Assembly (NCBI RefSeq): GCF_009733845.1
Contig: NZ_WNXZ01000001.1
Coordinates: 310,001 to 374,000 of the forward strand
Length of the DNA: 64,000 nt
Direction of reading: 5' to 3'
Source: Pseudactinotalea terrae
GTDB taxonomy: Bacteria > Actinomycetota > Actinomycetes > Actinomycetales > Beutenbergiaceae
The translations under genes and the position numbers were made by a program. Below the pieces are notes generated by a model that saw nothing but the letters and a program-made list of their open reading frames with translations, searched no databases and had not been told where the DNA came from. Positions 1 to 64,000 of the stretch are shown here, in pieces (position 1 is the stretch's first letter; every line of letters begins with the position of its first letter).

Positions 1-841
1 CCAGCAGGTGGTACTGACCACATGCTCCGACGAGGAGATGGGTTGTGAGGGTCCCCAGACCGACCCGACGGTCCGCCAGGCCATGGCGCTGGCCATCGAC
101 CGGGAGCAGATCAACCAGTTGGCCTACTACGGCCGTGGCCTGGAGATCTCGCCGACGTTCGGTGTGGTGGGTCGTGACGACGAGCAGATCTCCGACGAAT
201 TCCCGCCGATGTCGATGGAACCGGACGTGGCCGGGGCCAAGGAGCTGCTGGAGGATGCCGGGTGGGAGCTCGGTTCCGATGGCGTCTACGCCAAGGATGG
301 CGAGCGGCTGAGCTTCGACGTCATTGTGACATCGGGATACACCGACTACATCTCGACGCTTGACATCCTGAAGCAGCAGCTGGCCGAGGCGGGGATCGAG
401 ATCAACCCGCAGCAGCAGGCCAACGCCGAGATCCTCAGTGCTCGTTCGCAGGGGAACTTCCAGGTGGCCATCGACGGCATCTTCGGAGGGCCGACTGCCG
501 ACCTCTACTACATCTACAACAACAACTTCAGCTCGGCCCAGGCAGCGCCGGTCGGTGAGAACGGTAACCCCTACGGGAACGTGTCGAAGTTCTCCGACCC
601 GACTGTCGACGCGGCCATCCAGGCTGCCGCGGCGACCCAAGACCCGGCGGAGAAGGTGCGGCTCTACGGCGAGATCCAGGACGTCATCGTGCCGGCCATG
701 CCGTACATCCCGCTGATCAACAATCAAGGCTTCGGGACGTACAGCACGGCCAATTACACCGGCTGGCCGACCGAGGAGGACCCCTACGTCCAGGACTTCA
801 GCATCGGATTGCTGCTGGAGCGGCTGGAGCCGGTGAACTGA
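1..841 (+). CDS. ABC transporter substrate-binding protein, family 5 (OppA/DppA type), 3' part
   Basis: This is the C-terminal part of an extracytoplasmic solute-binding protein of the peptide/oligosaccharide family (SBP_bac_5). The frame is already open at base 2, so the true start lies upstream; about 279 codons are visible before the TGA at 839-841. The stretch around DPTVRQAMALAIDRE is the usual SBP_bac_5 segment, followed by GAKELLEDAGW and a C-terminal region with the typical IPLINNQGF pattern. Two permease and two ATPase genes of the same transporter class follow on the same strand. Members of this family bind oligopeptides, but in actinobacteria and Thermotoga some bind oligosaccharides. 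The glycosidases downstream favour a mannan- or hemicellulose-derived oligosaccharide, which is inference. The N-terminal signal peptide cannot be seen. Confidence 0.9.
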   Translation, partial: QQVVLTTCSDEEMGCEGPQTDPTVRQAMALAIDREQINQLAYYGRGLEISPTFGVVGRDDEQISDEFPPMSMEPDVAGAKELLEDAGWELGSDGVYAKDGERLSFDVIVTSGYTDYISTLDILKQQLAEAGIEINPQQQANAEILSARSQGNFQVAIDGIFGGPTADLYYIYNNNFSSAQAAPVGENGNPYGNVSKFSDPTVDAAIQAAAATQDPAEKVRLYGEIQDVIVPAMPYIPLINNQGFGTYSTANYTGWPTEEDPYVQDFSIGLLLERLEPVN

Positions 842-880
842 CCGTCGCTGCCGCCTCGGGGTAACGCCACGAGGGCGCAA

Positions 881-914
881 CTCCCTCCCCGGCCCGTATC
901 GGCTGGGGAGGGAG
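881..914 (+). promoter_or_regulatory. Stem-loop between SBP and permease genes
   Basis: CTCCCTCCCC at 881-890 pairs perfectly with GGGGAGGGAG at 905-914, and GGCC/GGCT next to the loop extend the stem. No T-run follows. It sits in the 95-bp gap between the binding-protein gene and the first permease. Hairpins in this position commonly protect the upstream mRNA or partly stop transcription, so that the binding protein is made in excess. That role is inferred from position only. Confidence 0.6.
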
Positions 915-936
915 ATCGGCCAAGAGAGGAAGCCGC

Positions 937-1926
937 ATGTCGATTCTGAGGAAGCTTGCCTTCTATCTGGTGGCGCTGTTCGCCGCGCTGACGTTGAACT
1001 TCGCGATCCCGCGCATGCTGCCGAGCAACCCGGTAGACGTGCTGCTGGGAAAGCTCCAGGCCCAGGGGCCGGTCACGCCGGAGACACGCCAGGCACTGAT
1101 GCTGTTGTTCGGTACCGACACCTCGGTGCCGATCTGGCAGCAGTACCTGGACTATCTGCAGAGCCTGGCCACCGGAAACCTGGGCGTCTCGGTCACCTAC
1201 TTCCCGACTCCAGTGACCGAGGTGATCGCCTCCGCGCTGCCCTGGACCCTGGTGCTGGTCGGTCTGACCACGCTCATCACCTTCGTCATCGGAATGGTGA
1301 TCGGCACCATCGCTGGATGGAAACGCGGCACGTGGGTGGACAGCCTCATCCCGTCCACCACGATTCTGGCGTCGGTGCCCTATTTCTGGCTGGCCATGGT
1401 GCTGGTCTATCTGCTCTCGGTCACCGCCGGGATCTTCCCGCTCGGCGGCGGCTACGATGTCCGGCGCACCTCACCGGAGCTGTCATTCGAGTTCCTGTCG
1501 AGCGCCCTCTACTACGCTGCCCTGCCGGCCCTGACGATCGTGATCAGTTCGATCGGCGGCTGGATCCTAGGCATGCGCAATATGATGGTCTCCACCTTGT
1601 CGGAGGACTACGTCATCACTGCGCGGGCCAAGGGCCTCAGCCCGAAACGGGTCATGATCACCTACGCCGCACGTAATGCCGCGCTCCCATCGATAGCAGG
1701 GTTCGCGATCTCATTGGGTTTCGTGGTCGGCGGCTCGGTGGTGATGGAGCAGGTGTTCTCCTACCCCGGAATCGGCAATGCCTTCCTGCTGGCCGTGCAG
1801 AACAACGACTACGCGCTGATGCAGGGCCTGTTCCTGGTGATCACCATCTCGGTGCTGGGCGCGAACCTGCTGGTCGACCTCCTGTACCAGTTCATCGATC
1901 CGCGCACCCGCGCCCGCGGGGTCTGA
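937..1926 (+). CDS. ABC transporter permease, OppB/DppB type
   Basis: A 329-aa integral membrane protein and the first permease of the oligopeptide-type importer. It opens with the usual N-terminal transmembrane helix, then a periplasmic stretch, then five more hydrophobic segments. The cytoplasmic EAA loop is visible as ARAKGLSPKRVMITYAARNA at roughly residues 228-247. Length matches the DppB family (about 310-340 aa). The ATG at 937 follows AGAGAGGAAG with good spacing. The partner permease starts ten bases after its stop, so the two are co-transcribed and presumably form the heterodimeric channel. Substrate is set by the upstream binding protein, not by this gene. Confidence 0.93.
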   Translation: MSILRKLAFYLVALFAALTLNFAIPRMLPSNPVDVLLGKLQAQGPVTPETRQALMLLFGTDTSVPIWQQYLDYLQSLATGNLGVSVTYFPTPVTEVIASALPWTLVLVGLTTLITFVIGMVIGTIAGWKRGTWVDSLIPSTTILASVPYFWLAMVLVYLLSVTAGIFPLGGGYDVRRTSPELSFEFLSSALYYAALPALTIVISSIGGWILGMRNMMVSTLSEDYVITARAKGLSPKRVMITYAARNAALPSIAGFAISLGFVVGGSVVMEQVFSYPGIGNAFLLAVQNNDYALMQGLFLVITISVLGANLLVDLLYQFIDPRTRARGV

Positions 1927-1936
1927 GGGGAGTGTC

Positions 1937-2882
1937 ATGGCTGAGTTGATCACCGAGAGCATCGCGGTCCGTGCCGACGCTGCCGACGAGGAACCGGATG
2001 ATTCCCAGCGACGCCGGGGGCGTTCCGCCTTCTGGCGCCGTCTGCTGACCCCCAAGTTCGTCGTCGGTGCGGTGGTGGTGCTGCTGATCGTCCTGTTCGG
2101 TCTGATCGGGCCGCTGATCACCCAGGACCCGAACGCAATCGACAATATTGGACTGTCGTCTCCCAGCGGTGCCCACCCGCTGGGCACCACCTCTGTCGGG
2201 CAGGACGTGCTGGCCCAGCTCGCGCACTCCACCCGCGGCTCTCTCACCGTTGGAGTGCTCGTGGCCGCTTTCACCTTGGGGTTGTCGGCGTTCTTCGGCA
2301 TCATCGGTGCGTATATCGGGGGCATCACGGACGAGGGGTTCTCGCTGCTTTCCAATGTGATGCTGGTCATCCCGGGTCTGCCGCTCGTGATTGTCATCGC
2401 CAGCTATGTGGAGTCACAATCGGTCTTGCTTGTGATAGTTGTGCTCGCGCTCACGGGCTGGGCTGCCGGAGCGAGGGTGCTGCGTGCGCAGACTCTTTCA
2501 CTCCGCAACCGTGAGTACGTTCTGGCCTCGCGGGTCGCAGGGGAACGAACCTGGCGGGTGATCTGTGTCGAAATCCTGCCCAACCTGCTCCCGGTGATGT
2601 CCTCTGGATTCGTCTTCGGAATCGTCGGCGCCGTGCTGGCCGAGGCGGGTTTGTCGTTCATCGGGATCGGAGCCACAGGTTCCCTCACCTGGGGAACGAT
2701 GCTCGCCGATGCCCAGAACGGCCAAGCGTTGCTGTTCGGTGCCTGGTGGTGGTTCGCCCCGCCCGGGCTGCTGATCGCCGCGCTGGGGGCGGCTCTGTCA
2801 TTGATCAACTTCAGCATCGACGAGGTGATCAACCCGAAGCTACGGACGACCAACATCGCCAAGGTTGAGCGGAGGACCAAGC

Positions 2883-2899
<17 letters not shown>
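1937..2899 (+). CDS. ABC transporter permease, OppC/DppC type
   Basis: A 320-aa membrane protein, the second permease of the importer. It has a charged cytoplasmic N-terminus of about 35 residues, the OppC_N helix (VVGAVVVLLIVLFGLIG), the family motif GTTSVGQDVLAQL, and a C-terminal permease domain with an EAA loop near ASRVAGERTWRVICVEILP. ATG 1937 is preceded by GAGGGGAG. Its last 17 bases overlap the following ATPase gene, indicating translational coupling. Fits the DppC family in length and domain order. Confidence 0.93.
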
Positions 2900-4640
<1,741 letters not shown>

Positions 4641-4651
<11 letters not shown>

Positions 4652-5639
4652 TCACCACGGGCCGGACACCGCTGCCGGATCCCGAATCGGATTCGTCTTC
4701 GTGAGCCACGTGGGCGCTCCGCGGTCAGAGGCGTTCTTCAACCAGATCATCGCCGGCCTCGACGACGTGTTGGCGGGCTCGGGAAGCGAATTGGTGGTCC
4801 GGGTGGTCGACGAGGCCGAGGAGGAGCTGGCGGTGTACCGCCACTGGTCGCAAGCCGGTTTGGTGGACGCCGTGGTGATCAAGGACCTGCAAGCCAACGA
4901 TCCTCGGTTCGACCAGCTTGCGGATATGGGTCTGCCCTTCATGGCCCTCACCGACGTCACGCACTCCGGTCCGTTCTCGGCGGTGCGGTTCGACAACGGT
5001 CAGGCGATGAGGGACGCCGTGCAGTTCCTGCTCCGGCTCGGGCACCGGCGGCTGGCACGGGTCGCCGGTCCGGAGTCGCTGATCCACACGCAACGGCGCA
5101 CCGAGGTGTTCTGGCAGGCGGTGACCGAGGCGGGTGTGAGCGCGGCGGTGCAGGTCGGCGACTACTCGCGCGCCAGTGGGGAGGCTGCCACCATGGATCT
5201 GCTCCGCTCGGAGCACAGCCCCACCGCCATCATCTACGACAACGACCTCATGGCTCTAGGTGGTCTAGAGGCGGCCGACGCCCTCGGTCTGGAGGTGCCC
5301 GGGGAACTTTCACTGTTGGCCTGGGACGACTCGGTCCAATGTCAGCTGGCCGTTCCCGCCCTGTCCGCGCTGAGCCATGACGTGCATCAAATGGGTGTCC
5401 AGCTGGGTCACGCTCTGGTCGAGCAACTGAGCGGCGACGGACCGATTTCGGCGATCGCCTCCGGGTTGGTCGTCGTCGAACGTCAGACCACCGCCGCACC
5501 CCCAGACAGCGCAGAGTCGCCACTTCACCCCAGGCTGCACCAAGACGGAAGTGGGAACGACCCGACCGTTGTCACCGAGGCGGACCGAGCCGAGACGGTA
5601 GCCCGTCAAACGACGCCGAACACGGACGGACGGCCATGA
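4641..5639 (+). CDS. LacI/PBP1-like sugar-sensor protein lacking a DNA-binding domain
   Basis: A 332-aa protein made of a type-I periplasmic-binding fold as found in the effector domain of LacI/GalR regulators. The effector domain starts at about residue 15 (IGFVFVSHVG), continues through the LLRLGHRRLARVAGPES motif and the PTAIIYDNDLMALGGLEAA segment, and ends near residue 285. A 45-residue polar tail follows. The roughly 55-residue N-terminal helix-turn-helix of LacI proteins is missing. The same frame upstream is closed by a TGA at 4602-4604, so the headpiece is not hidden there. No signal peptide is visible, so it should be cytoplasmic. It overlaps the ATPase gene by 11 bases and the GH26 gene by 4. 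It may sense an imported oligosaccharide without binding DNA itself; function unknown. Confidence 0.75.
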
Positions 5640-6607
5640 CGAGGACGGGGCCCGATCGACCTCACGAGATCGTCCGAGCCGCTACGGTCAACCCGAGCGC
5701 AAGCACAGCCGCGCGATCACTGTTGGACCTGCTCTACCAGGTGTCCGGCAAGTTCACCTTGAGTGGGCAGCACAACACTCCCCGGGAGATCTCGGCCTAC
5801 AGCGAGCAGGCGTTCGAGATCACCGGTCGCCGCCCTGCCGTGTGGGGCCAGGATTTCGGGTTCGCCGCCCCCGGCGACATGGACGGCATCGACTACCGCG
5901 ATGCCGTGGTGGCAGAGGCGATCCGCCAGCACGGGCAAGGCTCGGTCATCACCTTCATGTGGCATGCCGTACCGCCCACGGAGGACGAGCCGGTCACCTT
6001 CGACGGCCACATCTGTGTCGGCCCACTGGAGGACTCGAGCTGGCAAGAACTGCTCACGCCCGGCACGCCGGTGCACCAGCGCTGGCAGGGCCAGGTCGAC
6101 GTGGTGGCCGAACTGCTCGGGCGGCTGCGCGACGCGGACGTCCCAGTGCTCTGGCGTCCTTATCACGAGATGAACGGCACCTGGTTCTGGTGGGGCGGTC
6201 GTCCCGGGCCGGACGGCTCCGCCGCCCTCTACCGGATGCTGTACCAGCGACTCACCGAGGTTCACCGGCTGGACAACCTGCTTTGGGTGTGGAACCCGAA
6301 CGCCCCCCGCGGCGACGCCGGCCCCTACGCCGAGTTCTACCCCGGCCACGACGTCGTCGACGTACTTGCCTCCGACGTCTACGGCAACGACTACCGCCAG
6401 TCACATCACGACGACCTCGCGGCGTTGGCCGAGGGCCGTCCGATCGCCCTGGGTGAGGTGGGTGCGATGCCCACGCCGGAGATCCTCGACTCCCAGCCGG
6501 CCTGGACCTGGTTCATGACCTGGACCGGCCGCCTGACCAGCGACAACACTGCCGAGGAGGTGGTGAGGCTGTACGACAACGCGCGAGTACGCCACCGAGG
6601 GACCTGA
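5636..6607 (+). CDS. Glycoside hydrolase family 26 beta-mannanase-like, cytoplasmic
   Basis: A 323-aa TIM-barrel glycosidase. The GH26 acid/base glutamate is seen in WRPYHEMNG (Glu178), followed by the typical WFWWGG. The nucleophile candidate is Glu274 in LGEVG. SGQHNTPREI near the N-terminus is also a GH26 hallmark. GH26 members are mostly beta-1,4-mannanases or mannobiohydrolases. There is no signal peptide, so it probably cuts short manno-oligosaccharides after import by the adjoining transporter. ATG 5636 overlaps the sensor gene stop (ATGA). Exact substrate is uncertain; a few GH26 enzymes cleave beta-1,3-xylan or mixed-linkage glucan. Confidence 0.88.
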   Translation: MTRTGPDRPHEIVRAATVNPSASTAARSLLDLLYQVSGKFTLSGQHNTPREISAYSEQAFEITGRRPAVWGQDFGFAAPGDMDGIDYRDAVVAEAIRQHGQGSVITFMWHAVPPTEDEPVTFDGHICVGPLEDSSWQELLTPGTPVHQRWQGQVDVVAELLGRLRDADVPVLWRPYHEMNGTWFWWGGRPGPDGSAALYRMLYQRLTEVHRLDNLLWVWNPNAPRGDAGPYAEFYPGHDVVDVLASDVYGNDYRQSHHDDLAALAEGRPIALGEVGAMPTPEILDSQPAWTWFMTWTGRLTSDNTAEEVVRLYDNARVRHRGT

Positions 6608-7027
6608 CGATCAGCCCAGACCGGTTTCCAACGCGGCCTCTTGACTTCCAGCACACAGGTCGAGGTGACGGGTCGCTGTCTTCGATCGCTCTCGGGGGTT
6701 CAGGCAGCAATGTGCCGGATGCGGGCGAGGAGGTGGGTCGGCGTGGTGACCGGGTGTCGGGTTCGAAGGGTTCCCAGATCCGAAGCGCCAACCACTGATC
6801 CTGCTCCGATGTGGAGCATCGGGGTCACGCTGCCACCATCGGTTCCGCAAGCGAGCACAGAGTATGGCGTGCTCAGCGCGCGCGCCATCGCGCTCGTCTC
6901 CGTCTAAATCTCCTAGTGCTGCCGTCCCGCCGTGTGGAGGGATGCGCTCATCCAAATCGAGAGCTGATCCGCGGGACCCGTCCCTCGGATCCCAATCACC
7001 ACCCAACAACCACTGGAAGGGGACCAC
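6608..7027. other. 420-bp gap without a recognisable gene
   Basis: No frame here reads like a conserved protein. The short frames at 6641-6907 (+) and 6700-6888 (-) have no recognised motif and no good ribosome-binding site. The last 20 bases hold the GGAAGGGGA ribosome-binding site of the GH28-like gene. The composition is slightly more even than in the flanking genes, which would suit a decayed gene remnant, but nothing identifies it. A promoter for the following genes could lie here; none is convincing. Confidence 0.4.
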
Positions 7028-8371
7028 GTGTCTTCCTACGACATCCGTAACTACGGCGCGGTCGGCGACGGCGTCACCAAGGACACCGCGGCGATCCAGG
7101 CGACCATCGACGCCTGTCACGCGGCGGGCGGCGGCACCGTCGTGGTGCCGGCGGGCGCCACCTTCCTCACCGGATCGATCGAGCTGCGCTCGTTCGTCGA
7201 GCTGCATGTCGAACGCGGCGCCGTGCTCGCAGGCAGCGACGACCCCGCGGACTACACCGCTCGCTTCCACGTCAGCGCGTTGTCCTCCGGCGTGATGCGC
7301 CAGGACAGCGACGCGACGCTGATCCTGATCACCGCGAACGACGCACGCGACATCGCGATCACCGGCGCAGGCACCATCGACGGCGCCGGAAGGCACTTCA
7401 TCGAGGAGGACCTCGGTTATATCTACCGGTGTCCGAACCAGCGCCCCTTCACGGTCTTCCTCATCGGCTGCACCCGTGTCACGATGCGCGACGTGCGGCT
7501 GGTGGACGCCGGTCTGTGGTGCGTGCGCATGACCGGCTGCGAGGACGTGCTGATCACCGGCATCACGATCGACGCCGATCTGAAGTATCCGAACGCGGAT
7601 GGCATCGACATCGACCGGTGCCGGCGTGTGCGGATCAGCGACTGCGAGATCTCCTGCGGCGACGACGCCATCTCGTTGAAGACGTGCGAGGAGTTCCCGG
7701 AGCACGGGCCCACTGAGGACGTGGTGATCACCAACTGCACGCTGCAGACCACCTCCAGCGCCGTCGTCGTCGGCGTCGACGCCGTCGCGGACATCCGCAA
7801 CGTCGTGGTCTCGAACTGTGTCATCCGTTCCTCCCACCGTGGCCTGTCGGTCAACCTCGGCCAGGAGGGCAACTTCGAGAACATCCTGTTCTCCGACTGC
7901 GTCGTCGAGACCCGGATCTTCCACGACAGCTGGTGGGGTCGTGGTGAACCCATCTATGTCAGCGCCCAGCCGTGGCACGACAAGGTCGGCAAGATCCGCA
8001 ACGTCCGCTTCCGCAACATCTTCGCCCGCTCGGAGAACGGCGCCTACATCAACGGACTGACGGCCGAGCACGTGACCGGGGTCCTGCTCGAAGACGTCCG
8101 GATCGAGCTCGACCGGTGGTCCAGCTGGCCCGGCGGCCAGTACGACCGGCGCCCCTTCACCACCGGCGAGGCCATCTACGCCCACAACACGTCGGGCATC
8201 CACGTCGACAGCGCGACCGACGTCACGCTACGCAACTGCGAGGTCGTCTGGGCGTCCCGGCCAGAGAACTTCAGCCACGCCGTCGAGGCCATCAACGTCG
8301 ACGGGCTCGTGATCGAGGGTTTGCGCGGCGAAGCCGCACACCCCGGCCTCGACGCCGTCAACGTGCACTGA
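7028..8371 (+). CDS. Glycoside hydrolase family 28-like right-handed beta-helix enzyme
   Basis: A 447-aa parallel beta-helix protein of the polygalacturonase type. It begins with the family N-terminus (IRNYGAVGDGVTKDTAAIQATID). The active-site region shows NADGIDI (Asn189-Asp191), the double aspartate GDD at 212-213 and SHRG with His270, the GH28 order. The usual Asn-Thr-Asp is Asn-Ala-Asp here, and the canonical Arg-Ile-Lys is replaced by RIFH, so the substrate may not be homogalacturonan. There is no signal peptide. GTG 7028 follows GGAAGGGGA. It lies 16 bases before the beta-mannosidase-like gene, implying a shared substrate. Confidence 0.82.
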   Translation: MSSYDIRNYGAVGDGVTKDTAAIQATIDACHAAGGGTVVVPAGATFLTGSIELRSFVELHVERGAVLAGSDDPADYTARFHVSALSSGVMRQDSDATLILITANDARDIAITGAGTIDGAGRHFIEEDLGYIYRCPNQRPFTVFLIGCTRVTMRDVRLVDAGLWCVRMTGCEDVLITGITIDADLKYPNADGIDIDRCRRVRISDCEISCGDDAISLKTCEEFPEHGPTEDVVITNCTLQTTSSAVVVGVDAVADIRNVVVSNCVIRSSHRGLSVNLGQEGNFENILFSDCVVETRIFHDSWWGRGEPIYVSAQPWHDKVGKIRNVRFRNIFARSENGAYINGLTAEHVTGVLLEDVRIELDRWSSWPGGQYDRRPFTTGEAIYAHNTSGIHVDSATDVTLRNCEVVWASRPENFSHAVEAINVDGLVIEGLRGEAAHPGLDAVNVH

Positions 8372-8387
8372 CCGGAGGAGAAACCTG

Positions 8388-10874
8388 ATGATGCACACCA
8401 TCGACATTCATGACGGCTGGTCGCTCTCCGCCGCTCAGCTGCCCGACGGCGCCCCCGACCTGGGCGAGTCGGTAGTGCCGGCCACCGTTCCCGGCAGCGT
8501 GCACACCGACCTCATGGCCGCTGGGCTGCTGGCCGACCCCTACCTGGACCTGAACGAGACCACCCAACACTGGGTGGGCAACTCCACCTGGCGTTACCGC
8601 ACCACGTTCGACGCCGACCCACAGCCCGGCACCCAGTACGAGCTGGCGTTCGACGGCCTGGACACGGTCGCCGTCGTCACCCTCAATGACACCGAGGTGG
8701 CGCGGACGGCGAACATGCACCGTGGCTACCGCTTCGACGTGACCTCGCTGCTGCGTGCTGGCGCTAACGAGCTGACCGTGACGTTTACAGCAGTGCGGGA
8801 GTACACCGACGCTGTTCGTGCCGAGCTGGGGGAGCGACCCAACGTCTACCCCGAGCCCTCCCAGTACGTGCGCAAGATGGCATGCAACTTCGGCTGGGAC
8901 TGGGGACCGACCGTCGTCACCGCCGGCATCTGGAAGGACGTCCGGCTCGAAGCGTGGACGACCGCACGGCTGGCGCGAGTTCGCCCGATCGTGCGCGTGG
9001 ACGGCACCACCGGCCAGTCCCGCGTCGAGATCGACATCCAGCGCGCCCCCGGCCAGGACGGCCTGCTCACGGTGGAGGTCACCCTGGCCGGGCAGCGACG
9101 GAGGGTCGATGTGCCCGCCGGCGCCAGCCACGCCGTCGCCGACCTCTCGGTACCGGACGCCGAGCTGTGGTGGCCACGTGGCCACGGCGACCAGGCGCTG
9201 TATGACCTGGCGGTCGACCTGATCGACGGGGCCGGTTCGGTCCTGGACCAGTGGAACCGCCGCATCGGCTTCCGCACCGTGACGCTCACGACAGAGGAGG
9301 ACGAGGCAGGAACCTCGTTCGTGCTCGCCGTCAACGACACCCCGTTGTTCGTTCGTGGTGCCAACTGGATCCCGGACGACTGCTTCGTCTCCCGCGTGGA
9401 CGAGGCTCGCTATCGCGAACGCATCACCCAGGCCGTCGACGCGAATATGAACCTGCTCCGTATCTGGGGCGGCGGAATCTACGAGAAGGACGAGTTCTAC
9501 GACGTGTGCGACGAGCTCGGCGTGCTCGTCTGGCAGGACTTCCTGTTCGCATGCTCGGCCTACCCGGAGGGGGAGCCGATCGGCTCCGAGGTCGAGGCCG
9601 AGGCGCGCGAGAACGTGGTGCGGCTGATGCCGCACCCCAGCCTGGTGCTGTGGAACGGCAACAACGAGAACATCTGGGGCTACTGGGACTGGGGCTGGCA
9701 GGACAAGTTCGACGGCCGCGACTGGGGTTGGGGTTTCTACTCCGAGCTGCTGCCCGCCGTGGTTGCCGAGCTCGACCCGAGCCGGCCGTACTGGTCCGGC
9801 TCGCCGTACTCGGGGACACCGGATCGCCACCCGAATGATCCGGACCACGGCAACCACCACTCGTGGGAGGTCTGGAACCGGCAGGACTACACCACCTACC
9901 GCGAATCGAGACCGCGGTTCGTGTCCGAGTTCGGCTACCAAGGCCCACCGAACTGGGCGACGATCGACCGCGCCATCTCCGACCAGCCGCTGACGCCGGA
10001 CTCGCCGGGGATGCTGCACCACCAGAAGGCGTTCGAGGGCAACGAAAGACTCAAGACAGGCGCAGCGCCCCACTTGCCTGCAGCCACGTCGATGCAGGAC
10101 TGGCACTACCTCATGCAGCTCAACCAAGCGCAGGCCGTGACCTTCGGGATCGAGTACTTCCGCTCGCTGCGCCCACGCTGCATGGGCGCGATCGTCTGGC
10201 AGCTCAACGACTGCTGGCCGGTGACGTCCTGGGCTGCCGTGGACGGCGACGGCCGCCGCAAGCTGCTCTGGTACGCGCTACGCCGTGTTTATGCCGAGCA
10301 GCTCGTGACGGTGCAGCCCGATGGCGAGGGCCTGCAGGCGGTCCTCCTGAACGACGGCGTCGCACCGGTGGGTGGGCCGCTGCGGCTCACACGGCGTGAT
10401 CTGGGAGGCAACGTCCTGGCCGAGGCATCCCTGACCGCCGACGTGCCTGGCGGCAGCCAGCTGGCCCATCCGGTACCGGACGCACTTGCCGTGCCGGACC
10501 AGACTGCTGGGGAGGTGCTCGTGGCGGAGTGGGCAGGTATGCGCACGCTGTCGTTCTACGCCGAGGATCTCAACGTCGCATTCCCTGCAGCCGCCTTCGA
10601 CGTGGACGTGCGCGACATTCCCGAGGGGGTGGCCGTGCGCGTCCGTGCCCGGTCTTACCTGCGCCACCTCACGCTGCTGAGCGACGTGGTGGACCCGAGC
10701 TCGGTCGTGGACTCCCAGCTCGTGGACCTGTTCCCGGGCGAGGAGCACACCTTCACGGTGCGCACCGAGGTGCCAGCTGCCGATCCGCGTTGGATCTCCG
10801 CACCGACGCTGCGCGCCCTGAACGACCTGGACGTCTACGCACAGGAGGCACTGGCGTCACCGCGCCAGGGCTGA
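8388..10874 (+). CDS. Glycoside hydrolase family 2 beta-mannosidase-like
   Basis: An 828-aa cytoplasmic exo-glycosidase with the GH2 layout: sugar-binding domain (about 1-190), immunoglobulin-like domain (190-300), TIM barrel (300-600) and C-terminal beta domains. Acid/base Glu427 is in LWNGNNE and nucleophile Glu514 in FVSEFGYQG. The segment NFGWDWGP and RIWGGGIYEKDEFYDVCD are typical of the beta-mannosidase branch rather than of beta-galactosidases. ATG 8388 follows GGAGGAG (8374-8380) at seven bases; ATG 8391 is an alternative. It would release mannose from oligosaccharides produced by the GH26 enzyme upstream. Confidence 0.9.
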   Translation: MMHTIDIHDGWSLSAAQLPDGAPDLGESVVPATVPGSVHTDLMAAGLLADPYLDLNETTQHWVGNSTWRYRTTFDADPQPGTQYELAFDGLDTVAVVTLNDTEVARTANMHRGYRFDVTSLLRAGANELTVTFTAVREYTDAVRAELGERPNVYPEPSQYVRKMACNFGWDWGPTVVTAGIWKDVRLEAWTTARLARVRPIVRVDGTTGQSRVEIDIQRAPGQDGLLTVEVTLAGQRRRVDVPAGASHAVADLSVPDAELWWPRGHGDQALYDLAVDLIDGAGSVLDQWNRRIGFRTVTLTTEEDEAGTSFVLAVNDTPLFVRGANWIPDDCFVSRVDEARYRERITQAVDANMNLLRIWGGGIYEKDEFYDVCDELGVLVWQDFLFACSAYPEGEPIGSEVEAEARENVVRLMPHPSLVLWNGNNENIWGYWDWGWQDKFDGRDWGWGFYSELLPAVVAELDPSRPYWSGSPYSGTPDRHPNDPDHGNHHSWEVWNRQDYTTYRESRPRFVSEFGYQGPPNWATIDRAISDQPLTPDSPGMLHHQKAFEGNERLKTGAAPHLPAATSMQDWHYLMQLNQAQAVTFGIEYFRSLRPRCMGAIVWQLNDCWPVTSWAAVDGDGRRKLLWYALRRVYAEQLVTVQPDGEGLQAVLLNDGVAPVGGPLRLTRRDLGGNVLAEASLTADVPGGSQLAHPVPDALAVPDQTAGEVLVAEWAGMRTLSFYAEDLNVAFPAAAFDVDVRDIPEGVAVRVRARSYLRHLTLLSDVVDPSSVVDSQLVDLFPGEEHTFTVRTEVPAADPRWISAPTLRALNDLDVYAQEALASPRQG

Positions 10875-10897
10875 TTGACCGGACCAGAGGAGTCAAG

Positions 10898-11932
10898 GTG
10901 CGCGCTGCACGCTGGCACGGCCGCCAAGACGTCCGTGTCGAGGAGGTCCCGGATCCTGAACCGGCCCGGGACGAGCTGATTCTCGACGTGCTCTGGTGCG
11001 GCATTTGCGGCACCGATCTGGAGGAGTATCGCGAGGGTCCGATCACGATCCCGATCGACCCTCACCCGCTGCGCGGCACCCGGGCTCCGATCGTGCTGGG
11101 GCACGAGATCGTCGGGACCGTTCGGCAGGCGGCGGCCGATGGCTCCGGTCCCGCCGTGGGAACCCTGGTGGTCCCGGACGTCGTGATCGGTTGCGGTGAC
11201 TGCTGGTGGTGCCTGCGACACGAGGAAGGGCTGTGCCCCAACCTTGCCGTGCGCGGTCAGACGCAGGACGGCGGCCTGGCGCAGAGGATGGTCGCGCGAG
11301 CCTCGACGTGCCTGACGGTTCCGGAAGGGACACCCGCAGCCGACGCCGCGCTGGTCGAGCCGGCGTCGGTCGCGGTCCGGGCGCTGCGCAAGGTACCCGA
11401 CCTGATCGGGGCCCGCATCGGCGTGGTGGGGGGCGGCACCGTCGGCCAGCTGGTGGCCCGCACCGCGCTCGCGCTCGGGGCACAGGTCACGGTCGTCGTC
11501 GACCCACGGCAGTCGCGGCGCGACCGGGCCCTGGCCCACGGTGCCGCGACCGCGGTGCCACCGGCGGAGGCCGCCGGGCTGGGAGCGGTCTGCGACGCGG
11601 TCATCGAGTGCAGCGGCGCCGGTGGGGCATTGACGCAGGCACTGGCGCTCACCCGCCCGGGCGGTACCGTCGTCGCCCTCGGGATCAAGTCCGAGGCGGA
11701 CACCATCGGTACCACCGCGCTCGTGCTCTCCGAGAAGCACCTCGTCGGCTCCGCAGCTCATCTGTGGGATGTCGACTCCCGACCGGCGCTTGCGCTGATC
11801 GCCTCCGGTGCGGTGCCCGTGGAAGACCTGGTGACCCACCGGGTGCCACTTGCCGACGTCGTCACCGCCGGCTTCGGCGCGCTGGCCGATCCCAGCGACG
11901 ATGTGCTGAAGGTGCTCGTTGACTGCCGGTAG
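10898..11932 (+). CDS. Zinc-dependent medium-chain alcohol/polyol dehydrogenase
   Basis: A 344-aa MDR-superfamily dehydrogenase. The catalytic zinc Cys is in CGICGTDLEEY and a ligand His in LGHEIVG. The structural-zinc loop has four cysteines in CGDCWWCLRHEEGLC, and the Rossmann glycine motif is VVGGGTVGQL. The sequence around DPHPLRGTRAPIVLGHE resembles butanediol/sorbitol-type dehydrogenases. GTG 10898 was chosen because AGAGGAG (10886-10892) precedes it; the frame is open far upstream but that part overlaps the GH2 gene. Next to a sugar-acid dehydratase and a lactonase it may oxidise the released hexose at C1; this is inference. Confidence 0.85.
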   Translation: MRAARWHGRQDVRVEEVPDPEPARDELILDVLWCGICGTDLEEYREGPITIPIDPHPLRGTRAPIVLGHEIVGTVRQAAADGSGPAVGTLVVPDVVIGCGDCWWCLRHEEGLCPNLAVRGQTQDGGLAQRMVARASTCLTVPEGTPAADAALVEPASVAVRALRKVPDLIGARIGVVGGGTVGQLVARTALALGAQVTVVVDPRQSRRDRALAHGAATAVPPAEAAGLGAVCDAVIECSGAGGALTQALALTRPGGTVVALGIKSEADTIGTTALVLSEKHLVGSAAHLWDVDSRPALALIASGAVPVEDLVTHRVPLADVVTAGFGALADPSDDVLKVLVDCR

Positions 11933-13079
11933 GTCCACGCGGATCGCCCGCGTGGAGACGTTCACGACGTTTGGTGGCGCCCGCAACTGGGTGTTCGCCC
12001 GGGTTGAGACTGAGGGCGGCATCCATGGTTGGGGCGAAGCCTCGACTGAGCTGTGGGAGGCGACGGTTGCCACCGCGATCCGCGAGCTGGGCGCTCGGTT
12101 GGTCGGCATGGACGCGATGGCGACCGAGCAGGTATGGCAGCGTGCCACCCGCCACGGATTCTGGCGCGGGGGAGTGGTGCTCGGCTCCGCCGTGGCCGCG
12201 ATCGATCAAGCGCTGTGGGACATCCGCGGCAAGGTGCTTGGGGTACCGGTCTACACGTTACTGGGCGGGCCGACCCGGGACTGGGTGCCGACCTACCGGC
12301 ACGTGGGCATCTACACACCCGACTCGCTGGCGCAGCAGGGGCAAGCACTGGTCTCCCAGGGGGTGCGCACGATTAAGACCGGTGCCTGGGTGCTCGACAG
12401 CGCGCTGCCCGAGCGTGACCGGCTCCGCAAGGCGCAAGAACGCCTCACGGCTCTGCGGGAGGCTGTCGGCGAGGAGATCGAGATCCTGCTCGACCACCAC
12501 GGCCGCGCGGAGCTCGACGAGGCGATCCGGATGCTCCACGTGGCCGCACCGTTCCGACCACGCTGGATCGAAGAGCCCACCCCACCTGAGCGCACCGACC
12601 TGCTCGGCCCCTGGGCCCGTGAGGCACGCGGCCTGGGGATCTCGGTGGCGCTCGGTGAACGCCTGTTCTCTCGCTCGGAGTTCCGGCCGGTCCTGCAGCA
12701 GGGTCTGATCGATGTCGCACAACCCGACCTGTGTCACGCCGGTGGCATCACTGAGGTCATGAAGATCGCCGCGATGGCCGACACCTTTGGTGTCGCCCTG
12801 GCGCCGCACAACCCCGGCGGTCCGGTCTCGACCGCCGCGTCCGCACACGTGGCGATGGCGGTACCCAACCGCGTCATTCTCGAGCTGTGTCCCGACGAGC
12901 CCCGACGCAGCGAGATCTGCATCGAACCGTGGCAGCTGCAGCCCGACCGGCTGCTGGTCCCGGACCGCCCCGGACTCGGGATAGATCTGGACGTCGATGC
13001 GATCAAGGCAGTGCCAGCCAGGCAGATCAAGGTCCCCACCCAGGCGTTCCGTCACGACGGCTCCGTCGCCGACATCTGA
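11919..13079 (+). CDS. Enolase-superfamily sugar-acid dehydratase (galactonate/mannonate dehydratase-like)
   Basis: A 386-aa mandelate racemase/muconate lactonizing enzyme relative. Metal ligands are predicted at Asp192 (LLDHHGR), Glu218 (WIEEP) and Glu247 (LGER). His194 in the D-x-H motif and His297 in APHNPGGP match the acid/base pair of D-galactonate and D-mannonate dehydratases. Such enzymes turn an aldonate into its 2-keto-3-deoxy acid. The start is a TTG at 11919 with GAAGG six bases before it, and the gene overlaps the dehydrogenase by 14 bases. Which epimer it uses cannot be told from sequence, but mannonate would fit the beta-mannosidase context. Confidence 0.87.
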   Translation: MTAGRSTRIARVETFTTFGGARNWVFARVETEGGIHGWGEASTELWEATVATAIRELGARLVGMDAMATEQVWQRATRHGFWRGGVVLGSAVAAIDQALWDIRGKVLGVPVYTLLGGPTRDWVPTYRHVGIYTPDSLAQQGQALVSQGVRTIKTGAWVLDSALPERDRLRKAQERLTALREAVGEEIEILLDHHGRAELDEAIRMLHVAAPFRPRWIEEPTPPERTDLLGPWAREARGLGISVALGERLFSRSEFRPVLQQGLIDVAQPDLCHAGGITEVMKIAAMADTFGVALAPHNPGGPVSTAASAHVAMAVPNRVILELCPDEPRRSEICIEPWQLQPDRLLVPDRPGLGIDLDVDAIKAVPARQIKVPTQAFRHDGSVADI

Positions 13080-13116
13080 CGACGGACAGTGCACTGTCAG
13101 GAAAGGGCAACCCCCG

Positions 13117-13968
13117 ATGCGAGCTGAACAACTCACCGATGTCGTCACCGTCCACGGGGAGGGTCCCGCCTGGTCACCACGGTGGGCAGGCGTGAGATGG
13201 GTCGACATGCTCGACGGTTCGCTGCTCGAGCTCACCGACGACGGTCAGGTGCACCGCAGACGATTCGACAGCGACGTGGCGGCCCTTCACAGGGCACGCG
13301 GCGGCAGTGGCTGGCTGCTGGCCACTCGACACCATCTACTGCTCGCGGACTCAGACGAGCTGCATGCACCAGTCCGCCAGGTCGCCCGGTTGTGGGGGGA
13401 ACGAGCCGGGGTGCGAAGCAACGAAGGTGGGTGCGCCCCCGACGGGACCCTGTACCTGGGGTCGATGGCCGATGACGCCACACCCCGCATGGGCCAGGTC
13501 GTTCGAATCCCCCCAGATGCCACGATCACCGAGGCGATCGCGTCCACCACCATCTCCAACGGCATCGTGTGGTCACCCGACGGTGCGCGGGCCTACTTCG
13601 CGGACACCGTGCTGGACCGCTTAGATCTGTTCGACTGGTCGCCCAGCGACGGGCTGCACGCGCGACGGCCCTGGGTCCAGGTCGAATCCCCAGACGGCAT
13701 CGCTGCCGACGCCGAAGGTGGAATCTGGGTCGCGAGGTTCGGCCACGGTCTCGTGGAACGCTACGCCCCCGACGGATCGCTCTCGGAGGTGATCGAAGTC
13801 CCAGCCCGCCAAGTCACGGCGGTCGCATTCGCCGGCGACGGCCGCCGCCTGGTCATCACGACCTCGCGCTACGGCATCGAGACCTCCGCAGAACCCGGAG
13901 CTGGGGCGCTGTTCGCCGTGGCCGATGCGGGTGTCGAGGGCCTGCCCCTCCATGAGTTCGCTGGCTGA
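13117..13968 (+). CDS. SMP-30/gluconolactonase-family sugar lactonase
   Basis: A 283-aa six-bladed beta-propeller hydrolase that opens aldonolactones. Metal ligands of the family are all in place: Glu in EGPAW near residue 15, Asn in SNEGG or SNGIVWSPDG, and Asp in SPDGIAADAEGG. ATG 13117 is preceded by GGAAAGGG. The longer frame starting at 12997 lies inside the dehydratase gene and is not used. With the dehydrogenase and dehydratase just upstream it supplies the middle step of an oxidative sugar route. No signal peptide. Confidence 0.87.
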   Translation: MRAEQLTDVVTVHGEGPAWSPRWAGVRWVDMLDGSLLELTDDGQVHRRRFDSDVAALHRARGGSGWLLATRHHLLLADSDELHAPVRQVARLWGERAGVRSNEGGCAPDGTLYLGSMADDATPRMGQVVRIPPDATITEAIASTTISNGIVWSPDGARAYFADTVLDRLDLFDWSPSDGLHARRPWVQVESPDGIAADAEGGIWVARFGHGLVERYAPDGSLSEVIEVPARQVTAVAFAGDGRRLVITTSRYGIETSAEPGAGALFAVADAGVEGLPLHEFAG

Positions 13969-14480
13969 CACTCGCATGACCACCCCCGGAGGAAGTCGAT
14001 GACTAGCACGTGGACCGGGCCCGCCGTGGGGATCCTTACGGTCGATGCCGAGGCTGCCGTTCTGTGGGCGGGTGTGGCTGGCTGGTGTCCGCCCGGCTGT
14101 CGTGGTGCTTCGCGACGGTGTCCTGTTCTACCTGTTTTCGAGGTTCCGACCGTGCGGGGTCTGACCGAGGCGATCGACGGCGTCGGTGCGGTTCGCGCGG
14201 AGGCGGGCTCCGCCGTCGGGAGCCTGGGGCAGGTGTGGCACAACACCGACCCGACCGTCGGCAGGCGGATCGGTCGCCCGCCGACGTGCTGCCTGAGGAG
14301 CTCCGCGACGGGCCGGTGGACATCCCGCGCCGGGTCGACGGCGCTGGAGCTCGGTAGTCGCTGACTCCTTCTAGCGAGCGCGCCCTCGGATTCCGCAAGC
14401 TCTGCACCGACATCGCCCGGCGCGCGTGGAGATCCGTGGCTTTGACCCTCCGGCGCCCTCGATTGTGAAGCGCCGCGCGC
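13969..14480. other. Gap with a possible truncated gene start (frame 13999-14364)
   Basis: GGAGGAAG at 13987-13994 followed by ATG 13999 looks like a genuine translation start, six bases downstream, in line with the operon. The 121-aa frame that follows is rich in Cys, Arg and Ser, has no family motif I recognise, and looks like coding sequence read out of frame after its first few codons. In the neighbouring frame, 14250-14356 gives a plausible acidic stretch (PADVLPEELRDGPVDIPRRV). The simplest reading is a decayed last gene of block A. The remaining 115 bases before the convergent GH39-like gene show nothing. Confidence 0.3.
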
Positions 14481-16097
14481 CTACGTCAAGTCAACCCGCG
14501 CGAAGACGTTCGCGGGCGCGTCGGTGAGTGTGGCCCAGATCGTAGGGACGCCGTCGAACGTGGTCTCGTCGATGCTCACCGTGCCAGGAGCCGGCGTGCC
14601 ATCTGCGTAGGTCACCACTGCCTCTACCTGACCGGCGTGGTCGGCGGGCAGGTCCATCCCGACCCGGAGCGTGGCGGCGTGCTCGCCGGCGGTGCCGAAG
14701 CGAATCGTGGCCGTTTCCTCGTCGATGTGGGTCCAGGCCGTGCTGCTGCGGTCGGCGATGTCGTAGCGGGGTCGCAGCACGACGCGTCGGCGGGGCTCGG
14801 TGCGGGGTGACGGGGGAGTGCCGCCCTCGACGAGGACGACCGCTCCGCGCTCGAGGCGGAAGGTGCCCAGTTCGGTGAGCGGGTGCCAGGCGTCGTCGTT
14901 CCGTGAGTCGATGAGGGTGACGTTGGCGCGCTCGGTGGCGTGCCCGAGGTCGAGGTCGAGCTCGACGTCGGTGATCGACCGGTTCCAGACGAGAAGACTG
15001 CGGCGTGTGCCGTCGCTGGAGGCGAGCGCTCCGATGCCCTCGGGACCGGAGATCTCGACACGACGGCGGTCGATGGGCATGGTCTGGATGTGCTCGTAGG
15101 CGCGGAACAGCGGTTTGGCGTGGCCGGTGTCGGTGACCATGCCGGAGTAGTTGTCGTTGCCGCTGTCGAGGAACTGTGCCCAGCTGACGCTCGTGAGCCA
15201 CGGGGTGGCGAGAAATCTCTCGACATCGGCGGCGAAGGCAGAGGCGAGCAGGAACGTGTCCTGCAGGCCGCCTCGGGGGTAGTCGATGGTGAAGGAGTTG
15301 TACTCGTTGAGCTGGATCTCGAGCTGGGACAGCTGCGGGAACTCGGACACGATGTCGCGGACGGTGCGCAGCACAGGTCCGATACCGTAGGTGCCGTAGT
15401 GGTGGAAGGACAGGAAGTCCAGCGGCAGCGATTCGGTGGTGACGACCTTCAAGAACGCCCGGAGCCAGTGGCTGTTGGCGTTGACGGAGGCCAGTGCTGG
15501 TCCGCCGATGCGGGCGTCCGGGTCGGCAGCCCGGATCGCTCGGGACGCGCGGCGGTAGAGGTCGAGGTAGTCCTGCAGGTCGCCGGCGTAGAAGACGGGT
15601 TCCTGGGTCCGCTCGTCGCGTAGATCGGGTTCGTTGTAGATCTCGTGGTACCCGATCTCGACGCCCCGCTCGCGGGCTCCGGCGACATAGGAAGCAACGG
15701 TGTCCACCCAGATCTGGTCGCCCTCGGCCATCGTGCGCCAGTCGCCGCCAGCCGGCCGGGCGGCCTGGGGGACATAGGAGTAGGACCAGTGCGGCCGCAC
15801 CCCCACCTCCGTCAGGAACCGGGCGATGGCGTCGGTCTCCTCGAAGGCGAAGGAGGGGGCGCCGTCGTCGTCGATCGTGACGACCTCTTCCTGCCAGGGC
15901 ATCCACTCGGCACCCCATCCCAGATCGATGCGCAGGTGCTCGGCTCCGGCGCGCACGAAGTAACCCCGGTCGCGTTGGTAAGCCAGCAGCGTGACGAGCC
16001 CGGAGTTGAACAGGGCGATCTTGTCGTGGGAGATGGGGTAGTCGGCCAGGGTGGTGAAGTCTGTGGTGACGCGCGCGGTCCTGCGGACGGGCTTCAT
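14481..16097 (-). CDS. GH39-like glycosidase (beta-xylosidase fold), cytoplasmic
   Basis: A 538-aa clan GH-A glycosidase resembling family 39. Acid/base Glu156 is in EIYNEPD and the nucleophile candidate Glu265 in QLNEYNSF; a spacing of 109 residues is close to that of GH39 beta-xylosidases. A TIM barrel (about 20-360) is followed by a beta-sandwich (360-538). No signal peptide is present. Start ATG 16097 was preferred because the longer frame, open to 16877, runs through the permease gene; AAAGG lies 11 bases upstream. It is the last gene of a sugar-transport operon, so it probably hydrolyses the imported glycoside. Members of this clan act on xylosides, iduronides or arabinosides, and sequence alone does not decide. 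Confidence 0.75.
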   Translation of the reverse strand: MKPVRRTARVTTDFTTLADYPISHDKIALFNSGLVTLLAYQRDRGYFVRAGAEHLRIDLGWGAEWMPWQEEVVTIDDDGAPSFAFEETDAIARFLTEVGVRPHWSYSYVPQAARPAGGDWRTMAEGDQIWVDTVASYVAGARERGVEIGYHEIYNEPDLRDERTQEPVFYAGDLQDYLDLYRRASRAIRAADPDARIGGPALASVNANSHWLRAFLKVVTTESLPLDFLSFHHYGTYGIGPVLRTVRDIVSEFPQLSQLEIQLNEYNSFTIDYPRGGLQDTFLLASAFAADVERFLATPWLTSVSWAQFLDSGNDNYSGMVTDTGHAKPLFRAYEHIQTMPIDRRRVEISGPEGIGALASSDGTRRSLLVWNRSITDVELDLDLGHATERANVTLIDSRNDDAWHPLTELGTFRLERGAVVLVEGGTPPSPRTEPRRRVVLRPRYDIADRSSTAWTHIDEETATIRFGTAGEHAATLRVGMDLPADHAGQVEAVVTYADGTPAPGTVSIDETTFDGVPTIWATLTDAPANVFARVDLT

Positions 16098-16129
16098 GAA
16101 GTGTTCGAGCCTTTCGGTTGCTGGGCGGG

Positions 16130-17032
16130 TCAGTTCGCGAGGCCGCTGGTGACGATGCCGCGGATGATCCAGCGTTGGAAGATCAGGTAGATCACGATGA
16201 TCGGGAAGGACACGAGCGTGACACCAGCCATGATCTCGCCGTACTGGCTGTTGTACCGCCCGACGAGCGACTGCAGCGCCTGGGTCACGACCCAGCTGTC
16301 TTGATCGGAGAGGTAGATCGACTGGACGTAGAAGCTGTTCCACAGCTGCACGAACGTGAGCAGCCCCACCGCCAGGAACGCCGGACCCGAGAGCGGGGTG
16401 ATGACGGCGAAGAACGTGCGGAACGCGCCGGCCCCGTCGACGGCCGCGGCGTCCTCGAGCTCGCGCGGCAGGGTCAGATAGAACTGCCGGAAAAAGAAGG
16501 TGGCGATCGCGGAGCCGAAGAGCAGGGGCACGATGATCGGCAGGGGAGTGTTGATCCAGTCGAGCTGGCGAAAGACGACGTACTGCGGGATCAGGGTGAC
16601 CTGCCCCGGCACCATCAGGGTGAGCAGCAGGACCGAGAGAAGCGCACCTCGTCCGGGGAACCGGAATCGTGCCAGCGCATATCCCGCGAGCGCGCTGGAG
16701 AACAGGGTGCCGGCGGTGCCGAACACGACGATCACCGCGGTGTTGGCGAAGTAGCGCAGCAAGTCCGGCAGGATCGCGAACAGGTTCTGGTAGTGCTCGA
16801 ACGTGATCGGGTGGGGGAGGAGCTGGTCCGCGGCGAACATGTTCTCGTCGGTGCGCAGCGACATCGATGCCGCCCACACGACCGGGAAGATGTAGGCCAG
16901 CACGATGACGATCGTGACGGCGTGGTAGCCCACGCTGCGGGTCTGGGCGCGCCGCCGAGCACCGGACATCCTGCGGATCGGGGCGTCGGGATGTGCTCGG
17001 GTCGGGGCTTGCGCGGAGGTGAGTGCGCTCAT
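16130..17032 (-). CDS. Carbohydrate ABC transporter permease, MalG type
   Basis: A 300-aa inner-membrane protein of the CUT1 class with about six transmembrane helices after a 35-residue cytoplasmic N-terminus. The EAA loop is seen in PRELEDAAAVDGAGAFRTFF. The typical MalG segment NTAVIVVFGTAGTLFSSALAGY marks the helix-two region. ATG 17032 overlaps the stop of the partner permease by four bases (ATGA). It forms the transport channel with that partner. No ATPase gene is present in this operon, as is usual for CUT1 systems served by a shared MsiK-type ATPase encoded elsewhere. Confidence 0.93.
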   Translation of the reverse strand: MSALTSAQAPTRAHPDAPIRRMSGARRRAQTRSVGYHAVTIVIVLAYIFPVVWAASMSLRTDENMFAADQLLPHPITFEHYQNLFAILPDLLRYFANTAVIVVFGTAGTLFSSALAGYALARFRFPGRGALLSVLLLTLMVPGQVTLIPQYVVFRQLDWINTPLPIIVPLLFGSAIATFFFRQFYLTLPRELEDAAAVDGAGAFRTFFAVITPLSGPAFLAVGLLTFVQLWNSFYVQSIYLSDQDSWVVTQALQSLVGRYNSQYGEIMAGVTLVSFPIIVIYLIFQRWIIRGIVTSGLAN

Positions 17033-18087
17033 GGTTGGGCCGCCTTCCGGGTGCGCCGCCGCCTACCGGCGCGCGCGGGTTCGGCTCCCTCGTAGTGGAC
17101 GAACCGCCGGCCGAGCAGGAACTGGACGGCGGTGACGAGGAACGTCAGCAGGGCGAGCATCCACGCGATCGTGGCGGCGTAGCCCAGACCTGAGATCTGT
17201 TCGTTGTAGTTGAACATCTGGTTGTACATGTAGAGGACGATCGTGCGTGTGGAGTTGTCGGGGCCGCCGGCCGCGGCGACAGCCGAGCTAGAGGAGGTCA
17301 TCGCGACCACCGGGTCGAACAGCTGCAGGGCGCCGATGAGGGACGTGACGACCAGGAAGAACGCCGTCGGTGAGATCAGCGGCAGCACGATGCTGAAGAA
17401 CCTGCGCACGGCGCCGGCGCCGTCGATCTTCGCCGCTTCCAGCAGCGACTCCGGGACGCCGTTGAGGCCAGCGATGTAGAGGGTCATCCCGTAGCCGATG
17501 CCTTGCCAGGTGGTGACCATCGCGATCGAGATCATCGCGGTGGCGGGGTCCAGCAGCCAGTCGGGGCTGTCGAGGCCGAAGAGCTCGACAGCGAGGGTGA
17601 CGGGTCCGGTCTGGGAGTTGAACATCCACCGCCATACGATGCCGACGGCGATCTGCGAGAGCACATAGGGCAAGAACAGCGCAGCCCGGTAGGCGCCGAC
17701 GAACCGGCGTGGTGTGTGGGTGAGCAGGGCTGCCAGCAGTGAGAAGAGCAGGAAGCTGGTGGTGCCGACCAGGATGAACCGCACCGTGTTCCAGATGACC
17801 TTGCCGATGCGCGGGTCCTCGGTCAAGGCGATCCAGTTGTCCCAGCCGACGAACGTCGGTGCCGGGGCCACGAGATCCCAGTGCGTGAACGAGTAGCCGA
17901 AGGACACCGCGAGCGGGACCGCGGTGAACAGCAGCAGGCCGAGAACTACGGGCGCGACGAAGAGGTAGGCGACGCGGGCCTCACGCCGCCGTCGGGCGCT
18001 GCCGCGGCGCCGGTCCCGGCGACCGCCCTGCCGGGGCTGGTGCCCCGGCAGGGTGGCGCCGCCGCCGGGGCGAGCGGTCGCGCTCAC
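17029..18087 (-). CDS. Carbohydrate ABC transporter permease, MalF type
   Basis: A 352-aa CUT1 permease. After a 40-residue basic N-terminus it has the usual first helix (YLFVAPVVLGLLLFTAVPL), FGYSFTHWD, and an EAA loop in PESLLEAAKIDGAGAVRRFF. GTG 18087 was chosen as start: it overlaps the binding-protein stop by four bases (GTGA). The longer frame to 18129 would run into that gene. Works as the heterodimer partner of the MalG-type permease downstream. Confidence 0.92.
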   Translation of the reverse strand: MSATARPGGGATLPGHQPRQGGRRDRRRGSARRRREARVAYLFVAPVVLGLLLFTAVPLAVSFGYSFTHWDLVAPAPTFVGWDNWIALTEDPRIGKVIWNTVRFILVGTTSFLLFSLLAALLTHTPRRFVGAYRAALFLPYVLSQIAVGIVWRWMFNSQTGPVTLAVELFGLDSPDWLLDPATAMISIAMVTTWQGIGYGMTLYIAGLNGVPESLLEAAKIDGAGAVRRFFSIVLPLISPTAFFLVVTSLIGALQLFDPVVAMTSSSSAVAAAGGPDNSTRTIVLYMYNQMFNYNEQISGLGYAATIAWMLALLTFLVTAVQFLLGRRFVHYEGAEPARAGRRRRTRKAAQP

Positions 18088-19433
18088 TGGCCCGATGCCT
18101 CGATGATCGGGTTGATGGTGCTCTCGCACAGCCCGCCGAAGGCCGCCTCTGCCGTGGCTCGGTCGGAGATCAGGTCCTCCATCGCTGGGCCGAACCCGTC
18201 TTGGCCCGAGATTCCCGCCCAGACGTTCGACGGGTCGACGTTGACGTAGGTGAGCGGCCAGGACGCGGGCTCGATCTGCGCGGCCACCACGTTGCTCGGC
18301 GCACCCTCAGCCTCGGCGAAGTCCTCGCCCAACGCACGGTCCTGGTAGGCGGGGATCAGGCCCATCTGCTGCCCTGAGCCCTCGGTCGACATGTAGGTCA
18401 CGAAGTCCGCGGCCAGGTCTTGCTTCTCGGACCCGCTGTACGCCGCCCAGACGTGGATCTGCAGCAGCGTCGCGTTGCCCGCCGGCCCCGCCGGCAGCGC
18501 GGCGATGTTGTAGTTCAGGTCGGGGTTCTGCTCCTCGACGATCGAGACCTGCTCGTAGGAGCCCTGCTGCATCGCCACCTGCCCGTTCACCCACCGCAGG
18601 TAACCGGGCTCCTCCTGCTCCAGCTGCGGAGTGATGGCGGAGTGGTCCACCCACATGAGGTCCTGCAGGTACTGCAGCGCATCGATGCTCTCAGGTGTGT
18701 CGATCGTGCACTCGTTCCGCTGCTCGCCGGAGAGCACCCCGCCACCCCAGGCGGCCATCACCGGACCGTAGCCCGGCTCGTTCGCCAGCGCGATCCGGTT
18801 GTAGTAGCCCCACTGCGCGATGTTATCCGGATCGAACTCCGGGTCCTGGGCGTTGTTGCCGTTCTCGTCCAGCGTCAGCTTGGCCGCCCAGTCCCTCAGG
18901 TCCTCGTAGGTGTAGGACCCATCGGCAGCGGGCTCCTCCAGCCCGGCAGCCTCGAACATGTCCGTGTTGTAGAACAGCGACTGGCTGTTGTAGCCCATCG
19001 GTAGGCCGTGCAACGCGCCGTCCGACGTCTCAAGTGCCTCGATCACGGTGGGCGTGAAGTCTGCAGGGTCGACGCCGTTCTCCTCCAGGTAGGGCGTGAG
19101 GTCGGTCAGCACACCGTCCGAGACCATGTCGAAGTAGTTCCAGCTGCCGGTGACCAGCACGTCGGCCATGTTGCCGCCGGCGATGAGCTGGCGGCATGCG
19201 GCATAGTCCGGGCCGCAGTCGCCGACCTCGAACTCGATGGTGATGTCGGGGTTCGCCTCCTGGTACCCGGCGGCGGCCTCCTCGATCGAGGCGATGTCGG
19301 TGTTCACGCCCCAGATCGCTACCCGCAGCGTGTTCGGGTCCGACTCTTCGCCGCCGCCCGAACTGCAGGCAGCCGCGAGAAGGACGGTGCACACCGTGGC
19401 CGTGGCGAGCGTTGCTCGGGTCCTGCTGCTCAT
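18084..19433 (-). CDS. Sugar ABC transporter substrate-binding lipoprotein (family 1)
   Basis: A 449-aa extracellular binding protein. The N-terminus (RTRATLATATVCTVLLAAAC) is a lipoprotein signal with Cys at about residue 23, followed by a Ser/Gly/Glu linker and the SBP_bac_1 fold. ATG 19433 follows GAAGGAGATC on the minus strand; the longer frame to 19508 crosses the operator region and is rejected. It is the first gene of the operon SBP - MalF - MalG - GH39-like, read away from the divergent lacI gene. Ligand unknown; the glycosidase suggests a short plant-type oligosaccharide. Confidence 0.9.
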   Translation of the reverse strand: MSSRTRATLATATVCTVLLAAACSSGGGEESDPNTLRVAIWGVNTDIASIEEAAAGYQEANPDITIEFEVGDCGPDYAACRQLIAGGNMADVLVTGSWNYFDMVSDGVLTDLTPYLEENGVDPADFTPTVIEALETSDGALHGLPMGYNSQSLFYNTDMFEAAGLEEPAADGSYTYEDLRDWAAKLTLDENGNNAQDPEFDPDNIAQWGYYNRIALANEPGYGPVMAAWGGGVLSGEQRNECTIDTPESIDALQYLQDLMWVDHSAITPQLEQEEPGYLRWVNGQVAMQQGSYEQVSIVEEQNPDLNYNIAALPAGPAGNATLLQIHVWAAYSGSEKQDLAADFVTYMSTEGSGQQMGLIPAYQDRALGEDFAEAEGAPSNVVAAQIEPASWPLTYVNVDPSNVWAGISGQDGFGPAMEDLISDRATAEAAFGGLCESTINPIIEASGQ

Positions 19434-19485
19434 GCTGATCTCCTTCGATCCGATCCTGGTAACCCGAATGCTTGGTGGGGTTCTA

Positions 19486-19539
19486 CCACGTGGCAGGCCA
19501 CGTGGCAAAGGGTTGATTCACTGATCTGCCGCGTGGCAG
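19486..19539. promoter_or_regulatory. Three CACGTG-type operator palindromes between divergent operons
   Basis: Three related inverted repeats lie in the gap between the SBP operon and the lacI gene: CCACGTGG at 19486-19493, the perfect 10-mer GCCACGTGGC at 19497-19506, and CTGCCGCGTGGCAG at 19526-19539 with one imperfect central base pair. All share TGCC/GGCA-type half sites, as LacI-family operators do. Centres are 12 and 31 bp apart. Most likely they are bound by the LacI protein encoded at 19601, controlling both directions. Confidence 0.7.
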
Positions 19540-19600
19540 AACTCGGCGATCTGGCACGATGGGCTCTCCACGTCCCAGGCAAACCATGAGGAGGCCGCGT

Positions 19601-20638
19601 GTGCCGGTGACACAGCTCGACGTCGCGATCGTCGCTGGCGTCTCGCGCAAGACGGTCTCCAACGTCATCAACGGCTACCCGCACGTCACACCCGAGGTGA
19701 TCACGCGGGTCAACGCAGCCATCGCTGAGCTCGGGTACACCCCGAGCCGCGCCGCCCGGAGCCTGCGTACGGGACGGACGGGCACGATCCAGCTGATCAT
19801 CCCCGAGCTCGATGTCGCCTACTTCGCCGAGATGGGACGCTGGGTCGTTGCTGCGGCCGAGGCCCGTGGACTGGCGGTACTGGTCACCCAGACGCTCGGC
19901 GATCCCGCTCGCGAGGAGCAGGCGATCCACGGCGAGACAGCCGAGTACGTCGACGGGTCGATCCTCAGCCCGGTGTTCTCCGACGTGGCGACGATCCTTC
20001 GTGGACGTGCAAAGGCGCCGATCGTGCTCCTCGGCGAGCTAGCGGGAGGAGGATCACTGACCCACGTCGGCATCGACAACGTGGCAGCGGCCCGAGCTGC
20101 GACCGCGCACCTCCTCGAGCGTGGCTACGAACGTGTGGCTTTCATCGGCGCCCAGCACCACACACGTGCGCGGATGGCCCACATGCGACTCCAGGGCTAC
20201 CGCGAAGCGCTCGAGGCGGCGGGCATGCCTTACGACGAGAGTCTGATCGAGACCACGCCGGGATACCACCGACCGCACGGCGCCGATGCGATGCAGCGAC
20301 TGCTGGAACACGCACGTCCGGATGCTGTCTTCTGCGCCACCGACTTCCTCGCCCTCGGCGCGATGCGGACAGCCCGCGACCGCGGCCTACGCCTACCCGA
20401 CGACCTCGCCGTCGTCGGGTTCGACGACATCGAGGAAGGTCAGTACTCCGCCCCGCGTCTGACGACGATCTCCCCGGACAAACGCCGGATCGCCGAGGTC
20501 GCCGTCGAGCAACTCATCGCGCAGATCGGCGGCGCCAACAGTGGTCGGCCCAGCGAGCTCGAGATCCCGTTCAGGTTGGTCGTTCGAGAGTCGAGCGGAA
20601 ACGGGGCCCAAGACCCCCGGGCCGACGCGGCCACCTAG
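19601..20638 (+). CDS. LacI-family transcriptional regulator
   Basis: A 345-aa repressor. The N-terminal helix-turn-helix is complete (QLDVAIVAGVSRKTVSNVIN, about residues 4-23), followed by the hinge helix ITRVNAAIAELGYTPSRAARSL and a PBP1-like effector domain from IQLIIPELD. GTG 19601 was preferred as start because AGGAGG (19590-19595) lies five bases upstream. ATG 19586 and ATG 19559 are in-frame alternatives that would add residues before the usual LacI N-terminus. It is divergent from the SBP/permease/GH39-like operon, with three palindromes between, so it is the probable local regulator of that operon and of itself. Confidence 0.92.
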   Translation: MPVTQLDVAIVAGVSRKTVSNVINGYPHVTPEVITRVNAAIAELGYTPSRAARSLRTGRTGTIQLIIPELDVAYFAEMGRWVVAAAEARGLAVLVTQTLGDPAREEQAIHGETAEYVDGSILSPVFSDVATILRGRAKAPIVLLGELAGGGSLTHVGIDNVAAARAATAHLLERGYERVAFIGAQHHTRARMAHMRLQGYREALEAAGMPYDESLIETTPGYHRPHGADAMQRLLEHARPDAVFCATDFLALGAMRTARDRGLRLPDDLAVVGFDDIEEGQYSAPRLTTISPDKRRIAEVAVEQLIAQIGGANSGRPSELEIPFRLVVRESSGNGAQDPRADAAT

Positions 20639-20925
20639 CTAGTACGCCCATGGCCGCGCGATCCGCGCGTCCGCCGCTGCGGGTGGATCGAGACGACGAA
20701 TCGACGTCGTCCCTGGCGGCGGGAACACTCCGGGTCTGCGCTGTTCACAGGATCTCGGTGCCTTCGAAGGGCGGGGGGTTCCGGGCAGCCAAACGAGCCG
20801 CGCCGGATCATCGTGAGCGCCAGCACCGTCACCACGGCCGGCCGGGCCCGCCTGTCCACGACCAGGGGAAGACGTCCGCGTCGCGTCCTGACGTCCGCGC
20901 CGAGGGTCGCAACTACGATCGGCCC

Positions 20926-21264
20926 ATGCCGCTCGCGTTCTGGGTCTGCGCCGCCGTCACGGCGATCAGCGCCATCGTCAGCCTCAGCTACTCGATCGTC
21001 GGGCTCGTTGCGGCCCCGGAGACCGATCGCACGGCCTCTATGTACGCCTCGGCGCGGAGTGCGGCACTGGCAGTCGTCGCCGTCGCTGCCGTCTTCGTAG
21101 GCTCGGTGCCGTTTCTGACGGCCGTCGCCAGCGCGATGGTCGTCGTCCAGGCAGCAGACGCCGTCGTCGGCAGGCGCATCCGCGACCGGCTCAAGACGAT
21201 CGGTCCCGCCACGACGGCAGCAGCCAACCTGGCCGCCCTAATCTGGATGTGCACGAGCGCCTGA
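20926..21264 (+). CDS. Small membrane protein of unknown function
   Basis: A 112-aa protein with four likely transmembrane stretches (starting around residues 4, 42, 60 and 93) and short charged loops. The long frame starts at 20650, but its first 92 codons are poor coding sequence; ATG 20926 begins the hydrophobic part. No strong ribosome-binding site is seen. The pattern recalls small DUF4267-like membrane proteins, but I cannot assign it. The 287 bases between this gene and lacI hold nothing recognisable. Confidence 0.6.
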   Translation: MPLAFWVCAAVTAISAIVSLSYSIVGLVAAPETDRTASMYASARSAALAVVAVAAVFVGSVPFLTAVASAMVVVQAADAVVGRRIRDRLKTIGPATTAAANLAALIWMCTSA

Positions 21265-21367
21265 GCGGGGGGCCTTCCTCACCGGACTTCCGGTTCAGGT
21301 CCTGAGTCCGCTAGGAGCGGCCGCTGGAGAAGGTGCTCGGAGGCGGCGCGCTGCGGCGCCCGGGCGT

Positions 21368-23407
21368 TCATCCTCCGCTGGGCGCGTCGCGGAGCTCGTC
21401 CCGAGGCAAGGCGAGCAGGTTAAGGGCGACGACGTCGGGCGGGATGGCCATGCCACCGTAGAGACCGGTGGTCGAGTTGTGCGTGTCGGGCAGGCACCCA
21501 TCGAACTGCCCAGCTCGGTATGCGGCGAGAGTGGCGGGCAGGTTGTGGGGCCGCCAGTCGTCCTGGGCGGAGTCCAGCAGCCACCGCACGGCAGCCCAGG
21601 TGATTCCCGCGTGGTAGCGCGGCCAGTCGATCTGCACGTCCACCGCCGCCAGGTCGATGCCGAGCTGGTGAGCCTGCCCGAATGTCTCCAGCACTTCCCA
21701 CTGCACGTGGTCGCGGACCCAGTTGGCGTAGTACCAGTCGGAGGAGCACAGGCACGGCTTGGTGTTGTAGAGCATCGGACGGTGCTTCGGCTGCCACAGG
21801 TGGGTGAAGACCAGCAGGCTGCGCAGCCAGTGACGAGCAGCGAACCGGTCCTCCTCGCGACCCCACAGCTGCCACGCCAGCGTGTGCGCCAGCGCGCCGT
21901 AGCCGGCGGCGAGCAGGTTCGGTGCCTGCAGCGGGGTCTCCCAGTAGTCCCCGCCGGCCGGTCGGGTGAAGCGGCGGGCGGCGTCGAGCGCGGCACGCGC
22001 AGGGCGGCTGAACTCCTCGGGCGCGAGCGCGGCCGCGCGCACAAGCAGCAGTGCGGGCTTGGCCGTGAGCCCGAGCGCGGTGTCGCCCGGCTGCCCCATC
22101 GGCTCCACCAGGTCGCGGGCCACGACGAAGTCGTCTTTGCTGCGGTGCATCCCGTCGGGTTCGAAGGCGAATCCCCCGTCCTCGCGCTGGTGCGCGAGGA
22201 GCTCCTGCGCGGCGCCGATCAGCTCCTCGTCGGGTTCGACCCCCTCGCCTGTGCCGAGTCCGAGGTCCTCGAGTCGGGCACGCAGGGCAGTGGCTCCTGT
22301 CGAGGACGGCGAAGCCTGCGACAAGTACTCGTGTGCGAACCGCGGTGCGACCGGGCGTATGTCCCCTGGGGTCTGCCCCAGCCCGAACCCTTCGGGGCCG
22401 TGGGACAGCGTCGTCGCGTAGGTGTGCGCGATGCGGTCCAGGGCCTCATTCCGCGGCCAACGCGGTGGCGACGGCTCTGGAAGTCCGTGCTCGGTCACCC
22501 AGTCGACGACGGCGTCGAGCCCGGATCCGTTGCCGGTTCGCAGGACCGCGGTCAGCTCGATGCGTTGCCCGCGATGCAGCTCGTAAGTTTCGGCGGCCGT
22601 CCAGTCCCCACCCGTGCTCGCCTCCGGGATCATGAGGCCGATTAGACTCGAGTCGCTGCGCTCCACGAAGTTCGGCGAGGCCAGCACCGGTTGCGCCCGC
22701 TGGCGGGGCATGGTGAACCAGCCGGTGACCACCGCGTCCGGGCGCCACTGCAACGACACCCACCGGCCACCGTGTGAGACCGCCATCACCGGGACGGCGA
22801 CGGAGTCCACCGGCGGCGTCGCGCGCATCGCCCAGGGGTCGCGGAACCAGTCGTCGCCCGAGGTCCACTCTCGATCGGTGGCCCACTCGACGCCGGGGAG
22901 AATAACGTCGTCACGTTGGGCGCCGAACGACCCTGCACCCACCCGCACCCATGGCAGCCGCAGGTAGCTGACGGGCACGTCGAGCTGGGACTCCAGCGAC
23001 CAGGACAGCCAGAACCCGCCTGTCCGATGAGCCGCCTCGATCCGCACCGTACCGCGCAGCACCGGGCCCCGCAGCGCGGCACCGACCCACGGCTCGAACG
23101 ACGATCCGGACAGCGCGTCGGCCAGGGTCACCGACTCCACCGTGAGCTCCAGGGCGGGCTGGCCGTCGCGTGTGGAGGTCGGGACGCACGCGCCGGCCTC
23201 CAGACGCATCGGGACCGCTTGACCTTGCACCATGAGCTCGCCGAGGTGGTCCAGCACGACTAACGGCTCACCGTCGGCGTCGAGCAGCTCGCCCCACCCC
23301 CATCCTGTCCGTCGGTCGAAGATCGCCAGCGTCGTGTTGCCGGAGCGGATCTCGTGACTGCTCCCGCCCCAGCTCGCGCGCCGATAGCTGGGGGTTCTCG
23401 TGGGCAT
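21368..23407 (-). CDS. Unrecognised 679-aa protein in the rhamnoside locus; possible glycosidase or lyase
   Basis: I recognise no family. The N-terminal 300 residues are rich in aromatic and beta-prone segments (GGFWLSWSLESQ, RLPWVRVGAGS) and look like a beta-sandwich. Residues 310-679 are mostly helical, with repeated aromatic/His-rich motifs such as LYNTKPCLCSSDWYYANW, DWPRYHAGITWAAVRWL and CLPDTHNSTTGLYGG. A beta-sandwich plus alpha/alpha-toroid layout occurs in several glycosidases and polysaccharide lyases. No signal peptide, so cytoplasmic. ATG 23407 is preceded by CGGAGATCC. It is 40 bases after the SBP gene, same strand, so probably co-transcribed. Catalytic activity is a guess from layout and context. 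Confidence 0.8.
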   Translation of the reverse strand: MPTRTPSYRRASWGGSSHEIRSGNTTLAIFDRRTGWGWGELLDADGEPLVVLDHLGELMVQGQAVPMRLEAGACVPTSTRDGQPALELTVESVTLADALSGSSFEPWVGAALRGPVLRGTVRIEAAHRTGGFWLSWSLESQLDVPVSYLRLPWVRVGAGSFGAQRDDVILPGVEWATDREWTSGDDWFRDPWAMRATPPVDSVAVPVMAVSHGGRWVSLQWRPDAVVTGWFTMPRQRAQPVLASPNFVERSDSSLIGLMIPEASTGGDWTAAETYELHRGQRIELTAVLRTGNGSGLDAVVDWVTEHGLPEPSPPRWPRNEALDRIAHTYATTLSHGPEGFGLGQTPGDIRPVAPRFAHEYLSQASPSSTGATALRARLEDLGLGTGEGVEPDEELIGAAQELLAHQREDGGFAFEPDGMHRSKDDFVVARDLVEPMGQPGDTALGLTAKPALLLVRAAALAPEEFSRPARAALDAARRFTRPAGGDYWETPLQAPNLLAAGYGALAHTLAWQLWGREEDRFAARHWLRSLLVFTHLWQPKHRPMLYNTKPCLCSSDWYYANWVRDHVQWEVLETFGQAHQLGIDLAAVDVQIDWPRYHAGITWAAVRWLLDSAQDDWRPHNLPATLAAYRAGQFDGCLPDTHNSTTGLYGGMAIPPDVVALNLLALPRDELRDAPSGG

Positions 23408-23447
23408 GACGGATCTCCGGGTTGGTCGGGGGCGGGGCGAGACGGCG

Positions 23448-24914
23448 TCAGCCGACCTCGGACGTCCAGTCGTCGGTCCAGCCGTTGTCCTCGACCTGCT
23501 CGGCGACCGACTCGTCCCACAGCGCCTGCAGCTCGGCGAGCTGGTCCTCGAGGGTCTGGTCTCCGATGAGGAAACCGTCGATGACGGGCTGCCCGGCGGC
23601 GGAGGCGGGCACGGTCCCGAAGTCGCCCATCAGCATTGGCGAGGTCCAGTCCTCGTCCGCCGTCAGGCCCTCGAGCCCGGGAGCGGGTTCCGCGTCGACG
23701 ATCGCCGGAATGCCGCCGCTGGCGTCCAGGAACGGCTGGATGCCCTCGGGTGAGCTCGCGAACTGCAGGAACGCGATCGCTGCCTCGAGCTCGGGCCCCT
23801 CGGTGGTCGCCGAGATCATGTACGAGGTGCCGCCGGCACCGAGCCCGGACTGGGCGCCGAACTCGGTGGACAGCGGCGAGTCCTCCTGGGTGACGGTCCC
23901 GAACGGCATCGTCCCGTACTCGAAGTCGAGCACCCCGTCGGCTGCCGCGAGGTTGGATCCCAGCGCCATCGCGGCGTTCCCCGCCGCGAAGTCTGCGGTG
24001 TTCACGAACCCACCCGCGGCTGGCGCAATACCCGACCAGTTGGTGGTCGCGCACCGATCCATGAACTCCTTGGCCAGCCGCAGCGTCTCGGCAACCTCCG
24101 GCGTCTCGACGGCGGAGTACAAGCCGAGCGCCATGGCGCGCGCCTCCGACTTCGCGGCCAGCTGCGTCGTCGCGGCGCCCTCGGAGCCGTCACCCGCGTA
24201 GACGTTCCACTCGTCGAAGTAGCGGCTCATCAGCATGTTGGAGATGAAGTTCGTGATCTGGCCCTGACCCTGTAGCGAGGAGTCCATCGCGAACCCGTCG
24301 TAGCCGGCTGCGCGCAGGTCGTCGCACGCGCTCAAGTAGTCCCCATAGGTGGTCAGCGGCGGCTCGATCCCCACCTCGGCGAAGATCTCTGCGTTGTAGA
24401 AGATGCCGAGGCCGATGAGGTTGAACGGGACCCACTCCAGGTTCCCTTGCCCGTTCACCGAGCCGGCGTCGTATCCAAAGAACTCGTGGTCGAAGACGTC
24501 GTACCAACGCTCGTTGCCCTCGACGAACGGGTTGGGCTGCTCCATGTACTCGTCAAGAGCGACGACCGTCTGAGGGTCGTGCGGCGGCTGGTTGAACACG
24601 AGCGCGGGGGCCGTGCCTGCCGCGAGCTGGGTGGAGATCGTCTGCGAGAACTCGCTGATCGGCAGCACCGTGGTCTGCACCTCGACGCCGGTCTCCTCTT
24701 GAAAACGCGCCGTCAGGTCCTCCCAGAACGGGCCGAACGACTGCGGGTCGGCGTTCCATTGGTTGGGTCCGGCGAGCTGGATCGTCACTCCGTCCAGGTC
24801 GCCGGACCCATCGGCTGCGGGTGGGTCTTCGCCGCTGCATCCAGCGACCAGCAGCAGTCCTGCCGCCGCGAGCGCACCCACTGCGCGCCCCGTTGTTGTC
24901 GTCGTTCCTCGCAT
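23448..24914 (-). CDS. Sugar ABC transporter substrate-binding lipoprotein, copy 1
   Basis: A 488-aa family-1 binding protein with a lipoprotein signal (ALAAAGLLLVAGC, Cys about residue 25). It is clearly paralogous to the protein at 30980-32449. Both share segments such as LAGPNQWN, TTVLP, TQLAAGTAP, VFNQ, NPF-EGN-RW, FVPFN/WVPFN and EIFAEVG/DIFAEVG, and they are almost the same length. ATG 24914 follows GAGGAAGG. No permease genes adjoin it on this strand; it is followed by the 679-aa unknown gene. It may feed the permease pair at 29.0-30.9 kb with a second ligand. Longer start to 24992 rejected: no ribosome-binding site and it would precede the signal. Confidence 0.9.
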   Translation of the reverse strand: MRGTTTTTGRAVGALAAAGLLLVAGCSGEDPPAADGSGDLDGVTIQLAGPNQWNADPQSFGPFWEDLTARFQEETGVEVQTTVLPISEFSQTISTQLAAGTAPALVFNQPPHDPQTVVALDEYMEQPNPFVEGNERWYDVFDHEFFGYDAGSVNGQGNLEWVPFNLIGLGIFYNAEIFAEVGIEPPLTTYGDYLSACDDLRAAGYDGFAMDSSLQGQGQITNFISNMLMSRYFDEWNVYAGDGSEGAATTQLAAKSEARAMALGLYSAVETPEVAETLRLAKEFMDRCATTNWSGIAPAAGGFVNTADFAAGNAAMALGSNLAAADGVLDFEYGTMPFGTVTQEDSPLSTEFGAQSGLGAGGTSYMISATTEGPELEAAIAFLQFASSPEGIQPFLDASGGIPAIVDAEPAPGLEGLTADEDWTSPMLMGDFGTVPASAAGQPVIDGFLIGDQTLEDQLAELQALWDESVAEQVEDNGWTDDWTSEVG

Positions 24915-24962
24915 GGTTGGACCTTCCTCTCGGCATTGAGTGTGGGGGTGAGTGCTCGGTGG

Positions 24963-24976
24963 TTGAAAGGTTTCAA
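24963..24976. promoter_or_regulatory. Inverted repeat upstream of SBP copy 1, candidate IclR site
   Basis: TTGAAA and TTTCAA flank a two-base centre, giving a perfect 6-bp-arm palindrome 49 bases before the SBP copy 1 start and 46 bases past the IclR gene end. A related TTTCAT/ATGAA repeat lies at the other end of the IclR gene. Likely operator for the IclR protein; inferred from position and symmetry. Confidence 0.5.
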
Positions 24977-25021
24977 TAGATGGGCAGGGCAAAGTTCGCC
25001 CCTGGTTGACCTAGCACGCCG

Positions 25022-25798
25022 TCACGGCAGCCGCCGTTCGAGCTCGACCACTGTGCCGGACAGGGCACGGTGGATGTCCGCGAGCAGTGCGTCCGTCAGT
25101 CGCGGGGTCGGCACGGTGACCGACATCGCCGCGACGACCTGCCCGCTCGGATCCCGTACCGGCATGGCCACGCACTTGCACCCGATGACGAACTCCTCGT
25201 TGTCCTCGCCGTAGCCACGAGCCCGGATCAGGTCGACGTCGGTCATCACCTCAAGGAGGCTGGTGCGGGTCTGTTCGGTGAACCGCTCGAGATCGACTCC
25301 GTCCAGCCGGTGGGCGATCTCCTCGTCGGGAAGACCCGACAGCAGCACCTTGCCGAGTCCGGTCGCGTGAGCTGGCAACCGGCGGCCGACAGCGCTGGCG
25401 AGCCGCATCGGGTGCGGGGAGTTGACGACAGCCAGGTACACGTTGTGACGGCCCTCCAGCACCGAGAGCTGGGTGGTCTCGCCCACCTCGTCGACGAGCG
25501 CCCGCATCAACGGCTGCGCCAGCTCTGTGAGGTCGTCGGTGCGGCGGAACGCCTGGGCTACCGCCCACAACCGCGGTCCCAGCCGGTAGGAGCGGGCCTG
25601 CTCGTCGTGCTCGAGAAACCCGCCGTCCACCATGGTCGCGAGCAGCTGGTGGCCAGAGGAGTTGGGCAGGTCCAGATCACGCACGATCTGGGCGAAGGGC
25701 GCAGGGCCGACCTCCGCTAGGTACTCCAGCACGAGCATCAGCCGGCGCGCGGACTTCACGGACGTCACCTCGCCGTCGAGGGAAGCCGCCTTCACCAT
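25022..25798 (-). CDS. IclR-family transcriptional regulator
   Basis: A 258-aa regulator. The N-terminal winged helix-turn-helix covers about residues 14-70 (SARRLMLVLEYLAEVGPAPF, then LPNSSGHQLLATMVDGGFLE). The C-terminal effector domain shows the IclR features LPAHATGLGKVLLSGLPDEE and GYGEDNEEFVIGCKCVAMPV. ATG 25798 is used. It lies between SBP copy 1 (same strand, downstream) and the divergent L-rhamnonate dehydratase operon. It probably controls both, with a sugar-derived acid as a plausible effector. Paired inverted repeats flank the gene. Confidence 0.92.
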   Translation of the reverse strand: MVKAASLDGEVTSVKSARRLMLVLEYLAEVGPAPFAQIVRDLDLPNSSGHQLLATMVDGGFLEHDEQARSYRLGPRLWAVAQAFRRTDDLTELAQPLMRALVDEVGETTQLSVLEGRHNVYLAVVNSPHPMRLASAVGRRLPAHATGLGKVLLSGLPDEEIAHRLDGVDLERFTEQTRTSLLEVMTDVDLIRARGYGEDNEEFVIGCKCVAMPVRDPSGQVVAAMSVTVPTPRLTDALLADIHRALSGTVVELERRLP

Positions 25799-25846
25799 CG
25801 CGCCACCGCCTCACCACGCCCGGACCGCCCGGCCGACTGCTGGAGT

Positions 25847-25863
25847 CTTTCATATCCATGAAG
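25847..25863. promoter_or_regulatory. Inverted repeat in the iclR - rhmD divergent gap
   Basis: TTCAT (25849-25853) and ATGAA (25858-25862) are separated by ATCC; the flanking CTT/GA partly extends the symmetry. It lies 49 bases upstream of the IclR start and 88 bases before the dehydratase start. A likely operator, given the similar half sites at 24963-24976. Confidence 0.45.
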
Positions 25864-25950
25864 ACACTTGCAAGATGGCGAACTCTGTACAAGACTTCCG
25901 TTCGCCCCGGTGGTCGTCCGGGCGCACTCGACGGCGAGAGGGAGCATGGC

Positions 25951-27183
25951 GTGCGGGAACGGCACAGAGTTACCGAGGTCCGAGCGTGGGTACGTCCGGA
26001 CCAGCCGGCCTCCTCCGAACCAGTGACCCAACCCGACACCGCGCCGTCGGAACTGCCTGACGTGATCGCCGACTGGCGCCGCAGCAAGGTCGCGAACCCG
26101 ATGACCCGTTACCCCGAGTTTCGGGACAGCCGTTCAGCGGCGATCGGCCGCGACTCCGGTCGCACGGTCGTGGTGGAGGTCGAGAGTGCGTCGGGGCACG
26201 TCGGTGTCGGGATCACCAACGGCGGCCAGGTCGCGGCCGCGATCGTCGAGCTGCACCTGGCGGACATGGTCGAGGGACAGGACCCGGCGGCGCACGAGCG
26301 CATCTGGGACCGCATGTTCCACAGCACCCTGCTCTACGGCCGCAAGGGCGTGGTGTTGCACGCGATCTCGGCGGTCGACCTGGCCGTCTGGGACCTGCAT
26401 GGGCAGATCACCGGCGAACCGGTCTACAGCCTGCTCGGCGGCCCCGTGCACGAGTCGCTGCCGGCGTACGCGACCGGTCCCGACGTGGGGGCCATGGCCC
26501 GGCTGGGGTTCGCAGGCGGGAAGCTTCCGCTGACGTGGGCGCCCGTCGAGGGTGAGGACGGGTTCCGCCGCAACGTCGAGAGGGCCGAGCAGGCACGCGC
26601 CGCGGCAGGCCCGGATATGCCGCTCTACTACGACTGCTGGATGTCTCTGGACGTCGACTACGCCACCCGGTTGGCGTGGGCGATCGAGCCGCTCGGGTTC
26701 CGCTGGCTGGAGGAGCCGCTGCCGCCGGACGACTATGCGGGCCACGCCGAGCTCCGGCGGCGAATGCCGCCGCGGATGATGCTCACCACGGGCGAGCACG
26801 AGTACACCGCTGCCGGGTTCCGGCTGCTGTGCGAGAACGGCGTCGACGTGCTCCAGCCCGACCCCGCCTGGTGCGGCGGACTGACCGAGCTTCGGCGGAT
26901 CGCGGCCGTCGCCCGCAGCTACGGCAAGCGGGTGCTGCCGCACGTCGGGGGCGCCTACTCCTACCACTTCCTTGCCGCTTACCCCGAGGCGTTCCTCACC
27001 GAGTTCCCGCTCGTGACCGGCCGGTGCGACACCCCGGGCCCGTTGCACGGCGACCTCCTGACCGGCGAGCCGCTGCCCGTCGACGGCCGCATCCACGTGT
27101 CCGACGCCCCCGGCTTCGGCCTGCGGCTGAACCCCGACGCGGCCCTGGTTCGAGGCCTGCGCCGGGAAGGAGTGCCGACGTGA
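25951..27183 (+). CDS. rhmD: L-rhamnonate dehydratase
   Basis: A 410-aa enolase-superfamily enzyme that dehydrates L-rhamnonate to 2-keto-3-deoxy-L-rhamnonate. Predicted metal ligands are Asp228 (in YYDCWMSLDVDYA), Glu254 (WLEEPLPP) and Glu282 (TGEHEYT), with His331 in PHVGGAYSYH. From memory these correspond closely to Asp226, Glu252, Glu280 and His329 of the E. coli enzyme. The YATGP, GGKLPLTW, QPDPAWCGGLTE and PVDGRIHVSDAPGFG segments are also typical. GTG 25951 was chosen because GAGAGGGAG precedes it by six bases; the frame is open to 25858. It overlaps the next gene by four bases and leads the rhamnose operon. Confidence 0.9.
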   Translation: MRERHRVTEVRAWVRPDQPASSEPVTQPDTAPSELPDVIADWRRSKVANPMTRYPEFRDSRSAAIGRDSGRTVVVEVESASGHVGVGITNGGQVAAAIVELHLADMVEGQDPAAHERIWDRMFHSTLLYGRKGVVLHAISAVDLAVWDLHGQITGEPVYSLLGGPVHESLPAYATGPDVGAMARLGFAGGKLPLTWAPVEGEDGFRRNVERAEQARAAAGPDMPLYYDCWMSLDVDYATRLAWAIEPLGFRWLEEPLPPDDYAGHAELRRRMPPRMMLTTGEHEYTAAGFRLLCENGVDVLQPDPAWCGGLTELRRIAAVARSYGKRVLPHVGGAYSYHFLAAYPEAFLTEFPLVTGRCDTPGPLHGDLLTGEPLPVDGRIHVSDAPGFGLRLNPDAALVRGLRREGVPT

Positions 27184-28268
27184 GGTCAGCACGGGTCGCG
27201 ATGGTCGGCGCGGGCTGGTGGGCCCACACGGCGCATCTCCCGGCTCTCGCGGCGCACCCCTCGGTCAGCCTCGTCGCCGTCGTCGACCGCGACCGCGCCC
27301 GCGCCGAGCAGGGCGCTGCCTCCTTCGGCGTCGAGCGGACCGAGACCGATCTCACCGCACTGCTGCAAGAGTCGGCCGTGGACGCGGTCGTCGTTGCCAC
27401 GCCACACACGACCCACGCCGCACTCGCCGAACAGACCCTGAGCAGCGGCGTCTCGGCACTGGTGGAGAAGCCGATGACCACAGACGCCGACGATGCCTGG
27501 CGCCTGGTCGACCTCGCCCGCAAGAACGGCCTGGTGCTGTCGGTGGGGGTGCCTTACCTGCACGCACCGACGGCACACCGGGTCGTCGCCGCGGTCCGCA
27601 CGCAGATCGGGGAGCTGGTGAGCGTCGCGGGTGAGTTCTCCTCCGGCGCCGGCAGCCTCTTCGCCGTCACCGACGACGGCGACTCGGCGCACGACCCGAC
27701 CGTGCCGCACGGCACCACCTACTCCGACCCATCCCTGTCCGGAGGCGGGCAGGGCCACACCCAGCTGAGTCATCTGGTCACCACGATGGTGGCGACCACA
27801 GGTCTGCAGGCCGTCGAGGTGAGCGCGTTCATGAGCTACCGGAAGCTTCGGGTCGATCTCGTGGACGCGTTAGCGTTCCGGCTCGAGAACGGGGCGCTCG
27901 GAACCCTCGGCTCCACCGGCACCACTCCACCGGGAGTCCCGGCGCGCCAGCTGCTGCGCTACCACGGGACCGCCGGCATGGTCGAGCACGACATCCTGCG
28001 CGGCACCGCCGTCGTGCACCGCGAGGGTGGCGACAGCACCATCATCGAGCCAGACCCCACCCGGGCGGTCTACCAGCTCCAGGCACCTGTCGACGCGTTC
28101 GTGCGCGTGCTGGTCGAGGGCTGCGCGGACCCGGCACCCGGCGCGGTCGGCGCTGCGTCGGCGTCGTTGCTGGACGCCGCCTATCGCGCCGCGACGAGCG
28201 GCAACCGCGAGCAGGTCCATCAGGGGGCGCTGCACATGATGCCGGAGGAGCTGGCCGATGCCCGCTGA
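27180..28268 (+). CDS. Gfo/Idh/MocA-family sugar oxidoreductase
   Basis: A 362-aa NAD(P)-dependent oxidoreductase. The N-terminal Rossmann motif is VGAGWWAHTAHLPAL, and the family EKP motif is ALVEKPMTTDADDAW (Lys about residue 99). GGGQGHTQLSH in the C-terminal domain resembles the substrate-binding GG-x5-H segment. GTG 27180 overlaps the rhmD stop (GTGA), so the two are translationally coupled; the longer frame to 26676 is antisense-like and lies inside rhmD. It may oxidise the sugar or a methylated or keto derivative. Family members vary widely in substrate. Confidence 0.88.
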   Translation: MRSARVAMVGAGWWAHTAHLPALAAHPSVSLVAVVDRDRARAEQGAASFGVERTETDLTALLQESAVDAVVVATPHTTHAALAEQTLSSGVSALVEKPMTTDADDAWRLVDLARKNGLVLSVGVPYLHAPTAHRVVAAVRTQIGELVSVAGEFSSGAGSLFAVTDDGDSAHDPTVPHGTTYSDPSLSGGGQGHTQLSHLVTTMVATTGLQAVEVSAFMSYRKLRVDLVDALAFRLENGALGTLGSTGTTPPGVPARQLLRYHGTAGMVEHDILRGTAVVHREGGDSTIIEPDPTRAVYQLQAPVDAFVRVLVEGCADPAPGAVGAASASLLDAAYRAATSGNREQVHQGALHMMPEELADAR

Positions 28269-29013
28269 GGATCTCGCCGTCGTCGTCGGAGCGGCCCAGG
28301 GCATCGGCGAGGCCATCGCCCGGCGCCTGGCCCGTGGCCGCCAGCTGGTCGTGGCCGACCTCAACGGCGACGGCGCCGCGTCGCTAGCGGCGGACCTCAC
28401 CGCCCACGGGCACGCGTGCCGCTCGCTGCAGGTCGACATCGGCGACCCGGGGTCGGTCGCCGCGCTGGTCGAGGCGACGGCGGGCGCCGGTCAGGTCGCC
28501 ATCGCCGCCGGCATCTTCGCCGCGTCGCCGTCGATGGATGTGACCCCTGACGAGCTTCACCGGATCCTGGCCGTCAATCTCGTGGGCGTCTACGACGTGG
28601 CCCGCTCCTACGCGCGCACGATGGCCGCCCGTGGCGGCGGCGCCATCTGCGCCGTCGGGTCGATCGCCGCCAGGATGCCGCGCATGCGGCAGGCCGCGTA
28701 CAGCGCATCCAAGGCCGGGATGCGGCAGGCGCTGCGCGTGCTGGGCATGGAGGTGCTCCCGCTCGGGGTCCGGATCACCCTGGTCGCGCCGGGTCCGACT
28801 GCCACGCCGATGATGCAGGACTTGGCGGGCGACCACCACGGCATCCCGCTCGCGACCGGAGACCTCGCCGCGATGCGCCCACGGATCCCGGACGGGCGCG
28901 TCGGCACGCCCGACGACGTCGCCGCGGCCGTGCAGTTCCTGCTCTCGGCCGACGCCGCGCACGTGGCGCTGCACGACCTGTACGTCGACGGCGGTGAGTC
29001 GCTGGGGATGTGA
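28258..29013 (+). CDS. Short-chain dehydrogenase/reductase
   Basis: A 251-aa classical SDR. The cofactor motif is VGAAQGIG (residues 10-17), the catalytic Ser is in VGSIAARM and Tyr/Lys in YSASKAG, and the C-terminus ends DLYVDGGESLGM. Overall it recalls 2,3-dihydroxybenzoate dehydrogenase-like SDRs, but the context argues for a sugar substrate. SDRs serve as L-rhamnose 1-dehydrogenase or as 2-keto-3-deoxy-L-rhamnonate 4-dehydrogenase in non-phosphorylating rhamnose pathways. ATG 28258 overlaps the previous gene by 11 bases. Confidence 0.87.
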   Translation: MPAEDLAVVVGAAQGIGEAIARRLARGRQLVVADLNGDGAASLAADLTAHGHACRSLQVDIGDPGSVAALVEATAGAGQVAIAAGIFAASPSMDVTPDELHRILAVNLVGVYDVARSYARTMAARGGGAICAVGSIAARMPRMRQAAYSASKAGMRQALRVLGMEVLPLGVRITLVAPGPTATPMMQDLAGDHHGIPLATGDLAAMRPRIPDGRVGTPDDVAAAVQFLLSADAAHVALHDLYVDGGESLGM

Positions 29014-29053
29014 AAGCCATGACCATCGCACGAGACGAGAAAGGAACGCCGCC

Positions 29054-29989
29054 ATGACGAGCACCGGCACCTCCGCGCTCACCCCCGCGGCCCCCAGACG
29101 GGCCCGACGCCGGGTGCCGTGGCTGGTATACCTGGCGTTACTGCCACTCGTGGCCGTCCTCGGGGTATTCGCGTACTACCCGGCAGCCAGCGGGATCTGG
29201 CTGTCCTTCCAAGACGGCGTCCCAGCGATCGGCATGGAGTTCGTAGGACTGGACAACTACCGGACCATGCTGGACGACGCCCTGTTCTGGCGCTCGTTCC
29301 GCAACCTGGGGGTCATCTTCCTCTTCGGGATCACCGTCGGCTGGCTGCTGCCGATGCTCTCTGCCGAGCTGCTCATCAGCCTGCGCAGCGCGCGGCTGCA
29401 GTTCCTCTTCCGCACGCTGCTCATTGCCCCCATGGCCTTCCCCGGAGTGGTCCTGGTGCTGCTGTGGGCCGCGATGTACCAACCGAACGACGGTCTCATC
29501 AACCGGTTCCTGGAGTCAGTGGGGCTCGGTGCGCTGCAACAGAACTGGCTGGGCGACCCCGACCTGGCGCTGCTGGCGCTGCTCTTCATCGGGTTCCCGT
29601 TCGTCGCCGGGCTGCCATTCCTCGTCTTCCTGACCGCGTTGCAGAACATCCCGGTGGAGATCTTCGAGGCATGCGCGCTCGACGGTTGCGGCCGAATCCG
29701 CCGGCTGTTCCGCATCGACCTGCCGCTGATGGCGAGCCAGATCAAGCTGCTGATCTTCCTCACCACCATCGGCGTGCTGCAGTACGGGTTCGCCGCCTAC
29801 CTGACCACCGGCGGCGGCCCGAACGGTGCCACCGAGGTGCCCGTGCTGCGGATGCTGGCCGAGGCCTTCCAAGGCTCGGAGTGGGGGTACGCGGCGGCGT
29901 TGTCCACCGTCCTGTTCATCCTCGCGCTGGCGCTGAGCGTCGTGATCTTCCGCGTCCGGAAGGAGGACCCCGGTGTCCGTCCCATCTGA
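29054..29989 (+). CDS. Carbohydrate ABC transporter permease, MalF type
   Basis: A 311-aa CUT1 permease with six transmembrane helices; the first is VPWLVYLALLPLVAVLGVFA. The EAA loop is VEIFEACALDGCGRIRRLF. ATG 29054 follows GAAAGGAACG; the longer frame from 28994 overlaps the SDR stop and has no better site. It overlaps the partner permease by 17 bases. It transports the ligand of one or both paralogous binding proteins in this locus. As in the other CUT1 operon, no ATPase is encoded nearby. Confidence 0.92.
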   Translation: MTSTGTSALTPAAPRRARRRVPWLVYLALLPLVAVLGVFAYYPAASGIWLSFQDGVPAIGMEFVGLDNYRTMLDDALFWRSFRNLGVIFLFGITVGWLLPMLSAELLISLRSARLQFLFRTLLIAPMAFPGVVLVLLWAAMYQPNDGLINRFLESVGLGALQQNWLGDPDLALLALLFIGFPFVAGLPFLVFLTALQNIPVEIFEACALDGCGRIRRLFRIDLPLMASQIKLLIFLTTIGVLQYGFAAYLTTGGGPNGATEVPVLRMLAEAFQGSEWGYAAALSTVLFILALALSVVIFRVRKEDPGVRPI

Positions 29990-30920
29990 CGCTCTCGCAT
30001 CCGGCCAGGGCGCCGCCGGTGCGCCAGCTGCTGGAGCCGTCGTCTCGAGGTCAGCACCCGTCCACGTGACAGGGCGCGCACGCGGGCCCGGCTCGGGCCG
30101 GGCGGGGCGGCTCAGCCAGCTCGGGATCGTCGTCACGCTGTCGGTGATCGCGTTCGTGGGGCTGTTCCCGTTCCTGTTCATGCTGGTGACGTCCTTCAAG
30201 ACGAACGAGCAGTACTTCACCTCGTTCTGGCGACCCGCCTGGCCGCCGCACCTGGCGAACTACGTGGACGCCTTCACCCAGATCGCCCCCTACTTCGTCA
30301 CCACCGTGGTGGTCGCGGCGGGCTCGATCGTGGGCGCGCTCGCGCTGTGCACGGTCGCCGCTTTCGTGATGGCGCGCTATCAGTTCCCCGGACGGCGGCT
30401 GCTGTTCGGCGCCATCGCGCTGCTGCTGATGGTCCCGGGGATCGCCAGCCTGATCCCCAGCTTCCTACTCATGCAGCAGCTCGACCTGCTCAACACTCGG
30501 CTGGTGCTCATGATCCCGCACGTGGTGGGTGGTGCGGTGCTCGGGACGCTGCTGATGAAGACCTTCGTCGAGCAGCTCCCGCAGGAGTTCTTCGACGCCG
30601 CGCTGGTCGACGGCGCCTCCGGGACGCGGATGTTCGGCTCCATCGTGCTGCCGCTGTCGCTGCCTGTCGTCGGGACGATCGCCCTGGTCACGGTCATCGG
30701 AGTCTGGAACGACTTCTTCTGGCCGCTGCTGACGGTCAGCCAGAACGAGCTGCGGACGATCTCCGTAGGCCTGGAGTTCTTCAACGGCCAGAACGGCACC
30801 AACTACGGGCCACTGTTCGCCGGGTACGTCCTCGCGAGCCTGCCCCTGCTGCTGCTGTTCACCTTCCTGTCCAAGCACTTCCTGGCGGGCCTGTCCGGCG
30901 GCCTGACCGGGAGCAAATGA
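29973..30920 (+). CDS. Carbohydrate ABC transporter permease, MalG type
   Basis: A 315-aa CUT1 permease with a 45-residue Ala/Gly-rich N-terminal tail and six helices. The EAA loop is PQEFFDAALVDGASGTRMF, and WNDFFWPLL is typical of MalG proteins. GTG 29973 has AAGGAGG (29959-29966) seven bases before it, inside the end of the partner gene. Followed after 59 bases by SBP copy 2. Confidence 0.92.
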   Translation: MSVPSDALASGQGAAGAPAAGAVVSRSAPVHVTGRARGPGSGRAGRLSQLGIVVTLSVIAFVGLFPFLFMLVTSFKTNEQYFTSFWRPAWPPHLANYVDAFTQIAPYFVTTVVVAAGSIVGALALCTVAAFVMARYQFPGRRLLFGAIALLLMVPGIASLIPSFLLMQQLDLLNTRLVLMIPHVVGGAVLGTLLMKTFVEQLPQEFFDAALVDGASGTRMFGSIVLPLSLPVVGTIALVTVIGVWNDFFWPLLTVSQNELRTISVGLEFFNGQNGTNYGPLFAGYVLASLPLLLLFTFLSKHFLAGLSGGLTGSK

Positions 30921-30979
30921 CGCCACCGACTTTCACCACCCCGCTGCGGCGCTCGCCGCCCGAAACGAGAAGAGACGAG

Positions 30980-32449
30980 ATGACGACGACGACATCGCGC
31001 GTGCGCCTCATCGCCCTGGCCACCGCCGGCGCCCTGACGCTGGCCGCCTGCGGCGGCGGCGGCGATACAGACGAAGGCGGCGAGAACGGTGACTCCCTGG
31101 CGGGCACCACCATCACCCTCGCCGGCCCCAACCAGTGGAACAGCGACCCAGCCAGTTTCGGACCTGCCTGGGAAGCGCTGGTCGCGGCGTTCGAGGCCGA
31201 GACCGGAGTCATCGTGGAGACGACGGTGCTCCCCGTCGACCAGTTCGCGCAGACGCTGTCCACACAGCTGGCGGCGGGTACCGCGCCGGAACTGGTCTTC
31301 AACCAGGCCCCGCACGAGCCGGAGCTGGTCACCCCGCTGAACGAGTACCTAGAAGCGCCGAACCCCTTCATCGAAGGCAACACACGCTGGTGGGACGCCT
31401 TCGAGGCCGACAAGTACGGGCCCGGCGTCGCCGCCTCGGTCAACGCCGACGGCGACACCGAGTTCGTGCCGTTCAACCTCGTGGCGACCGGCGTCTTCGT
31501 CAACGCCGACATCTTCGCCGAGGTCGGTCTGGAGGCGCCGATCGAGACCTGGACCGAGTTCATCGACGGCTGCGGCGCGCTGCGGGAGGCGGGGTACACC
31601 CCGTTCGCGATGGACAACGGTGACCTCGGGCTGGGCTGGACTGTCCAGACCATTTCGAACATGCTGTTCGCCAAGTACTACGACGAGCTGAACGTCTACG
31701 CACCCGACGGCAGCGAGGGCAGCAGCCAGCAGCTGATCGCCAAGGACTGGGCCAGGGCGATCCTCAGCGGCGAGCTCGACGCCACGACGACCCCGGAGGC
31801 ACGCGCGAGCGTCGAGCTGCTCGGCGAGTTCTACGACGCCTGCGTGACCGAGAACTGGTCCGGCGTGACCCCCTCCGGCGGTGGCGCCGTCGTCGGGCTG
31901 GACGAGTTCGCCTCGGGCGGCGCGGCGATGGCTTGGGGCGTGAACTTCGGCTACTCCGCCCTCGAGAACGTCGAGTTCGAGCTCCTGAGCATGCCATTCC
32001 CCACCATCGACGAAGAAGCCCACCCGCTCTCCACCGGGTTCGAGGCCCAGTACGGCTCATCCACCGGCGGAACCAGCTACATGGTCCCGGCCACCACCGA
32101 AGGTGTCGAGCTGGACGCAGCGATCGCGTTCCTGCAGTTCGTCTCGGCACCCGAGCACATCGAGCCGTGGCTGCAGGAGACCGGAGGCATCCCCGCCGTC
32201 GTCGACGCCGAGGCCGCGCCGTCGGTCGCTGGCTTCGCCGAAGGCGCGTGGGGCGAGCAGATGCTCACCGGTGGGATGCCCGCAGGTCCGCCCGGGACCA
32301 CGATCCAGAGCGTCTACGACGGCTACCTGCTCGGCCAGCGCGACCTCGACGCGCAGCTCGCGCACCTGCAGGAGCAGTGGCTGGCTTCGCAACGCACCGC
32401 CGTGGAGGACAACGACTGGGAGTCCGAGCCGTGGGCGGCAGGCCCGTGA
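30980..32449 (+). CDS. Sugar ABC transporter substrate-binding lipoprotein, copy 2
   Basis: A 489-aa family-1 binding protein. The lipoprotein signal is LIALATAGALTLAAC (Cys about residue 23) followed by a Gly/Glu/Asp linker. It is a paralogue of the protein at 23448-24914, one residue longer, with shared blocks throughout including GGTSYMI/VPATTEG and AIAFLQF. ATG 30980 is preceded by AAGAGACGAG. The longer frame from 30347 lies within the MalG gene and is a shadow. It sits directly behind the permease pair and is the cognate binding protein by position. Confidence 0.92.
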   Translation: MTTTTSRVRLIALATAGALTLAACGGGGDTDEGGENGDSLAGTTITLAGPNQWNSDPASFGPAWEALVAAFEAETGVIVETTVLPVDQFAQTLSTQLAAGTAPELVFNQAPHEPELVTPLNEYLEAPNPFIEGNTRWWDAFEADKYGPGVAASVNADGDTEFVPFNLVATGVFVNADIFAEVGLEAPIETWTEFIDGCGALREAGYTPFAMDNGDLGLGWTVQTISNMLFAKYYDELNVYAPDGSEGSSQQLIAKDWARAILSGELDATTTPEARASVELLGEFYDACVTENWSGVTPSGGGAVVGLDEFASGGAAMAWGVNFGYSALENVEFELLSMPFPTIDEEAHPLSTGFEAQYGSSTGGTSYMVPATTEGVELDAAIAFLQFVSAPEHIEPWLQETGGIPAVVDAEAAPSVAGFAEGAWGEQMLTGGMPAGPPGTTIQSVYDGYLLGQRDLDAQLAHLQEQWLASQRTAVEDNDWESEPWAAGP

Positions 32450-32538
32450 CGCTCCACCAGCGGCTGCGCCGGACGCACGACCGCTCCCGCACTCTTCCCC
32501 CCGCACGCACTGTAGAAACCCCTCAACCGGAGGTATCC

Positions 32539-35500
32539 GTGTCGCACCACCCAGGCGGACTACGACGTCCGCGCACATTCCTGGCCGTCCTGCAGGCGGT
32601 CGCGCTGATCCTGACGCTCGGGTGGGTCGCCGGAGGCCCGGCGATGGCGGACAGCCATCCGACCGACGTCGTCGACGGCGTCAGCGGCGTCACAGCCCGC
32701 GATGACGTCATCGAGGTGTCCGGTCATGCCCCGGCCGGCGCTGAGGTCGAGGTGTACGCGCTCGGTACCGAGGCCGATCCGGCGTCGTGGCCCGAGCTCG
32801 AACCGGTCGCCACCGTGACCGCCGACGACGCCGGCACCTTCGGCGCATCGCTCCCATGGGACGCGGAGTCGGGGCTGTACTACGCCAAGTACCTGGCGGT
32901 GTCGGACGGGCAGGTGCTGGGCACCTTCCGCTACGTCGACGACAACCAGGTCACCCCGCTGCAGGACTTCGCTTACCCGGAGGCGCTGAGCAAGAAGGGC
33001 CTGCAGGTCCAGATGACCGATGACGCCGAGGTGATCGGCAACCAGCACGCGGGAATCAACATGCCGTTGGACCAGCTCATGCAGCTGGAGGACGAGGGCC
33101 CCGAGAACACCATCACCTTCGTCTCACAGGGTCGCGAGTTCTACTTCGACCGCCAGGCCGTGGAGGCGTCCGACCGGCAGATCAAGCCGCTGTCGGACAA
33201 CGACCAGATCGTCAACCTCATCCTGCTGGTGTACGCCAGCGACGACCCGAACTCGGCGGCGCAGGTGCTGATCCACCCTGACGCCGACTTCAGCGGGGGA
33301 CCGGTGTTCGGCTTCAACACCGAAACTGCCGAGGGCGTGGCGCACTACACCGCGGCTATGGAGTTCATCACCCAGCGTTACACCATGGCCGACGAGCGGT
33401 ACGGCCGGGCGGTCGGCTTCATCGTCAGCAACGAGGTCGACGCGCAGTGGACCTGGAGCAACATGGGCGACAAGCCGCTCGAGGAGTTCCTGATGTACTA
33501 CGAGCGAGCGATGCGCATCACCCACATGGCCGCCCAGGCCGCGTATGGGGGCGCGCGCACCTACACCTCGCTCACGCACTGCTGGACGATCGTCTGTGGG
33601 GCCAACCCGGACCCCGAGAACCCGACCCGCTACTACCCGGTGCGCGACGTCGTCGACGGCCTCAATGCACTGACCAAGGCGCATGGCGACTACGGCTGGT
33701 ACCTGGCGCACCACCCCTACCCGGAGAACCTGTTCGACCCGGCGTTCTGGGAAGACACGACCGCGACGGACGACGTCGAGACGACCCCGCGCATCACGTT
33801 CAAGAACATCGAGCTGCTGCCGGCCTACCTCGCACGCCCCGAGCTGTTGTTCGAGGGTGAGTCGCGCCGAGTGATCCTGTCCGAGCAGGGCTGCAACACC
33901 GCCAACAACAGCGAGGAGGCGCAGCTGCTGCAGGCGGCCTGCTATGCCCTGGCGTATTACAAGGTGCGGTTCTTGGACAGCATCGACAACTTCATCCTGC
34001 ACAGGCACGTCGACCACAAGATCGAGGGCGGCCTGCGGCTGGGGCTGTGGACCTGGGACGAGGACCGACCCGAACCGTCCTCTCCCGACGAGCGCAAGAT
34101 CATCCACGAGGTGTTCCAGTACATCGATACCGAGCGGTCCCTGGAGGTAACCGAGTCGCTGCTGGACGTCATCGGCATCGACGACTGGTCCGAGCTGGTG
34201 CCCGGGTGGGACCCCACCGCGCTCGCTCAGCGACCGCTGCCTACGGCAGTGGGGGCTTCCACCACGGCGCGGCCGAAGGGTGAGACCACCACGGTCGCCG
34301 ACTTCGCCGACGGTACCGACGGCTGGCGGATCTCCGACAACGTCACCTCGGTGACGGCGGCCGACGGCGACCTCGTGGTTGGGTTCGACTCACTGGCTTC
34401 GCTGTGGCGTGGCACCGATGTCGAGCTCACCACCCCGCTCGACGCAACCGACCAGCCGGTGCTCACCACCCAGTTGCAGGTCCCCGCCGACGCCGCCATC
34501 GGGACCCGATACGCCCGCATCAAGGTGTACTCAGGCAGCGGCGGTGTCATCGCCGAAGGCACCGCGCGGCTGGCGGACGGGGGCGGCACACAACGGGTCT
34601 CGATCGACTTGACAGGCTGGGACGGGCTGGAGGAGATCACCCGGATCAAGATCTGGGTGAGCGGCTCCACCAACGCCGACTGGGCGGGCGAGCTGCGCGT
34701 CGGCGATATCCACCTCGCTGAACGGCTGGCTGGTACCGGGCGCACCACGAACATCCAGGTGAGCGCCGCCGCCCCCCAGGGCTCGGACGTCGGCGCACCG
34801 CTGGAGCTCACCGTCACCAACAACGACCTCCGGCCGGCGGAGGCCGACCTGGTAGTCCAGCCGTGCCTGGGCATCGGCGCCGATCCCGACGCCGTTGAGC
34901 TGGATGGGCTCGGCACCGGGCAGACCCGGACCTACACCCTCGCCATCGAGACCTGGGAGCCTGCCGACCCGCAGGCCCCTACCGTCTGCCTGCAGATCCA
35001 AGGCGAACGGTTCCAGGTCCCGGTGTCGGTGCCACCACCGACGGCGGAGTCGGTCTACGACTTCGACGACGGCACCACCCAGGGCTGGCAGGCCGGGCAG
35101 AACGTCATGTCGGTCAGGGCCGCGACGAGCTTCCTCAACGGTCCCGGCGGCCCACAGGACGGCAGCCACGTGCTCGCAGCCGAGGCAGAGGTCGGCCCGG
35201 CGACCGACCTCAAGTCGGTCGTCGTGGAACCGGACGTCCCCCTCGACCTCAGCGACGCCGTCGAGGTCGTCGTGTTCCTCGACTCCTACGGCGGTGCTCC
35301 GGGCGCAACCGGCTACGAGGCGACGTTCACGCTGACGTCCGGCGAGGACGAGCTCACGGTGACGCAGCCGTACTCACCGGACAGCTGGAACGAGCTCGTG
35401 CTCGACGTCTCCGGCTGGGAGGGGCGGGCGTCGATCGACCGGATCGAGGTCGGCATGCGGGCGGTCGGCACCGACTTCGCGACCTGGAATCCGCAGTTCC

Positions 35501-35541
35501 AGATCGACTCGGTCGGCTACTACGACCGGCCTCGTTCGTGA
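32539..35541 (+). CDS. Secreted 1000-aa clan GH-A-like enzyme (DUF5722-like) with two C-terminal jelly-roll modules
   Basis: Secreted by a Sec signal (LAVLQAVALILTLGWVAGGP, cleavage likely after AMA, residue 37). Residues 40-140 form a beta-rich N-terminal module. Residues 150-560 look like a TIM barrel, starting KKGLQVQMTDDAEVIG, with an Asn-Glu pair FIVSNEVD (Glu299) and VILSEQGCN (Glu449). That is the acid/base and nucleophile arrangement of clan GH-A. From memory it matches DUF5722, whose activity I do not know. Two similar carbohydrate-binding-like modules follow (about 595-740 and 840-1000), starting DFADGTDGWRISDNVTSV and DFDDGTTQGWQAGQNVMSV. GTG 32539 follows GGAGG at five bases. It is the only clearly secreted enzyme of the locus and probably makes the oligosaccharides that are imported. 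Confidence 0.82.
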   Translation: MSHHPGGLRRPRTFLAVLQAVALILTLGWVAGGPAMADSHPTDVVDGVSGVTARDDVIEVSGHAPAGAEVEVYALGTEADPASWPELEPVATVTADDAGTFGASLPWDAESGLYYAKYLAVSDGQVLGTFRYVDDNQVTPLQDFAYPEALSKKGLQVQMTDDAEVIGNQHAGINMPLDQLMQLEDEGPENTITFVSQGREFYFDRQAVEASDRQIKPLSDNDQIVNLILLVYASDDPNSAAQVLIHPDADFSGGPVFGFNTETAEGVAHYTAAMEFITQRYTMADERYGRAVGFIVSNEVDAQWTWSNMGDKPLEEFLMYYERAMRITHMAAQAAYGGARTYTSLTHCWTIVCGANPDPENPTRYYPVRDVVDGLNALTKAHGDYGWYLAHHPYPENLFDPAFWEDTTATDDVETTPRITFKNIELLPAYLARPELLFEGESRRVILSEQGCNTANNSEEAQLLQAACYALAYYKVRFLDSIDNFILHRHVDHKIEGGLRLGLWTWDEDRPEPSSPDERKIIHEVFQYIDTERSLEVTESLLDVIGIDDWSELVPGWDPTALAQRPLPTAVGASTTARPKGETTTVADFADGTDGWRISDNVTSVTAADGDLVVGFDSLASLWRGTDVELTTPLDATDQPVLTTQLQVPADAAIGTRYARIKVYSGSGGVIAEGTARLADGGGTQRVSIDLTGWDGLEEITRIKIWVSGSTNADWAGELRVGDIHLAERLAGTGRTTNIQVSAAAPQGSDVGAPLELTVTNNDLRPAEADLVVQPCLGIGADPDAVELDGLGTGQTRTYTLAIETWEPADPQAPTVCLQIQGERFQVPVSVPPPTAESVYDFDDGTTQGWQAGQNVMSVRAATSFLNGPGGPQDGSHVLAAEAEVGPATDLKSVVVEPDVPLDLSDAVEVVVFLDSYGGAPGATGYEATFTLTSGEDELTVTQPYSPDSWNELVLDVSGWEGRASIDRIEVGMRAVGTDFATWNPQFQIDSVGYYDRPRS

Positions 35542-35555
35542 CTCGTGCGGATGCT

Positions 35556-35580
35556 CGGGCCGGGGCCACGTCCCGGCCCG
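35556..35580 (+). promoter_or_regulatory. GC-rich stem-loop between secreted enzyme and lactonase genes
   Basis: CGGGCCGGG (35556-35564) pairs perfectly with CCCGGCCCG (35572-35580) around a seven-base loop, ending ten bases before the next start codon. No T-tract follows. It could reduce transcription or translation into the downstream catabolic genes, or protect the mRNA of the secreted enzyme. Confidence 0.55.
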
Positions 35581-35590
35581 GGCGCAGCCG

Positions 35591-36457
35591 ATGATCGCCG
35601 ACAGCCACTGCCACGCCTGGCGGGTCTGGCCGTACGACCGGCGCGTCCCCGACCCCGAGCACCGCGGGACGGTCGATGCCTTGCTGTGGCAGATGGATAC
35701 GCACGGCGTCGCCCACGCGGCGGTGGTGTGCGCCCGCATCGGCGGCGGCAACGACGGCGCCGGGTTCGCCAACGCCGACAACAACGCCTATGTCGTCGAT
35801 GCGGCACGCCGGTACCCCCACCGCCTCACCGCCTGGGTCGATGTCGACAGCATGTGGCGGGCTGAGCACCACACGCCCGGGGCGGCGCGCCGGGTGGCCG
35901 ACGTTCTGGAGGAGACCGGCGCGCCGGGGGTGACCCACTACGTCCGGCCTGAAAACGACGGCTGGTTCCGCAGCGAGGACGGGCACGCGTTCGTGGCGGA
36001 GATCGCGGCACGGGGAGCGGTGCTGTCGTTGGCGGCCGGGGCGGCCTGGCTGCCCGACGTGGTCGAGATCGCGCGGCGGCACCCGTCGCTGGTGGTCCTG
36101 CTGCACCACCTCGGGCTGCCGCGCCAGGGGCGCCACCGCGAGCAGGACGTGAACGCTGTGCTCACGTGCGCCGAGGTGCCGAACATCGGCGTCAAGGCGT
36201 CCGGATTCCACTACAACGACGAGCCTGCGTGGGGCTACCCGTACCCAGCCGCCCAGCAGCTGTTCCAACGGCTACTGGATGGGTTCGGCCCGTGCCGCCT
36301 GCTCTGGGGCTCGGACTTCCCCGCCTCCCGCGACCTGCTGACCTACCGGCAGTCGATCGAGGTGGTCCGCGCGCATGCGGGACTGTCGACCGACGAGCTC
36401 GACCTCGTCATGGGCGGCAACCTCGACCGGTTGCTCCGCACTGGCTCGCTGACCTGA
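35591..36457 (+). CDS. Amidohydrolase-2-family sugar lactonase (L-rhamnono/L-fucono-lactonase-like)
   Basis: A 288-aa TIM-barrel metallohydrolase. The HxH motif is at the N-terminus (DSHCHAW, His6 and His8), LLHHLG carries further histidines, VKASG gives Lys202, and WGSDFP gives Asp242. Family PF04909 includes sugar lactonases such as L-rhamnono- and L-fucono-1,4-lactonase as well as decarboxylases. With L-rhamnonate dehydratase and an alpha-L-rhamnosidase in the same locus, a rhamnonolactonase role is the best inference. ATG 35591 lies directly after a stem-loop and has only a weak ribosome-binding site. Confidence 0.83.
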   Translation: MIADSHCHAWRVWPYDRRVPDPEHRGTVDALLWQMDTHGVAHAAVVCARIGGGNDGAGFANADNNAYVVDAARRYPHRLTAWVDVDSMWRAEHHTPGAARRVADVLEETGAPGVTHYVRPENDGWFRSEDGHAFVAEIAARGAVLSLAAGAAWLPDVVEIARRHPSLVVLLHHLGLPRQGRHREQDVNAVLTCAEVPNIGVKASGFHYNDEPAWGYPYPAAQQLFQRLLDGFGPCRLLWGSDFPASRDLLTYRQSIEVVRAHAGLSTDELDLVMGGNLDRLLRTGSLT

Positions 36458-36491
36458 CGCCCGATCCGGTTCGAGAAGGAGAGTCGTCGGC

Positions 36492-39400
36492 ATGGCTGAC
36501 ATCCTGCATGGCGTGGTTGCCGGCGATGAAGTCATCACCTCCACGGCTGATCCGACCTCGAGCCGGCCGCACTGGCTGAGGGTGGACGGTCGGCCGTCCG
36601 GAAAGCCGGCGTCGGGCTCGCGCTGGGTCCCGACGGCGGCCGACCGGCGACCGCGACTAAGCTGGACCGTCCCCCTGCGCCGCGAATGCCAAGGCCAGAC
36701 CGGCTATCAGCTGCAGGTCGAGTCCGCCCCGCGAGCGGGTCGGACCACGACGATCCTCGACACCGGTGTGGTGGAGGGCCGTGATCCCTGGCACCATCTC
36801 GTCCGGCCCCTTGACGCCCTCAGCAGCTACCGGTGGCGGGTCAGGGTGCGGGATGAGGAGCAGTGCTGGACGCCGTGGTCGGGGTATGCGCCTCTGGAGT
36901 GCGGTCCTTGGTGCTACACGGACTGGCAGGCGGATTGGATCACGGTGCCACCGCTGCGTCAGATGCGGATCCCGATCACGCTCGAACAGCCGGTCGAGCG
37001 AGCCCGACTGCATCTGACTGCCCAGGGCCTGGTCCGCGCCAGCTTCGACGGGGTCGCGATCAACGGCCACGCGGTCGACCCGTCCCGCACCGACATCGCC
37101 CGGGCTCTCTATCGCACCTACGACGTGACCGACCTGTGCACTCCTGGCGAGCACGTGCTCGACCTCACCCTGGCCCGAGGCGCCTGGGCGATCACCGATC
37201 TCCCCCCTCGCGTGCTCGCCACCTGCGTCGTGGAGCTGCCCGACGGCACCATCCGACACTTCGGCACGCGGGCGGCGATGGCCACCGCCCCCAGCGCCGT
37301 CGTCGTGGAGCAGCCCTTCTACCTGGAGCGGCACGACCTACGGGTCAGCGACCCATTCGTTCACGCCGGTGAGGCCACCGCGATCACGCCGGTGAGCTGC
37401 CCTTCGAGCCCGGCCTCGCCGCCCCTGGACGTCGCTCCGGACCCGGGCCCACCGGTGCACGCCACGTCGACGGTGGTGCCCAATCTGCTCGGTGACGAGG
37501 GGGGACGCCGCGTCTACGACGTCGGGCTGAACATCGCCGGACGGGTTCGCCTCAGGATTCTCGACGCCTGCCCGGCCGGCACCGAGATCCGGCTGGTCCA
37601 CGGTGAGCATCTCGGCGCTGACGGTGCTGTGGACACCGTCAACCTGACGCTCCCGCACGATCGCGGCCGTACCCGCCAGGTGCTCGAGTTCGTTCTGGCC
37701 GGCGTTGGGGACGAGGTGTGCGAGGCCTGGTTCAGCTATGCCGGGTTCCGATACGTCGAGATCACCGGTCTGCCGCCGGCCACAAGGATCGAGCTGACCG
37801 CCGACACGCTGCACAGCGACCTGGCTCCGACCGGCACGGTGGAGACCGACTCGGCCGTCGTCGAGCGCCTCGTCGACTACGGGCGGCGGACCCTGCTCAA
37901 CAACGTGCACGGCATCCCCGAGGACTGTCCCACCCGGGAGCAGGCCGGCTGGACCGGAGACACCGCCTCGGCCACCGAGTTCGAGCTGTCCGCCTTCGAC
38001 GCCGAGGGATTCTTCACCAAGTGGCTCGGCGACCTGCGCACCAGCCAGCTGGACGACGGCGCCATCCCCGCCATCGCCCCCAATCTGTCGCCGAAGGCCA
38101 CACCGCCGGACCCGGTCTGGGGCGCCGCGCTGCAGCGGGTGCTGTTGGGGCACTGGCTGCAGTACGGCGACCGGCGGGTACTGGACGCCAACCTGCCGGC
38201 GTTGCGGCGCTGGACCGACTGGCTCCTCGGCTGCATCGGACCGGATGGCATCGTCGACGGCGCGCCGATCAGCTACGGCCACGACTGGCTCGGGCTCCAG
38301 CAGACCCCTCCGGAGCTCCACCAAACCGGTGCCGCGATCGACGCACTGGACGTCCTGGCGAAGCTGGAAGCCGAGGTCGGGTCTCCGGACGCCGCCCGAC
38401 GCGCCCAGGACCGGGCCGAAGCCCTGCGGACGGCGGCGCGGGCTGCATTCGTCGACCCGGACCGCCGCGTCGTCGGGAACGGGTCGCAGGGCTCGCTGGC
38501 CGTCGCCCTAGAAGCCGGTCTGCTCACCGACGACGAGCGGGCGTGGGCCGTCGCGGACTTGGTCGCCGCGATCCGCGGCCGTGGCAATCGGGTCAGCTCC
38601 GGTTTCGCCACGACCCGGACCGTCGTCCGGGCTCTCGCCCACGCCCGGCAGGACCAGGTGGTGTTCGACGTCCTCACCCAGCCTGCGGAGCCCGGCGTAG
38701 GGGCGATGATCGCCTCCGACATGGGCACCTTCTGGGAGTGCTGGTGGATCGACCCTGCCAACACGGGTACCGGCTCGCTGGACCACGTAGGCCTCGGAGG
38801 TCCGTTCGCCGGCTGGGTGTGGCAGTTCCTGGCCGGTGTGCAACCGCTCAGCGCGGGCTTCGGCCGGTTCCTGGTCGACCCGCATCCGGTGAGTGGGGTG
38901 AAGCGGCTCAGCGCCCGGATCGCCACCGTGCGTGGCGACATCGACCTGGCGTGGCAGCGCGACGGCGAGGCGCTCGAGGTCGAGCTGACCGTCCCGGTCT
39001 CGGCCACCGCGGTGCTGCCAACGCCGGATGGTCCGGTCGAACTGTCTGCGGGCGTGCACCGACTCCGGGTGCCGCGACCAGTGACGACCAGCCGACCGGC
39101 CCTGACGCAGCCAGCATGGTCGCCGCCAGCATGGGCGAGCCAGGCTGCCTACGTCGACACCGCCCCGCTTCTGGACACCACCACTGCCCACCAGATGACA
39201 TCGACGGACGGCGCCAGGATCGAGGTGCTTCCCGACGGCCTGCGGTGCATGCCGGTGCCGCACGAGCAGGAGCCCGGCCCGGTGGTTCGGATCACCGGTG
39301 CCGCCGGCACGTCGCGGGCCATGGCGAGCCTGGAGCTTGACGCCGACCTGGAGTCCGCCACCTTCGCCTATGCCCGGGTCGACACCTGTCTGCCCACCAC

Positions 39401-39650
39401 CCGGCGACCGGTGCGGGCGGTGCTGCGGCTGCACGCCGCCGACGGCAGCGTCCGTTGTGGCACCGCACGTCTCTGGCCGGCGGGATGGAGCCGTGTCGCT
39501 GTCGACATCCAAGACTGGCCAGGGAGATCCCGAATCGTCCGCATCGAGGTGGGCGTCGAGGTCAACGAGGACACCGACCCGATCGACGACCACCCAGCGG
39601 CAGTCCACGTCGGCACATTCGGCGTCAGCACCGCGCGCAGAACCTGGTGA
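36492..39650 (+). CDS. Glycoside hydrolase family 78 alpha-L-rhamnosidase with an extra C-terminal module
   Basis: A 1052-aa cytoplasmic enzyme that removes terminal L-rhamnose. The layout is N-terminal beta domains (1-430, including LSWTVPL and YQLQV typical of the rhamnosidase N-domain), an (alpha/alpha)6 barrel (430-800) and a beta-sandwich (800-890). A further 150-residue beta module completes it (GTSRAMASLELDADLESATF to the end). Catalytic-region motifs are EDCPTREQAGWTGD (Asp478, Glu483, Asp490) and TFWECWW (Glu749), matching acid residues known in bacterial GH78 enzymes, followed by SLDHVGLGG. The last module resembles the C-terminal modules of the secreted enzyme upstream. AGAAGGAGAG precedes ATG 36492. 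No signal peptide. Confidence 0.9.
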   Translation: MADILHGVVAGDEVITSTADPTSSRPHWLRVDGRPSGKPASGSRWVPTAADRRPRLSWTVPLRRECQGQTGYQLQVESAPRAGRTTTILDTGVVEGRDPWHHLVRPLDALSSYRWRVRVRDEEQCWTPWSGYAPLECGPWCYTDWQADWITVPPLRQMRIPITLEQPVERARLHLTAQGLVRASFDGVAINGHAVDPSRTDIARALYRTYDVTDLCTPGEHVLDLTLARGAWAITDLPPRVLATCVVELPDGTIRHFGTRAAMATAPSAVVVEQPFYLERHDLRVSDPFVHAGEATAITPVSCPSSPASPPLDVAPDPGPPVHATSTVVPNLLGDEGGRRVYDVGLNIAGRVRLRILDACPAGTEIRLVHGEHLGADGAVDTVNLTLPHDRGRTRQVLEFVLAGVGDEVCEAWFSYAGFRYVEITGLPPATRIELTADTLHSDLAPTGTVETDSAVVERLVDYGRRTLLNNVHGIPEDCPTREQAGWTGDTASATEFELSAFDAEGFFTKWLGDLRTSQLDDGAIPAIAPNLSPKATPPDPVWGAALQRVLLGHWLQYGDRRVLDANLPALRRWTDWLLGCIGPDGIVDGAPISYGHDWLGLQQTPPELHQTGAAIDALDVLAKLEAEVGSPDAARRAQDRAEALRTAARAAFVDPDRRVVGNGSQGSLAVALEAGLLTDDERAWAVADLVAAIRGRGNRVSSGFATTRTVVRALAHARQDQVVFDVLTQPAEPGVGAMIASDMGTFWECWWIDPANTGTGSLDHVGLGGPFAGWVWQFLAGVQPLSAGFGRFLVDPHPVSGVKRLSARIATVRGDIDLAWQRDGEALEVELTVPVSATAVLPTPDGPVELSAGVHRLRVPRPVTTSRPALTQPAWSPPAWASQAAYVDTAPLLDTTTAHQMTSTDGARIEVLPDGLRCMPVPHEQEPGPVVRITGAAGTSRAMASLELDADLESATFAYARVDTCLPTTRRPVRAVLRLHAADGSVRCGTARLWPAGWSRVAVDIQDWPGRSRIVRIEVGVEVNEDTDPIDDHPAAVHVGTFGVSTARRTW

Positions 39651-39652
39651 CA

Positions 39653-40864
39653 ATGATGCACACGATGACAGGCTGCCCTTTCGGACACGACCAGAGCACG
39701 CTCCCGGGCGACTCGACGCCAACGCGGCCCTCGCCACGGTTCGCCACGTGGCGCGAGGAGGCCGCTCTCGTGCCGTTGCACTACCGCGACGGTCACGAGG
39801 GTGTGCTCGTCACCCGGTACGACGAGGCCAAGGCGGTGCTGACCGATCCGCGGTTCAGTCAGCAGCCGCAGCGGATGCCGTGCGCGGACGCGCCGATCGA
39901 GGCGGGCGTGCCGCCCGGCCCGTTGGACGAGGCGGGTCTGCTCGCCGATCGCAGCGGCAACATCCTCGGCTTCGACGGCGCACCGCACGTGCGCTTGCGC
40001 CGCGCGGTGACGCGGCGCTTCTCGGGGCGGTCGGCACGGACGCACCGACCTCGGATCGCCGCGATCGTCGCCGAGCAGCTCGAAGTCCTGATCGACGCCG
40101 GTCCCGGTGCCGACCTCCTGGCGCTGTACGCCGAGCCGATCTCGATACGCGTCCACGCGCTGGTCCTGGGGGTGGCCGACCACCTGCTCGACCGTTATGC
40201 GCAGGACTACGTGCACGGGGCACCGCTCCAGCAGCAGCACGACCTGTTGCGGGAGGCGGTGGCCCACCGCCGGGAGGACCCGGGCGAGGACGTGATCAGC
40301 GATCTGCTCGCCAACGACGACCTGACGGACGCCGAGGTCGAGGGGCTCCTGCACATGCTGAGCATGTCGGGTCGCGACACCGTCGCGTACATGATCTCGA
40401 CAGGCACAGTCGCCCTGCTCGAGGACCCCGAGCAGTACCGCCTGCTCACCCAGGACCCCGAAATGGTGCCGGCCGCCGTCGAGGAGATCGTGCGGTTCTG
40501 CACGATGTTCCTGACGGTGTTCCCACGCACCGCGACCGAGGCGGTCACGATCGGAGACGTGACTGTCGAGTCCGGGACCACGGTCTCGGTCTCGGCGGTC
40601 TCCGCGAACCGTGACGAGCGACGCTTCCCCGACCCGGACAGGCTCGACGTCCTCCGTGACGCGCGCGGCCATCTCGCTTTCGGAGATGGGCCGCACGGCT
40701 GCGTCGGTCAGCAGCTCGCCCGCGTCGAGCTCGACGAGGCGTTCCGGGCGCTGGTCACCCGGCTGCCCGGGATGCGACTGGTCTCGACCGAGTACCACCG
40801 GCCCACACCGTTGGCGAACCCGGTGGCCACCTACGCAGCTCGGCCGGTCCTCGTCAGCTGGTGA
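39653..40864 (+). CDS. Cytochrome P450
   Basis: A 403-aa soluble bacterial P450. The heme-binding loop is canonical (FGDGPHGCVGQQLAR, Cys350), the K-helix ExxR is in VEEIVRF, and the I-helix reads SMSGRDTVAYM, where Ser-Gly replaces the usual Ala-Gly before the acid-Thr pair. ATG 39653 or 39656 are likely starts; GTG 39647 would overlap the rhamnosidase stop by four bases. It is directly coupled to the GH78 gene, and no ferredoxin or reductase gene is nearby. P450s in sugar loci can demethylate O-methyl sugars, as known for 6-O-methyl-galactose in marine bacteria. Attack on a rhamnoside aglycone is the other possibility. Confidence 0.9.
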   Translation: MMHTMTGCPFGHDQSTLPGDSTPTRPSPRFATWREEAALVPLHYRDGHEGVLVTRYDEAKAVLTDPRFSQQPQRMPCADAPIEAGVPPGPLDEAGLLADRSGNILGFDGAPHVRLRRAVTRRFSGRSARTHRPRIAAIVAEQLEVLIDAGPGADLLALYAEPISIRVHALVLGVADHLLDRYAQDYVHGAPLQQQHDLLREAVAHRREDPGEDVISDLLANDDLTDAEVEGLLHMLSMSGRDTVAYMISTGTVALLEDPEQYRLLTQDPEMVPAAVEEIVRFCTMFLTVFPRTATEAVTIGDVTVESGTTVSVSAVSANRDERRFPDPDRLDVLRDARGHLAFGDGPHGCVGQQLARVELDEAFRALVTRLPGMRLVSTEYHRPTPLANPVATYAARPVLVSW

Positions 40865-41227
40865 GCGAAGCCGTGGCCGTTGGGGCCCGCCGCCCGTGAC
40901 CGCTCCGGGCGCGAACATCTCGAGCTGGCGCAACCGGCACCCACGATCCGGCACGAACCGCAACGCGGGGACCTCGCGCACCGGTCCCCGGGTGCGGAAC
41001 ACTCCGGTCTGGCCGACCCGCTCGAACACTTCGTCGTCGCCGTCGTCGAGCACGCGCCACTCCGCGCCGACACGCGCTTCCAGGCCGACATCTCGCCGTT
41101 GTTCCCGTCGCCCGGATACCCCTGGCCGAGGTCGGACCCGACGAAGAGCCGGTCCGTCCTAGTTCGGACCAGCGCGCGGGGTGGCGTCATACTGTGAGCG
41201 ACCGCGTTCGACTGGCCCTCCCGACGC
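40865..41227. other. Non-coding or decayed stretch after the P450 gene
   Basis: No confident gene. Both strands are open: the + strand from 40880 to 41197, and the - strand from about 41130 down into the antisense of the P450. The - strand reading (GAEWRVLDDGDDEVFERVG and ALRFVPDRGCRLRQLEMF) looks the more protein-like of the two. It lacks a clear start and an end distinct from the P450 gene, and matches no family I know. It may be a relic left by rearrangement. Confidence 0.3.
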
Positions 41228-41245
41228 TGGCACATTACTGGCACA
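41228..41245 (+). repeat. Direct repeat TGGCACA x2
   Basis: TGGCACA occurs at 41228-41234 and again at 41239-41245, 11 bases apart, just before the tmRNA-like repeats. Short direct repeats of this kind can be arm-type sites of tyrosine integrases, but no integrase gene is nearby, so this remains a guess. Confidence 0.35.
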
Positions 41246-41293
41246 GGTCAATCGGTCATGCATCGTGCCTGGTCAGAGCCATGCGGGCGAGCA

Positions 41294-41308
41294 TCCCCTT
41301 AGCTCCAC
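41294..41308 (+). repeat. tmRNA-3'-end-like direct repeat, copy 1
   Basis: TCCCCTTAGCTCCAC, identical to 41399-41413. It resembles the T-arm and acceptor 3' half of a tmRNA or tRNA (compare the common tmRNA ending TCCCGTCAGCTCCACCA) but is not preceded by a full RNA gene. The bases before it (GCGGGCGAGCAT) form only an imperfect T-arm. It is followed after six bases by a terminator hairpin, as a stable RNA gene would be. Possible att-site remnant. Confidence 0.5.
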
Positions 41309-41314
41309 AACCAG

Positions 41315-41347
41315 AAGGACCAGGGCACGTTTTTCGCCCTGGTCCTT
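41315..41347 (+). terminator. Strong intrinsic-type terminator hairpin
   Basis: AAGGACCAGGGC (41315-41326) and GCCCTGGTCCTT (41336-41347) are perfectly complementary over 12 bp around a nine-base loop containing TTTTT, followed by TGC. It would stop transcription from the P450 operon, or originally from an RNA gene ending at the preceding repeat. Confidence 0.75.
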
Positions 41348-41398
41348 TGCGTTGAAAGGGTCAGTGATTCGAGGAGGAGCGAGGCACGAGCGACGGAG

Positions 41399-41413
41399 TC
41401 CCCTTAGCTCCAC
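41399..41413 (+). repeat. tmRNA-3'-end-like direct repeat, copy 2
   Basis: TCCCCTTAGCTCCAC again, exactly 105 bp after copy 1. It too is followed by a hairpin, but the bases between the repeats and hairpins differ, so the unit is not a simple recent duplication. The two copies are consistent with tandem attachment-site scars. Confidence 0.5.
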
Positions 41414-41422
41414 GGATGTGAG

Positions 41423-41453
41423 GACCCCGTCGGACCGTTGGTCTGGCGGGGTC
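41423..41453 (+). terminator. Second terminator-like hairpin
   Basis: GACCCCG (41423-41429) pairs with CGGGGTC (41447-41453); inside, CGGACC and GGTCTG add further pairs around a GTT loop. TTT follows at 41454. Placed nine bases after repeat copy 2. The remaining 290 bases to the next gene contain no recognisable gene. Confidence 0.6.
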
Positions 41454-41748
41454 TTTGCTCACAGTTGTGGAGGCGTTGCAGCTCGTACCCGTACCGCCGA
41501 GCGGGGGGTGCCGTGACCACGGCGCTGGTGACCACTGTCGTTCGCGCTGTCCACGGAGCTGCCTCGGCCCCCACGTTCGAACCACGCTTCCCTCTGCCGA
41601 GCCCAGGCCGCCGGGACGAATGACCCTGGTCATGAGTGCGTCGGTGGAGCACGGTTGAGATGCGACACCGGGGGAGTTCCCGGTCACGGCACACGCCGGG
41701 TCGCGGGTGGCGGGCCCGACCCGTCACGGCTGATGAGGAGGCGCGCCG

Positions 41749-42702
41749 ATGCCTGCAGTATCGGTCGATGGCCTGCGCAAGACCTACGGGCCGGTCGTGG
41801 CCGTCGACGACCTGTCCTTCACGATCGGGGCGGGCGAGATATTCGCCCTGCTGGGACCCAACGGCGCCGGCAAGACGACCACGGTCGAGATCCTGGAAGG
41901 GCACCGCCGCCGCTCGAGCGGGAGCGTCGACGTGCTCGGCTTCGACCCCCAGACAGGTGGCAGGGCGTTCCGCGAGCGGATCGGAATCGTGCTGCAGGAG
42001 GCGGGCTTCGACGACACCTTCACCGTCGCCGAGCTGGTGCGACTCTACGGAGGCCTCTACCCTCGCCGGCTGGACCCAGACGTGGCCATCGACCGCGTCG
42101 GGCTCACCGACAAGGCGCGCGCACGGGTCAAGACCCTCTCCGGTGGGCAGCGGCGTCGACTGGACCTCGCCCTCGGACTGGTGGGTGACCCGGAGCTGCT
42201 CTTCCTCGACGAGCCCACCACCGGCTTCGACCCTTCCGCCCGCCGCCGGGCCTGGGAGCTGATCCAGGGGCTACGGGAAACGGGCAAGACCGTGCTCCTG
42301 ACGACGCACTATCTCGACGAGGCCGAGCACCTGGCCGACCGTGTGGCCGTCATCGTCCATGGGCGCCTGGTCGCGCTCGGCACCACGGCCGAGCTGGCGG
42401 CCCAGCACAGCGGCGCAGTGGTCTCCTTCCGGCTGCCGGCCAACGCTGCGGTCACGGACCTCCCAGCGCTCGGCGGCACCCTGGTCCCGGAGGGTGCTGG
42501 ATGGCAGCTCGCGACCGCCGCCCCCACCGCAGCCCTTCACACGCTCACCGCCTGGGCACTCGAACGAGGCATGGAACTGCCGTCGTTGACCGTGCATCGG
42601 CCCACCCTCGAGGACGTCTACCTCTCCCTCGTGGGCGCTGACAGCCACGCGCCGGCGGACAGGTCTGACGACGCGCGAGTCGAAGGGGGGCGGGCGCGAT
42701 GA
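41749..42702 (+). CDS. ABC-2-type exporter ATP-binding protein
   Basis: A 317-aa ATPase of the DrrA/CcmA class. Walker A is GPNGAGKTT, the Q-loop region VLQEAGFDDTF, the signature LSGGQRRR, Walker B LLFLDEPTTGFD and the H-loop TTHYLDEAEHLAD. A C-terminal regulatory domain (residues 215-300) follows. ATG 41749 follows GATGAGGAGG-type sequence. Overlaps the permease gene by four bases (ATGA). Such pairs export drugs, lipids or antibiotics; substrate unknown. The GAGIF to GAGEIFALLGP stretch is intact, so it should be active. Confidence 0.92.
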   Translation: MPAVSVDGLRKTYGPVVAVDDLSFTIGAGEIFALLGPNGAGKTTTVEILEGHRRRSSGSVDVLGFDPQTGGRAFRERIGIVLQEAGFDDTFTVAELVRLYGGLYPRRLDPDVAIDRVGLTDKARARVKTLSGGQRRRLDLALGLVGDPELLFLDEPTTGFDPSARRRAWELIQGLRETGKTVLLTTHYLDEAEHLADRVAVIVHGRLVALGTTAELAAQHSGAVVSFRLPANAAVTDLPALGGTLVPEGAGWQLATAAPTAALHTLTAWALERGMELPSLTVHRPTLEDVYLSLVGADSHAPADRSDDARVEGGRAR

Positions 42703-44354
42703 GCGACGTGTCGCTGGCCGGTCGGCCGGGGACGGTAGGTCTGGTCGCGCGCCAGGCCCGTTACGCCGCCACGGACTTCTGGAGAGCCCGGGTGGTGGCC
42801 TTGCTGAGCCTCCTTGTCCCGGTCGTCTGGCTCGTGATGATCGGTGCGATCGCGGGAAACGAGGTCCTCGACCCGACGACGGACCTGCGCGTCATGCAGT
42901 TCGCCACCCCGACGGCGCTGGTCATGGGGGTGCTGTACGCGACGCTTCCCACGATGGCCATCACGCTGACCAACGCCAGGGAGACGGGCGTGCTGAAGCG
43001 CCTGCGTGGCACCCCCTTGCCCATGTCCATCTACCTGAGCGGGCGCATGCTCGGCGCCTTGGGATTCGCAGTCCTCGCGGTGGCGGTCGCCCTTGCGCTC
43101 GCCGTGGTCGCCTACGACGTCCAGATCCTCTGGCGAACCGCTGTCGCGAGCGTCGCCACTGTTCTGCTGGCCGCCGTGTGCTTCCTGTCGCTTGGCCTCG
43201 GCCTGTCGGCACTATGCCGCTCGGCGGTCGTCGCTGAGGGCGTATCGATCGGCGCGGTCGTCGTCACCTCCTTCATCTCAGGCCTGTTCACCATCGGCGG
43301 CGCGCTGCCCGATCCCGTCACCCGGCTGGCCGAGGTCCTGCCCGTCAAGCCCCTCACCGACGCGCTGCAGGAGCAGTTCAGCCCGCACCTCGCCGGCGAC
43401 GGCTGGGACCTGGGGGTGCTGGGCATCCTGCTGGCATGGACGGCCGTGGGTGCCGCCGTCGCGGTCTGGGGCCTACGAACAGAAGAGTCCTCGCGGACGG
43501 GTCGCCACGGAGCGCCGGTGGGGCGGCCGGCTAGTCGTCCAGCCGGCGCCCGGCGAGCCTCGGCAGCCAGTGCTCTCATCACCCACGCACAGCCACGCGT
43601 CGTCGAGGTGGTCATCGCACAGGCGGCCGCGGCGCTCAAGCAGGTGTGGCGTGACCCAGGGTCGGTGTTCTTCGCCGTCGTCCTGCCGCTCGGGCTGTTC
43701 GCCCTGATGGCAACCGTCTACTCCGACGGCGGTCCGGTCATCGGCGGGGTGCCCTTCATCACTCACCTGGCCGCAGGAATGATCACGTGGGGGGTTGCGG
43801 TGACAGCGTTCATGAATGTCCCCGAGACCGTTGTGCGGGCCCGCGACCGTGGCGTGCTGAAGCGCCTTCGCGGAACCCCGCTGGCACCTGCCCAGTACGT
43901 CGTCGGTCGGGTGGCAGGAGGGGCGGTGCTGGGTGTTGTCGTCACTGCCCTGGTGCTGGGTCTGGGCGTGGTGGCCTACGGCATGCGACCCTCGGCCGTC
44001 GAGGTGCTCATGGCGCTCGGCCTGCTGCTGCTCGGCACCGTGACCCTGGCCGCGTGCGGGTTCCTGATCGCAGCCGCGGTCGGCAACGCCCGCTCGTTCG
44101 GCGCTGTCTCCCTCACGGTCCTGCTACCCCTGTCATTCCTGTCGGACATCTTCACCATCGGCGCGCCGGAATGGATGAGCACCGTCGGAATGGTGTTCCC
44201 CCTCAAGCACCTGCAGAACGCGCTCGCCGACGTCCTGGGAGGGGCCGCGAGCTCGGGCACCTGGCTGCACATAGCCGTCTTGGCCGCATGGGCGATCGTG
44301 GCCGGCGCACTGGCGCTGCGCTACTTCCGCTGGCACGTCACGGAATCAGGCTGA
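42699..44354 (+). CDS. ABC-2-type exporter permease, internally duplicated (two membrane halves fused)
   Basis: A 551-aa membrane protein containing two ABC-2 permease domains in tandem, each with about six helices (about 20-260 and 300-550), joined by a 30-residue Arg/Pro/Ala-rich linker. The halves are homologous: VLKRLRGTPLPMSIYLSGR in the first corresponds to VLKRLRGTPLAPAQYVVGR in the second, and SFISGLFTIGGALP to SFLSDIFTIGAPEWM. The usual permease is about 250 aa and works as a dimer, so this protein probably forms a complete channel by itself. ATG 42699 is coupled to the ATPase stop. Confidence 0.88.
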   Translation: MSDVSLAGRPGTVGLVARQARYAATDFWRARVVALLSLLVPVVWLVMIGAIAGNEVLDPTTDLRVMQFATPTALVMGVLYATLPTMAITLTNARETGVLKRLRGTPLPMSIYLSGRMLGALGFAVLAVAVALALAVVAYDVQILWRTAVASVATVLLAAVCFLSLGLGLSALCRSAVVAEGVSIGAVVVTSFISGLFTIGGALPDPVTRLAEVLPVKPLTDALQEQFSPHLAGDGWDLGVLGILLAWTAVGAAVAVWGLRTEESSRTGRHGAPVGRPASRPAGARRASAASALITHAQPRVVEVVIAQAAAALKQVWRDPGSVFFAVVLPLGLFALMATVYSDGGPVIGGVPFITHLAAGMITWGVAVTAFMNVPETVVRARDRGVLKRLRGTPLAPAQYVVGRVAGGAVLGVVVTALVLGLGVVAYGMRPSAVEVLMALGLLLLGTVTLAACGFLIAAAVGNARSFGAVSLTVLLPLSFLSDIFTIGAPEWMSTVGMVFPLKHLQNALADVLGGAASSGTWLHIAVLAAWAIVAGALALRYFRWHVTESG

Positions 44355-44568
44355 GGGCAGTCGGCGAGGCCCAGGTCAATGACGTCTCGGTGTCCGGGCA
44401 ACTACGTAGCGCGGCATCACCAGTGATTGTCACCGACGCGAAGGGCTCACCCGGTGCAGCACTCTTCAAGCCATGGGCAGGGCGCCCGCCCAGCGCTTCC
44501 GAGCCAAGGTTTCGGCGGTATGTCGCCTTTCTCGAGCGCTCTCACGCAGCTAGACGGAAGGCTCAACC

Positions 44569-45342
44569 ATGACGACGCCGAGACAGCGAGTCGCCATCAT
44601 CACCGGCGCGGGAAGCGCAGCGGGAATCGGCTTCGCGGCAGCCCGACTTCTCGGCGCCGGCGGAAGTCCTGTGGTGATCACGTCGACGACGGATCGCATC
44701 TTCGAGCGGGTCGCAGAGCTACGCGCCGCGGGTGTTCGAGCCGAGGGGGTGGTCGCCGACCTCACTCATCCTGCCGATGCGGCCACCGTCGTGGGGTGCG
44801 CGTCGGACTCGTTCGGCGGCGTGGACATCCTCGTCAACAACGCCGGGATGACCTCCGTGTCCGGCTCGTACGCGTCGGGTGCGGTCGACACGCTGTCCCT
44901 GGACGCCTGGAATGCCTCGCTCGATCGAAACCTGACCACGTCGTTCTTGATGATCCGCGCGGTGGCGGACCTCATGCAGGTGGCCGGGTACGGCCGCATC
45001 GTCAACGTCTCATCGGTGTCGGGACCGGTCGCCGCTTATGCGGGTGACGTCGGCTATCACGCGGCGAAGGCCGGCGTCGTCGGACTGACCCGGGCCACGG
45101 CGATCGACATGGCTGCGGCGGGCATCACGGTGAACGCCGTCGCACCGGGGTGGATCGACACCGCGTCCGCCTCCGACTACGAGCGGGTCTTGGGCGCGGC
45201 CACACCCGTGGGCCGGTCCGGCACTGCCGACGAGGTGGCGCATGCGATCGGGTTCCTCGCTGGTGAGGGCGCGTCCTACATCACCGGTCAGCTCATCACC
45301 GTCGACGGAGCGAACTCCATCAGCGAAGCGCGCGGGCGTTGA
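44569..45342 (+). CDS. Short-chain dehydrogenase/reductase (FabG-like)
   Basis: A 257-aa SDR. The cofactor motif is stretched by two residues (TGAGSAAGIG rather than TGxxxGIG), NNAG is at about residue 88, catalytic Ser in VSSVSG, and Tyr/Lys in YHAAKAG. The C-terminus (GQLITVDGANSI) is typical of FabG-like enzymes. ATG 44569 follows GGAAGG. The 214 bases between it and the exporter show no feature. Substrate cannot be told; there is no linked pathway. Confidence 0.85.
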   Translation: MTTPRQRVAIITGAGSAAGIGFAAARLLGAGGSPVVITSTTDRIFERVAELRAAGVRAEGVVADLTHPADAATVVGCASDSFGGVDILVNNAGMTSVSGSYASGAVDTLSLDAWNASLDRNLTTSFLMIRAVADLMQVAGYGRIVNVSSVSGPVAAYAGDVGYHAAKAGVVGLTRATAIDMAAAGITVNAVAPGWIDTASASDYERVLGAATPVGRSGTADEVAHAIGFLAGEGASYITGQLITVDGANSISEARGR

Positions 45343-45399
45343 CCCCCGACCGATGAAGCGCGCGTCATCGCGGACGCGCTCGAGAAGAAGGTGACGATC

Positions 45400-45975
45400 A
45401 TGCGTGAGGTGACAGACGAAGTTCTGCTCGGCCTCGCAGGCATCGCGGCGACCCTCGTCGGCACGTTCATCGTTGCCGTGTTCTTCTATCTCGATTCCGT
45501 GCTGCATCGATCGCGCGGCGCCGCGCGCAGCGCGCCGGACCAGTACATGCGGGCCGGTGCCCGGTGGGTACTCATCGCCTACAGCCTGCCCCTTGTCGTC
45601 CCTCTCGCGCTGGTGGGTGCGGAGCCCGTGTGGGCGCGCGTCGCGTTCGTGACATTCGCAGCGGCACTCGTGGTCGCCACCGTCGACACCACCCGTCGTG
45701 TCCTGAAGAAGGGTGCGACCAGAAGGTCGCCCGCGCTGGCCGCGAACGAGGCCTTCACCTCGTTCGCGGTGGTGGCCCTGGTCGTGCTGCCGTGGACGCT
45801 GGGCGGCTCGACCCCGTCGGCGAGCGACTACCTCCCGTCTCTCCTTCTTGCCCTCGCCATCGGCTTCACCAGCACAGCGACGGTCATCATGTCGGTCTTC
45901 GATGCCGAGCGAACGCCGGTGCCTGCTCCGGAGGCCCCGGTGTCGTCGCGACCCTCCTCCACTCGCGGGCCGTGA
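45400..45975 (+). CDS. Membrane protein of unknown function
   Basis: A 191-aa protein with about five hydrophobic segments (starting near residues 9, 50, 70, 112 and 140) and a Pro/Ser-rich C-terminal tail. No family recognised. ATG 45400 was preferred: GAAGAAGG stands eight bases upstream. GTG 45391 in the same frame would lie on top of that site. It lies between an SDR and a LuxR regulator; nothing in the context fixes a role. Confidence 0.7.
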   Translation: MREVTDEVLLGLAGIAATLVGTFIVAVFFYLDSVLHRSRGAARSAPDQYMRAGARWVLIAYSLPLVVPLALVGAEPVWARVAFVTFAAALVVATVDTTRRVLKKGATRRSPALAANEAFTSFAVVALVVLPWTLGGSTPSASDYLPSLLLALAIGFTSTATVIMSVFDAERTPVPAPEAPVSSRPSSTRGP

Positions 45976-46121
45976 CCAGCAACGGATCGGTCGAGGTGGA
46001 AGGGCCGGTGTTCTCGCTGCTCGTGCCCTTGGATGCGGGGGAGCTGGGTCTGGCGCGTGAGGCGCGCATCGGAGAGAATCGGCCCGTTCGCCGGTACCGA
46101 CCCGGGGGAGGAAGCCAGCCA

Positions 46122-48866
46122 GTGAACCTCTTGGGCCGACGCACCGAGCGCGAGATGGTCGAGCACCTGCTCGCCGGGGCGCGAACCGGACGCAGCGGGG
46201 TGCTCGTGGTGCGCGGGGAAGCGGGCATCGGGAAGACCGCGGTGCTGGAGCATGCCCAGCGAACCGCAACTTCGGCGGGGCACCGGGTCGTGCTCGTGGC
46301 CGGGGTGGAGTCCGAGACGCACCTCGCTTTCGCTGGCCTGCACCAGCTCTGCGCACCCCTGCTCGCTGGTGCTGAGTCCTTGCCCGAACCGCAGCAGGCA
46401 GCTCTGGGCGTGGCGTTCGGGTTGCACGGCGGTGCGACGCCGGACAGGTTCTTGGTCGGACTGGCGACCCTCAACCTGCTGGCCGAGACCGCCGAGGCCG
46501 GGCCGCTGGTGTGTCTCGTCGACGATGCTCAGTGGCTGGACCCGGCGTCCGCGCAGATCCTGGCGTTCGTGGCGCGGCGGTTGGCAGCCGAACGAGTCGC
46601 GCTGGTGTTCTCGGTGCGCGACGACGCCGAGAGCGAGTCGGACGCGCTCGCGGGGTTGCCGGAGATTCGCCTGGATCGGCTCGGCGACGCGGACGCGCAC
46701 GACCTGCTGGCGGCAGCGGTCCGCACTCCGCTCGATGACGGAGTGCGCGACCGGATCGTCGCCGAGGCACGGGGCAACCCGTTGGCGCTGCTGGAGCTGC
46801 CACGAAGCGCGCAGCTGGCCGGTGGGTTCGAGCTGCCCGACGCTGTCACCTTGCCGCGTCGCATCGAGACGAGCTTTCAGCGCCGCTCAGGCGGTCTGCC
46901 GCCAGAGACGCAGCTGCTGTTGGTGCTGGCCGCGGCCGAGCCGACCGGGGATGTAGAGCTGTTGTGGCGGGCAGGCGAGCAGCTGGGCATCGCCGCCGAC
47001 GCTGCGGCGGCTGCCGAAGCGGCTGGACTTCTGGAGATCGACCATCAGGTGCGGTTCTCTCATCCGTTGGTGCGCTCGGCGGTCTATCGAGCCGCCACAT
47101 CACCGGACCGTCGCCGGGCACACCGCGCTCTTGCCGAGGCAACCGACCCGCGACGCGACCCTGATCGGTGTGCGTGGCACAGCGCGCAAGCGGTGCTCGG
47201 GGTCGATGAGGAGGCAGCCGCCGAGCTCGAGCGCTCGGCCGGCCGAGCGCAGGCCCGCGGCGGGGCGGCCGCAGGAGCGGCGTTCCTGCAGCGCGCAGCC
47301 GAGCTGACTCCGGATCCGGCCCTGCGCGCACGCCGGGCGTTGAACGCCGCGCAAGCCAAGTACGCGGCAGGTGCGTCCGAGGCCGCCTTGGAGCTGTTGA
47401 CGGTCGCCACGGCCGGACCTCCGGACCCCCTGCACGATGCCCGCGTCGAACTGCTTCGCGCCCAGATCGCCTTCCACCTCACCCGCGGCAACGACGTGGC
47501 GGAGATGCTCCTCGATGCGGCGAGAAAGCTCGCCCCGCTGGACGCCGCGCTGGCCCGCGAGACCTACCTGCACGCCCTCGACGCCGCCATCATCACCGGC
47601 CGTCGGGACTCCCGCCTTGGCGTGCACGAGGTAGCCGAGGCGGCCCGGGCCGCACCGCCCCCGCCCGGGACGCCGGCGCCGTGGGACCTCTTGCTCGACG
47701 GCCTCGTGACGACGTTCACCGAGGGATACGAGGTGGGCGTTCCCGGGCTGCGTCGCGCGCTGGCGGCGTTCCGCGATCGCGGGCTACGCGCCGGGACTGC
47801 GAACGACGGCGAAGATCGCCGCTGGCTGTGGCATGCCAGCCGGACCGCGACGGCGCTCTTCGACGACGAGGCCGTCCACACGCTGGCCGCCCTTCATGTG
47901 CGGCTCGCCCGTGCAGCAGGCGCGCTGGTCACGCTGCCCGCCGCGCTCCTGTTCCAATCCGTTGCGCTGACGCTCAGCGGTGAGCTCGACAGTGCGGCTG
48001 AGCTAGCCGCCGAGCAGGCCGGGATCGAAGGTGCGACCCGGGCCGTCCCGTTGCTCCACTCCCAGCTCATCCTGGCTGCTTGGCGTGGCAGTCCGGACGA
48101 GGTCACCAGGATCCATGCGGCCATCGTCCGAGAGGCTGCTGCGCGGGGGCATGGCACCGAGATCTCTCTCGCGCAGTACGCGCTGGCGGTTCTGCACAAC
48201 GGCATGGGCAGATACGACGCCGCGCAGGAGGCCGCCGCGCGGGCATGCGAGTCCGACGAGCTGAATCACAGCAACCTGGCGCTGCCTGAGCTCGTCGAAG
48301 CGGCGTGGCGTGCCGGTGAACCGGAGCGTGCACACGCGGCGTTGGAACAGCTGAGCTCGCGAGCAGACGCCAGCGGTACCCCATGGGCGCTCGGGCTGGC
48401 GGCCTGCTCGCGAGCCCTGACCAGCCCTGGTCCCGCCGCCGAGGACAGCTACCGCGAGGCGATCGAGCACCTCCAGGGCTCCCGGATGGCCGTCTACCTC
48501 GCCCGCACCCACCTCGTGTACGGCGAGTGGCTACGCCGGGACGGACGTCGCCAGGACGCCCGCGAACAGCTCCGCACCGCCCATCGGATGCTCTCGGACA
48601 TGGGCGTGCGGGCCTTCGCCGAGCGCGGTGCCCGCGAGCTGCGCGCCACTGGCGAGCACCCACACAGCCGCAGCGCCCGGCCCACTGACGCCCTCACCGC
48701 GCAAGAGCTCCACATCGCGCGACTCGTGGCGACCGGTGCAACCTCCCGGGAAGTCGGTGCGCAGCTGTTCCTCAGCCACCGCACGATCGAAGCTCACCTC
48801 CGGAACATCTTCCGCAAGCTCGGGATCACCTCCCGCCGACAGCTCAAGGACGTCCGGCTCCCCTGA
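46122..48866 (+). CDS. LuxR-family regulator of the LAL class (ATPase-fused)
   Basis: A 914-aa large ATP-binding LuxR regulator. An N-terminal AAA-type ATPase carries Walker A GEAGIGKT (32-39) and Walker B LVCLVDDAQWLD. A long helical region (300-830) looks TPR/MalT-like. A C-terminal LuxR helix-turn-helix follows (about 855-905: LTAQELHIARLVATGATSRE, then LSHRTIEAHLRNIFRKLGI). GTG 46122 follows GGGGGAGGAAG; the longer frame from 45564 is a shadow of the membrane-protein gene. LAL regulators activate antibiotic clusters or sugar operons. Targets here are unknown, and no linked operon is obvious. Confidence 0.92.
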   Translation: MNLLGRRTEREMVEHLLAGARTGRSGVLVVRGEAGIGKTAVLEHAQRTATSAGHRVVLVAGVESETHLAFAGLHQLCAPLLAGAESLPEPQQAALGVAFGLHGGATPDRFLVGLATLNLLAETAEAGPLVCLVDDAQWLDPASAQILAFVARRLAAERVALVFSVRDDAESESDALAGLPEIRLDRLGDADAHDLLAAAVRTPLDDGVRDRIVAEARGNPLALLELPRSAQLAGGFELPDAVTLPRRIETSFQRRSGGLPPETQLLLVLAAAEPTGDVELLWRAGEQLGIAADAAAAAEAAGLLEIDHQVRFSHPLVRSAVYRAATSPDRRRAHRALAEATDPRRDPDRCAWHSAQAVLGVDEEAAAELERSAGRAQARGGAAAGAAFLQRAAELTPDPALRARRALNAAQAKYAAGASEAALELLTVATAGPPDPLHDARVELLRAQIAFHLTRGNDVAEMLLDAARKLAPLDAALARETYLHALDAAIITGRRDSRLGVHEVAEAARAAPPPPGTPAPWDLLLDGLVTTFTEGYEVGVPGLRRALAAFRDRGLRAGTANDGEDRRWLWHASRTATALFDDEAVHTLAALHVRLARAAGALVTLPAALLFQSVALTLSGELDSAAELAAEQAGIEGATRAVPLLHSQLILAAWRGSPDEVTRIHAAIVREAAARGHGTEISLAQYALAVLHNGMGRYDAAQEAAARACESDELNHSNLALPELVEAAWRAGEPERAHAALEQLSSRADASGTPWALGLAACSRALTSPGPAAEDSYREAIEHLQGSRMAVYLARTHLVYGEWLRRDGRRQDAREQLRTAHRMLSDMGVRAFAERGARELRATGEHPHSRSARPTDALTAQELHIARLVATGATSREVGAQLFLSHRTIEAHLRNIFRKLGITSRRQLKDVRLP

Positions 48867-48881
48867 CCGGCGAGACAACTC

Positions 48882-48910
48882 TGAGACAGGTCGAGGACGT
48901 GGACTAGATT
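48882..48910 (+). promoter_or_regulatory. Promoter of the epimerase-like gene
   Basis: TGAGAC (48882-48887) and TAGATT (48905-48910) are separated by 17 bases, a good -35/-10 pair for an actinobacterial housekeeping promoter. The -10 ends six bases before ATG 48917, so the transcript would start at or next to the start codon (leaderless). Confidence 0.5.
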
Positions 48911-48916
48911 CGTGCG

Positions 48917-49819
48917 ATGGCCCGTCATCCGGGCGGTCCGACGGTGGACGGGGTTGTCATGGCGCGGGTAGTGGTCACAGGCGGAGCCGGGAAGCTAGGA
49001 CGTGCGTGCGTCCGAGACCTGGTCGATCACGGCTGGGACGTCGTCGTGTTCGACCGCGCCCGGCCGGAGTCACCGACAGCCGGGGTGACCTACCTTCCGG
49101 TCGATCTCACCGACTACGGCCAGGTGATCGACGCGATGCTCGGCGTGGAGGAGCGGTACCACCAGGTCGACGCGCTGGTGCACCTCGCCGCCGTGCCAGC
49201 CCCCGGGCTGGTGCCGGATCACCACACCTTCTCCAACAACATGCTCAGCAGCTGGAACGTGATCAGCGCGGCGCGCCGGGCGGGCGTGCTCAACATCGTC
49301 TGGGCGTCGAGCGAGACCGTGCTCGGGCTGCCTTTCGACGTGCCGCCGCCCTACGCACCGGTCGACGAGGAGTATCCGCCGCGACCCAACTCGACCTACT
49401 CGCTCGTCAAGACGCTGGAGGAGCGGATGGCGGTGGAGCTCTGCCGGTGGGATCCCGAGCTGAAGATGATCGGGCTCCGCTTCTCCAACGTCATGGAGCC
49501 GGCGGACTACCAGCGGTTCCCCGCCTTCGACGACGACCCACGGCTACGCAAGTGGAACCTGTGGGGCTACATCGACGCTCGTGACGGCGCGCAGGCGGTC
49601 CGGCTCGCCCTCGCCTCGGACCTGACCGGTACCGAGGTGTTCATCGTGGCCAACGCGGACACGGTGATGAGGCGCTCCAGCGCATCCCTGCTCGCCGAGG
49701 TGTTTCCCGACGTCGAGGTGCGCGGCGAGCTCGGTGAGCACGAGACGCTGCTCTCGATCGACAAGGCCCGGCGGATGCTCGGTTTCGACCCCCAGCACAG
49801 CTGGCGCGACGAGGTCTGA
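48917..49819 (+). CDS. NAD-dependent epimerase/dehydratase (extended SDR)
   Basis: A 300-aa Rossmann-fold enzyme. The cofactor motif VVVTGGAGKLGRACVRDL starts at residue 17, DLTDYGQ marks the adenine-side acid, and the catalytic Tyr/Lys pair is YSLVKTLEE. Two starts are possible. ATG 48917 fits the promoter as a leaderless start; ATG 48959 begins exactly at the Rossmann strand but has only a weak GGACGGGG upstream. I used 48917. The family includes UDP-sugar epimerases, uronate dehydrogenases and related enzymes; the short length and SSETVLG motif are closest to the sugar/uronate group. Confidence 0.85.
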   Translation: MARHPGGPTVDGVVMARVVVTGGAGKLGRACVRDLVDHGWDVVVFDRARPESPTAGVTYLPVDLTDYGQVIDAMLGVEERYHQVDALVHLAAVPAPGLVPDHHTFSNNMLSSWNVISAARRAGVLNIVWASSETVLGLPFDVPPPYAPVDEEYPPRPNSTYSLVKTLEERMAVELCRWDPELKMIGLRFSNVMEPADYQRFPAFDDDPRLRKWNLWGYIDARDGAQAVRLALASDLTGTEVFIVANADTVMRRSSASLLAEVFPDVEVRGELGEHETLLSIDKARRMLGFDPQHSWRDEV

Positions 49820-49836
49820 CCGGGCCGGGTACGGGA

Positions 49837-50295
49837 TCAGGGTGTCTGGACGTCTCCGCGCCACGCGCCGGACTCGTGACCACGCTCCTCGATGAGCTCC
49901 TTGAAGCGTTCGAGGTCGCGCTCCACCTGACGGTCGTCGACGTTGACCGCTGAGCCGACCTTCTCCACGATGCCGGACGGCTGCCAGTCGATCTGGACCA
50001 TCACACGGGTGCTGCTCTCGGCCAGCCGGTGGAACGTGACCACACCGGCGTGCTGGGTGTCGCCGCCGATGCTGCGCCATGCGACGCGCTCATCCGGGTG
50101 CTGCTCGGTGATCTCGGCATCGAACTCGCGCTCCACGCCGGCGATGTCCGTGACCCAGTGCAGGTGGGTGTCATCGACCTGGGTGATCGACTCGACACCG
50201 CCCATGAACTGCGGGAAGGTCTCGAACTGTGTCCACTGGTTGTACGCGGTGGACACAGGGACATCGACGTCGATGGACTTCTGAACTTGACTCAT
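49837..50295 (-). CDS. SRPBCC-fold (polyketide cyclase/dehydrase-like) protein
   Basis: A 152-aa START-like helix-grip protein. It begins VQKSIDVDVPVSTAYNQWTQ with FPQFMGGVESITQVDD, a pattern shared with many actinobacterial stress-related cyclase/dehydrase proteins. ATG 50295 is chosen because GAAGGAG lies upstream at normal spacing; GTG 50301 is too close to it. Convergent with the epimerase gene. The ligand is unknown. Confidence 0.85.
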   Translation of the reverse strand: MSQVQKSIDVDVPVSTAYNQWTQFETFPQFMGGVESITQVDDTHLHWVTDIAGVEREFDAEITEQHPDERVAWRSIGGDTQHAGVVTFHRLAESSTRVMVQIDWQPSGIVEKVGSAVNVDDRQVERDLERFKELIEERGHESGAWRGDVQTP

Positions 50296-50423
50296 CGTCA
50301 CTCCTTCGTTCCGTGCGTGCTGTGTGCGCGCCTGAGCGTCGCGGTGCTCCGGCGTCTACCGGTACCCGATCCCTGGCGTGAGCATGCAGCCGTGGTGGGG
50401 ACAAGCGAGCACACCGGCGTGAA

Positions 50424-51044
50424 TCAGGCGAGGTCGGCGACTCCGGCGTAGTCGCCTCGTGGTGCCGGCCCGGTGGTCTCGTAGTCGAGGAGCAGCAGCC
50501 CGGTGCCGGTGGCGCGGTGGGACACGAGGCGCAGGCCGACGTCGTCCGGCTCGGAGAGGAGCCGCCGACCCCGCCCGATGACGCAGGGTGCGACGACGAG
50601 CCGGAGGGTGTCGACCAAGGCTGCGGCCAGCAGGGTCGAGGCCAGCCGAGCGCTCCCGTGCACCTGGAGCTCGCGGCCGGGTCGGCGCTTGAGCTGCTCG
50701 ACCGCCGTCACGGCCTCGCCGCCCAGCAGCGTCGTCGGGCTCCACAGGCCGGTGGTGAGCGTGCTGCTCACGACGTACTTGGGCAGGCCGTTCATCCGGG
50801 CCGTGAACGGGTCGGGCTCGGAGATCTGGGGCCAGTCCCGGCCGAACGCCTCATAGGTGCGACGCCCGAGCAGCAGCCCGTCGGCCAGATCCAGCCAGGC
50901 CGAGGCCTGTGCGATGAAGGTGTCGTCGATGTAGGGCACCAGCCAACCGCCGCGATCGAAGCCGTCGCTGGTGTCCTCGTCCGCCGAGCCCGGTCCCTGG
51001 CTGACGCCGTCGAGCGTGATGAACTGGGTGACGGCGAGCTTCAT
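50424..51044 (-). CDS. Dihydrofolate reductase-like (RibD C-terminal) family protein
   Basis: A 206-aa protein with the RibD_C/DHFR fold: MKLAVTQFITLDGVSQGPG at the N-terminus, LLLGRRTYEAFG, KYVVSSTL, and a C-terminal VAPCVIGRGRRLL. ATG 51044 overlaps the SRPBCC gene stop (ATGA); the longer frame to 51422 is a shadow of that gene. Last gene of an arsR - SRPBCC - RibD_C operon, a combination often seen in actinobacteria but with no role known to me. Confidence 0.88.
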   Translation of the reverse strand: MKLAVTQFITLDGVSQGPGSADEDTSDGFDRGGWLVPYIDDTFIAQASAWLDLADGLLLGRRTYEAFGRDWPQISEPDPFTARMNGLPKYVVSSTLTTGLWSPTTLLGGEAVTAVEQLKRRPGRELQVHGSARLASTLLAAALVDTLRLVVAPCVIGRGRRLLSEPDDVGLRLVSHRATGTGLLLLDYETTGPAPRGDYAGVADLA

Positions 51045-51532
51045 GCTGCAGCCCCGTTCTCGACGAGCGTGGCCAGCGCCCGGGTCACCGAGCCCCAGCC
51101 GTCGAAGAAGCCGAGGGTCTCGTGGTGCTCGCGTGCCGACGGATCGCCATGACGCACCACCACTCGGTAGTCGGTGCCGTCCGGGTGTTCCCCGAGCACG
51201 ACCTCGGCCGTCATCGCGACTGGAGCGGGCGTCGCGGGTCGCCAGCCGCTCGAGATCGCATTGGTGAACACGATCCGGCGCTCCTCCTCGACGACGAGGA
51301 AGATGCCATCGGTGTGCGGGACGAAGTCCCGCCCGTTCTCGCTCATGAACGTGACGAAGCCTCCTCCAGGTCGCACATCGAGCTCCTCGATCCGCGCGGT
51401 CGTCGGAGCGGGGACCCACCACCGCTGCAGGAGTGCCGGGTCGGTCCAGGCGCGCCAGATGCTGTGGCGCGGTGCGCGGATGACGCGCTCGACCGTGAGG
51501 TCGAGCGCAGGGTCGTAGCTCGGTCGGGTCAT
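51041..51532 (-). CDS. SRPBCC/AHSA1-family protein
   Basis: A 163-aa Aha1-like helix-grip protein. It shows the family start LTVERVIRAPRHSIWRAWTD, LLQRWWVPAP and the C-terminal GFFDGWGSVTRALATLVE. Its start overlaps the ArsR gene stop by four bases, and its own stop overlaps the DHFR-like gene, so the three genes are translationally coupled. Proteins of this type paired with ArsR regulators probably bind small hydrophobic ligands. Confidence 0.88.
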   Translation of the reverse strand: MTRPSYDPALDLTVERVIRAPRHSIWRAWTDPALLQRWWVPAPTTARIEELDVRPGGGFVTFMSENGRDFVPHTDGIFLVVEEERRIVFTNAISSGWRPATPAPVAMTAEVVLGEHPDGTDYRVVVRHGDPSAREHHETLGFFDGWGSVTRALATLVENGAAA

Positions 51533-51861
51533 GGGTTCTCCTCCTTGGTGACGACGTTCTCGAGACGATCGGTACGGGCCTCCCAGACGCTGCGCTGCTC
51601 GGCGAGCCAGTCGTCGAGCAGCGCCAGTCGGTCTCGGTTGAGGGTGCAGGTGCGCACCCGTCCGGACTTCTGCGTGCGGATCAGTCCGCTGGACTCGAGC
51701 ACCCGGACGTGCTTCATGAAGGACGGCAGCGTCATCGGGAACGGGCGCGCGAGCTCGCCGATGCGCTTCGGACCCCGCCCCAGGGCCTGGACCACGTGCC
51801 GGCGGGTGGGATCGGCAAGCGCGACGAGCACGCCGTCGAGGTCCGCCGAATAGTTAGCCAC
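51529..51861 (-). CDS. ArsR-family winged-helix regulator
   Basis: A 110-aa regulator, first gene of the three-gene operon. The helix-turn-helix covers LADPTRRHVVQALGRGPKRI and MTLPSFMKHVRVLESSGLI. No cysteine metal site is visible, so it belongs to the non-metal branch typically paired with SRPBCC proteins. The start is GTG 51861. A TACTTT -10-like hexamer five bases upstream suggests a leaderless message. A palindrome at 51881-51901 is a likely operator. Confidence 0.9.
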   Translation of the reverse strand: MANYSADLDGVLVALADPTRRHVVQALGRGPKRIGELARPFPMTLPSFMKHVRVLESSGLIRTQKSGRVRTCTLNRDRLALLDDWLAEQRSVWEARTDRLENVVTKEENP

Positions 51862-51880
51862 AAGGCAAAGTATTCCCGAA

Positions 51881-51901
51881 CGCTTGGCGATAGCGCAAGC
51901 G
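51881..51901. promoter_or_regulatory. Inverted repeat upstream of arsR
   Basis: CGCTTG (51881-51886) and CAAGCG (51896-51901) flank GCGATAGCG. It lies 20 bases upstream of the arsR start, in the -35 region of its probable promoter, which fits autorepression. It also lies in the gap shared with the divergent diiron-protein gene. Confidence 0.5.
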
Positions 51902-52042
51902 GGATCCCAACACGCTCATCACTGACGCACCCACCAGTTTCAGCCGAGCTGTTTGAGCAGGTGGCTGCCCGGGTACTGAAGGGCATCGGCGCACCTGCCG
52001 GGTTGCCGGCTCCGGTGCTTTCCTTCGTGATCGGAGACGTGC

Positions 52043-53089
52043 TTGTCCCTGGATGTCCGCCCCGCAGCGCTGGCCGCCCCCTTTCGTCCACGGGGACCCC
52101 TGAGCGAGGCCGTCCTCGCGAGGCTGACAGGTCAGCCCGGTCAGCCGGGCGACGCCGGTCTCGCCGCCCTGGCCGACCGCGCCCTGACCGAGACCGTCGA
52201 CGTCGTGAGGGATGACGACGTCCAGCTCGCGCTGTTCGCGCTGTTCGCATCGTCGTACGGCTCGTTCGACCAGTTCGAGGCGGATCTCGAGTGGGATGGC
52301 GAGCTGATCGGTGCCCGGCGTCAGCTGGAGGCCGATTTCGAGCAAGCACTCCGGGCCGCCGTCCAGGTGCCCGCGTTGCCGACGTCGACGACCGACGCCG
52401 TCGCGCGGGCCTTGTTCGCGCTCACGGCGCAGGAGGGTGGGCCGAGCCTGTCGCGGTACCTGGCGAAGCGAGCGACACGTGAGCAGGTGCTCGAGCTCCT
52501 CGTGCAGCGTTCGGTCTACACGTTGCGCGAGGCCGACCCGCACTCCTGGGCGATCCCGCGGCTGCACGGGCGGGCCAAGGCGGCGCTGGTCGAGATCCAG
52601 GCGGACGAGTACGGCGGCGGCCGGCCCGATCGCGTGCACGCGGCGATCTTCGCTGCCTCGATGCGGGGCGCTGGGCTCGACGACAGCTACGGCTCCTACG
52701 TCGACGTCGTCCCGGCGCTGACCTTGGCCTCCCACAACATGATGTCGATGTTCGGTCTGAACCGGAGGCTGATCGGAGCGATCGTGGGCCATCTCGCCGC
52801 GTTCGAGATGACCTCCTCCATCCCGAACCGCCTCTACGGGGACGGGTTTCGCCGTCTCGGGTTCGGCGAGGACGTCACCGACTACTTCGACGAGCATGTC
52901 GAGGCCGACGCCGTTCACGAGCAGATCGCGGCCCACGACCTCGCCGGCGCTCTCGCAGAGGATCGGCCAGACCTGCTGCCCGACATCATGTTCGGCGCCG
53001 CGGCATGCGTCACGATCGACGGATGGGTGGCGCAGCAGATGCTCGATGCCTGGCATGACGGCGGCACGTCGCTGCGGGTGCCGGTATGA
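52043..53089 (+). CDS. Heme-oxygenase-like diiron/iron-containing redox enzyme
   Basis: A 348-aa all-helical protein of the iron-containing redox enzyme group (Haem_oxygenas_2, HDO-like). Candidate metal ligands are the acids in EIQADEYGGG followed by His in DRVHAAIF, then Glu in HLAAFEMTS and the His/Asp/His series in DEHVEADAVHE. Known HDO proteins oxidise amino-acid or fatty-acid substrates. The start is TTG 52043 with GGAG six bases before it. It overlaps the CDGSH gene by four bases (ATGA), so the two products are made together and probably cooperate. Confidence 0.82.
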   Translation: MSLDVRPAALAAPFRPRGPLSEAVLARLTGQPGQPGDAGLAALADRALTETVDVVRDDDVQLALFALFASSYGSFDQFEADLEWDGELIGARRQLEADFEQALRAAVQVPALPTSTTDAVARALFALTAQEGGPSLSRYLAKRATREQVLELLVQRSVYTLREADPHSWAIPRLHGRAKAALVEIQADEYGGGRPDRVHAAIFAASMRGAGLDDSYGSYVDVVPALTLASHNMMSMFGLNRRLIGAIVGHLAAFEMTSSIPNRLYGDGFRRLGFGEDVTDYFDEHVEADAVHEQIAAHDLAGALAEDRPDLLPDIMFGAAACVTIDGWVAQQMLDAWHDGGTSLRVPV

Positions 53090-53286
53090 GCGAGCAACGT
53101 CCCACGATCACGCCGTACCCCGACGGCCCGCTCCTGGTACGCGGCGACATCGATCTGCGGACCGCCGACGGCGAGCCGATCGAGCGCAGGCGACGCACGG
53201 TCGCGCTGTGCCGCTGCGGGCTCTCCACGATCAAGCCGTTCTGCGACGGCACGCACAAGGCGGCGGGGTTCCGTACCGACGACTGA
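53086..53286 (+). CDS. CDGSH iron-sulfur domain protein
   Basis: A 66-aa small [2Fe-2S] protein. The ligands Cys-x-Cys and Cys-Asp-Gly-x-His are complete in CRCGLSTIKPFCDGTH (from about residue 42), giving the 3Cys-1His cluster. The N-terminal half (ITPYPDGPLLVRGDIDLRTA) is the usual short bacterial form. Translationally coupled to the diiron-type enzyme and probably its electron carrier or cluster partner; that pairing is inference. Confidence 0.92.
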   Translation: MSEQRPTITPYPDGPLLVRGDIDLRTADGEPIERRRRTVALCRCGLSTIKPFCDGTHKAAGFRTDD

Positions 53287-53384
53287 GGTCGACTCGCACG
53301 CCGCAGGCCCTGGGTCCGGGAATGTCGCGTCACGGTGGACGTTGTGCTGGGTAGCCATGTTGCCGAGAACGACGACGGAGATCG

Positions 53385-54524
53385 ATGAGCACCGACCACG
53401 AGCGTGATCGGGCCGCCTCCGTGGTGGTGATCGGAGCGGGACAGGCCGGCCTCTCGGCCGGTTACCACCTGCGACGGCTCGGGTTCGAGGCGGCGGCGGG
53501 GGAGGGCGCGGGGGCCGGGCGGACGTTCGTGATCCTTGACGCCGAGGCGGCTCCCGGGGGCGCGTGGCAGCATCGGTGGGAGTCCTTGCGCATGGGCACC
53601 GTCAACGGGATCTTCGACCTCCCGGGCTTCCCGAAGCCACCGATCGACGCGCGGGAGCCGAGCCGGATCGCCGTCCCGCGCTACTTCGCTGCATTCGAGG
53701 AGCACACCGGTCTGCCGATCCGGCGCCCCGTCGCCGTCACCTCGGTGATGCCTGTCGACGAGCGGCCGCAGAGCGCCCTGGTCGTGACGTCCACCGCCGG
53801 TACCTGGCGCACGCGCGCGATCATCAACGCCACCGGCACGTGGGACAACCCCGTGCTGCCGCGCTTTCCGGGCCACGAGACCTTTCGGGGCCGTCAGCTG
53901 CACACGCGCGACTACCTGAGTGCGAACGAGCTCGCCGGGCAGCGGGTGGCGATCGTGGGTGGCGGGATCTCGGCGATCCAGCAGCTCGAGGAGATCTCGC
54001 GCGTCGCCACCACCTTGTGGTACACCCGCCGTGAGCCGATCTTCCGCGAGGACGGCTTCCGGTCCGAGGTCGAGGGTCGCGAGACCATCCGCCGGGTGGT
54101 CGCCGACGTCGAGGCGGGCAACCCCACCGGGAGCGTGGTCTCGTACACCCAGCTCGCCTGGTCGCCGTACGCCGTCGCGGCGCGCGATCGAGGTGCGCTC
54201 GTGCGCCGTACGATGTTCACCGCGATCGAGCCCGACGGCGTCCGCGAGCCGGACGGCAGCCTCACCTCCCTCGACGCGATCCTCTGGGCGACCGGCTTCA
54301 AGCCCGCCCTCACACACCTCGACGGTCTCCACCTCCGCAACGAGCGTGGGGGCATCGCGCTGCGCGGCACCCAGGTAGCGCAGGATCCGCGCGTGCACCT
54401 CATCGGCTTCGGCCCGTCGCAGTCGACCGTCGGTGCCAACCGGGCAGGGCGCGCCGCCGTCACGGCGGTCGCCCGCTGGCTCGGATCCGCGAGCGAGGAA
54501 CGGGTGGTGGCTGTCAGCGCCTGA
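53385..54524 (+). CDS. FAD-dependent flavin monooxygenase-like oxidoreductase
   Basis: A 379-aa two-dinucleotide-fold flavoprotein. The FAD motif is VVIGAGQAGLSAGYHL (residues 14-29) and the NADPH motif VAIVGGGISAIQQLEE (about 189-204); ATGF near residue 305 is the usual C-terminal signature. An Ala/Gly/Glu-rich insert (AAAGEGAGAG) follows the first helix. The FMO fingerprint FxGxxxHxxxY is only partly present (FRGRQLHTRDY). Family members hydroxylate amines or sulfides, or act as Baeyer-Villiger enzymes. It follows the CDGSH gene after 98 bases with its own GACGACGGAG upstream of ATG 53385. Confidence 0.88.
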   Translation: MSTDHERDRAASVVVIGAGQAGLSAGYHLRRLGFEAAAGEGAGAGRTFVILDAEAAPGGAWQHRWESLRMGTVNGIFDLPGFPKPPIDAREPSRIAVPRYFAAFEEHTGLPIRRPVAVTSVMPVDERPQSALVVTSTAGTWRTRAIINATGTWDNPVLPRFPGHETFRGRQLHTRDYLSANELAGQRVAIVGGGISAIQQLEEISRVATTLWYTRREPIFREDGFRSEVEGRETIRRVVADVEAGNPTGSVVSYTQLAWSPYAVAARDRGALVRRTMFTAIEPDGVREPDGSLTSLDAILWATGFKPALTHLDGLHLRNERGGIALRGTQVAQDPRVHLIGFGPSQSTVGANRAGRAAVTAVARWLGSASEERVVAVSA

Positions 54525-54539
54525 ATCGGCTCGTGCGCG

Positions 54540-54693
54540 GCGAGCGCGTCGATCTGACGATGGCGTCTGTGGGTACCCGCGCACAGTTCGAGCGCGCCGG
54601 TTTCGTCAAGGCCTCCGACACCGCCTCGGTCATCGACGGGTTCCCGAGGTGCTGATGCGCACGCTCCTGCCGGCCGAGGCAGACGCGGCCTGA
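54540..54693 (+). pseudogene. Remnant of a GNAT acetyltransferase C-terminus with frameshift
   Basis: After TGA 54524 a short open stretch reads VGTRAQFERAGFVKASDTAS and ends VIDGFPRC and a stop. In the neighbouring frame the sequence continues VLMRTLLPAEADAA. Joined across a one-base shift near 54648 it gives the typical GNAT ending, in which FERAGF is followed by DG-P-RVLMR. Only about 50 codons remain and there is no N-acetyltransferase core, so this is a decayed fragment. The remaining 130 bases to the next gene hold its promoter. Confidence 0.6.
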
Positions 54694-54742
54694 GAACCGG
54701 GCGTGAGACCGACGTCGGTGGCTCGCGGCGATCGCGCGCATT

Positions 54743-54794
54743 GTTCCAACGGTCACCGATGCGTCACGTCTCGTTCGTCTGCGCTCCCTAGCGT
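54743..54794 (+). promoter_or_regulatory. Direct repeats and -10 upstream of the metallophosphatase gene; Pho-box-like
   Basis: GTTCC (54743), GTCACC (54752), GTCACG (54763) and GTTCG (54773) recur every 9-11 bases; the middle two are exactly 11 apart. This recalls the 11-bp direct-repeat PhoP boxes of actinobacteria (GTTCACC-type). TAGCGT (54789-54794) is a suitable -10, 34 bases before the GTG start. The match to a Pho box is loose. Confidence 0.35.
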
Positions 54795-54827
54795 GAGGGG
54801 GTTCGTCGCCGACCTGAAGGTTCACCT

Positions 54828-57800
54828 GTGTCCACGCATCGTCGCTTCGCACCCCTGCTCGCACTGACTGCCGCGGCCTCGTTGGGAGGTGCGCTGGTGG
54901 TCCCCTCGGTGCCCGCGCAGGCTGCACCCGGGGAGAGCGTGCTCGTCTCAGAGGTCGTGGTCGACAACGTGGGCGACGACAACTTCGAGTACCTCGAGGT
55001 CCACAACGCGACCGCTGCGCAGGTCACGATCGGACCCGAGGGGTTCTCCCTCGCCTACATCTATGCCGACGACACCGACACGGCTCGGGATGTCCCTCTC
55101 GTCCCCGAGACACCTGTGCCACTGGCCGCCGGTGCGACTGCGGTGCTGTGGCTGAGCTACACCTCGGGCACCGGTGCGGTCGACTCCTTCGCGTACACCG
55201 AGGAGGACTTCCGGGCCCACCACGGCATCGCGGCCGGCACTCAGGTCGTGCGCATCACCGGCCAGGCAGGCATGTCCAACGGCGGTGGCCGCGGGGTCCG
55301 GGTGCTCGATGGCACCGACATCGTCGGCTGGTCCTTCTACCCGGCCGGGTCCGTCGGCGCGGACCAGGCCGCTCATTTCCAGGTCCCGGCCGCACCGGGT
55401 GCCGCGATCCTGCACGCCGGCCCGGCGGCGCCGTCGCCCGGCACCGTGACGCCGGAGCAGCTGATGCCCGGAGTGACCGAGCCGGATCCCGACCCCGACC
55501 CGGAGCCCGAGCCGCAGCTCGTACCCGACCCCGATGTGGTCACCGCGGCCCTTCAGGTCACCGAGGTGCTGCCGGACAGCGGCAACGTGGGTTCTGCCGA
55601 CGGCTACGAGTTCATCGAGCTCTTCAACGCCACCAGCGAGCCCATCGACCTCGCCGACTACGCGCTGGTCTACCTCTACCCGCAGGACACCGCGGTCAAC
55701 ACGAACGAGGCGCACTGGCCACTGGTGCCCGACGACGTCGTGATCGCGGCGGGGGATACCCTCGTCATCTGGATCAAGAACGGCCAGAACGACGACCTCG
55801 ACGGCGCAGCCTTCAACTCGTACTTCGGCAGCGACCTGGTCCTGGGCGCCGACCTGGTGGAGACCTTCGTGGGCGGCATGGCCAACGGGAGCCCGCGCGG
55901 CATCGCGATCCGCACCAGAACCGGCTTCGACATCAATCGCGCCTACTACAACATGGGCGGCGCAGACGACGTCTCGGCCGACCGCAGCATCCGGTACCAG
56001 GTGACCACCGACCTCCGCCTGCAGGAGATCGTCGAGGCGGGTGCGGTCCCGAGCCCGGGGCGTGTGCAGGCCGATCAGGTGCCGACCGGCCTGATGATCC
56101 CGGAGGTCGACGGCGCAGCCCCCACCCTGACCGACCTCACCCCCGAGGAGATCGACCCGGCCGCCGACTTCGTGATCGAGGCGCAGATCACCGATGACAT
56201 CCAGGTCCGCAGGGTCACGCTCGAGCTGCGCAACGACGTCGACGCCGACTCGCTCACCGTCAACCTCACGCACGACCCGGGTGCACCCGACAGCTACCGG
56301 CACACCGTGGTGGCCGCCGACCTGATCGGGAAGCACTGGTATTCCTACCGGTTCCACGTGTCCGACGGCGCCCGCACGATCTCGACAGATGACGTCCAGG
56401 TCGCGGTCACCGGCACCTCGAGTGATCCGCTCCGGCTCGGTCTCGCCGAGGGCGCGGTGCTCGCCGGGAGCGTCCCGGTCACCGCCGGCGCCGACACCTA
56501 CCCCTCGACGCTGGAGCTGGCGGTCGACGGGACCGCGGTGCCGAGCGACGCCTCGCTCGAGCAGCCACCGGTGTTCGTGTTCGCTGAGTCGCAGACCGAC
56601 TTCTACTTCCGCAACGGGGTGCGGGTCGGCGAGGACGTGCTGCTGATCTTCGACGAGGGCAGCTACGCGGACACCGTCACCCGGTCGACTCCGGTGCCGC
56701 TCGAGCACCTGGTGCCCGGAGAGCCGCTGGTGGTCTCGGTCTGGGCCGGCACCAAGGCGGGGCCGTGGATCGACGAGGCGGAGAACAACGACGACTTCGT
56801 GATCTCGGCCATTCGACTGGTGCTGCCGGACGGACGCACTCTGACACCAACGGGCTACGAGAATCCCGCGCAGCTCATCCAGATGGGCGACAGCGCCGGA
56901 AAGAACGACGTCTACGACTCGGCCTTCACGATCCCCGAGGATGCCTGGACGGGGCGCACCTTCACGTGGGACACCACCCTGGTGAGCGACGGCGCACACG
57001 TGGTCTCCGCCGTCGACGGCGAGCACGAGGTGAGCGTCTCTGTGCTGGTCGACAACACGCCGCCGGTGGTGACGCCGTCGCTCGCCGAGGGCGCCACCTA
57101 TCAGGGCCAGATCGTGCTCGACGCCGAGGTACGCGATGCGACCTCCGGCACCGCGTCGGTCAGCGCGACGCTCGACGGCGCGGCGATCGAGCTCGGTCAC
57201 GTCACGTCCTCGGTCGTTCTCGGGGCGGGCGAGCACGTGCTGGAGGTCGTCGCTGCCGACGATGCGGGCAACACCACCGCGAGCACCACCACGTTCCTCG
57301 TGCCCGAGGAGATGCCCGAGACGCTCTCGTTCGATCCGGAGGACGGCGCCGTGGTGGCGCCGGGCGACATCGCGTTGCAGGCGCGCGTCGAGGACCCGAC
57401 CGCTGACGACCTGGACGTCGCGTTCTACGAGGGCCACCGGTTCGACGCCGACGACGCGGAGGTCACCGCGACATCGGGCACCGTCAGCGATGCGCTCGAC
57501 CTGGACCGCAGCGGCGGCACGGCCGGGCTGGGTGACATCAGCTCCGGGGACGGCTTCCCCTACCAGCAGCTCGAGATCCAGGTGCCTGCTGACGCCGGGG
57601 ACTCGGCGCGGGTGCGACTGACCTGGGACGGCACGGCGGAGGTGGGTGCCGACGTGATCCTGTACGCGCTGGCTGCCGACGGCAGCTCCTGGGACGAGGT
57701 GGACCGAGCGGCGAGCGCCGGTGACCCGATCGAGCTCAGCGGCACGGTGACTGTCGGGGCGCACGCTCGCGACGGCGTCATCACCGCGCTGGTGCAGCAC

Positions 57801-59249
57801 TCGGAGGGCTTCGCGGCGGCGCCGCAGTCGGATCGCGACACGGTCGTCAGCGGCGGCCATCCCGACGACGTGCCGCGCTCGGAGTACGACTTCACGATCG
57901 CGTGGGAGTCGGACACGCAGTACTACAACGAGGAGTTCTACGACCACCAGGTCGCGATCCACGACTACCTGCTCGAGCGGCGCACCGATCTGGACCTGCG
58001 GTACGTGATCCACACCGGTGACGTCGTCGACGACTACGACCAGCCCTACCAGTGGGCCAACGCGTCGCCGCAGTACGCGCGGTTCGACGACGTCGGTCTC
58101 CCGTACGGCGTGCTCGCAGGCAACCACGACGTCGGCCACCAGCTCGCCGATTACTCAGCCTTCAGCGAGCACTTCGGGGAGGCCCGCTACGCCGGCAACC
58201 CGTGGTACGGGGGCAGCTACGCCGACAACCGCGGTCACTACGACCTGATCTCGGCGGGCGGCATCGACTTCCTGATGCTCTACATGGGCTGGGACCCCGG
58301 CGACGAGGCGATCGACTGGATGAACGAGGTGCTCGCGCGGTACCCGGATCGGGTCGCCCTGGTGAACCTGCACGAGTACATGCTGACCACAGGCGGCCTC
58401 GGGCCGATCCCGCAGCGGATCCTCGACGAGGTGGTGGCGCCCAACCCCAACGTGCGGATGGTGCTGTCCGGTCACTACCACGACGCCTTCACGCGCATCG
58501 ACACCTTCGACGACGACGGCGACGGTGTCGACGACCGCACGGTGCACGCCATGCTCTTCGACTACCAGGGGCTGCCTGAAGGCGGACTCGGCTATCTGCG
58601 TCTCCTTCACTTCGACAACGAGGGCGAACGCATGATGGTGCGGACCTACTCGCCGTCGCTCGAGCGGTACAACTCCGACGACCCCACCCTGCTCGGACCG
58701 GAGGGCGACCCGTACGCCTTCCAGGAGTTCGAGATCGGCTACGCCGCCCTCGGGATCGAGCCCAGCGACCGCACCCTCGCAGCTGAAGGCTTCGAGGTCG
58801 AGGTGCTCACCGACAACGTGATCGCGTCGGTGGAACAGGTCGAAGAGGCGTCAGGCGGCGGGGTGCAGGCCGGCTCGCGAATCCTGCCGATGCTGATCTC
58901 GGGTTCGGTGGCGACGGCGACGTGGACCCTCACCGACCCGGGCGAGTACGGCTGGTACGTGCGCACCGCGGACCCGTACGGCGCGGTCGACGACTCGGTC
59001 GTCAACCGGCTGGTCGTCGACGCCGGCGGTGACGGTGACGGCACCGACGGCGGGGGCTCCGCGCCCGGCACAGATCCCGGCCCCGGCGGCCCGGACATGG
59101 TGGACGGCCCCGGCTCCGTCGACGACGACCAGCCGCTGCCTGTCACCGGTGCCTCGCCGGCGTGGGCGGCGCTGATCCTGGCCGTTCTCACCATCGGCCT
59201 CGGTCTGGTGCTGCGGGCAGCGGCCGGCCGCCGCCGAACGCGACGGTGA
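54828..59249 (+). CDS. Cell-wall-anchored lamin-tail domain/metallophosphatase protein
   Basis: A 1473-aa secreted protein. Signal peptide 1-33 (cleavage after VPAQA). Two lamin-tail-like domains lie at about 38-165 and 240-375, separated by an Asp-Pro/Glu-Pro repeat linker. Beta-sandwich or Ig-like modules cover 420-1010. A calcineurin-like phosphoesterase domain spans 1020-1260 with all metal motifs: Asp1029 (DTQ), Asp1065 (HTGDVVDD), GNHD 1098-1101, His1182 (NLHEY) and GHYH 1215-1218. A Gly/Asp/Pro-rich stalk precedes LPVTG at 1437-1441, a hydrophobic helix and RRRTRR, the sortase sorting signal. GTG 54828 follows GAAGG. It probably acts on extracellular phosphoesters or nucleic acids. Confidence 0.9.
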   Translation: MSTHRRFAPLLALTAAASLGGALVVPSVPAQAAPGESVLVSEVVVDNVGDDNFEYLEVHNATAAQVTIGPEGFSLAYIYADDTDTARDVPLVPETPVPLAAGATAVLWLSYTSGTGAVDSFAYTEEDFRAHHGIAAGTQVVRITGQAGMSNGGGRGVRVLDGTDIVGWSFYPAGSVGADQAAHFQVPAAPGAAILHAGPAAPSPGTVTPEQLMPGVTEPDPDPDPEPEPQLVPDPDVVTAALQVTEVLPDSGNVGSADGYEFIELFNATSEPIDLADYALVYLYPQDTAVNTNEAHWPLVPDDVVIAAGDTLVIWIKNGQNDDLDGAAFNSYFGSDLVLGADLVETFVGGMANGSPRGIAIRTRTGFDINRAYYNMGGADDVSADRSIRYQVTTDLRLQEIVEAGAVPSPGRVQADQVPTGLMIPEVDGAAPTLTDLTPEEIDPAADFVIEAQITDDIQVRRVTLELRNDVDADSLTVNLTHDPGAPDSYRHTVVAADLIGKHWYSYRFHVSDGARTISTDDVQVAVTGTSSDPLRLGLAEGAVLAGSVPVTAGADTYPSTLELAVDGTAVPSDASLEQPPVFVFAESQTDFYFRNGVRVGEDVLLIFDEGSYADTVTRSTPVPLEHLVPGEPLVVSVWAGTKAGPWIDEAENNDDFVISAIRLVLPDGRTLTPTGYENPAQLIQMGDSAGKNDVYDSAFTIPEDAWTGRTFTWDTTLVSDGAHVVSAVDGEHEVSVSVLVDNTPPVVTPSLAEGATYQGQIVLDAEVRDATSGTASVSATLDGAAIELGHVTSSVVLGAGEHVLEVVAADDAGNTTASTTTFLVPEEMPETLSFDPEDGAVVAPGDIALQARVEDPTADDLDVAFYEGHRFDADDAEVTATSGTVSDALDLDRSGGTAGLGDISSGDGFPYQQLEIQVPADAGDSARVRLTWDGTAEVGADVILYALAADGSSWDEVDRAASAGDPIELSGTVTVGAHARDGVITALVQHSEGFAAAPQSDRDTVVSGGHPDDVPRSEYDFTIAWESDTQYYNEEFYDHQVAIHDYLLERRTDLDLRYVIHTGDVVDDYDQPYQWANASPQYARFDDVGLPYGVLAGNHDVGHQLADYSAFSEHFGEARYAGNPWYGGSYADNRGHYDLISAGGIDFLMLYMGWDPGDEAIDWMNEVLARYPDRVALVNLHEYMLTTGGLGPIPQRILDEVVAPNPNVRMVLSGHYHDAFTRIDTFDDDGDGVDDRTVHAMLFDYQGLPEGGLGYLRLLHFDNEGERMMVRTYSPSLERYNSDDPTLLGPEGDPYAFQEFEIGYAALGIEPSDRTLAAEGFEVEVLTDNVIASVEQVEEASGGGVQAGSRILPMLISGSVATATWTLTDPGEYGWYVRTADPYGAVDDSVVNRLVVDAGGDGDGTDGGGSAPGTDPGPGGPDMVDGPGSVDDDQPLPVTGASPAWAALILAVLTIGLGLVLRAAAGRRRTRR

Positions 59250-59262
59250 TCGGCCGGTCCCG

Positions 59263-59769
59263 CTAGCCCTCGGGCATCGAGTCCAGCCACCGTGCCAGCA
59301 AGCGTTCGAGGTCGGCCAGCTCGGAAGGGTCGAGACCGGCCGTCGTCGCCGTGTCCGCCTCGAGCACCTGGAGCGCGCTGCGCTCGACCAGCTCGTGCCC
59401 GGCGGCGGTGAGGAGCACGTCGACGCTCCGACCGGCACCGGGTCGCCGCTCCACGAGCCCCTCACGCTCGGCGCGGGCGACGCGCTGCGAGACGGCACCC
59501 GCGGTGACCAGGCAGCGCATCGCCAGTTCGCGTGTCGTCAGCGCGTAGGGATCGCCCGCGCGTCGAAGGGTGCTCAGCAGGTCGAGCGTGGCGCCGTCGA
59601 TCCCGAGCTCGCGAAGGGTGCGCTCACGCGTGCGGCGCAGCCGGCTCGCGACCGACTTCGCCAACCAGATCGCGGGTAGCGAGGAGGTCGCGGCGCCAGG
59701 CATCTCCCGCTGCCACGCCGCCGCCACCGCGTGGGCAGCCGCCTGCTCTCTGGCTACGTGCTCGACCAT
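59263..59769 (-). CDS. MarR-family regulator
   Basis: A 168-aa winged-helix regulator. The DNA-binding region includes DLLSTLRRAGDPYALTTREL and VTAGAVSQRVARAEREGLVE, followed by RRPGAGRSVDVLLTAAG. ATG 59769 lies six bases after a TAGGCT -10-like hexamer on the minus strand and has no ribosome-binding site, suggesting a leaderless message. Divergent from an SDR gene, with a perfect palindrome between them. Likely represses both; the inducer is unknown. Confidence 0.9.
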   Translation of the reverse strand: MVEHVAREQAAAHAVAAAWQREMPGAATSSLPAIWLAKSVASRLRRTRERTLRELGIDGATLDLLSTLRRAGDPYALTTRELAMRCLVTAGAVSQRVARAEREGLVERRPGAGRSVDVLLTAAGHELVERSALQVLEADTATTAGLDPSELADLERLLARWLDSMPEG

Positions 59770-59780
59770 GGTGCTAGCCT

Positions 59781-59800
59781 AACGTTTAGGTCTAAACGTT
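59781..59800. promoter_or_regulatory. MarR operator palindrome
   Basis: AACGTTTAG and CTAAACGTT are perfect 9-bp inverted arms around a central GT. The site touches the -10 hexamers of both divergent promoters (TAGCCT at 59775-59780 on +, TAGGCT at 59781-59776 on -), so a bound dimer would block both. Confidence 0.8.
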
Positions 59801-59815
59801 GAAGGAGCGGGAACA

Positions 59816-60529
59816 GTGACACGACGGGTGCTCGTCACCGGAGGTTCGCGGGGGATCGGCCGTGCGATCGCATCTCGGTTCGTCGACGACGGCTGTGAGG
59901 TCGTGCTGACAGGGCGGGGCGAGGAGGCCGAGCGCACCGCGCAGGAGATCGGCGCACGCGCGCTGCCTCTCGATCTGTCCGATCGGGCGACGATCTCCCA
60001 CCTGGCCGAGCGGGTGGGGGAGCTCGACGTCCTCGTCAACAACGCAGGCGGCTTCGTGGGCCGGCCGCCGAGCGGTGCGCCGGACGTCGAGGCGATCGCC
60101 GATCACTGGGAGCGCACGCTCCGGGTGAACCTCGTGGGGCCGGCGCTCGTGCTCGCGATGCTCGAGCCCGGGTTGCGCGACGGCGGCGCGGTGGTCTCGA
60201 TCGGATCGATCGGCGCCGAGTACGCGGGCAATCCGTACTCGGTCGCCAAGGCGGCGGTCCAGGCGTGGTCGGCCGGTGCGGCCGAGCGGCTCGGGGCGCG
60301 CGGCATCACGGCGAACGCGATCGCGCCGGGCTACGTCGCGGGCACCAACCTGTGGGGCGGCCCGGTCGCCGAGGAGCGCCACGCCTCGTTGGTGGAGCGC
60401 ACGCTCGTGGGCCGGGCGGGCAGTCCTGCCGACATCGCCGAGCTGGCGTTCTTCCTGTGCTCGCCCGGCGCCCGCCACATCACCGGGCAGACCATCCACG
60501 TCAACGGTGGTGCCTTTCTCACGCGCTGA
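59816..60529 (+). CDS. Short-chain dehydrogenase/reductase, MarR-controlled
   Basis: A 237-aa SDR: VTGGSRGIG cofactor motif at residues 7-15, NNAGG at about residue 72, IGSIG with the catalytic Ser, Tyr/Lys in YSVAKAA, and the FabG-type ending GQTIHVNGGAFLTR. GTG 59816 follows GAAGGAG at eight bases. The last 11 bases overlap the convergent DUF4349 gene. Probably an NADPH-dependent carbonyl reductase induced when the MarR protein releases its operator; substrate unknown. Confidence 0.88.
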   Translation: MTRRVLVTGGSRGIGRAIASRFVDDGCEVVLTGRGEEAERTAQEIGARALPLDLSDRATISHLAERVGELDVLVNNAGGFVGRPPSGAPDVEAIADHWERTLRVNLVGPALVLAMLEPGLRDGGAVVSIGSIGAEYAGNPYSVAKAAVQAWSAGAAERLGARGITANAIAPGYVAGTNLWGGPVAEERHASLVERTLVGRAGSPADIAELAFFLCSPGARHITGQTIHVNGGAFLTR

Positions 60530-61442
60530 CCTCGGGCGGCACCTGCCGACCCGGGGCCGCCGGCCGCCGTCGCCGCAGGATCACGAGCACGATCAGCGCC
60601 GGCACGCCGAGCGCCACGATCCACGGGAGGAGCGCTCCGATCACCACGAGCGCCGAACCGACGAAGGAGACGAGAGCGTTCCAGCCACTCTCCAGGCCAC
60701 CGACGAACCCCCCTCGGGCCGCCGCGGGGGAGGCCGGCACAGACTCGAGCGAGACCGTGAGCGTCGACATCGCGACGCGGTTCGCCAGCGCGTCGCGCTG
60801 CGACTGCAGCGACTCGAGATCGGCCTGCCGCTCGCTGAGCGTCTTCTCCGTCGCCAGCAGGTCGGAGGTGTCATCGGCGCTCGCCATGATCTCGAGCAGT
60901 CGTTCGGTCGAGGTCTCGAGGGCGCTGATCCGGGCGTCGAGGTCCACGACGGTGCTGGTCACGTCCTCCTCCGACTGCGAGACCGACTGGACCTCGCCGA
61001 CGTCGACCAGGTCCTCGATCACCTGGGTGAGGTCACCGGCCGGGATCCGCAGCACGAGCGAGGCCCAGCCGGGATCGTGCTCACCGGTACCGGCGTACTC
61101 CTCGCGGGCCTCCACGTGACCGCCGGTGGCTGCCGCTAGCGCCGCGACCTCGGCGGCCGCCGCCCGTGGGTCGTCGGTGAGCACCGCGACGTTCGCGGTG
61201 ACGATCACCTGTCGCACGGTCACGTCCGTGGGGGTCATCGGGACCTCGGTGTCGGCCCCGCCGTCGTCCGAGCCCGCGCTGTCGGCGTAGTCGCCCGCTG
61301 CATCCTCCCCTCCGCCACCCGACCCGGCCGAGTCGCCGGCGCCGCTGGAGCAGCCCACGAGTGCGAGCAGGGTCAAGGTGATCGCGGCGACGGCGAGACG
61401 AGCGCGTCGCGACCCGCGCTGCGCTGGTTCCTGCGCGTCCAC
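60519..61442 (-). CDS. DUF4349 lipoprotein
   Basis: A 307-aa membrane-attached lipoprotein. Signal with lipobox LTLLALVGC (Cys about residue 31), then an acidic Gly/Ser linker. The DUF4349 domain (about 80-250) carries a coiled coil (ATEKTLSERQADLESLQSQR), and a C-terminal transmembrane helix (IVALGVPALIVLVILRRRR) follows. GTG 61442 was chosen because the frame upstream to ATG 61565 crosses an intergenic inverted repeat and would give an unusually long n-region. Neither start has a clear ribosome-binding site, so the choice is uncertain. Function of the family is unknown to me. Confidence 0.8.
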   Translation of the reverse strand: MDAQEPAQRGSRRARLAVAAITLTLLALVGCSSGAGDSAGSGGGGEDAAGDYADSAGSDDGGADTEVPMTPTDVTVRQVIVTANVAVLTDDPRAAAAEVAALAAATGGHVEAREEYAGTGEHDPGWASLVLRIPAGDLTQVIEDLVDVGEVQSVSQSEEDVTSTVVDLDARISALETSTERLLEIMASADDTSDLLATEKTLSERQADLESLQSQRDALANRVAMSTLTVSLESVPASPAAARGGFVGGLESGWNALVSFVGSALVVIGALLPWIVALGVPALIVLVILRRRRPAAPGRQVPPEVSA

Positions 61443-61461
61443 TCGCGAGCTTCGCTGGTTG

Positions 61462-61497
61462 CTCAGCGGCCACCGAGCGGCGCGGGTGGCCGCTGAG
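61462..61497. repeat. Large inverted repeat upstream of the DUF4349 gene
   Basis: CTCAGCGGCCACC (61462-61474) and GGTGGCCGCTGAG (61485-61497) are perfect 13-bp arms around GAGCGGCGCG. GGTTG and CCAACC further out are also complementary with an offset. A partial third copy (GGATGGCCGCTGACTGAGG) follows at about 61515. This looks like a dispersed intergenic repeat of the REP kind, or an attenuator. Confidence 0.6.
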
Positions 61498-61729
61498 TGA
61501 CCAACCGGCGGTGAGGATGGCCGCTGACTGAGGTTCGCGGGCTCGTCCCTGCGCACGTTGTCCATGCGGGAAAGGTAGGGACAGCGCTCACACGGGCGGA
61601 AGGTTTGTCACCTACTCGACGCACGATCGATGCTCTTCCGTGACCTACGTCGCCACTTTCCGGCACGAGCGCAACGAAAGATCGGGTCGCGACACAGGCT
61701 GTCGCGACCCGATCGGGGGCGTGGTTGGC

Positions 61730-62317
61730 TCAGCCCTGGCCGTACGGGGGCTGCTGCCCGTAACCGGGCTGCGGAGGCTGCTGGCCGTAGCCCGGCTGCG
61801 CCTGGGGCGGGAAGGGCTGCGCCCCGTACCCGGCGGCCGGCGGCTGCTGACCAGGCTGACCCTGCTGCGGGAACGAGGCCTGGCCGCCGTAGCCCGGCTG
61901 CGCGGGAACCTGGGTCGGGGCGGGGGTGGGCTGCGGCGCAGGCTGCGGGTGCTTCGCCTGCTCGGCTGACTGCTTGGTGGCGCCCTCCTCGCCCTCCTCG
62001 ATCGGGGTCACCACGACAGCGGTACCGTAGGCACAGACCTCGGTGAAGGCCTGGGCGATGTCGCCGGTGTCGAATCGCATCGCGATCACCGCGTTGGCGC
62101 CCCGCTGCTCGGCCTGCTGCACCATGCGGGCCATGACCTCCTCGCGGGAGGCGTACACGAGCCGGGTGTACTCGTTGACCTCACCGCCACCGATCGCGCG
62201 GAAGCTCGCGACGATGTTCTGGCCGATGTTGGCGCTGCGGACGGTCATACCCATCACTTCACCGAGAACGGCGTCGATGCGATACCCGGGGACGGAGTTG
62301 GTGGTCACCACGATCAT
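61730..62317 (-). CDS. YbjQ/UPF0145-family protein with Pro/Gln/Gly-rich tail
   Basis: A 195-aa protein. Residues 1-105 form the YbjQ heavy-metal-binding-like domain: IVVTTNSVPGYRIDAVLGEV, EYTRLVYASREEVMARMVQQ, GANAVIAMRFDTGDI and CAYGTAVVV. The rest is a low-complexity tail with repeats of the PGYGQQPP type. ATG 62317 follows AAGGATGTG; the longer frame to 62377 adds no conserved sequence. YbjQ-like proteins form pentamers; the role of the tail is unknown. It is divergent from the downstream oxidoreductase gene with a 122-bp gap. Confidence 0.85.
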   Translation of the reverse strand: MIVVTTNSVPGYRIDAVLGEVMGMTVRSANIGQNIVASFRAIGGGEVNEYTRLVYASREEVMARMVQQAEQRGANAVIAMRFDTGDIAQAFTEVCAYGTAVVVTPIEEGEEGATKQSAEQAKHPQPAPQPTPAPTQVPAQPGYGGQASFPQQGQPGQQPPAAGYGAQPFPPQAQPGYGQQPPQPGYGQQPPYGQG

Positions 62318-62439
62318 GCGCACATCCTTGCACCACGCGCCGCTCGAGGAGAGCACTAACGATGGCTGCTGCTGCAAGGTCTGGCAACGGGGTCGGCGCA
62401 GCCGGTGCTCAGCCCTAGCCTGACCGGCAGGAGGTCACA

Positions 62440-63600
62440 ATGACTGAAGGACCAGTGAGGCTCGGGATCGTCGGGCACGGTGTGCAGGGTGGCAGCTACG
62501 CGCGTGCGATCCATGCGGGTGAGGTCGAGGGGATGGTGCTCGGCGCCGTCTGCGACCGGAACGAGTCCAAGCGGGAGGCGGCCCACGGTTACGGGGTCCC
62601 ATACTTCGCGGACCACGAGGCGATGATCGCCAGCGGTGCCGTGGACGCCGTGGTCGCGACGGTGCCGCACTTCCAGCACCCGGAGGTGGTGATCGCCGCC
62701 CTGGAGGCCGGCCTGCACGCGCTTGCCGAGAAGCCTGCGGGTGTCTACGCCGCGCAGGTGCGGCAGATGAACGACGTCGCCGCGGCGCACCCGGACCTGA
62801 CCTACGCGATCATGTTCAACCAGCGCACCAACCCGCTGTACCGGCGCATCAAGGAGATCGTCGACGGCGGTGAGATCGGTGCGATCCGCCGTTCCTCCTG
62901 GATCATCACCACCTGGTACCGGCCGCAGGTCTACTACGAGCAGAGCGCCTGGCGCGCCACCTGGGGCGGCGAGGGCGGCGGCGTGCTGGTCAACCAGTCG
63001 CCGCACCAGCTCGACCTGTGGCAGTGGATCTGCGGTATGCCCAAGACGGTTACCGCCAAGCTGGGCTTCGGGTTCCGGCGTGAGATCGCAGTCGAGGACG
63101 AGGCCACGATCCTGGCCGACTACGGCGACGGCGTGACCGGTACCTTCATCACCGCGACCCACGACCTGATCGGCACCGATCGTTTCGAGATCCTCGGCGA
63201 TCGCGGCAAGATCGTGGTCGAGGGCTCGGCGCGAGCGACCGTGACCCGGCTCGACAAGGACGAGCAGGAGATCTCGGCGGCCGTGCCGCTCGAGGATGTC
63301 TTCAGGGTGGTCTCCGGTGGCAGCCAGCTGTACGAGAGCACGAGCGAGACGCTCGAGTTCGCCTCCCAGTGGGGCGGGCAGCACATGGAGGTGCTGCGAA
63401 ACTTCGCGGCGAACATCCGGCACGGCGAGCCGCTGATCGCGCCCGGTTCCGACGGCATCAACGGCGTCAAGCTCGCCAACGCGGCGCACCTGTCGGCGTG
63501 GCTGGGCCGCGAGGTCGCCGTCGACGGCGAGGACGAGAGCTACCTGCGTGAGCTCAATTCCCGGATCCGTGCCGAGGGGCAGTTCCCCGAGCGCTCGTAG
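62440..63600 (+). CDS. Gfo/Idh/MocA-family oxidoreductase
   Basis: A 386-aa NAD(P)-dependent oxidoreductase. The Rossmann motif is IVGHGVQGGSYARAIHAG, the family motif ALAEKPAGVYAAQVRQM carries the catalytic Lys (about residue 104), and VNQSPHQLDLWQWICG matches the substrate-binding region with His in the HQLD segment. ATG 62440 follows CAGGAGGTC at good spacing. TAGCCT (62416-62421) may be its -10. Members oxidise sugars or inositols; no linked sugar operon is visible here. Confidence 0.9.
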   Translation: MTEGPVRLGIVGHGVQGGSYARAIHAGEVEGMVLGAVCDRNESKREAAHGYGVPYFADHEAMIASGAVDAVVATVPHFQHPEVVIAALEAGLHALAEKPAGVYAAQVRQMNDVAAAHPDLTYAIMFNQRTNPLYRRIKEIVDGGEIGAIRRSSWIITTWYRPQVYYEQSAWRATWGGEGGGVLVNQSPHQLDLWQWICGMPKTVTAKLGFGFRREIAVEDEATILADYGDGVTGTFITATHDLIGTDRFEILGDRGKIVVEGSARATVTRLDKDEQEISAAVPLEDVFRVVSGGSQLYESTSETLEFASQWGGQHMEVLRNFAANIRHGEPLIAPGSDGINGVKLANAAHLSAWLGREVAVDGEDESYLRELNSRIRAEGQFPERS

Positions 63601-63679
63601 TCGTCGCTGATCGAGCGCGGCGTGCCCGACGACGAGCGACCGGACTCGACCCGCTCGTCACGACTCCCTGTGGTGGCAG

Positions 63680-63714
63680 GGTTACTCGGTAACCGCTATG
63701 GTTACCGGGTAACC
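63680..63714. promoter_or_regulatory. Twin palindromes upstream of the padR gene
   Basis: GGTTAC-TCG-GTAACC (63680-63694) and GGTTAC-CGG-GTAACC (63700-63714) have identical arms and are exactly 20 bp apart, two helical turns. TATGGT (63697-63702), a possible -10, sits between and overlaps the second. PadR regulators bind such paired sites; autoregulation is likely. Confidence 0.75.
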
Positions 63715-63727
63715 GAGGGAGGCAGGG

Positions 63728-64000
63728 ATGTCGGTCAAGCACGGACTGCTGGCGCTGCTGGCAGAGGAGCCGATGGGCGTGTACCGCCTGCGCAAGGAGT
63801 TCGAGGCACGCACGGGCGGGTCGTGGCCGGTGAACATCGGTCAGGTCTACTCGACGATGCAGCGCCTCGAGCGGGACGGCCTCGTCGCCAAGGTGGCAGC
63901 GCCGCACGAGGACGTCGATCTCTACGAGCCGACCGAGACCGGGCGAGCCGAGGCAGACGCGTGGTGGCGCACGCCCGTGGCACGCGGCGAGGTGGGGCGT
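63728..64000 (+). CDS. PadR-family regulator, 5' part
   Basis: The first 91 codons of a winged-helix regulator, cut by the window end. It starts MSVKHGLLALLAEEPMGVYR, then VNIGQVYSTMQRLERDGLV and YEPTETGRAEADAWW, the PadR DNA-binding domain with its wing. ATG 63728 follows GAGGGAGGCAGG. The frame is open to the last base. PadR proteins often control a neighbouring exporter; what follows is not visible. Confidence 0.9.
   Translation, partial: MSVKHGLLALLAEEPMGVYRLRKEFEARTGGSWPVNIGQVYSTMQRLERDGLVAKVAAPHEDVDLYEPTETGRAEADAWWRTPVARGEVGR

Follow-up and report, generated by a model that had tools for sequence, protein, structure and literature searches.

The described enzymes against which the protein studied here is best compared include two polysaccharide lyases. 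The PL26 exo-rhamnogalacturonan lyase PcRGLX (5xqo) has a rhamnose-containing glycan as its substrate. The PL27 L-rhamnose-α-1,4-D-glucuronate lyase BACCELL_00875 (PDB structure 5no8) is built from a β-sandwich and an (α/α)6 barrel, and releases rhamnose (PMC8377490). Our target gene lies in a 64,000 nt stretch of the Pseudactinotalea terrae genome (assembly GCF_009733845.1, contig NZ_WNXZ01000001.1, positions 310,001 to 374,000), referred to in full as the window. The first-pass annotation of this DNA had proposed that the gene encodes an undescribed glycosidase or lyase. We consider that the product is probably an exo-type glycoside hydrolase of an unnamed two-domain carbohydrate-active family, acting on imported rhamnose-containing oligosaccharides, and put the probability of this reading at roughly 0.55. 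The gene and its neighbours are as follows.

21368-23407, minus strand: target gene, 679 aa; residues 1-309 predicted β-super-sandwich, residues 310-669 predicted α/α toroid
23448-24917, minus strand: SBP1, ABC sugar-binding protein (SBP_bac_8), lying upstream of the target in one operon
25022-25798, minus strand: IclR-family regulator, with 55% identity to the IclR adjoining the Jiangella homologues
25858-27183, plus strand: L-rhamnonate dehydratase (NCBIfam PRK15440, 423 bits, cut-off 393)
27168-28268, plus strand: Gfo/Idh/MocA oxidoreductase
28258-29013, plus strand: SDR oxidoreductase
28994-30920, plus strand: two ABC sugar permeases (MalF/MalG-like)
30956-32449, plus strand: SBP2, 54% identical to SBP1, start estimated
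32539-35541, plus strand: DUF5722 protein (PF18989, E 1e-123), 5' end provisional
35591-36457, plus strand: Amidohydro_2 protein, possibly a sugar lactonase
36492-39650, plus strand: GH78 α-L-rhamnosidase

The target ORF starts at the ATG at position 23407, with no earlier in-frame start, and is preceded by a GGAG ribosome-binding site 7 nt 5' of the ATG; its GC3 is 0.87. Only 40 bp separate the SBP1 stop codon from the target start, in keeping with the earlier proposal that the two genes are co-transcribed. The α-L-rhamnosidase and rhamnonate dehydratase reported nearby by the first-pass annotation were both recovered, the latter above its cut-off. The lactonase named alongside them stood only as an Amidohydro_2 protein, its match to L-fucono-1,5-lactonase being sub-threshold (44 bits, cut-off 400). 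The locus encodes two sugar-binding proteins, SBP1 being paired with the target gene and SBP2 with the permeases. A second carbohydrate cluster occupies positions 5636-16877 of the window, and encodes GH26, GH28, GH2 and GH39 proteins and a galactonate dehydratase-like enolase (above cut-off). The host genome (4.76 Mb) carries the target gene in single copy and, elsewhere, encodes a PL26-family protein (G000:C8:37882-38940, PF21345, E 3.5e-143).

Within the order, 396 genomes were searched and yielded one divergent relative, L005 in genome G585 (1236 aa, 26% identity), whose region also encodes an SBP 52% identical to SBP1. A two-sequence profile of the target and L005, scanned against 85,000 species genomes, found relatives at 60 loci, mostly full length and with 39-56% identity. 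The carriers are Jiangella, Paenibacillus, Bacillus, Clostridia and Bacteroidota, as well as Chloroflexi, Deinococcales, Hydrogenedentota, Latescibacterota and Planctomycetes. Identity to the Jiangella proteins is 54-56% over the full length, and since the relatives align end to end across phyla, the target is a real gene and not a chance ORF. The family is rare in Actinomycetota, where the profile matched 2 of the 396 sampled genomes; one of these matches (L123, G339) was weak and was rejected as a thioredoxin-type protein. L003 (G556) was also rejected, as a weak 65-residue match within an ORF of doubtful coding status. With few exceptions the gene is single copy in the 30 carrier genomes searched, and a plasmid collection searched with three family members gave no match. 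The homologue on one MAG contig (L044:4765-7103) is frameshifted near its 3' end, and hence split.

In the family tree, the window protein forms a long branch, sister to Jiangella. At about 27 near-invariant positions its residue is not that of the family, and Jiangella keeps the consensus at about 16 of these, including the sites of the window substitutions H494Q, E484A and H503Y. On the strength of these sequence changes, the specificity of the window protein may differ from that of the rest of the family. The long branch also explains why single-sequence patterns from this protein miss relatives: scanned alone against genome contigs it found none, though relatives exist.

No Pfam or NCBIfam model matched the target at E≤10 and no PDB sequence matched it better than E 0.5, which bears out the initial remark that no family motif is recognisable. 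Scanned individually, the 53 relatives gave no significant Pfam or NCBIfam match, and their combined profile had no significant match among PDB sequences, with nothing of the 5no8 (PL27) type at E≤10, although 5no8 is present in the PDB structure set. Three sub-significant matches were rejected as assignments: C5-epim_C (4 of 53 relatives, best E 0.012), Pec_lyase (2 of 53) and GH127 (PF07944; one member, E 0.089). All three are helical-toroid families, and the matches may reflect a shared fold. The PcRGLX Pfam models of PL26 were absent at E≤10 for the target and absent among the matches of its relatives. Bac_rhamnosid6H of GH78 and the Pfam families of GH88/GH105 and GH76 were likewise unmatched by the target and the 53 relatives. 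Profile-profile comparison with hhalign gave a probability of 0.2% against eight PL26 proteins, similar to unrelated controls (GH43, GH92 and others), and 0.5% against the neighbouring GH78 proteins (cluster 4). Two further candidates taken from the literature were dropped, GH145 because its fold is a β-propeller, and ulvan dehydratase because the sequence gives no tie to the target.

The family appears unnamed, without a Pfam or NCBIfam model or a PDB sequence match, and may already hold a CAZy number. Pfam and NCBIfam lag behind CAZy, and an already numbered, perhaps characterized, CAZy family lacking such a model or a PDB entry is a conceivable but rather doubtful home for the target. The failure of the family profile to match any PDB sequence argues against it, as does a search of the available literature on neighbouring themes, which turned up no such family, a weak test for a family with no searchable name.

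AlphaFold2, run with the 53-sequence alignment, produced a confident model (pLDDT 86.4, pTM 0.90; single-sequence pLDDT 36). Strands extend to residue 293 and the C-terminal half is helical, matching the β-sandwich and helical-toroid halves predicted at first pass. Model confidence is low at residues 184-196 and 556-564, both among the most conserved segments. In the model, the N-terminal domain resembles a galactose-mutarotase-like β-super-sandwich, followed by an α/α toroid. The best Foldseek matches in the PDB (E 1e-6 to 1e-4, whole-length TM-scores low at 0.19-0.30) were mostly carbohydrate-active proteins with a super-sandwich and/or toroid, from PL26, GH129-type, GH36, GH94, GH116 and PL27; the nearest folds are those of carbohydrate-active enzymes and not a non-enzymatic fold. 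VIA, in whose list absence does not exclude a family, aligned the N-domain with GalN-ase 8x1b (Z 18.6), PL26 (Z 18.0) and GH174 (Z 17.0), and matched the C-domain to GH76 (Z 16.1) and to unsaturated glucuronyl hydrolase (Z 15.4). The toroid alignments to GH88/GH105 and GH76 (Z 15-16) span about 270-285 residues, in a fold common to many families. Since toroid and super-sandwich are shared by hydrolases, lyases and phosphorylases, the architecture gives the kind of protein and not its reaction.

Across the 53 sequences, 106 positions are invariant, and all are retained in the window copy. Five long loops hold 57 of them, against 27 expected by length, and the short turns at 383-392, 462 and 516-517 hold none. 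Mapped onto the model, the invariant residues concentrate in the long loops between toroid helix pairs, the outcome of the conservation mapping that the first-pass annotation had suggested. Such loops usually line the substrate pocket of an α/α toroid. The conserved segments are listed below.

Residues 178-206, 405-444, 478-497, 535-568 and 609-657: five long conserved loops
21431-22197, minus strand: segment encoding the conserved toroid loops A-D (residues about 405-657)
Residues 424-427: toroid loop A, KDDF
WETPL and E490: toroid loop B
Residues 555-571: toroid loop C, SSDWYYANWVRDHVQWE
D641: toroid loop D

A rival reading, a binding or regulatory protein on a carbohydrate-active scaffold without catalysis, draws on the long branch of the window copy and on its substituted near-invariant sites, such as H494Q, E484A and H503Y. 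The 106 positions invariant across phyla, many of them acids on pocket-side loops and every one kept in the window copy, make a non-catalytic function highly improbable.

A sister family of eight long proteins (L005 and L116-L122; 887-1617 aa), likewise unnamed, matches the target-family profile at E 1e-30 to 1e-67 and shares WE490xP, QW569-570 and D641 with it, but carries extra N-terminal parts. All eight retain P483, W489, E490 and P492, while D641, D590, Q569 and W570 each occur in seven. KDDF 424-427 and the greater part of 555-567 belong specifically to the target family; four of the sister proteins lack the KDDF stretch, and seven lack the SSDWY aspartate. The invariance of E490 even in this divergent sister family makes it the best catalytic candidate, with D641 second; both assignments derive from sequence comparison. 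The sister proteins are long and multidomain (L005:8184-11894, L116:8303-12328, L117:8617-12663 and L118-L122), and several adjoin GH78-like proteins or sulfatases. A Pfam scan of L005 found no domain.

The main alternative is that the target is a poly- or oligosaccharide lyase, cleaving a rhamnose-uronic acid bond by β-elimination like PL27 or PL26. PL26 5xqo tops the Foldseek matches (E 1.6e-6), PL27 5no8 is also matched (E 6.4e-5) and is of about equal length, and both families show that elimination is possible on a similar two-domain architecture; the invariant H567, H621, R565, Y547 and K550 could serve a lyase. We nevertheless regard a lyase as unlikely. Neither the profile search against PDB sequences nor the profile-profile comparison revealed a sequence relation, and what the target has in common with its sister family is chiefly acids, Trp and Gln (E490, D641, D590, Q569-W570), and not lyase-like His, Arg or Lys. 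Furthermore, no GH88/GH105 unsaturated-uronide hydrolase was recognized among the recurrent neighbours scanned, which were part of all neighbours. We prefer hydrolysis over elimination because the residues common to target and sister families are acids and not the His, Tyr, Arg or Lys of lyases, and because unsaturated-uronide hydrolases were not recognized in those recurrent neighbours; this preference is an argument, not a demonstration.

By a simple hydrophobicity scan of family members, the Bacteroidota, Hydrogenedentota, Planctomycetes and Latescibacterota proteins carry N-terminal hydrophobic signal segments without a lipobox. Members from Firmicutes, Actinomycetota, Chloroflexi and Deinococcales have no signal segment and begin directly at the domain, with a ribosome-binding site; the target itself has no signal peptide. 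This pattern fits an enzyme that would act after uptake, in the periplasm of diderms or in the cytoplasm. Phosphorylases of the GH65/GH94 type are usually cytoplasmic, and the cytoplasmic Gram-positive members would suit a phosphorylase or other transferring enzyme with their super-sandwich and toroid layout; Foldseek also matched cellobiose, chitobiose and cellobionic acid phosphorylases (E 4.5e-6 to 1e-5). We judge this very unlikely, given the signal peptides of the Bacteroidota members and the non-phosphorylative rhamnose route encoded nearby, which proceeds through L-rhamnonate dehydratase.

A rhamnose setting is met again in distant bacteria. The window cluster and Jiangella have in common an SBP (54-57%), an IclR regulator (55%), a permease (60-63%), L-rhamnonate dehydratase (60-63%) and DUF5722 (50-60%). 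At 34 of the 60 loci whose DNA was examined, GH78, GH106, a DUF5722/GH99-like protein or rhamnonate dehydratase is present; such cluster counts are approximate, having been obtained by BLAST and single linkage clustering with families named by Pfam. By strict Pfam counts, at least 10 of 30 genomes carry GH78 or GH106 within 10 kb of the target, where copy number would predict 1.9. DUF5722 is the strongest recurrent genomic partner, found within 10 kb in 8 of 30 genomes (0.16 expected) and within 20 kb in 11 (0.30 expected). It is carried, usually in one or two copies, by 24 of the 30 target-carrying genomes and by none of 14 control genomes, and looks like a partner enzyme of the same pathway. 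The neighbour P-values treat genomes as independent; because the genomes share ancestry and genes for degradation tend to cluster anyway, they overstate the case. Rhamnose genes at other loci include an L-rhamnose mutarotase above cut-off (L040), and below-cut-off best matches to L-rhamnose 1-dehydrogenase (L016) and 2,4-didehydro-3-deoxy-L-rhamnonate hydrolase (L057). Within the stretches of DNA examined, about half of the loci show no rhamnosidase, DUF5722 or rhamnonate dehydratase, which counts against the rhamnose reading.

Other neighbourhoods were also observed. In rumen Clostridia (L037, L046, L047, L049, L050, L056 and L061), the target gene directly precedes a homoserine O-succinyltransferase-like gene (metA) and housekeeping genes, in a conserved order with no recognizable sugar cluster. 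In six loci (L040:6996-9896, L010:12013-14898, L013, L023, L045 and L059) the target is adjoined by a protein of about 960 aa, whose L040 representative had no match in a Pfam scan.

On the reading that we prefer, an exo-acting glycoside hydrolase, the neighbouring ABC transporter would bring rhamnose-containing oligosaccharides into the cytoplasm, where the enzyme would cleave them exo-wise; in Bacteroidota and other diderms, cleavage would take place in the periplasm. We place the putative pocket on the toroid face that bears the long conserved loops, with the N-domain loop 178-206 as its cap; acid residues of the pocket loops would provide catalysis, Glu490 foremost and then Asp641. Rhamnose released by the enzyme could enter the L-rhamnonate dehydratase pathway encoded alongside. 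The earlier idea of an O-methylated substrate found no support. The suggestion of an undescribed glycosidase or lyase is supported in part, by the carbohydrate-active folds, the recurrent rhamnose setting and the lack of a Pfam, NCBIfam or PDB family match; its novelty stands less firmly, given CAZy families that have no Pfam or PDB entry.

We see even odds that the target family and DUF5722 form an undescribed two-enzyme route for dismantling a rhamnose-rich glycan, from Actinomycetota to Bacteroidota, with the target founding a new glycoside hydrolase or lyase class. The family has about a hundred residues invariant across many phyla and sits in rhamnoside-degrading clusters, yet annotation based on Pfam and NCBIfam has no name for it. 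Assigning the reaction would name both the target family and DUF5722, and would show which rhamnose-rich glycan is common to soil, rumen, gut and marine bacteria.

Amongst known systems, GH36/GH129-type enzymes (8x1b, 5opq, 4fnr) share the N-terminal super-sandwich (Z 15-19), but the N-domain accounts for most of these matches, and the catalytic domain of such enzymes is a TIM barrel, not a toroid. The GH88/GH105 and GH76 hydrolases align with the target C-domain (residues 310-673), but are single-domain toroids for which no sequence relation to the target was found. PL26 5xqo gives a VIA N-domain match (residues 133-501, Z 17.8), but its whole-length Foldseek TM-score is 0.26; PL26 chains, at about 880-900 aa, are longer than the target and show no sequence match. 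The PL27 enzyme 5no8, which the family profile did not match by sequence at E≤10, is like the target in length (669 aa, compared with 679 aa); its Foldseek match has a TM-score of only 0.29.

Follow-up and report, generated by a model that had tools for sequence, protein, structure and literature searches.

A gene for a putative heme-oxygenase-like diiron oxidase (HDO) that overlaps a gene for a small CDGSH iron-sulfur protein raises the question of whether the two products work together, as an oxidase with its own electron carrier, and on what kind of substrate. Such a pair lies in a 64,000-nucleotide stretch of Pseudactinotalea terrae (hereafter the window; NCBI RefSeq assembly GCF_009733845.1, contig NZ_WNXZ01000001.1, positions 310,001 to 374,000), where an earlier note made from the sequence alone had drawn attention to it. 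The following features, in window coordinates, are considered here.

52033-52036, + strand: GGAG, the likely ribosome-binding site of the HDO gene, read from the sequence
52043-53089, + strand: HDO, 348 aa, TTG start at 52043, PF14518
53086-53089, + strand: ATGA overlap of the HDO stop and the CDGSH start
53086-53286, + strand: type 4 CDGSH [2Fe-2S] protein, predicted, 66 aa, PF09360, ligands C42, C44, C53 and H57
53385-54524, + strand: ArsO-like FAD monooxygenase-family protein, 379 aa, located next to the pair but not conserved with it

The HDO reading frame ends in GTA TGA and the CDGSH frame begins with ATG AGC, so that the two genes share the ATGA reported in the earlier note. This overlap suggests translational coupling, and a minus-4 overlap is likewise possible in 55 of 73 tandem HDO-CDGSH pairs of relatives. 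The description of the products as fused in expression was nevertheless too strong, as a natural HDO-CDGSH fusion protein was found in none of the loci scanned. A promoter and terminator scan returned nothing above chance.

Haem_oxygenas_2 (PF14518) is the sole Pfam family matched by the window HDO (2.4e-58), which scores 197.3 bits in this family against a curated cut-off of 28.9. The Glu/His/Asp/His diiron ligand pattern noticed earlier is present as part of a larger set of seven residues (E163, E189, H199, E255, H285, D289 and H292, i.e. 3 His and 4 carboxylates), all of them unchanged in each of the 157 relatives aligned. Six of these (E189, H199, E255, H285, D289 and H292) make up the 3 His/3 carboxylate motif on three core helices, again in 157/157. 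Counted along the alignment, the seven residues fall on SznF positions 189, 215, 225, 281, 311, 315 and 318, which we take to be the SznF metal ligands, with 189 presumably the extra one. E163 aligns with this position and is Glu in all 157 sequences, which would give the predicted site the additional glutamate of an SznF-type 3H/4C set. According to a 2026 review, this is the ligand set of SznF and also of CmlI and AurF, two ferritin-like enzymes that are N-oxygenases like SznF (PMC13108848). The ligand spacing further resembles the FlcD positions given in PMC11363339.

The predicted structure of the window HDO (pLDDT 90.7, pTM 0.90) has a heme-oxygenase-like helical fold, with Z scores of up to 32.4. 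The closest fold is that of HrmI, an L-lysine N-oxygenase, over nearly the whole model (Z 32.4, 316 residues), followed by SznF (27.2), RohS (26.8) and FlcD (23.8), and most of these matches include the N-terminal domain; CADD, BesC, PolF and UndA match over the C-terminal part only (Z 15-18). Searched against solved structures, a profile built from 26 relatives placed SznF on top (2.6e-11), then HrmI and RohS, and SznF is also the nearest solved relative by sequence (1.6e-10). Neither enzyme is a full counterpart, however. HrmI is described as 3H/3C (PMC13108848), whereas the window HDO aligns a fourth carboxylate. SznF, the streptozotocin N-oxygenase, is an HDO-cupin protein, whereas the window HDO shares about 19% identity with it, stops after the HDO domain without a C-terminal cupin and is paired with CDGSH. 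Our best guess is that the window HDO is an N-oxygenase, although FlcD has the same fold and other chemistry. Because the fold is nearest to N-oxygenases, an amine or an amino acid appears more likely as the substrate than a fatty acid.

The window genome (G000) also holds a distant HDO paralog of 28% identity on contig C9 (locus L002, 1378-2781, minus strand). Only one of the seven ligands is retained in the alignment, the other six positions being substituted or falling in gaps, and the paralog is probably not a metal enzyme.

The second protein of the pair matches zf-CDGSH (PF09360, 1e-20) and no other domain. Its site, C42-x-C44 ... C53-D-G-x-H57, is the full 3Cys-1His [2Fe-2S] site that had been proposed, with ligands invariant in 24 of 24 sequences. 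The single-copy 3 Cys-1 His motif is accompanied by an N-terminal P motif (G14-P15), a combination typical of type 4 that is equally invariant (24/24), and K58, the residue directly after the ligand His, is nearly invariant. The type 4 protein RsCISD (3tbm) is 36% identical (7.7e-9) and has in common with the window protein the N-terminal P motif and a basic residue after the His ligand. The predicted structure (pLDDT 78, pTM 0.58) fits that of RsCISD with Z 9.7 (rmsd 2.2, 61 residues), as compared with Z 5.5 for type 3 and Z 2.7 for type 6. By sequence and modelled fold the small protein is thus of type 4, with a predicted cluster. A 2011 survey of type 4 CDGSH proteins included actinobacterial members, left their function open and noted a basic residue at the cluster opening, the same as K58; in the part of the survey available, no link to HDOs is mentioned (PMC3174974). 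The computed pI is 4.7 for HDO and 7.7 for CDGSH.

Whether the pairing is general was evaluated by its co-occurrence in other genomes. Of 80 close relatives taken from named genomes, 77 have a CDGSH gene at the HDO locus, a number counted separately from a neighbour clustering of the same 80 loci in which antisense frames partly hid CDGSH (cluster of 21). Among 246 genomes of the class, a strong HDO (at least 60 bits; six genomes with a weak HDO were excluded from the count) was detected in 124 and CDGSH in 146, with both in 106, HDO only in 18, CDGSH only in 40 and neither in 82. For at least 100 of the 127 strong HDO places there is a CDGSH gene no more than 3 kb away. This is a lower bound, since the CDGSH places of seven genomes did not enter the count and four of these genomes (G331, G337, G389 and G424) have a strong HDO; in G389 the two genes are adjacent. 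Relative to HDO, CDGSH is downstream on the same strand in 44 cases, convergent in 37, upstream on the same strand in 12 and divergent in 7. The occurrence of four arrangements points to selection on the pair rather than to frozen synteny. In a sample of 296 genomes of the phylum, which overlaps the class sample, CDGSH was found in 38 of 50 genomes with HDO vs 58 of 246 without; in the class part of this sample the corresponding numbers were 19/19 and 0/7. The proximity of the two genes is far above chance, although Fisher values for such counts take no account of how closely the genomes are related. The view of HDO and CDGSH as a dedicated oxidase with a [2Fe-2S] partner is strongly supported by linkage, shuffled order and co-occurrence, whereas the electron transfer that the earlier note included in it is a step that we infer. 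An in-frame TGA was flagged inside ten HDO matches of class genomes; recoding was rejected, since in the nine loci read (L175, L182-L189) the TGA is the HDO's own stop and the search had run past it.

There are exceptions to the pairing. A clade of 25 HDOs retains all ligands without CDGSH within 3 kb, and a single family accounts for 15 of the 18 genomes in the class sample that have a strong HDO but lack CDGSH. Since their ligands are intact, the enzyme can presumably work with another reductant; a [2Fe-2S] or rubredoxin gene within 3 kb of these HDOs, looked for with motifs that we assumed for such proteins, was nowhere convincing. Three residues of the ligand helix, E284, E287 and E293, are replaced in the 25-HDO clade, and E284 is Glu in 124 of 124 CDGSH-linked HDOs as compared with 7 of 33 unlinked ones. 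The HDO tree, built from 93 of the 157 sequences, needs only 2 changes at E284, so that independent pairs cannot reach significance and, with about two events, the association is a lead only; loss of the three glutamates fits a lost docking site and is suggestive only. The residues that differ most between linked and unlinked HDOs are largely on alpha-3. HDOs of the E284 type without a neighbouring CDGSH have one elsewhere in the genome in G078, G025, G040, G278 and the genome of L058, and none elsewhere in the genomes of L033 and L063 (the latter a draft with contig ends nearby). Conversely, CDGSH without a strong HDO, as in the 40 class genomes above, also occurs on plasmids of other phyla.

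In other lineages a third gene sits between or beside HDO and CDGSH. A glycosyltransferase-2-like family, assigned by weak matches below cut-off and aligned with 10 of the 12 rows first tried, occurs once each in 9 of 118 class genomes, next to HDO in all nine, and a glycosyltransferase is present in 23 of the 80 close HDO loci. A HemK2-like methyltransferase subfamily, counted without generic matches below 105 bits, has 19 places in 18 of the 118 class genomes, and at 16 of these places HDO is at most 0.5 kb away. The two were found together in none of the 118 genomes. No glycosyltransferase of this family was found in the window genome, and its one methyltransferase match is generic (100.5 bits) and lies on another contig; this genome therefore has the bare pair. 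The third genes elsewhere indicate a larger cassette, present in the window as its two-gene version. The statement that there is no linked biosynthetic cluster thus holds beside the window pair, but not for the relatives that carry a dedicated glycosyltransferase or methyltransferase.

Some loci depart from this layout. At L145 (7003-11046) two divergently oriented HDO genes are separated by about 1.2 kb; one of them is accompanied by the glycosyltransferase, and neither has CDGSH nearby. On Kitasatospora and Streptomyces plasmids (L114, L118) the cassette lies among genes for SigB/SigF sigma factor, STAS, ANTAR, CsbD or YbdK, neighbours hinting at stress regulation. A dimethylargininase gene adjoins the pair in Kitasatospora; methylarginine, considered as a substrate on this ground, was dropped because the gene occurs in 1 of 57 loci overall.

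Other HDOs with an iron-sulfur partner offer a comparison. On an Azospirillum plasmid (L119, 4470-6217) the gene for an SznF-like HDO-cupin protein shares an ATGA overlap with a Rieske gene, and an amino acid permease gene follows; we regard this as a candidate pathway for N-oxidation that is equipped with a redox partner of its own. On a Rhizobium plasmid (L196, 3473-5018) an HDO frame stands beside a Rieske gene, near GTP cyclohydrolase II and deaminase genes. Both alphaproteobacterial loci resemble the window in placing an SznF-like HDO beside a gene for a His-ligated [2Fe-2S] protein, but the partner has a Rieske fold, not that of CDGSH, and in Azospirillum the HDO carries a cupin. Proteins of the Rieske type serve as electron carriers. 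In mangotoxin biosynthesis, the HDO MboA, which bears an acidic region, has MboB as its dedicated iron-sulfur redox partner, described in 2026 by the authors as perhaps the first characterized dedicated HDO pair (PMC13185094). The window pair is like MboA-MboB in that its linkage is kept across lineages; it is unlike it in that MboB is a reductase combining flavin and Fe2S2, whereas the window partner has 66 residues with a CDGSH domain only and no flavin domain, and in that the pair is class-wide. A looser parallel is Rhodococcus AlkB9, a membrane diiron monooxygenase with an iron-sulfur-domain gene upstream in nine tested regions, CDGSH being named in a figure legend; the diiron enzyme is unrelated to HDO, and its partner is reported without a demonstrated function (PMC11854999).

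The two genes, the ligand residues, the modelled fold, the conserved linkage and the third genes are observed, whereas the metal content, electron transfer to the metal site, docking of the two proteins, N-oxygenation and a small-molecule substrate are what we infer. HDO would be an O2-activating diiron N-oxygenase without the cupin of SznF; its target is probably a nitrogen, to be hydroxylated, in a small molecule that resembles an amine or an amino acid. CDGSH would be its dedicated one-electron carrier and reset the diferric centre to the diferrous state between turnovers, its basic cluster opening probably docking on the acidic alpha-3 helix of HDO (H285/D289/H292). In other lineages a third, dedicated enzyme would then glycosylate or methylate the product. 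Taken as a whole, this explanation, i.e. an N-oxygenase of the SznF/HrmI/RohS type with a dedicated CDGSH carrier and tailoring by a third enzyme in other lineages, seems to us moderately probable. Characterized HDOs except FlcD are reported to require added reductant for multiple turnovers (PMC11363339). Reduced flavin can reduce the CDGSH protein mitoNEET (PMC9490426), so a flavin reductase could close the electron chain; a conserved electron source of this or another kind for CDGSH was not found at these loci. Counting against a carrier role, the potential of mitoNEET, about -30 mV, may be high for some diiron centres (PMC9490426).

The main rival to the electron-carrier reading is iron supply, with CDGSH as a metallochaperone that gives iron or a cluster to build or rebuild a labile diiron site of HDO. 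Many HDOs do have a labile diiron cluster, attributed to a flexible alpha-3 helix (PMC13108848), the helix on which linked and unlinked HDOs differ most, and NEET proteins are able to transfer clusters (PMC9405330). We consider iron supply unlikely, given that a Rieske gene takes the place of CDGSH in the Azospirillum and Rhizobium loci and that MboB, a known partner of an HDO, functions as a reductase (PMC13185094). A different departure from the preferred reading concerns the target: the pair may act on something other than an amine nitrogen, such as a lipid or the side chain of a protein, or remove O2 or peroxide under stress. This would agree with the SigF-type sigma factors at 7 of 56 HDO loci and with stress genes at some loci (CsbD, and at 5/80 a protein that we presume to be small heat-shock-like), and FlcD, which excises carbon, has the same N-terminal domain. 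It appears rather doubtful all the same, as the three best folds are N-oxygenases (HrmI, SznF, RohS), the ligand set is of the SznF type, dedicated tailoring enzymes fit a small-molecule product, and no stress gene is conserved beside the pair.

Two further explanations question the composition of the pair itself. The sampled genomes are related and operons persist by descent, so that HDO and CDGSH might be merely co-regulated neighbours without a shared reaction. This is very improbable in view of the four arrangements, of the presence of CDGSH in every HDO genome and in none of the others in the class part of the phylum sample, and of the remaining neighbours, among which, beyond frames over CDGSH, the glycosyltransferase alone recurs in more than 13 of the 80 close loci. 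The FAD monooxygenase-family gene, by contrast, would extend the pair to a three-component system. It starts 98 bases past the CDGSH stop, as reported in the earlier note, on the same strand and with no terminator detected by the scan in between. It has a GGAG of its own (53377-53380), a ribosome-binding site independent of the pair, and its product reaches 298.5 bits, below the cut-off of 425 for the NCBIfam ArsO equivalog. A relative of this protein was found at 0 of 80 close HDO loci and at 1 of 57 wider ones, and a role for it as a third component beside HDO and CDGSH, rejected on this ground, is scarcely credible.

With regard to novelty, HDOs and type 4 CDGSH proteins have both been described before, as has a first partner of an HDO; new is the variant in which they are combined here, which is widespread and of which no description was found in the open-licence PMC papers searched. 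Public annotation already names the two genes next to each other, where any reader can see the neighbourhood. HDOs are a large family whose native reductants are mostly unknown; Dob3, a diazo-forming HDO, is reported to have no known partner (PMC13061610). With the conserved pair, a specific protein can be put forward as the native electron donor of an HDO, and type 4 CDGSH proteins gain a possible role that is open to experiment. As HDO is found in about half of the sampled class genomes (124/246), a common metabolite or stress reaction may have been overlooked. More tentatively, and as a possibility rather than an expectation, type 4 CDGSH proteins of Actinomycetota may mainly serve as dedicated redox partners of one widespread SznF-like N-oxygenase, the pair and its tailoring enzyme making a conserved, unseen N-oxygenated metabolite. 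If so, a large part of this bacterial group would produce the metabolite, the tailoring enzyme being a glycosyltransferase or a methyltransferase according to lineage.

The surroundings of the pair in the window contain further genes. Window positions 50424-51861 hold a divergently oriented ArsR-type regulator and an AHSA1-domain gene, both covered by the domain scan of this region, followed by a reductase-like frame; the gap between the regulator and HDO is 181 bases. On the other side, a 1473-aa reading frame (54828-59249) encodes what we take to be a secreted metallophosphoesterase, with an LPVTG end and a membrane stretch like those of sortase-anchored proteins.
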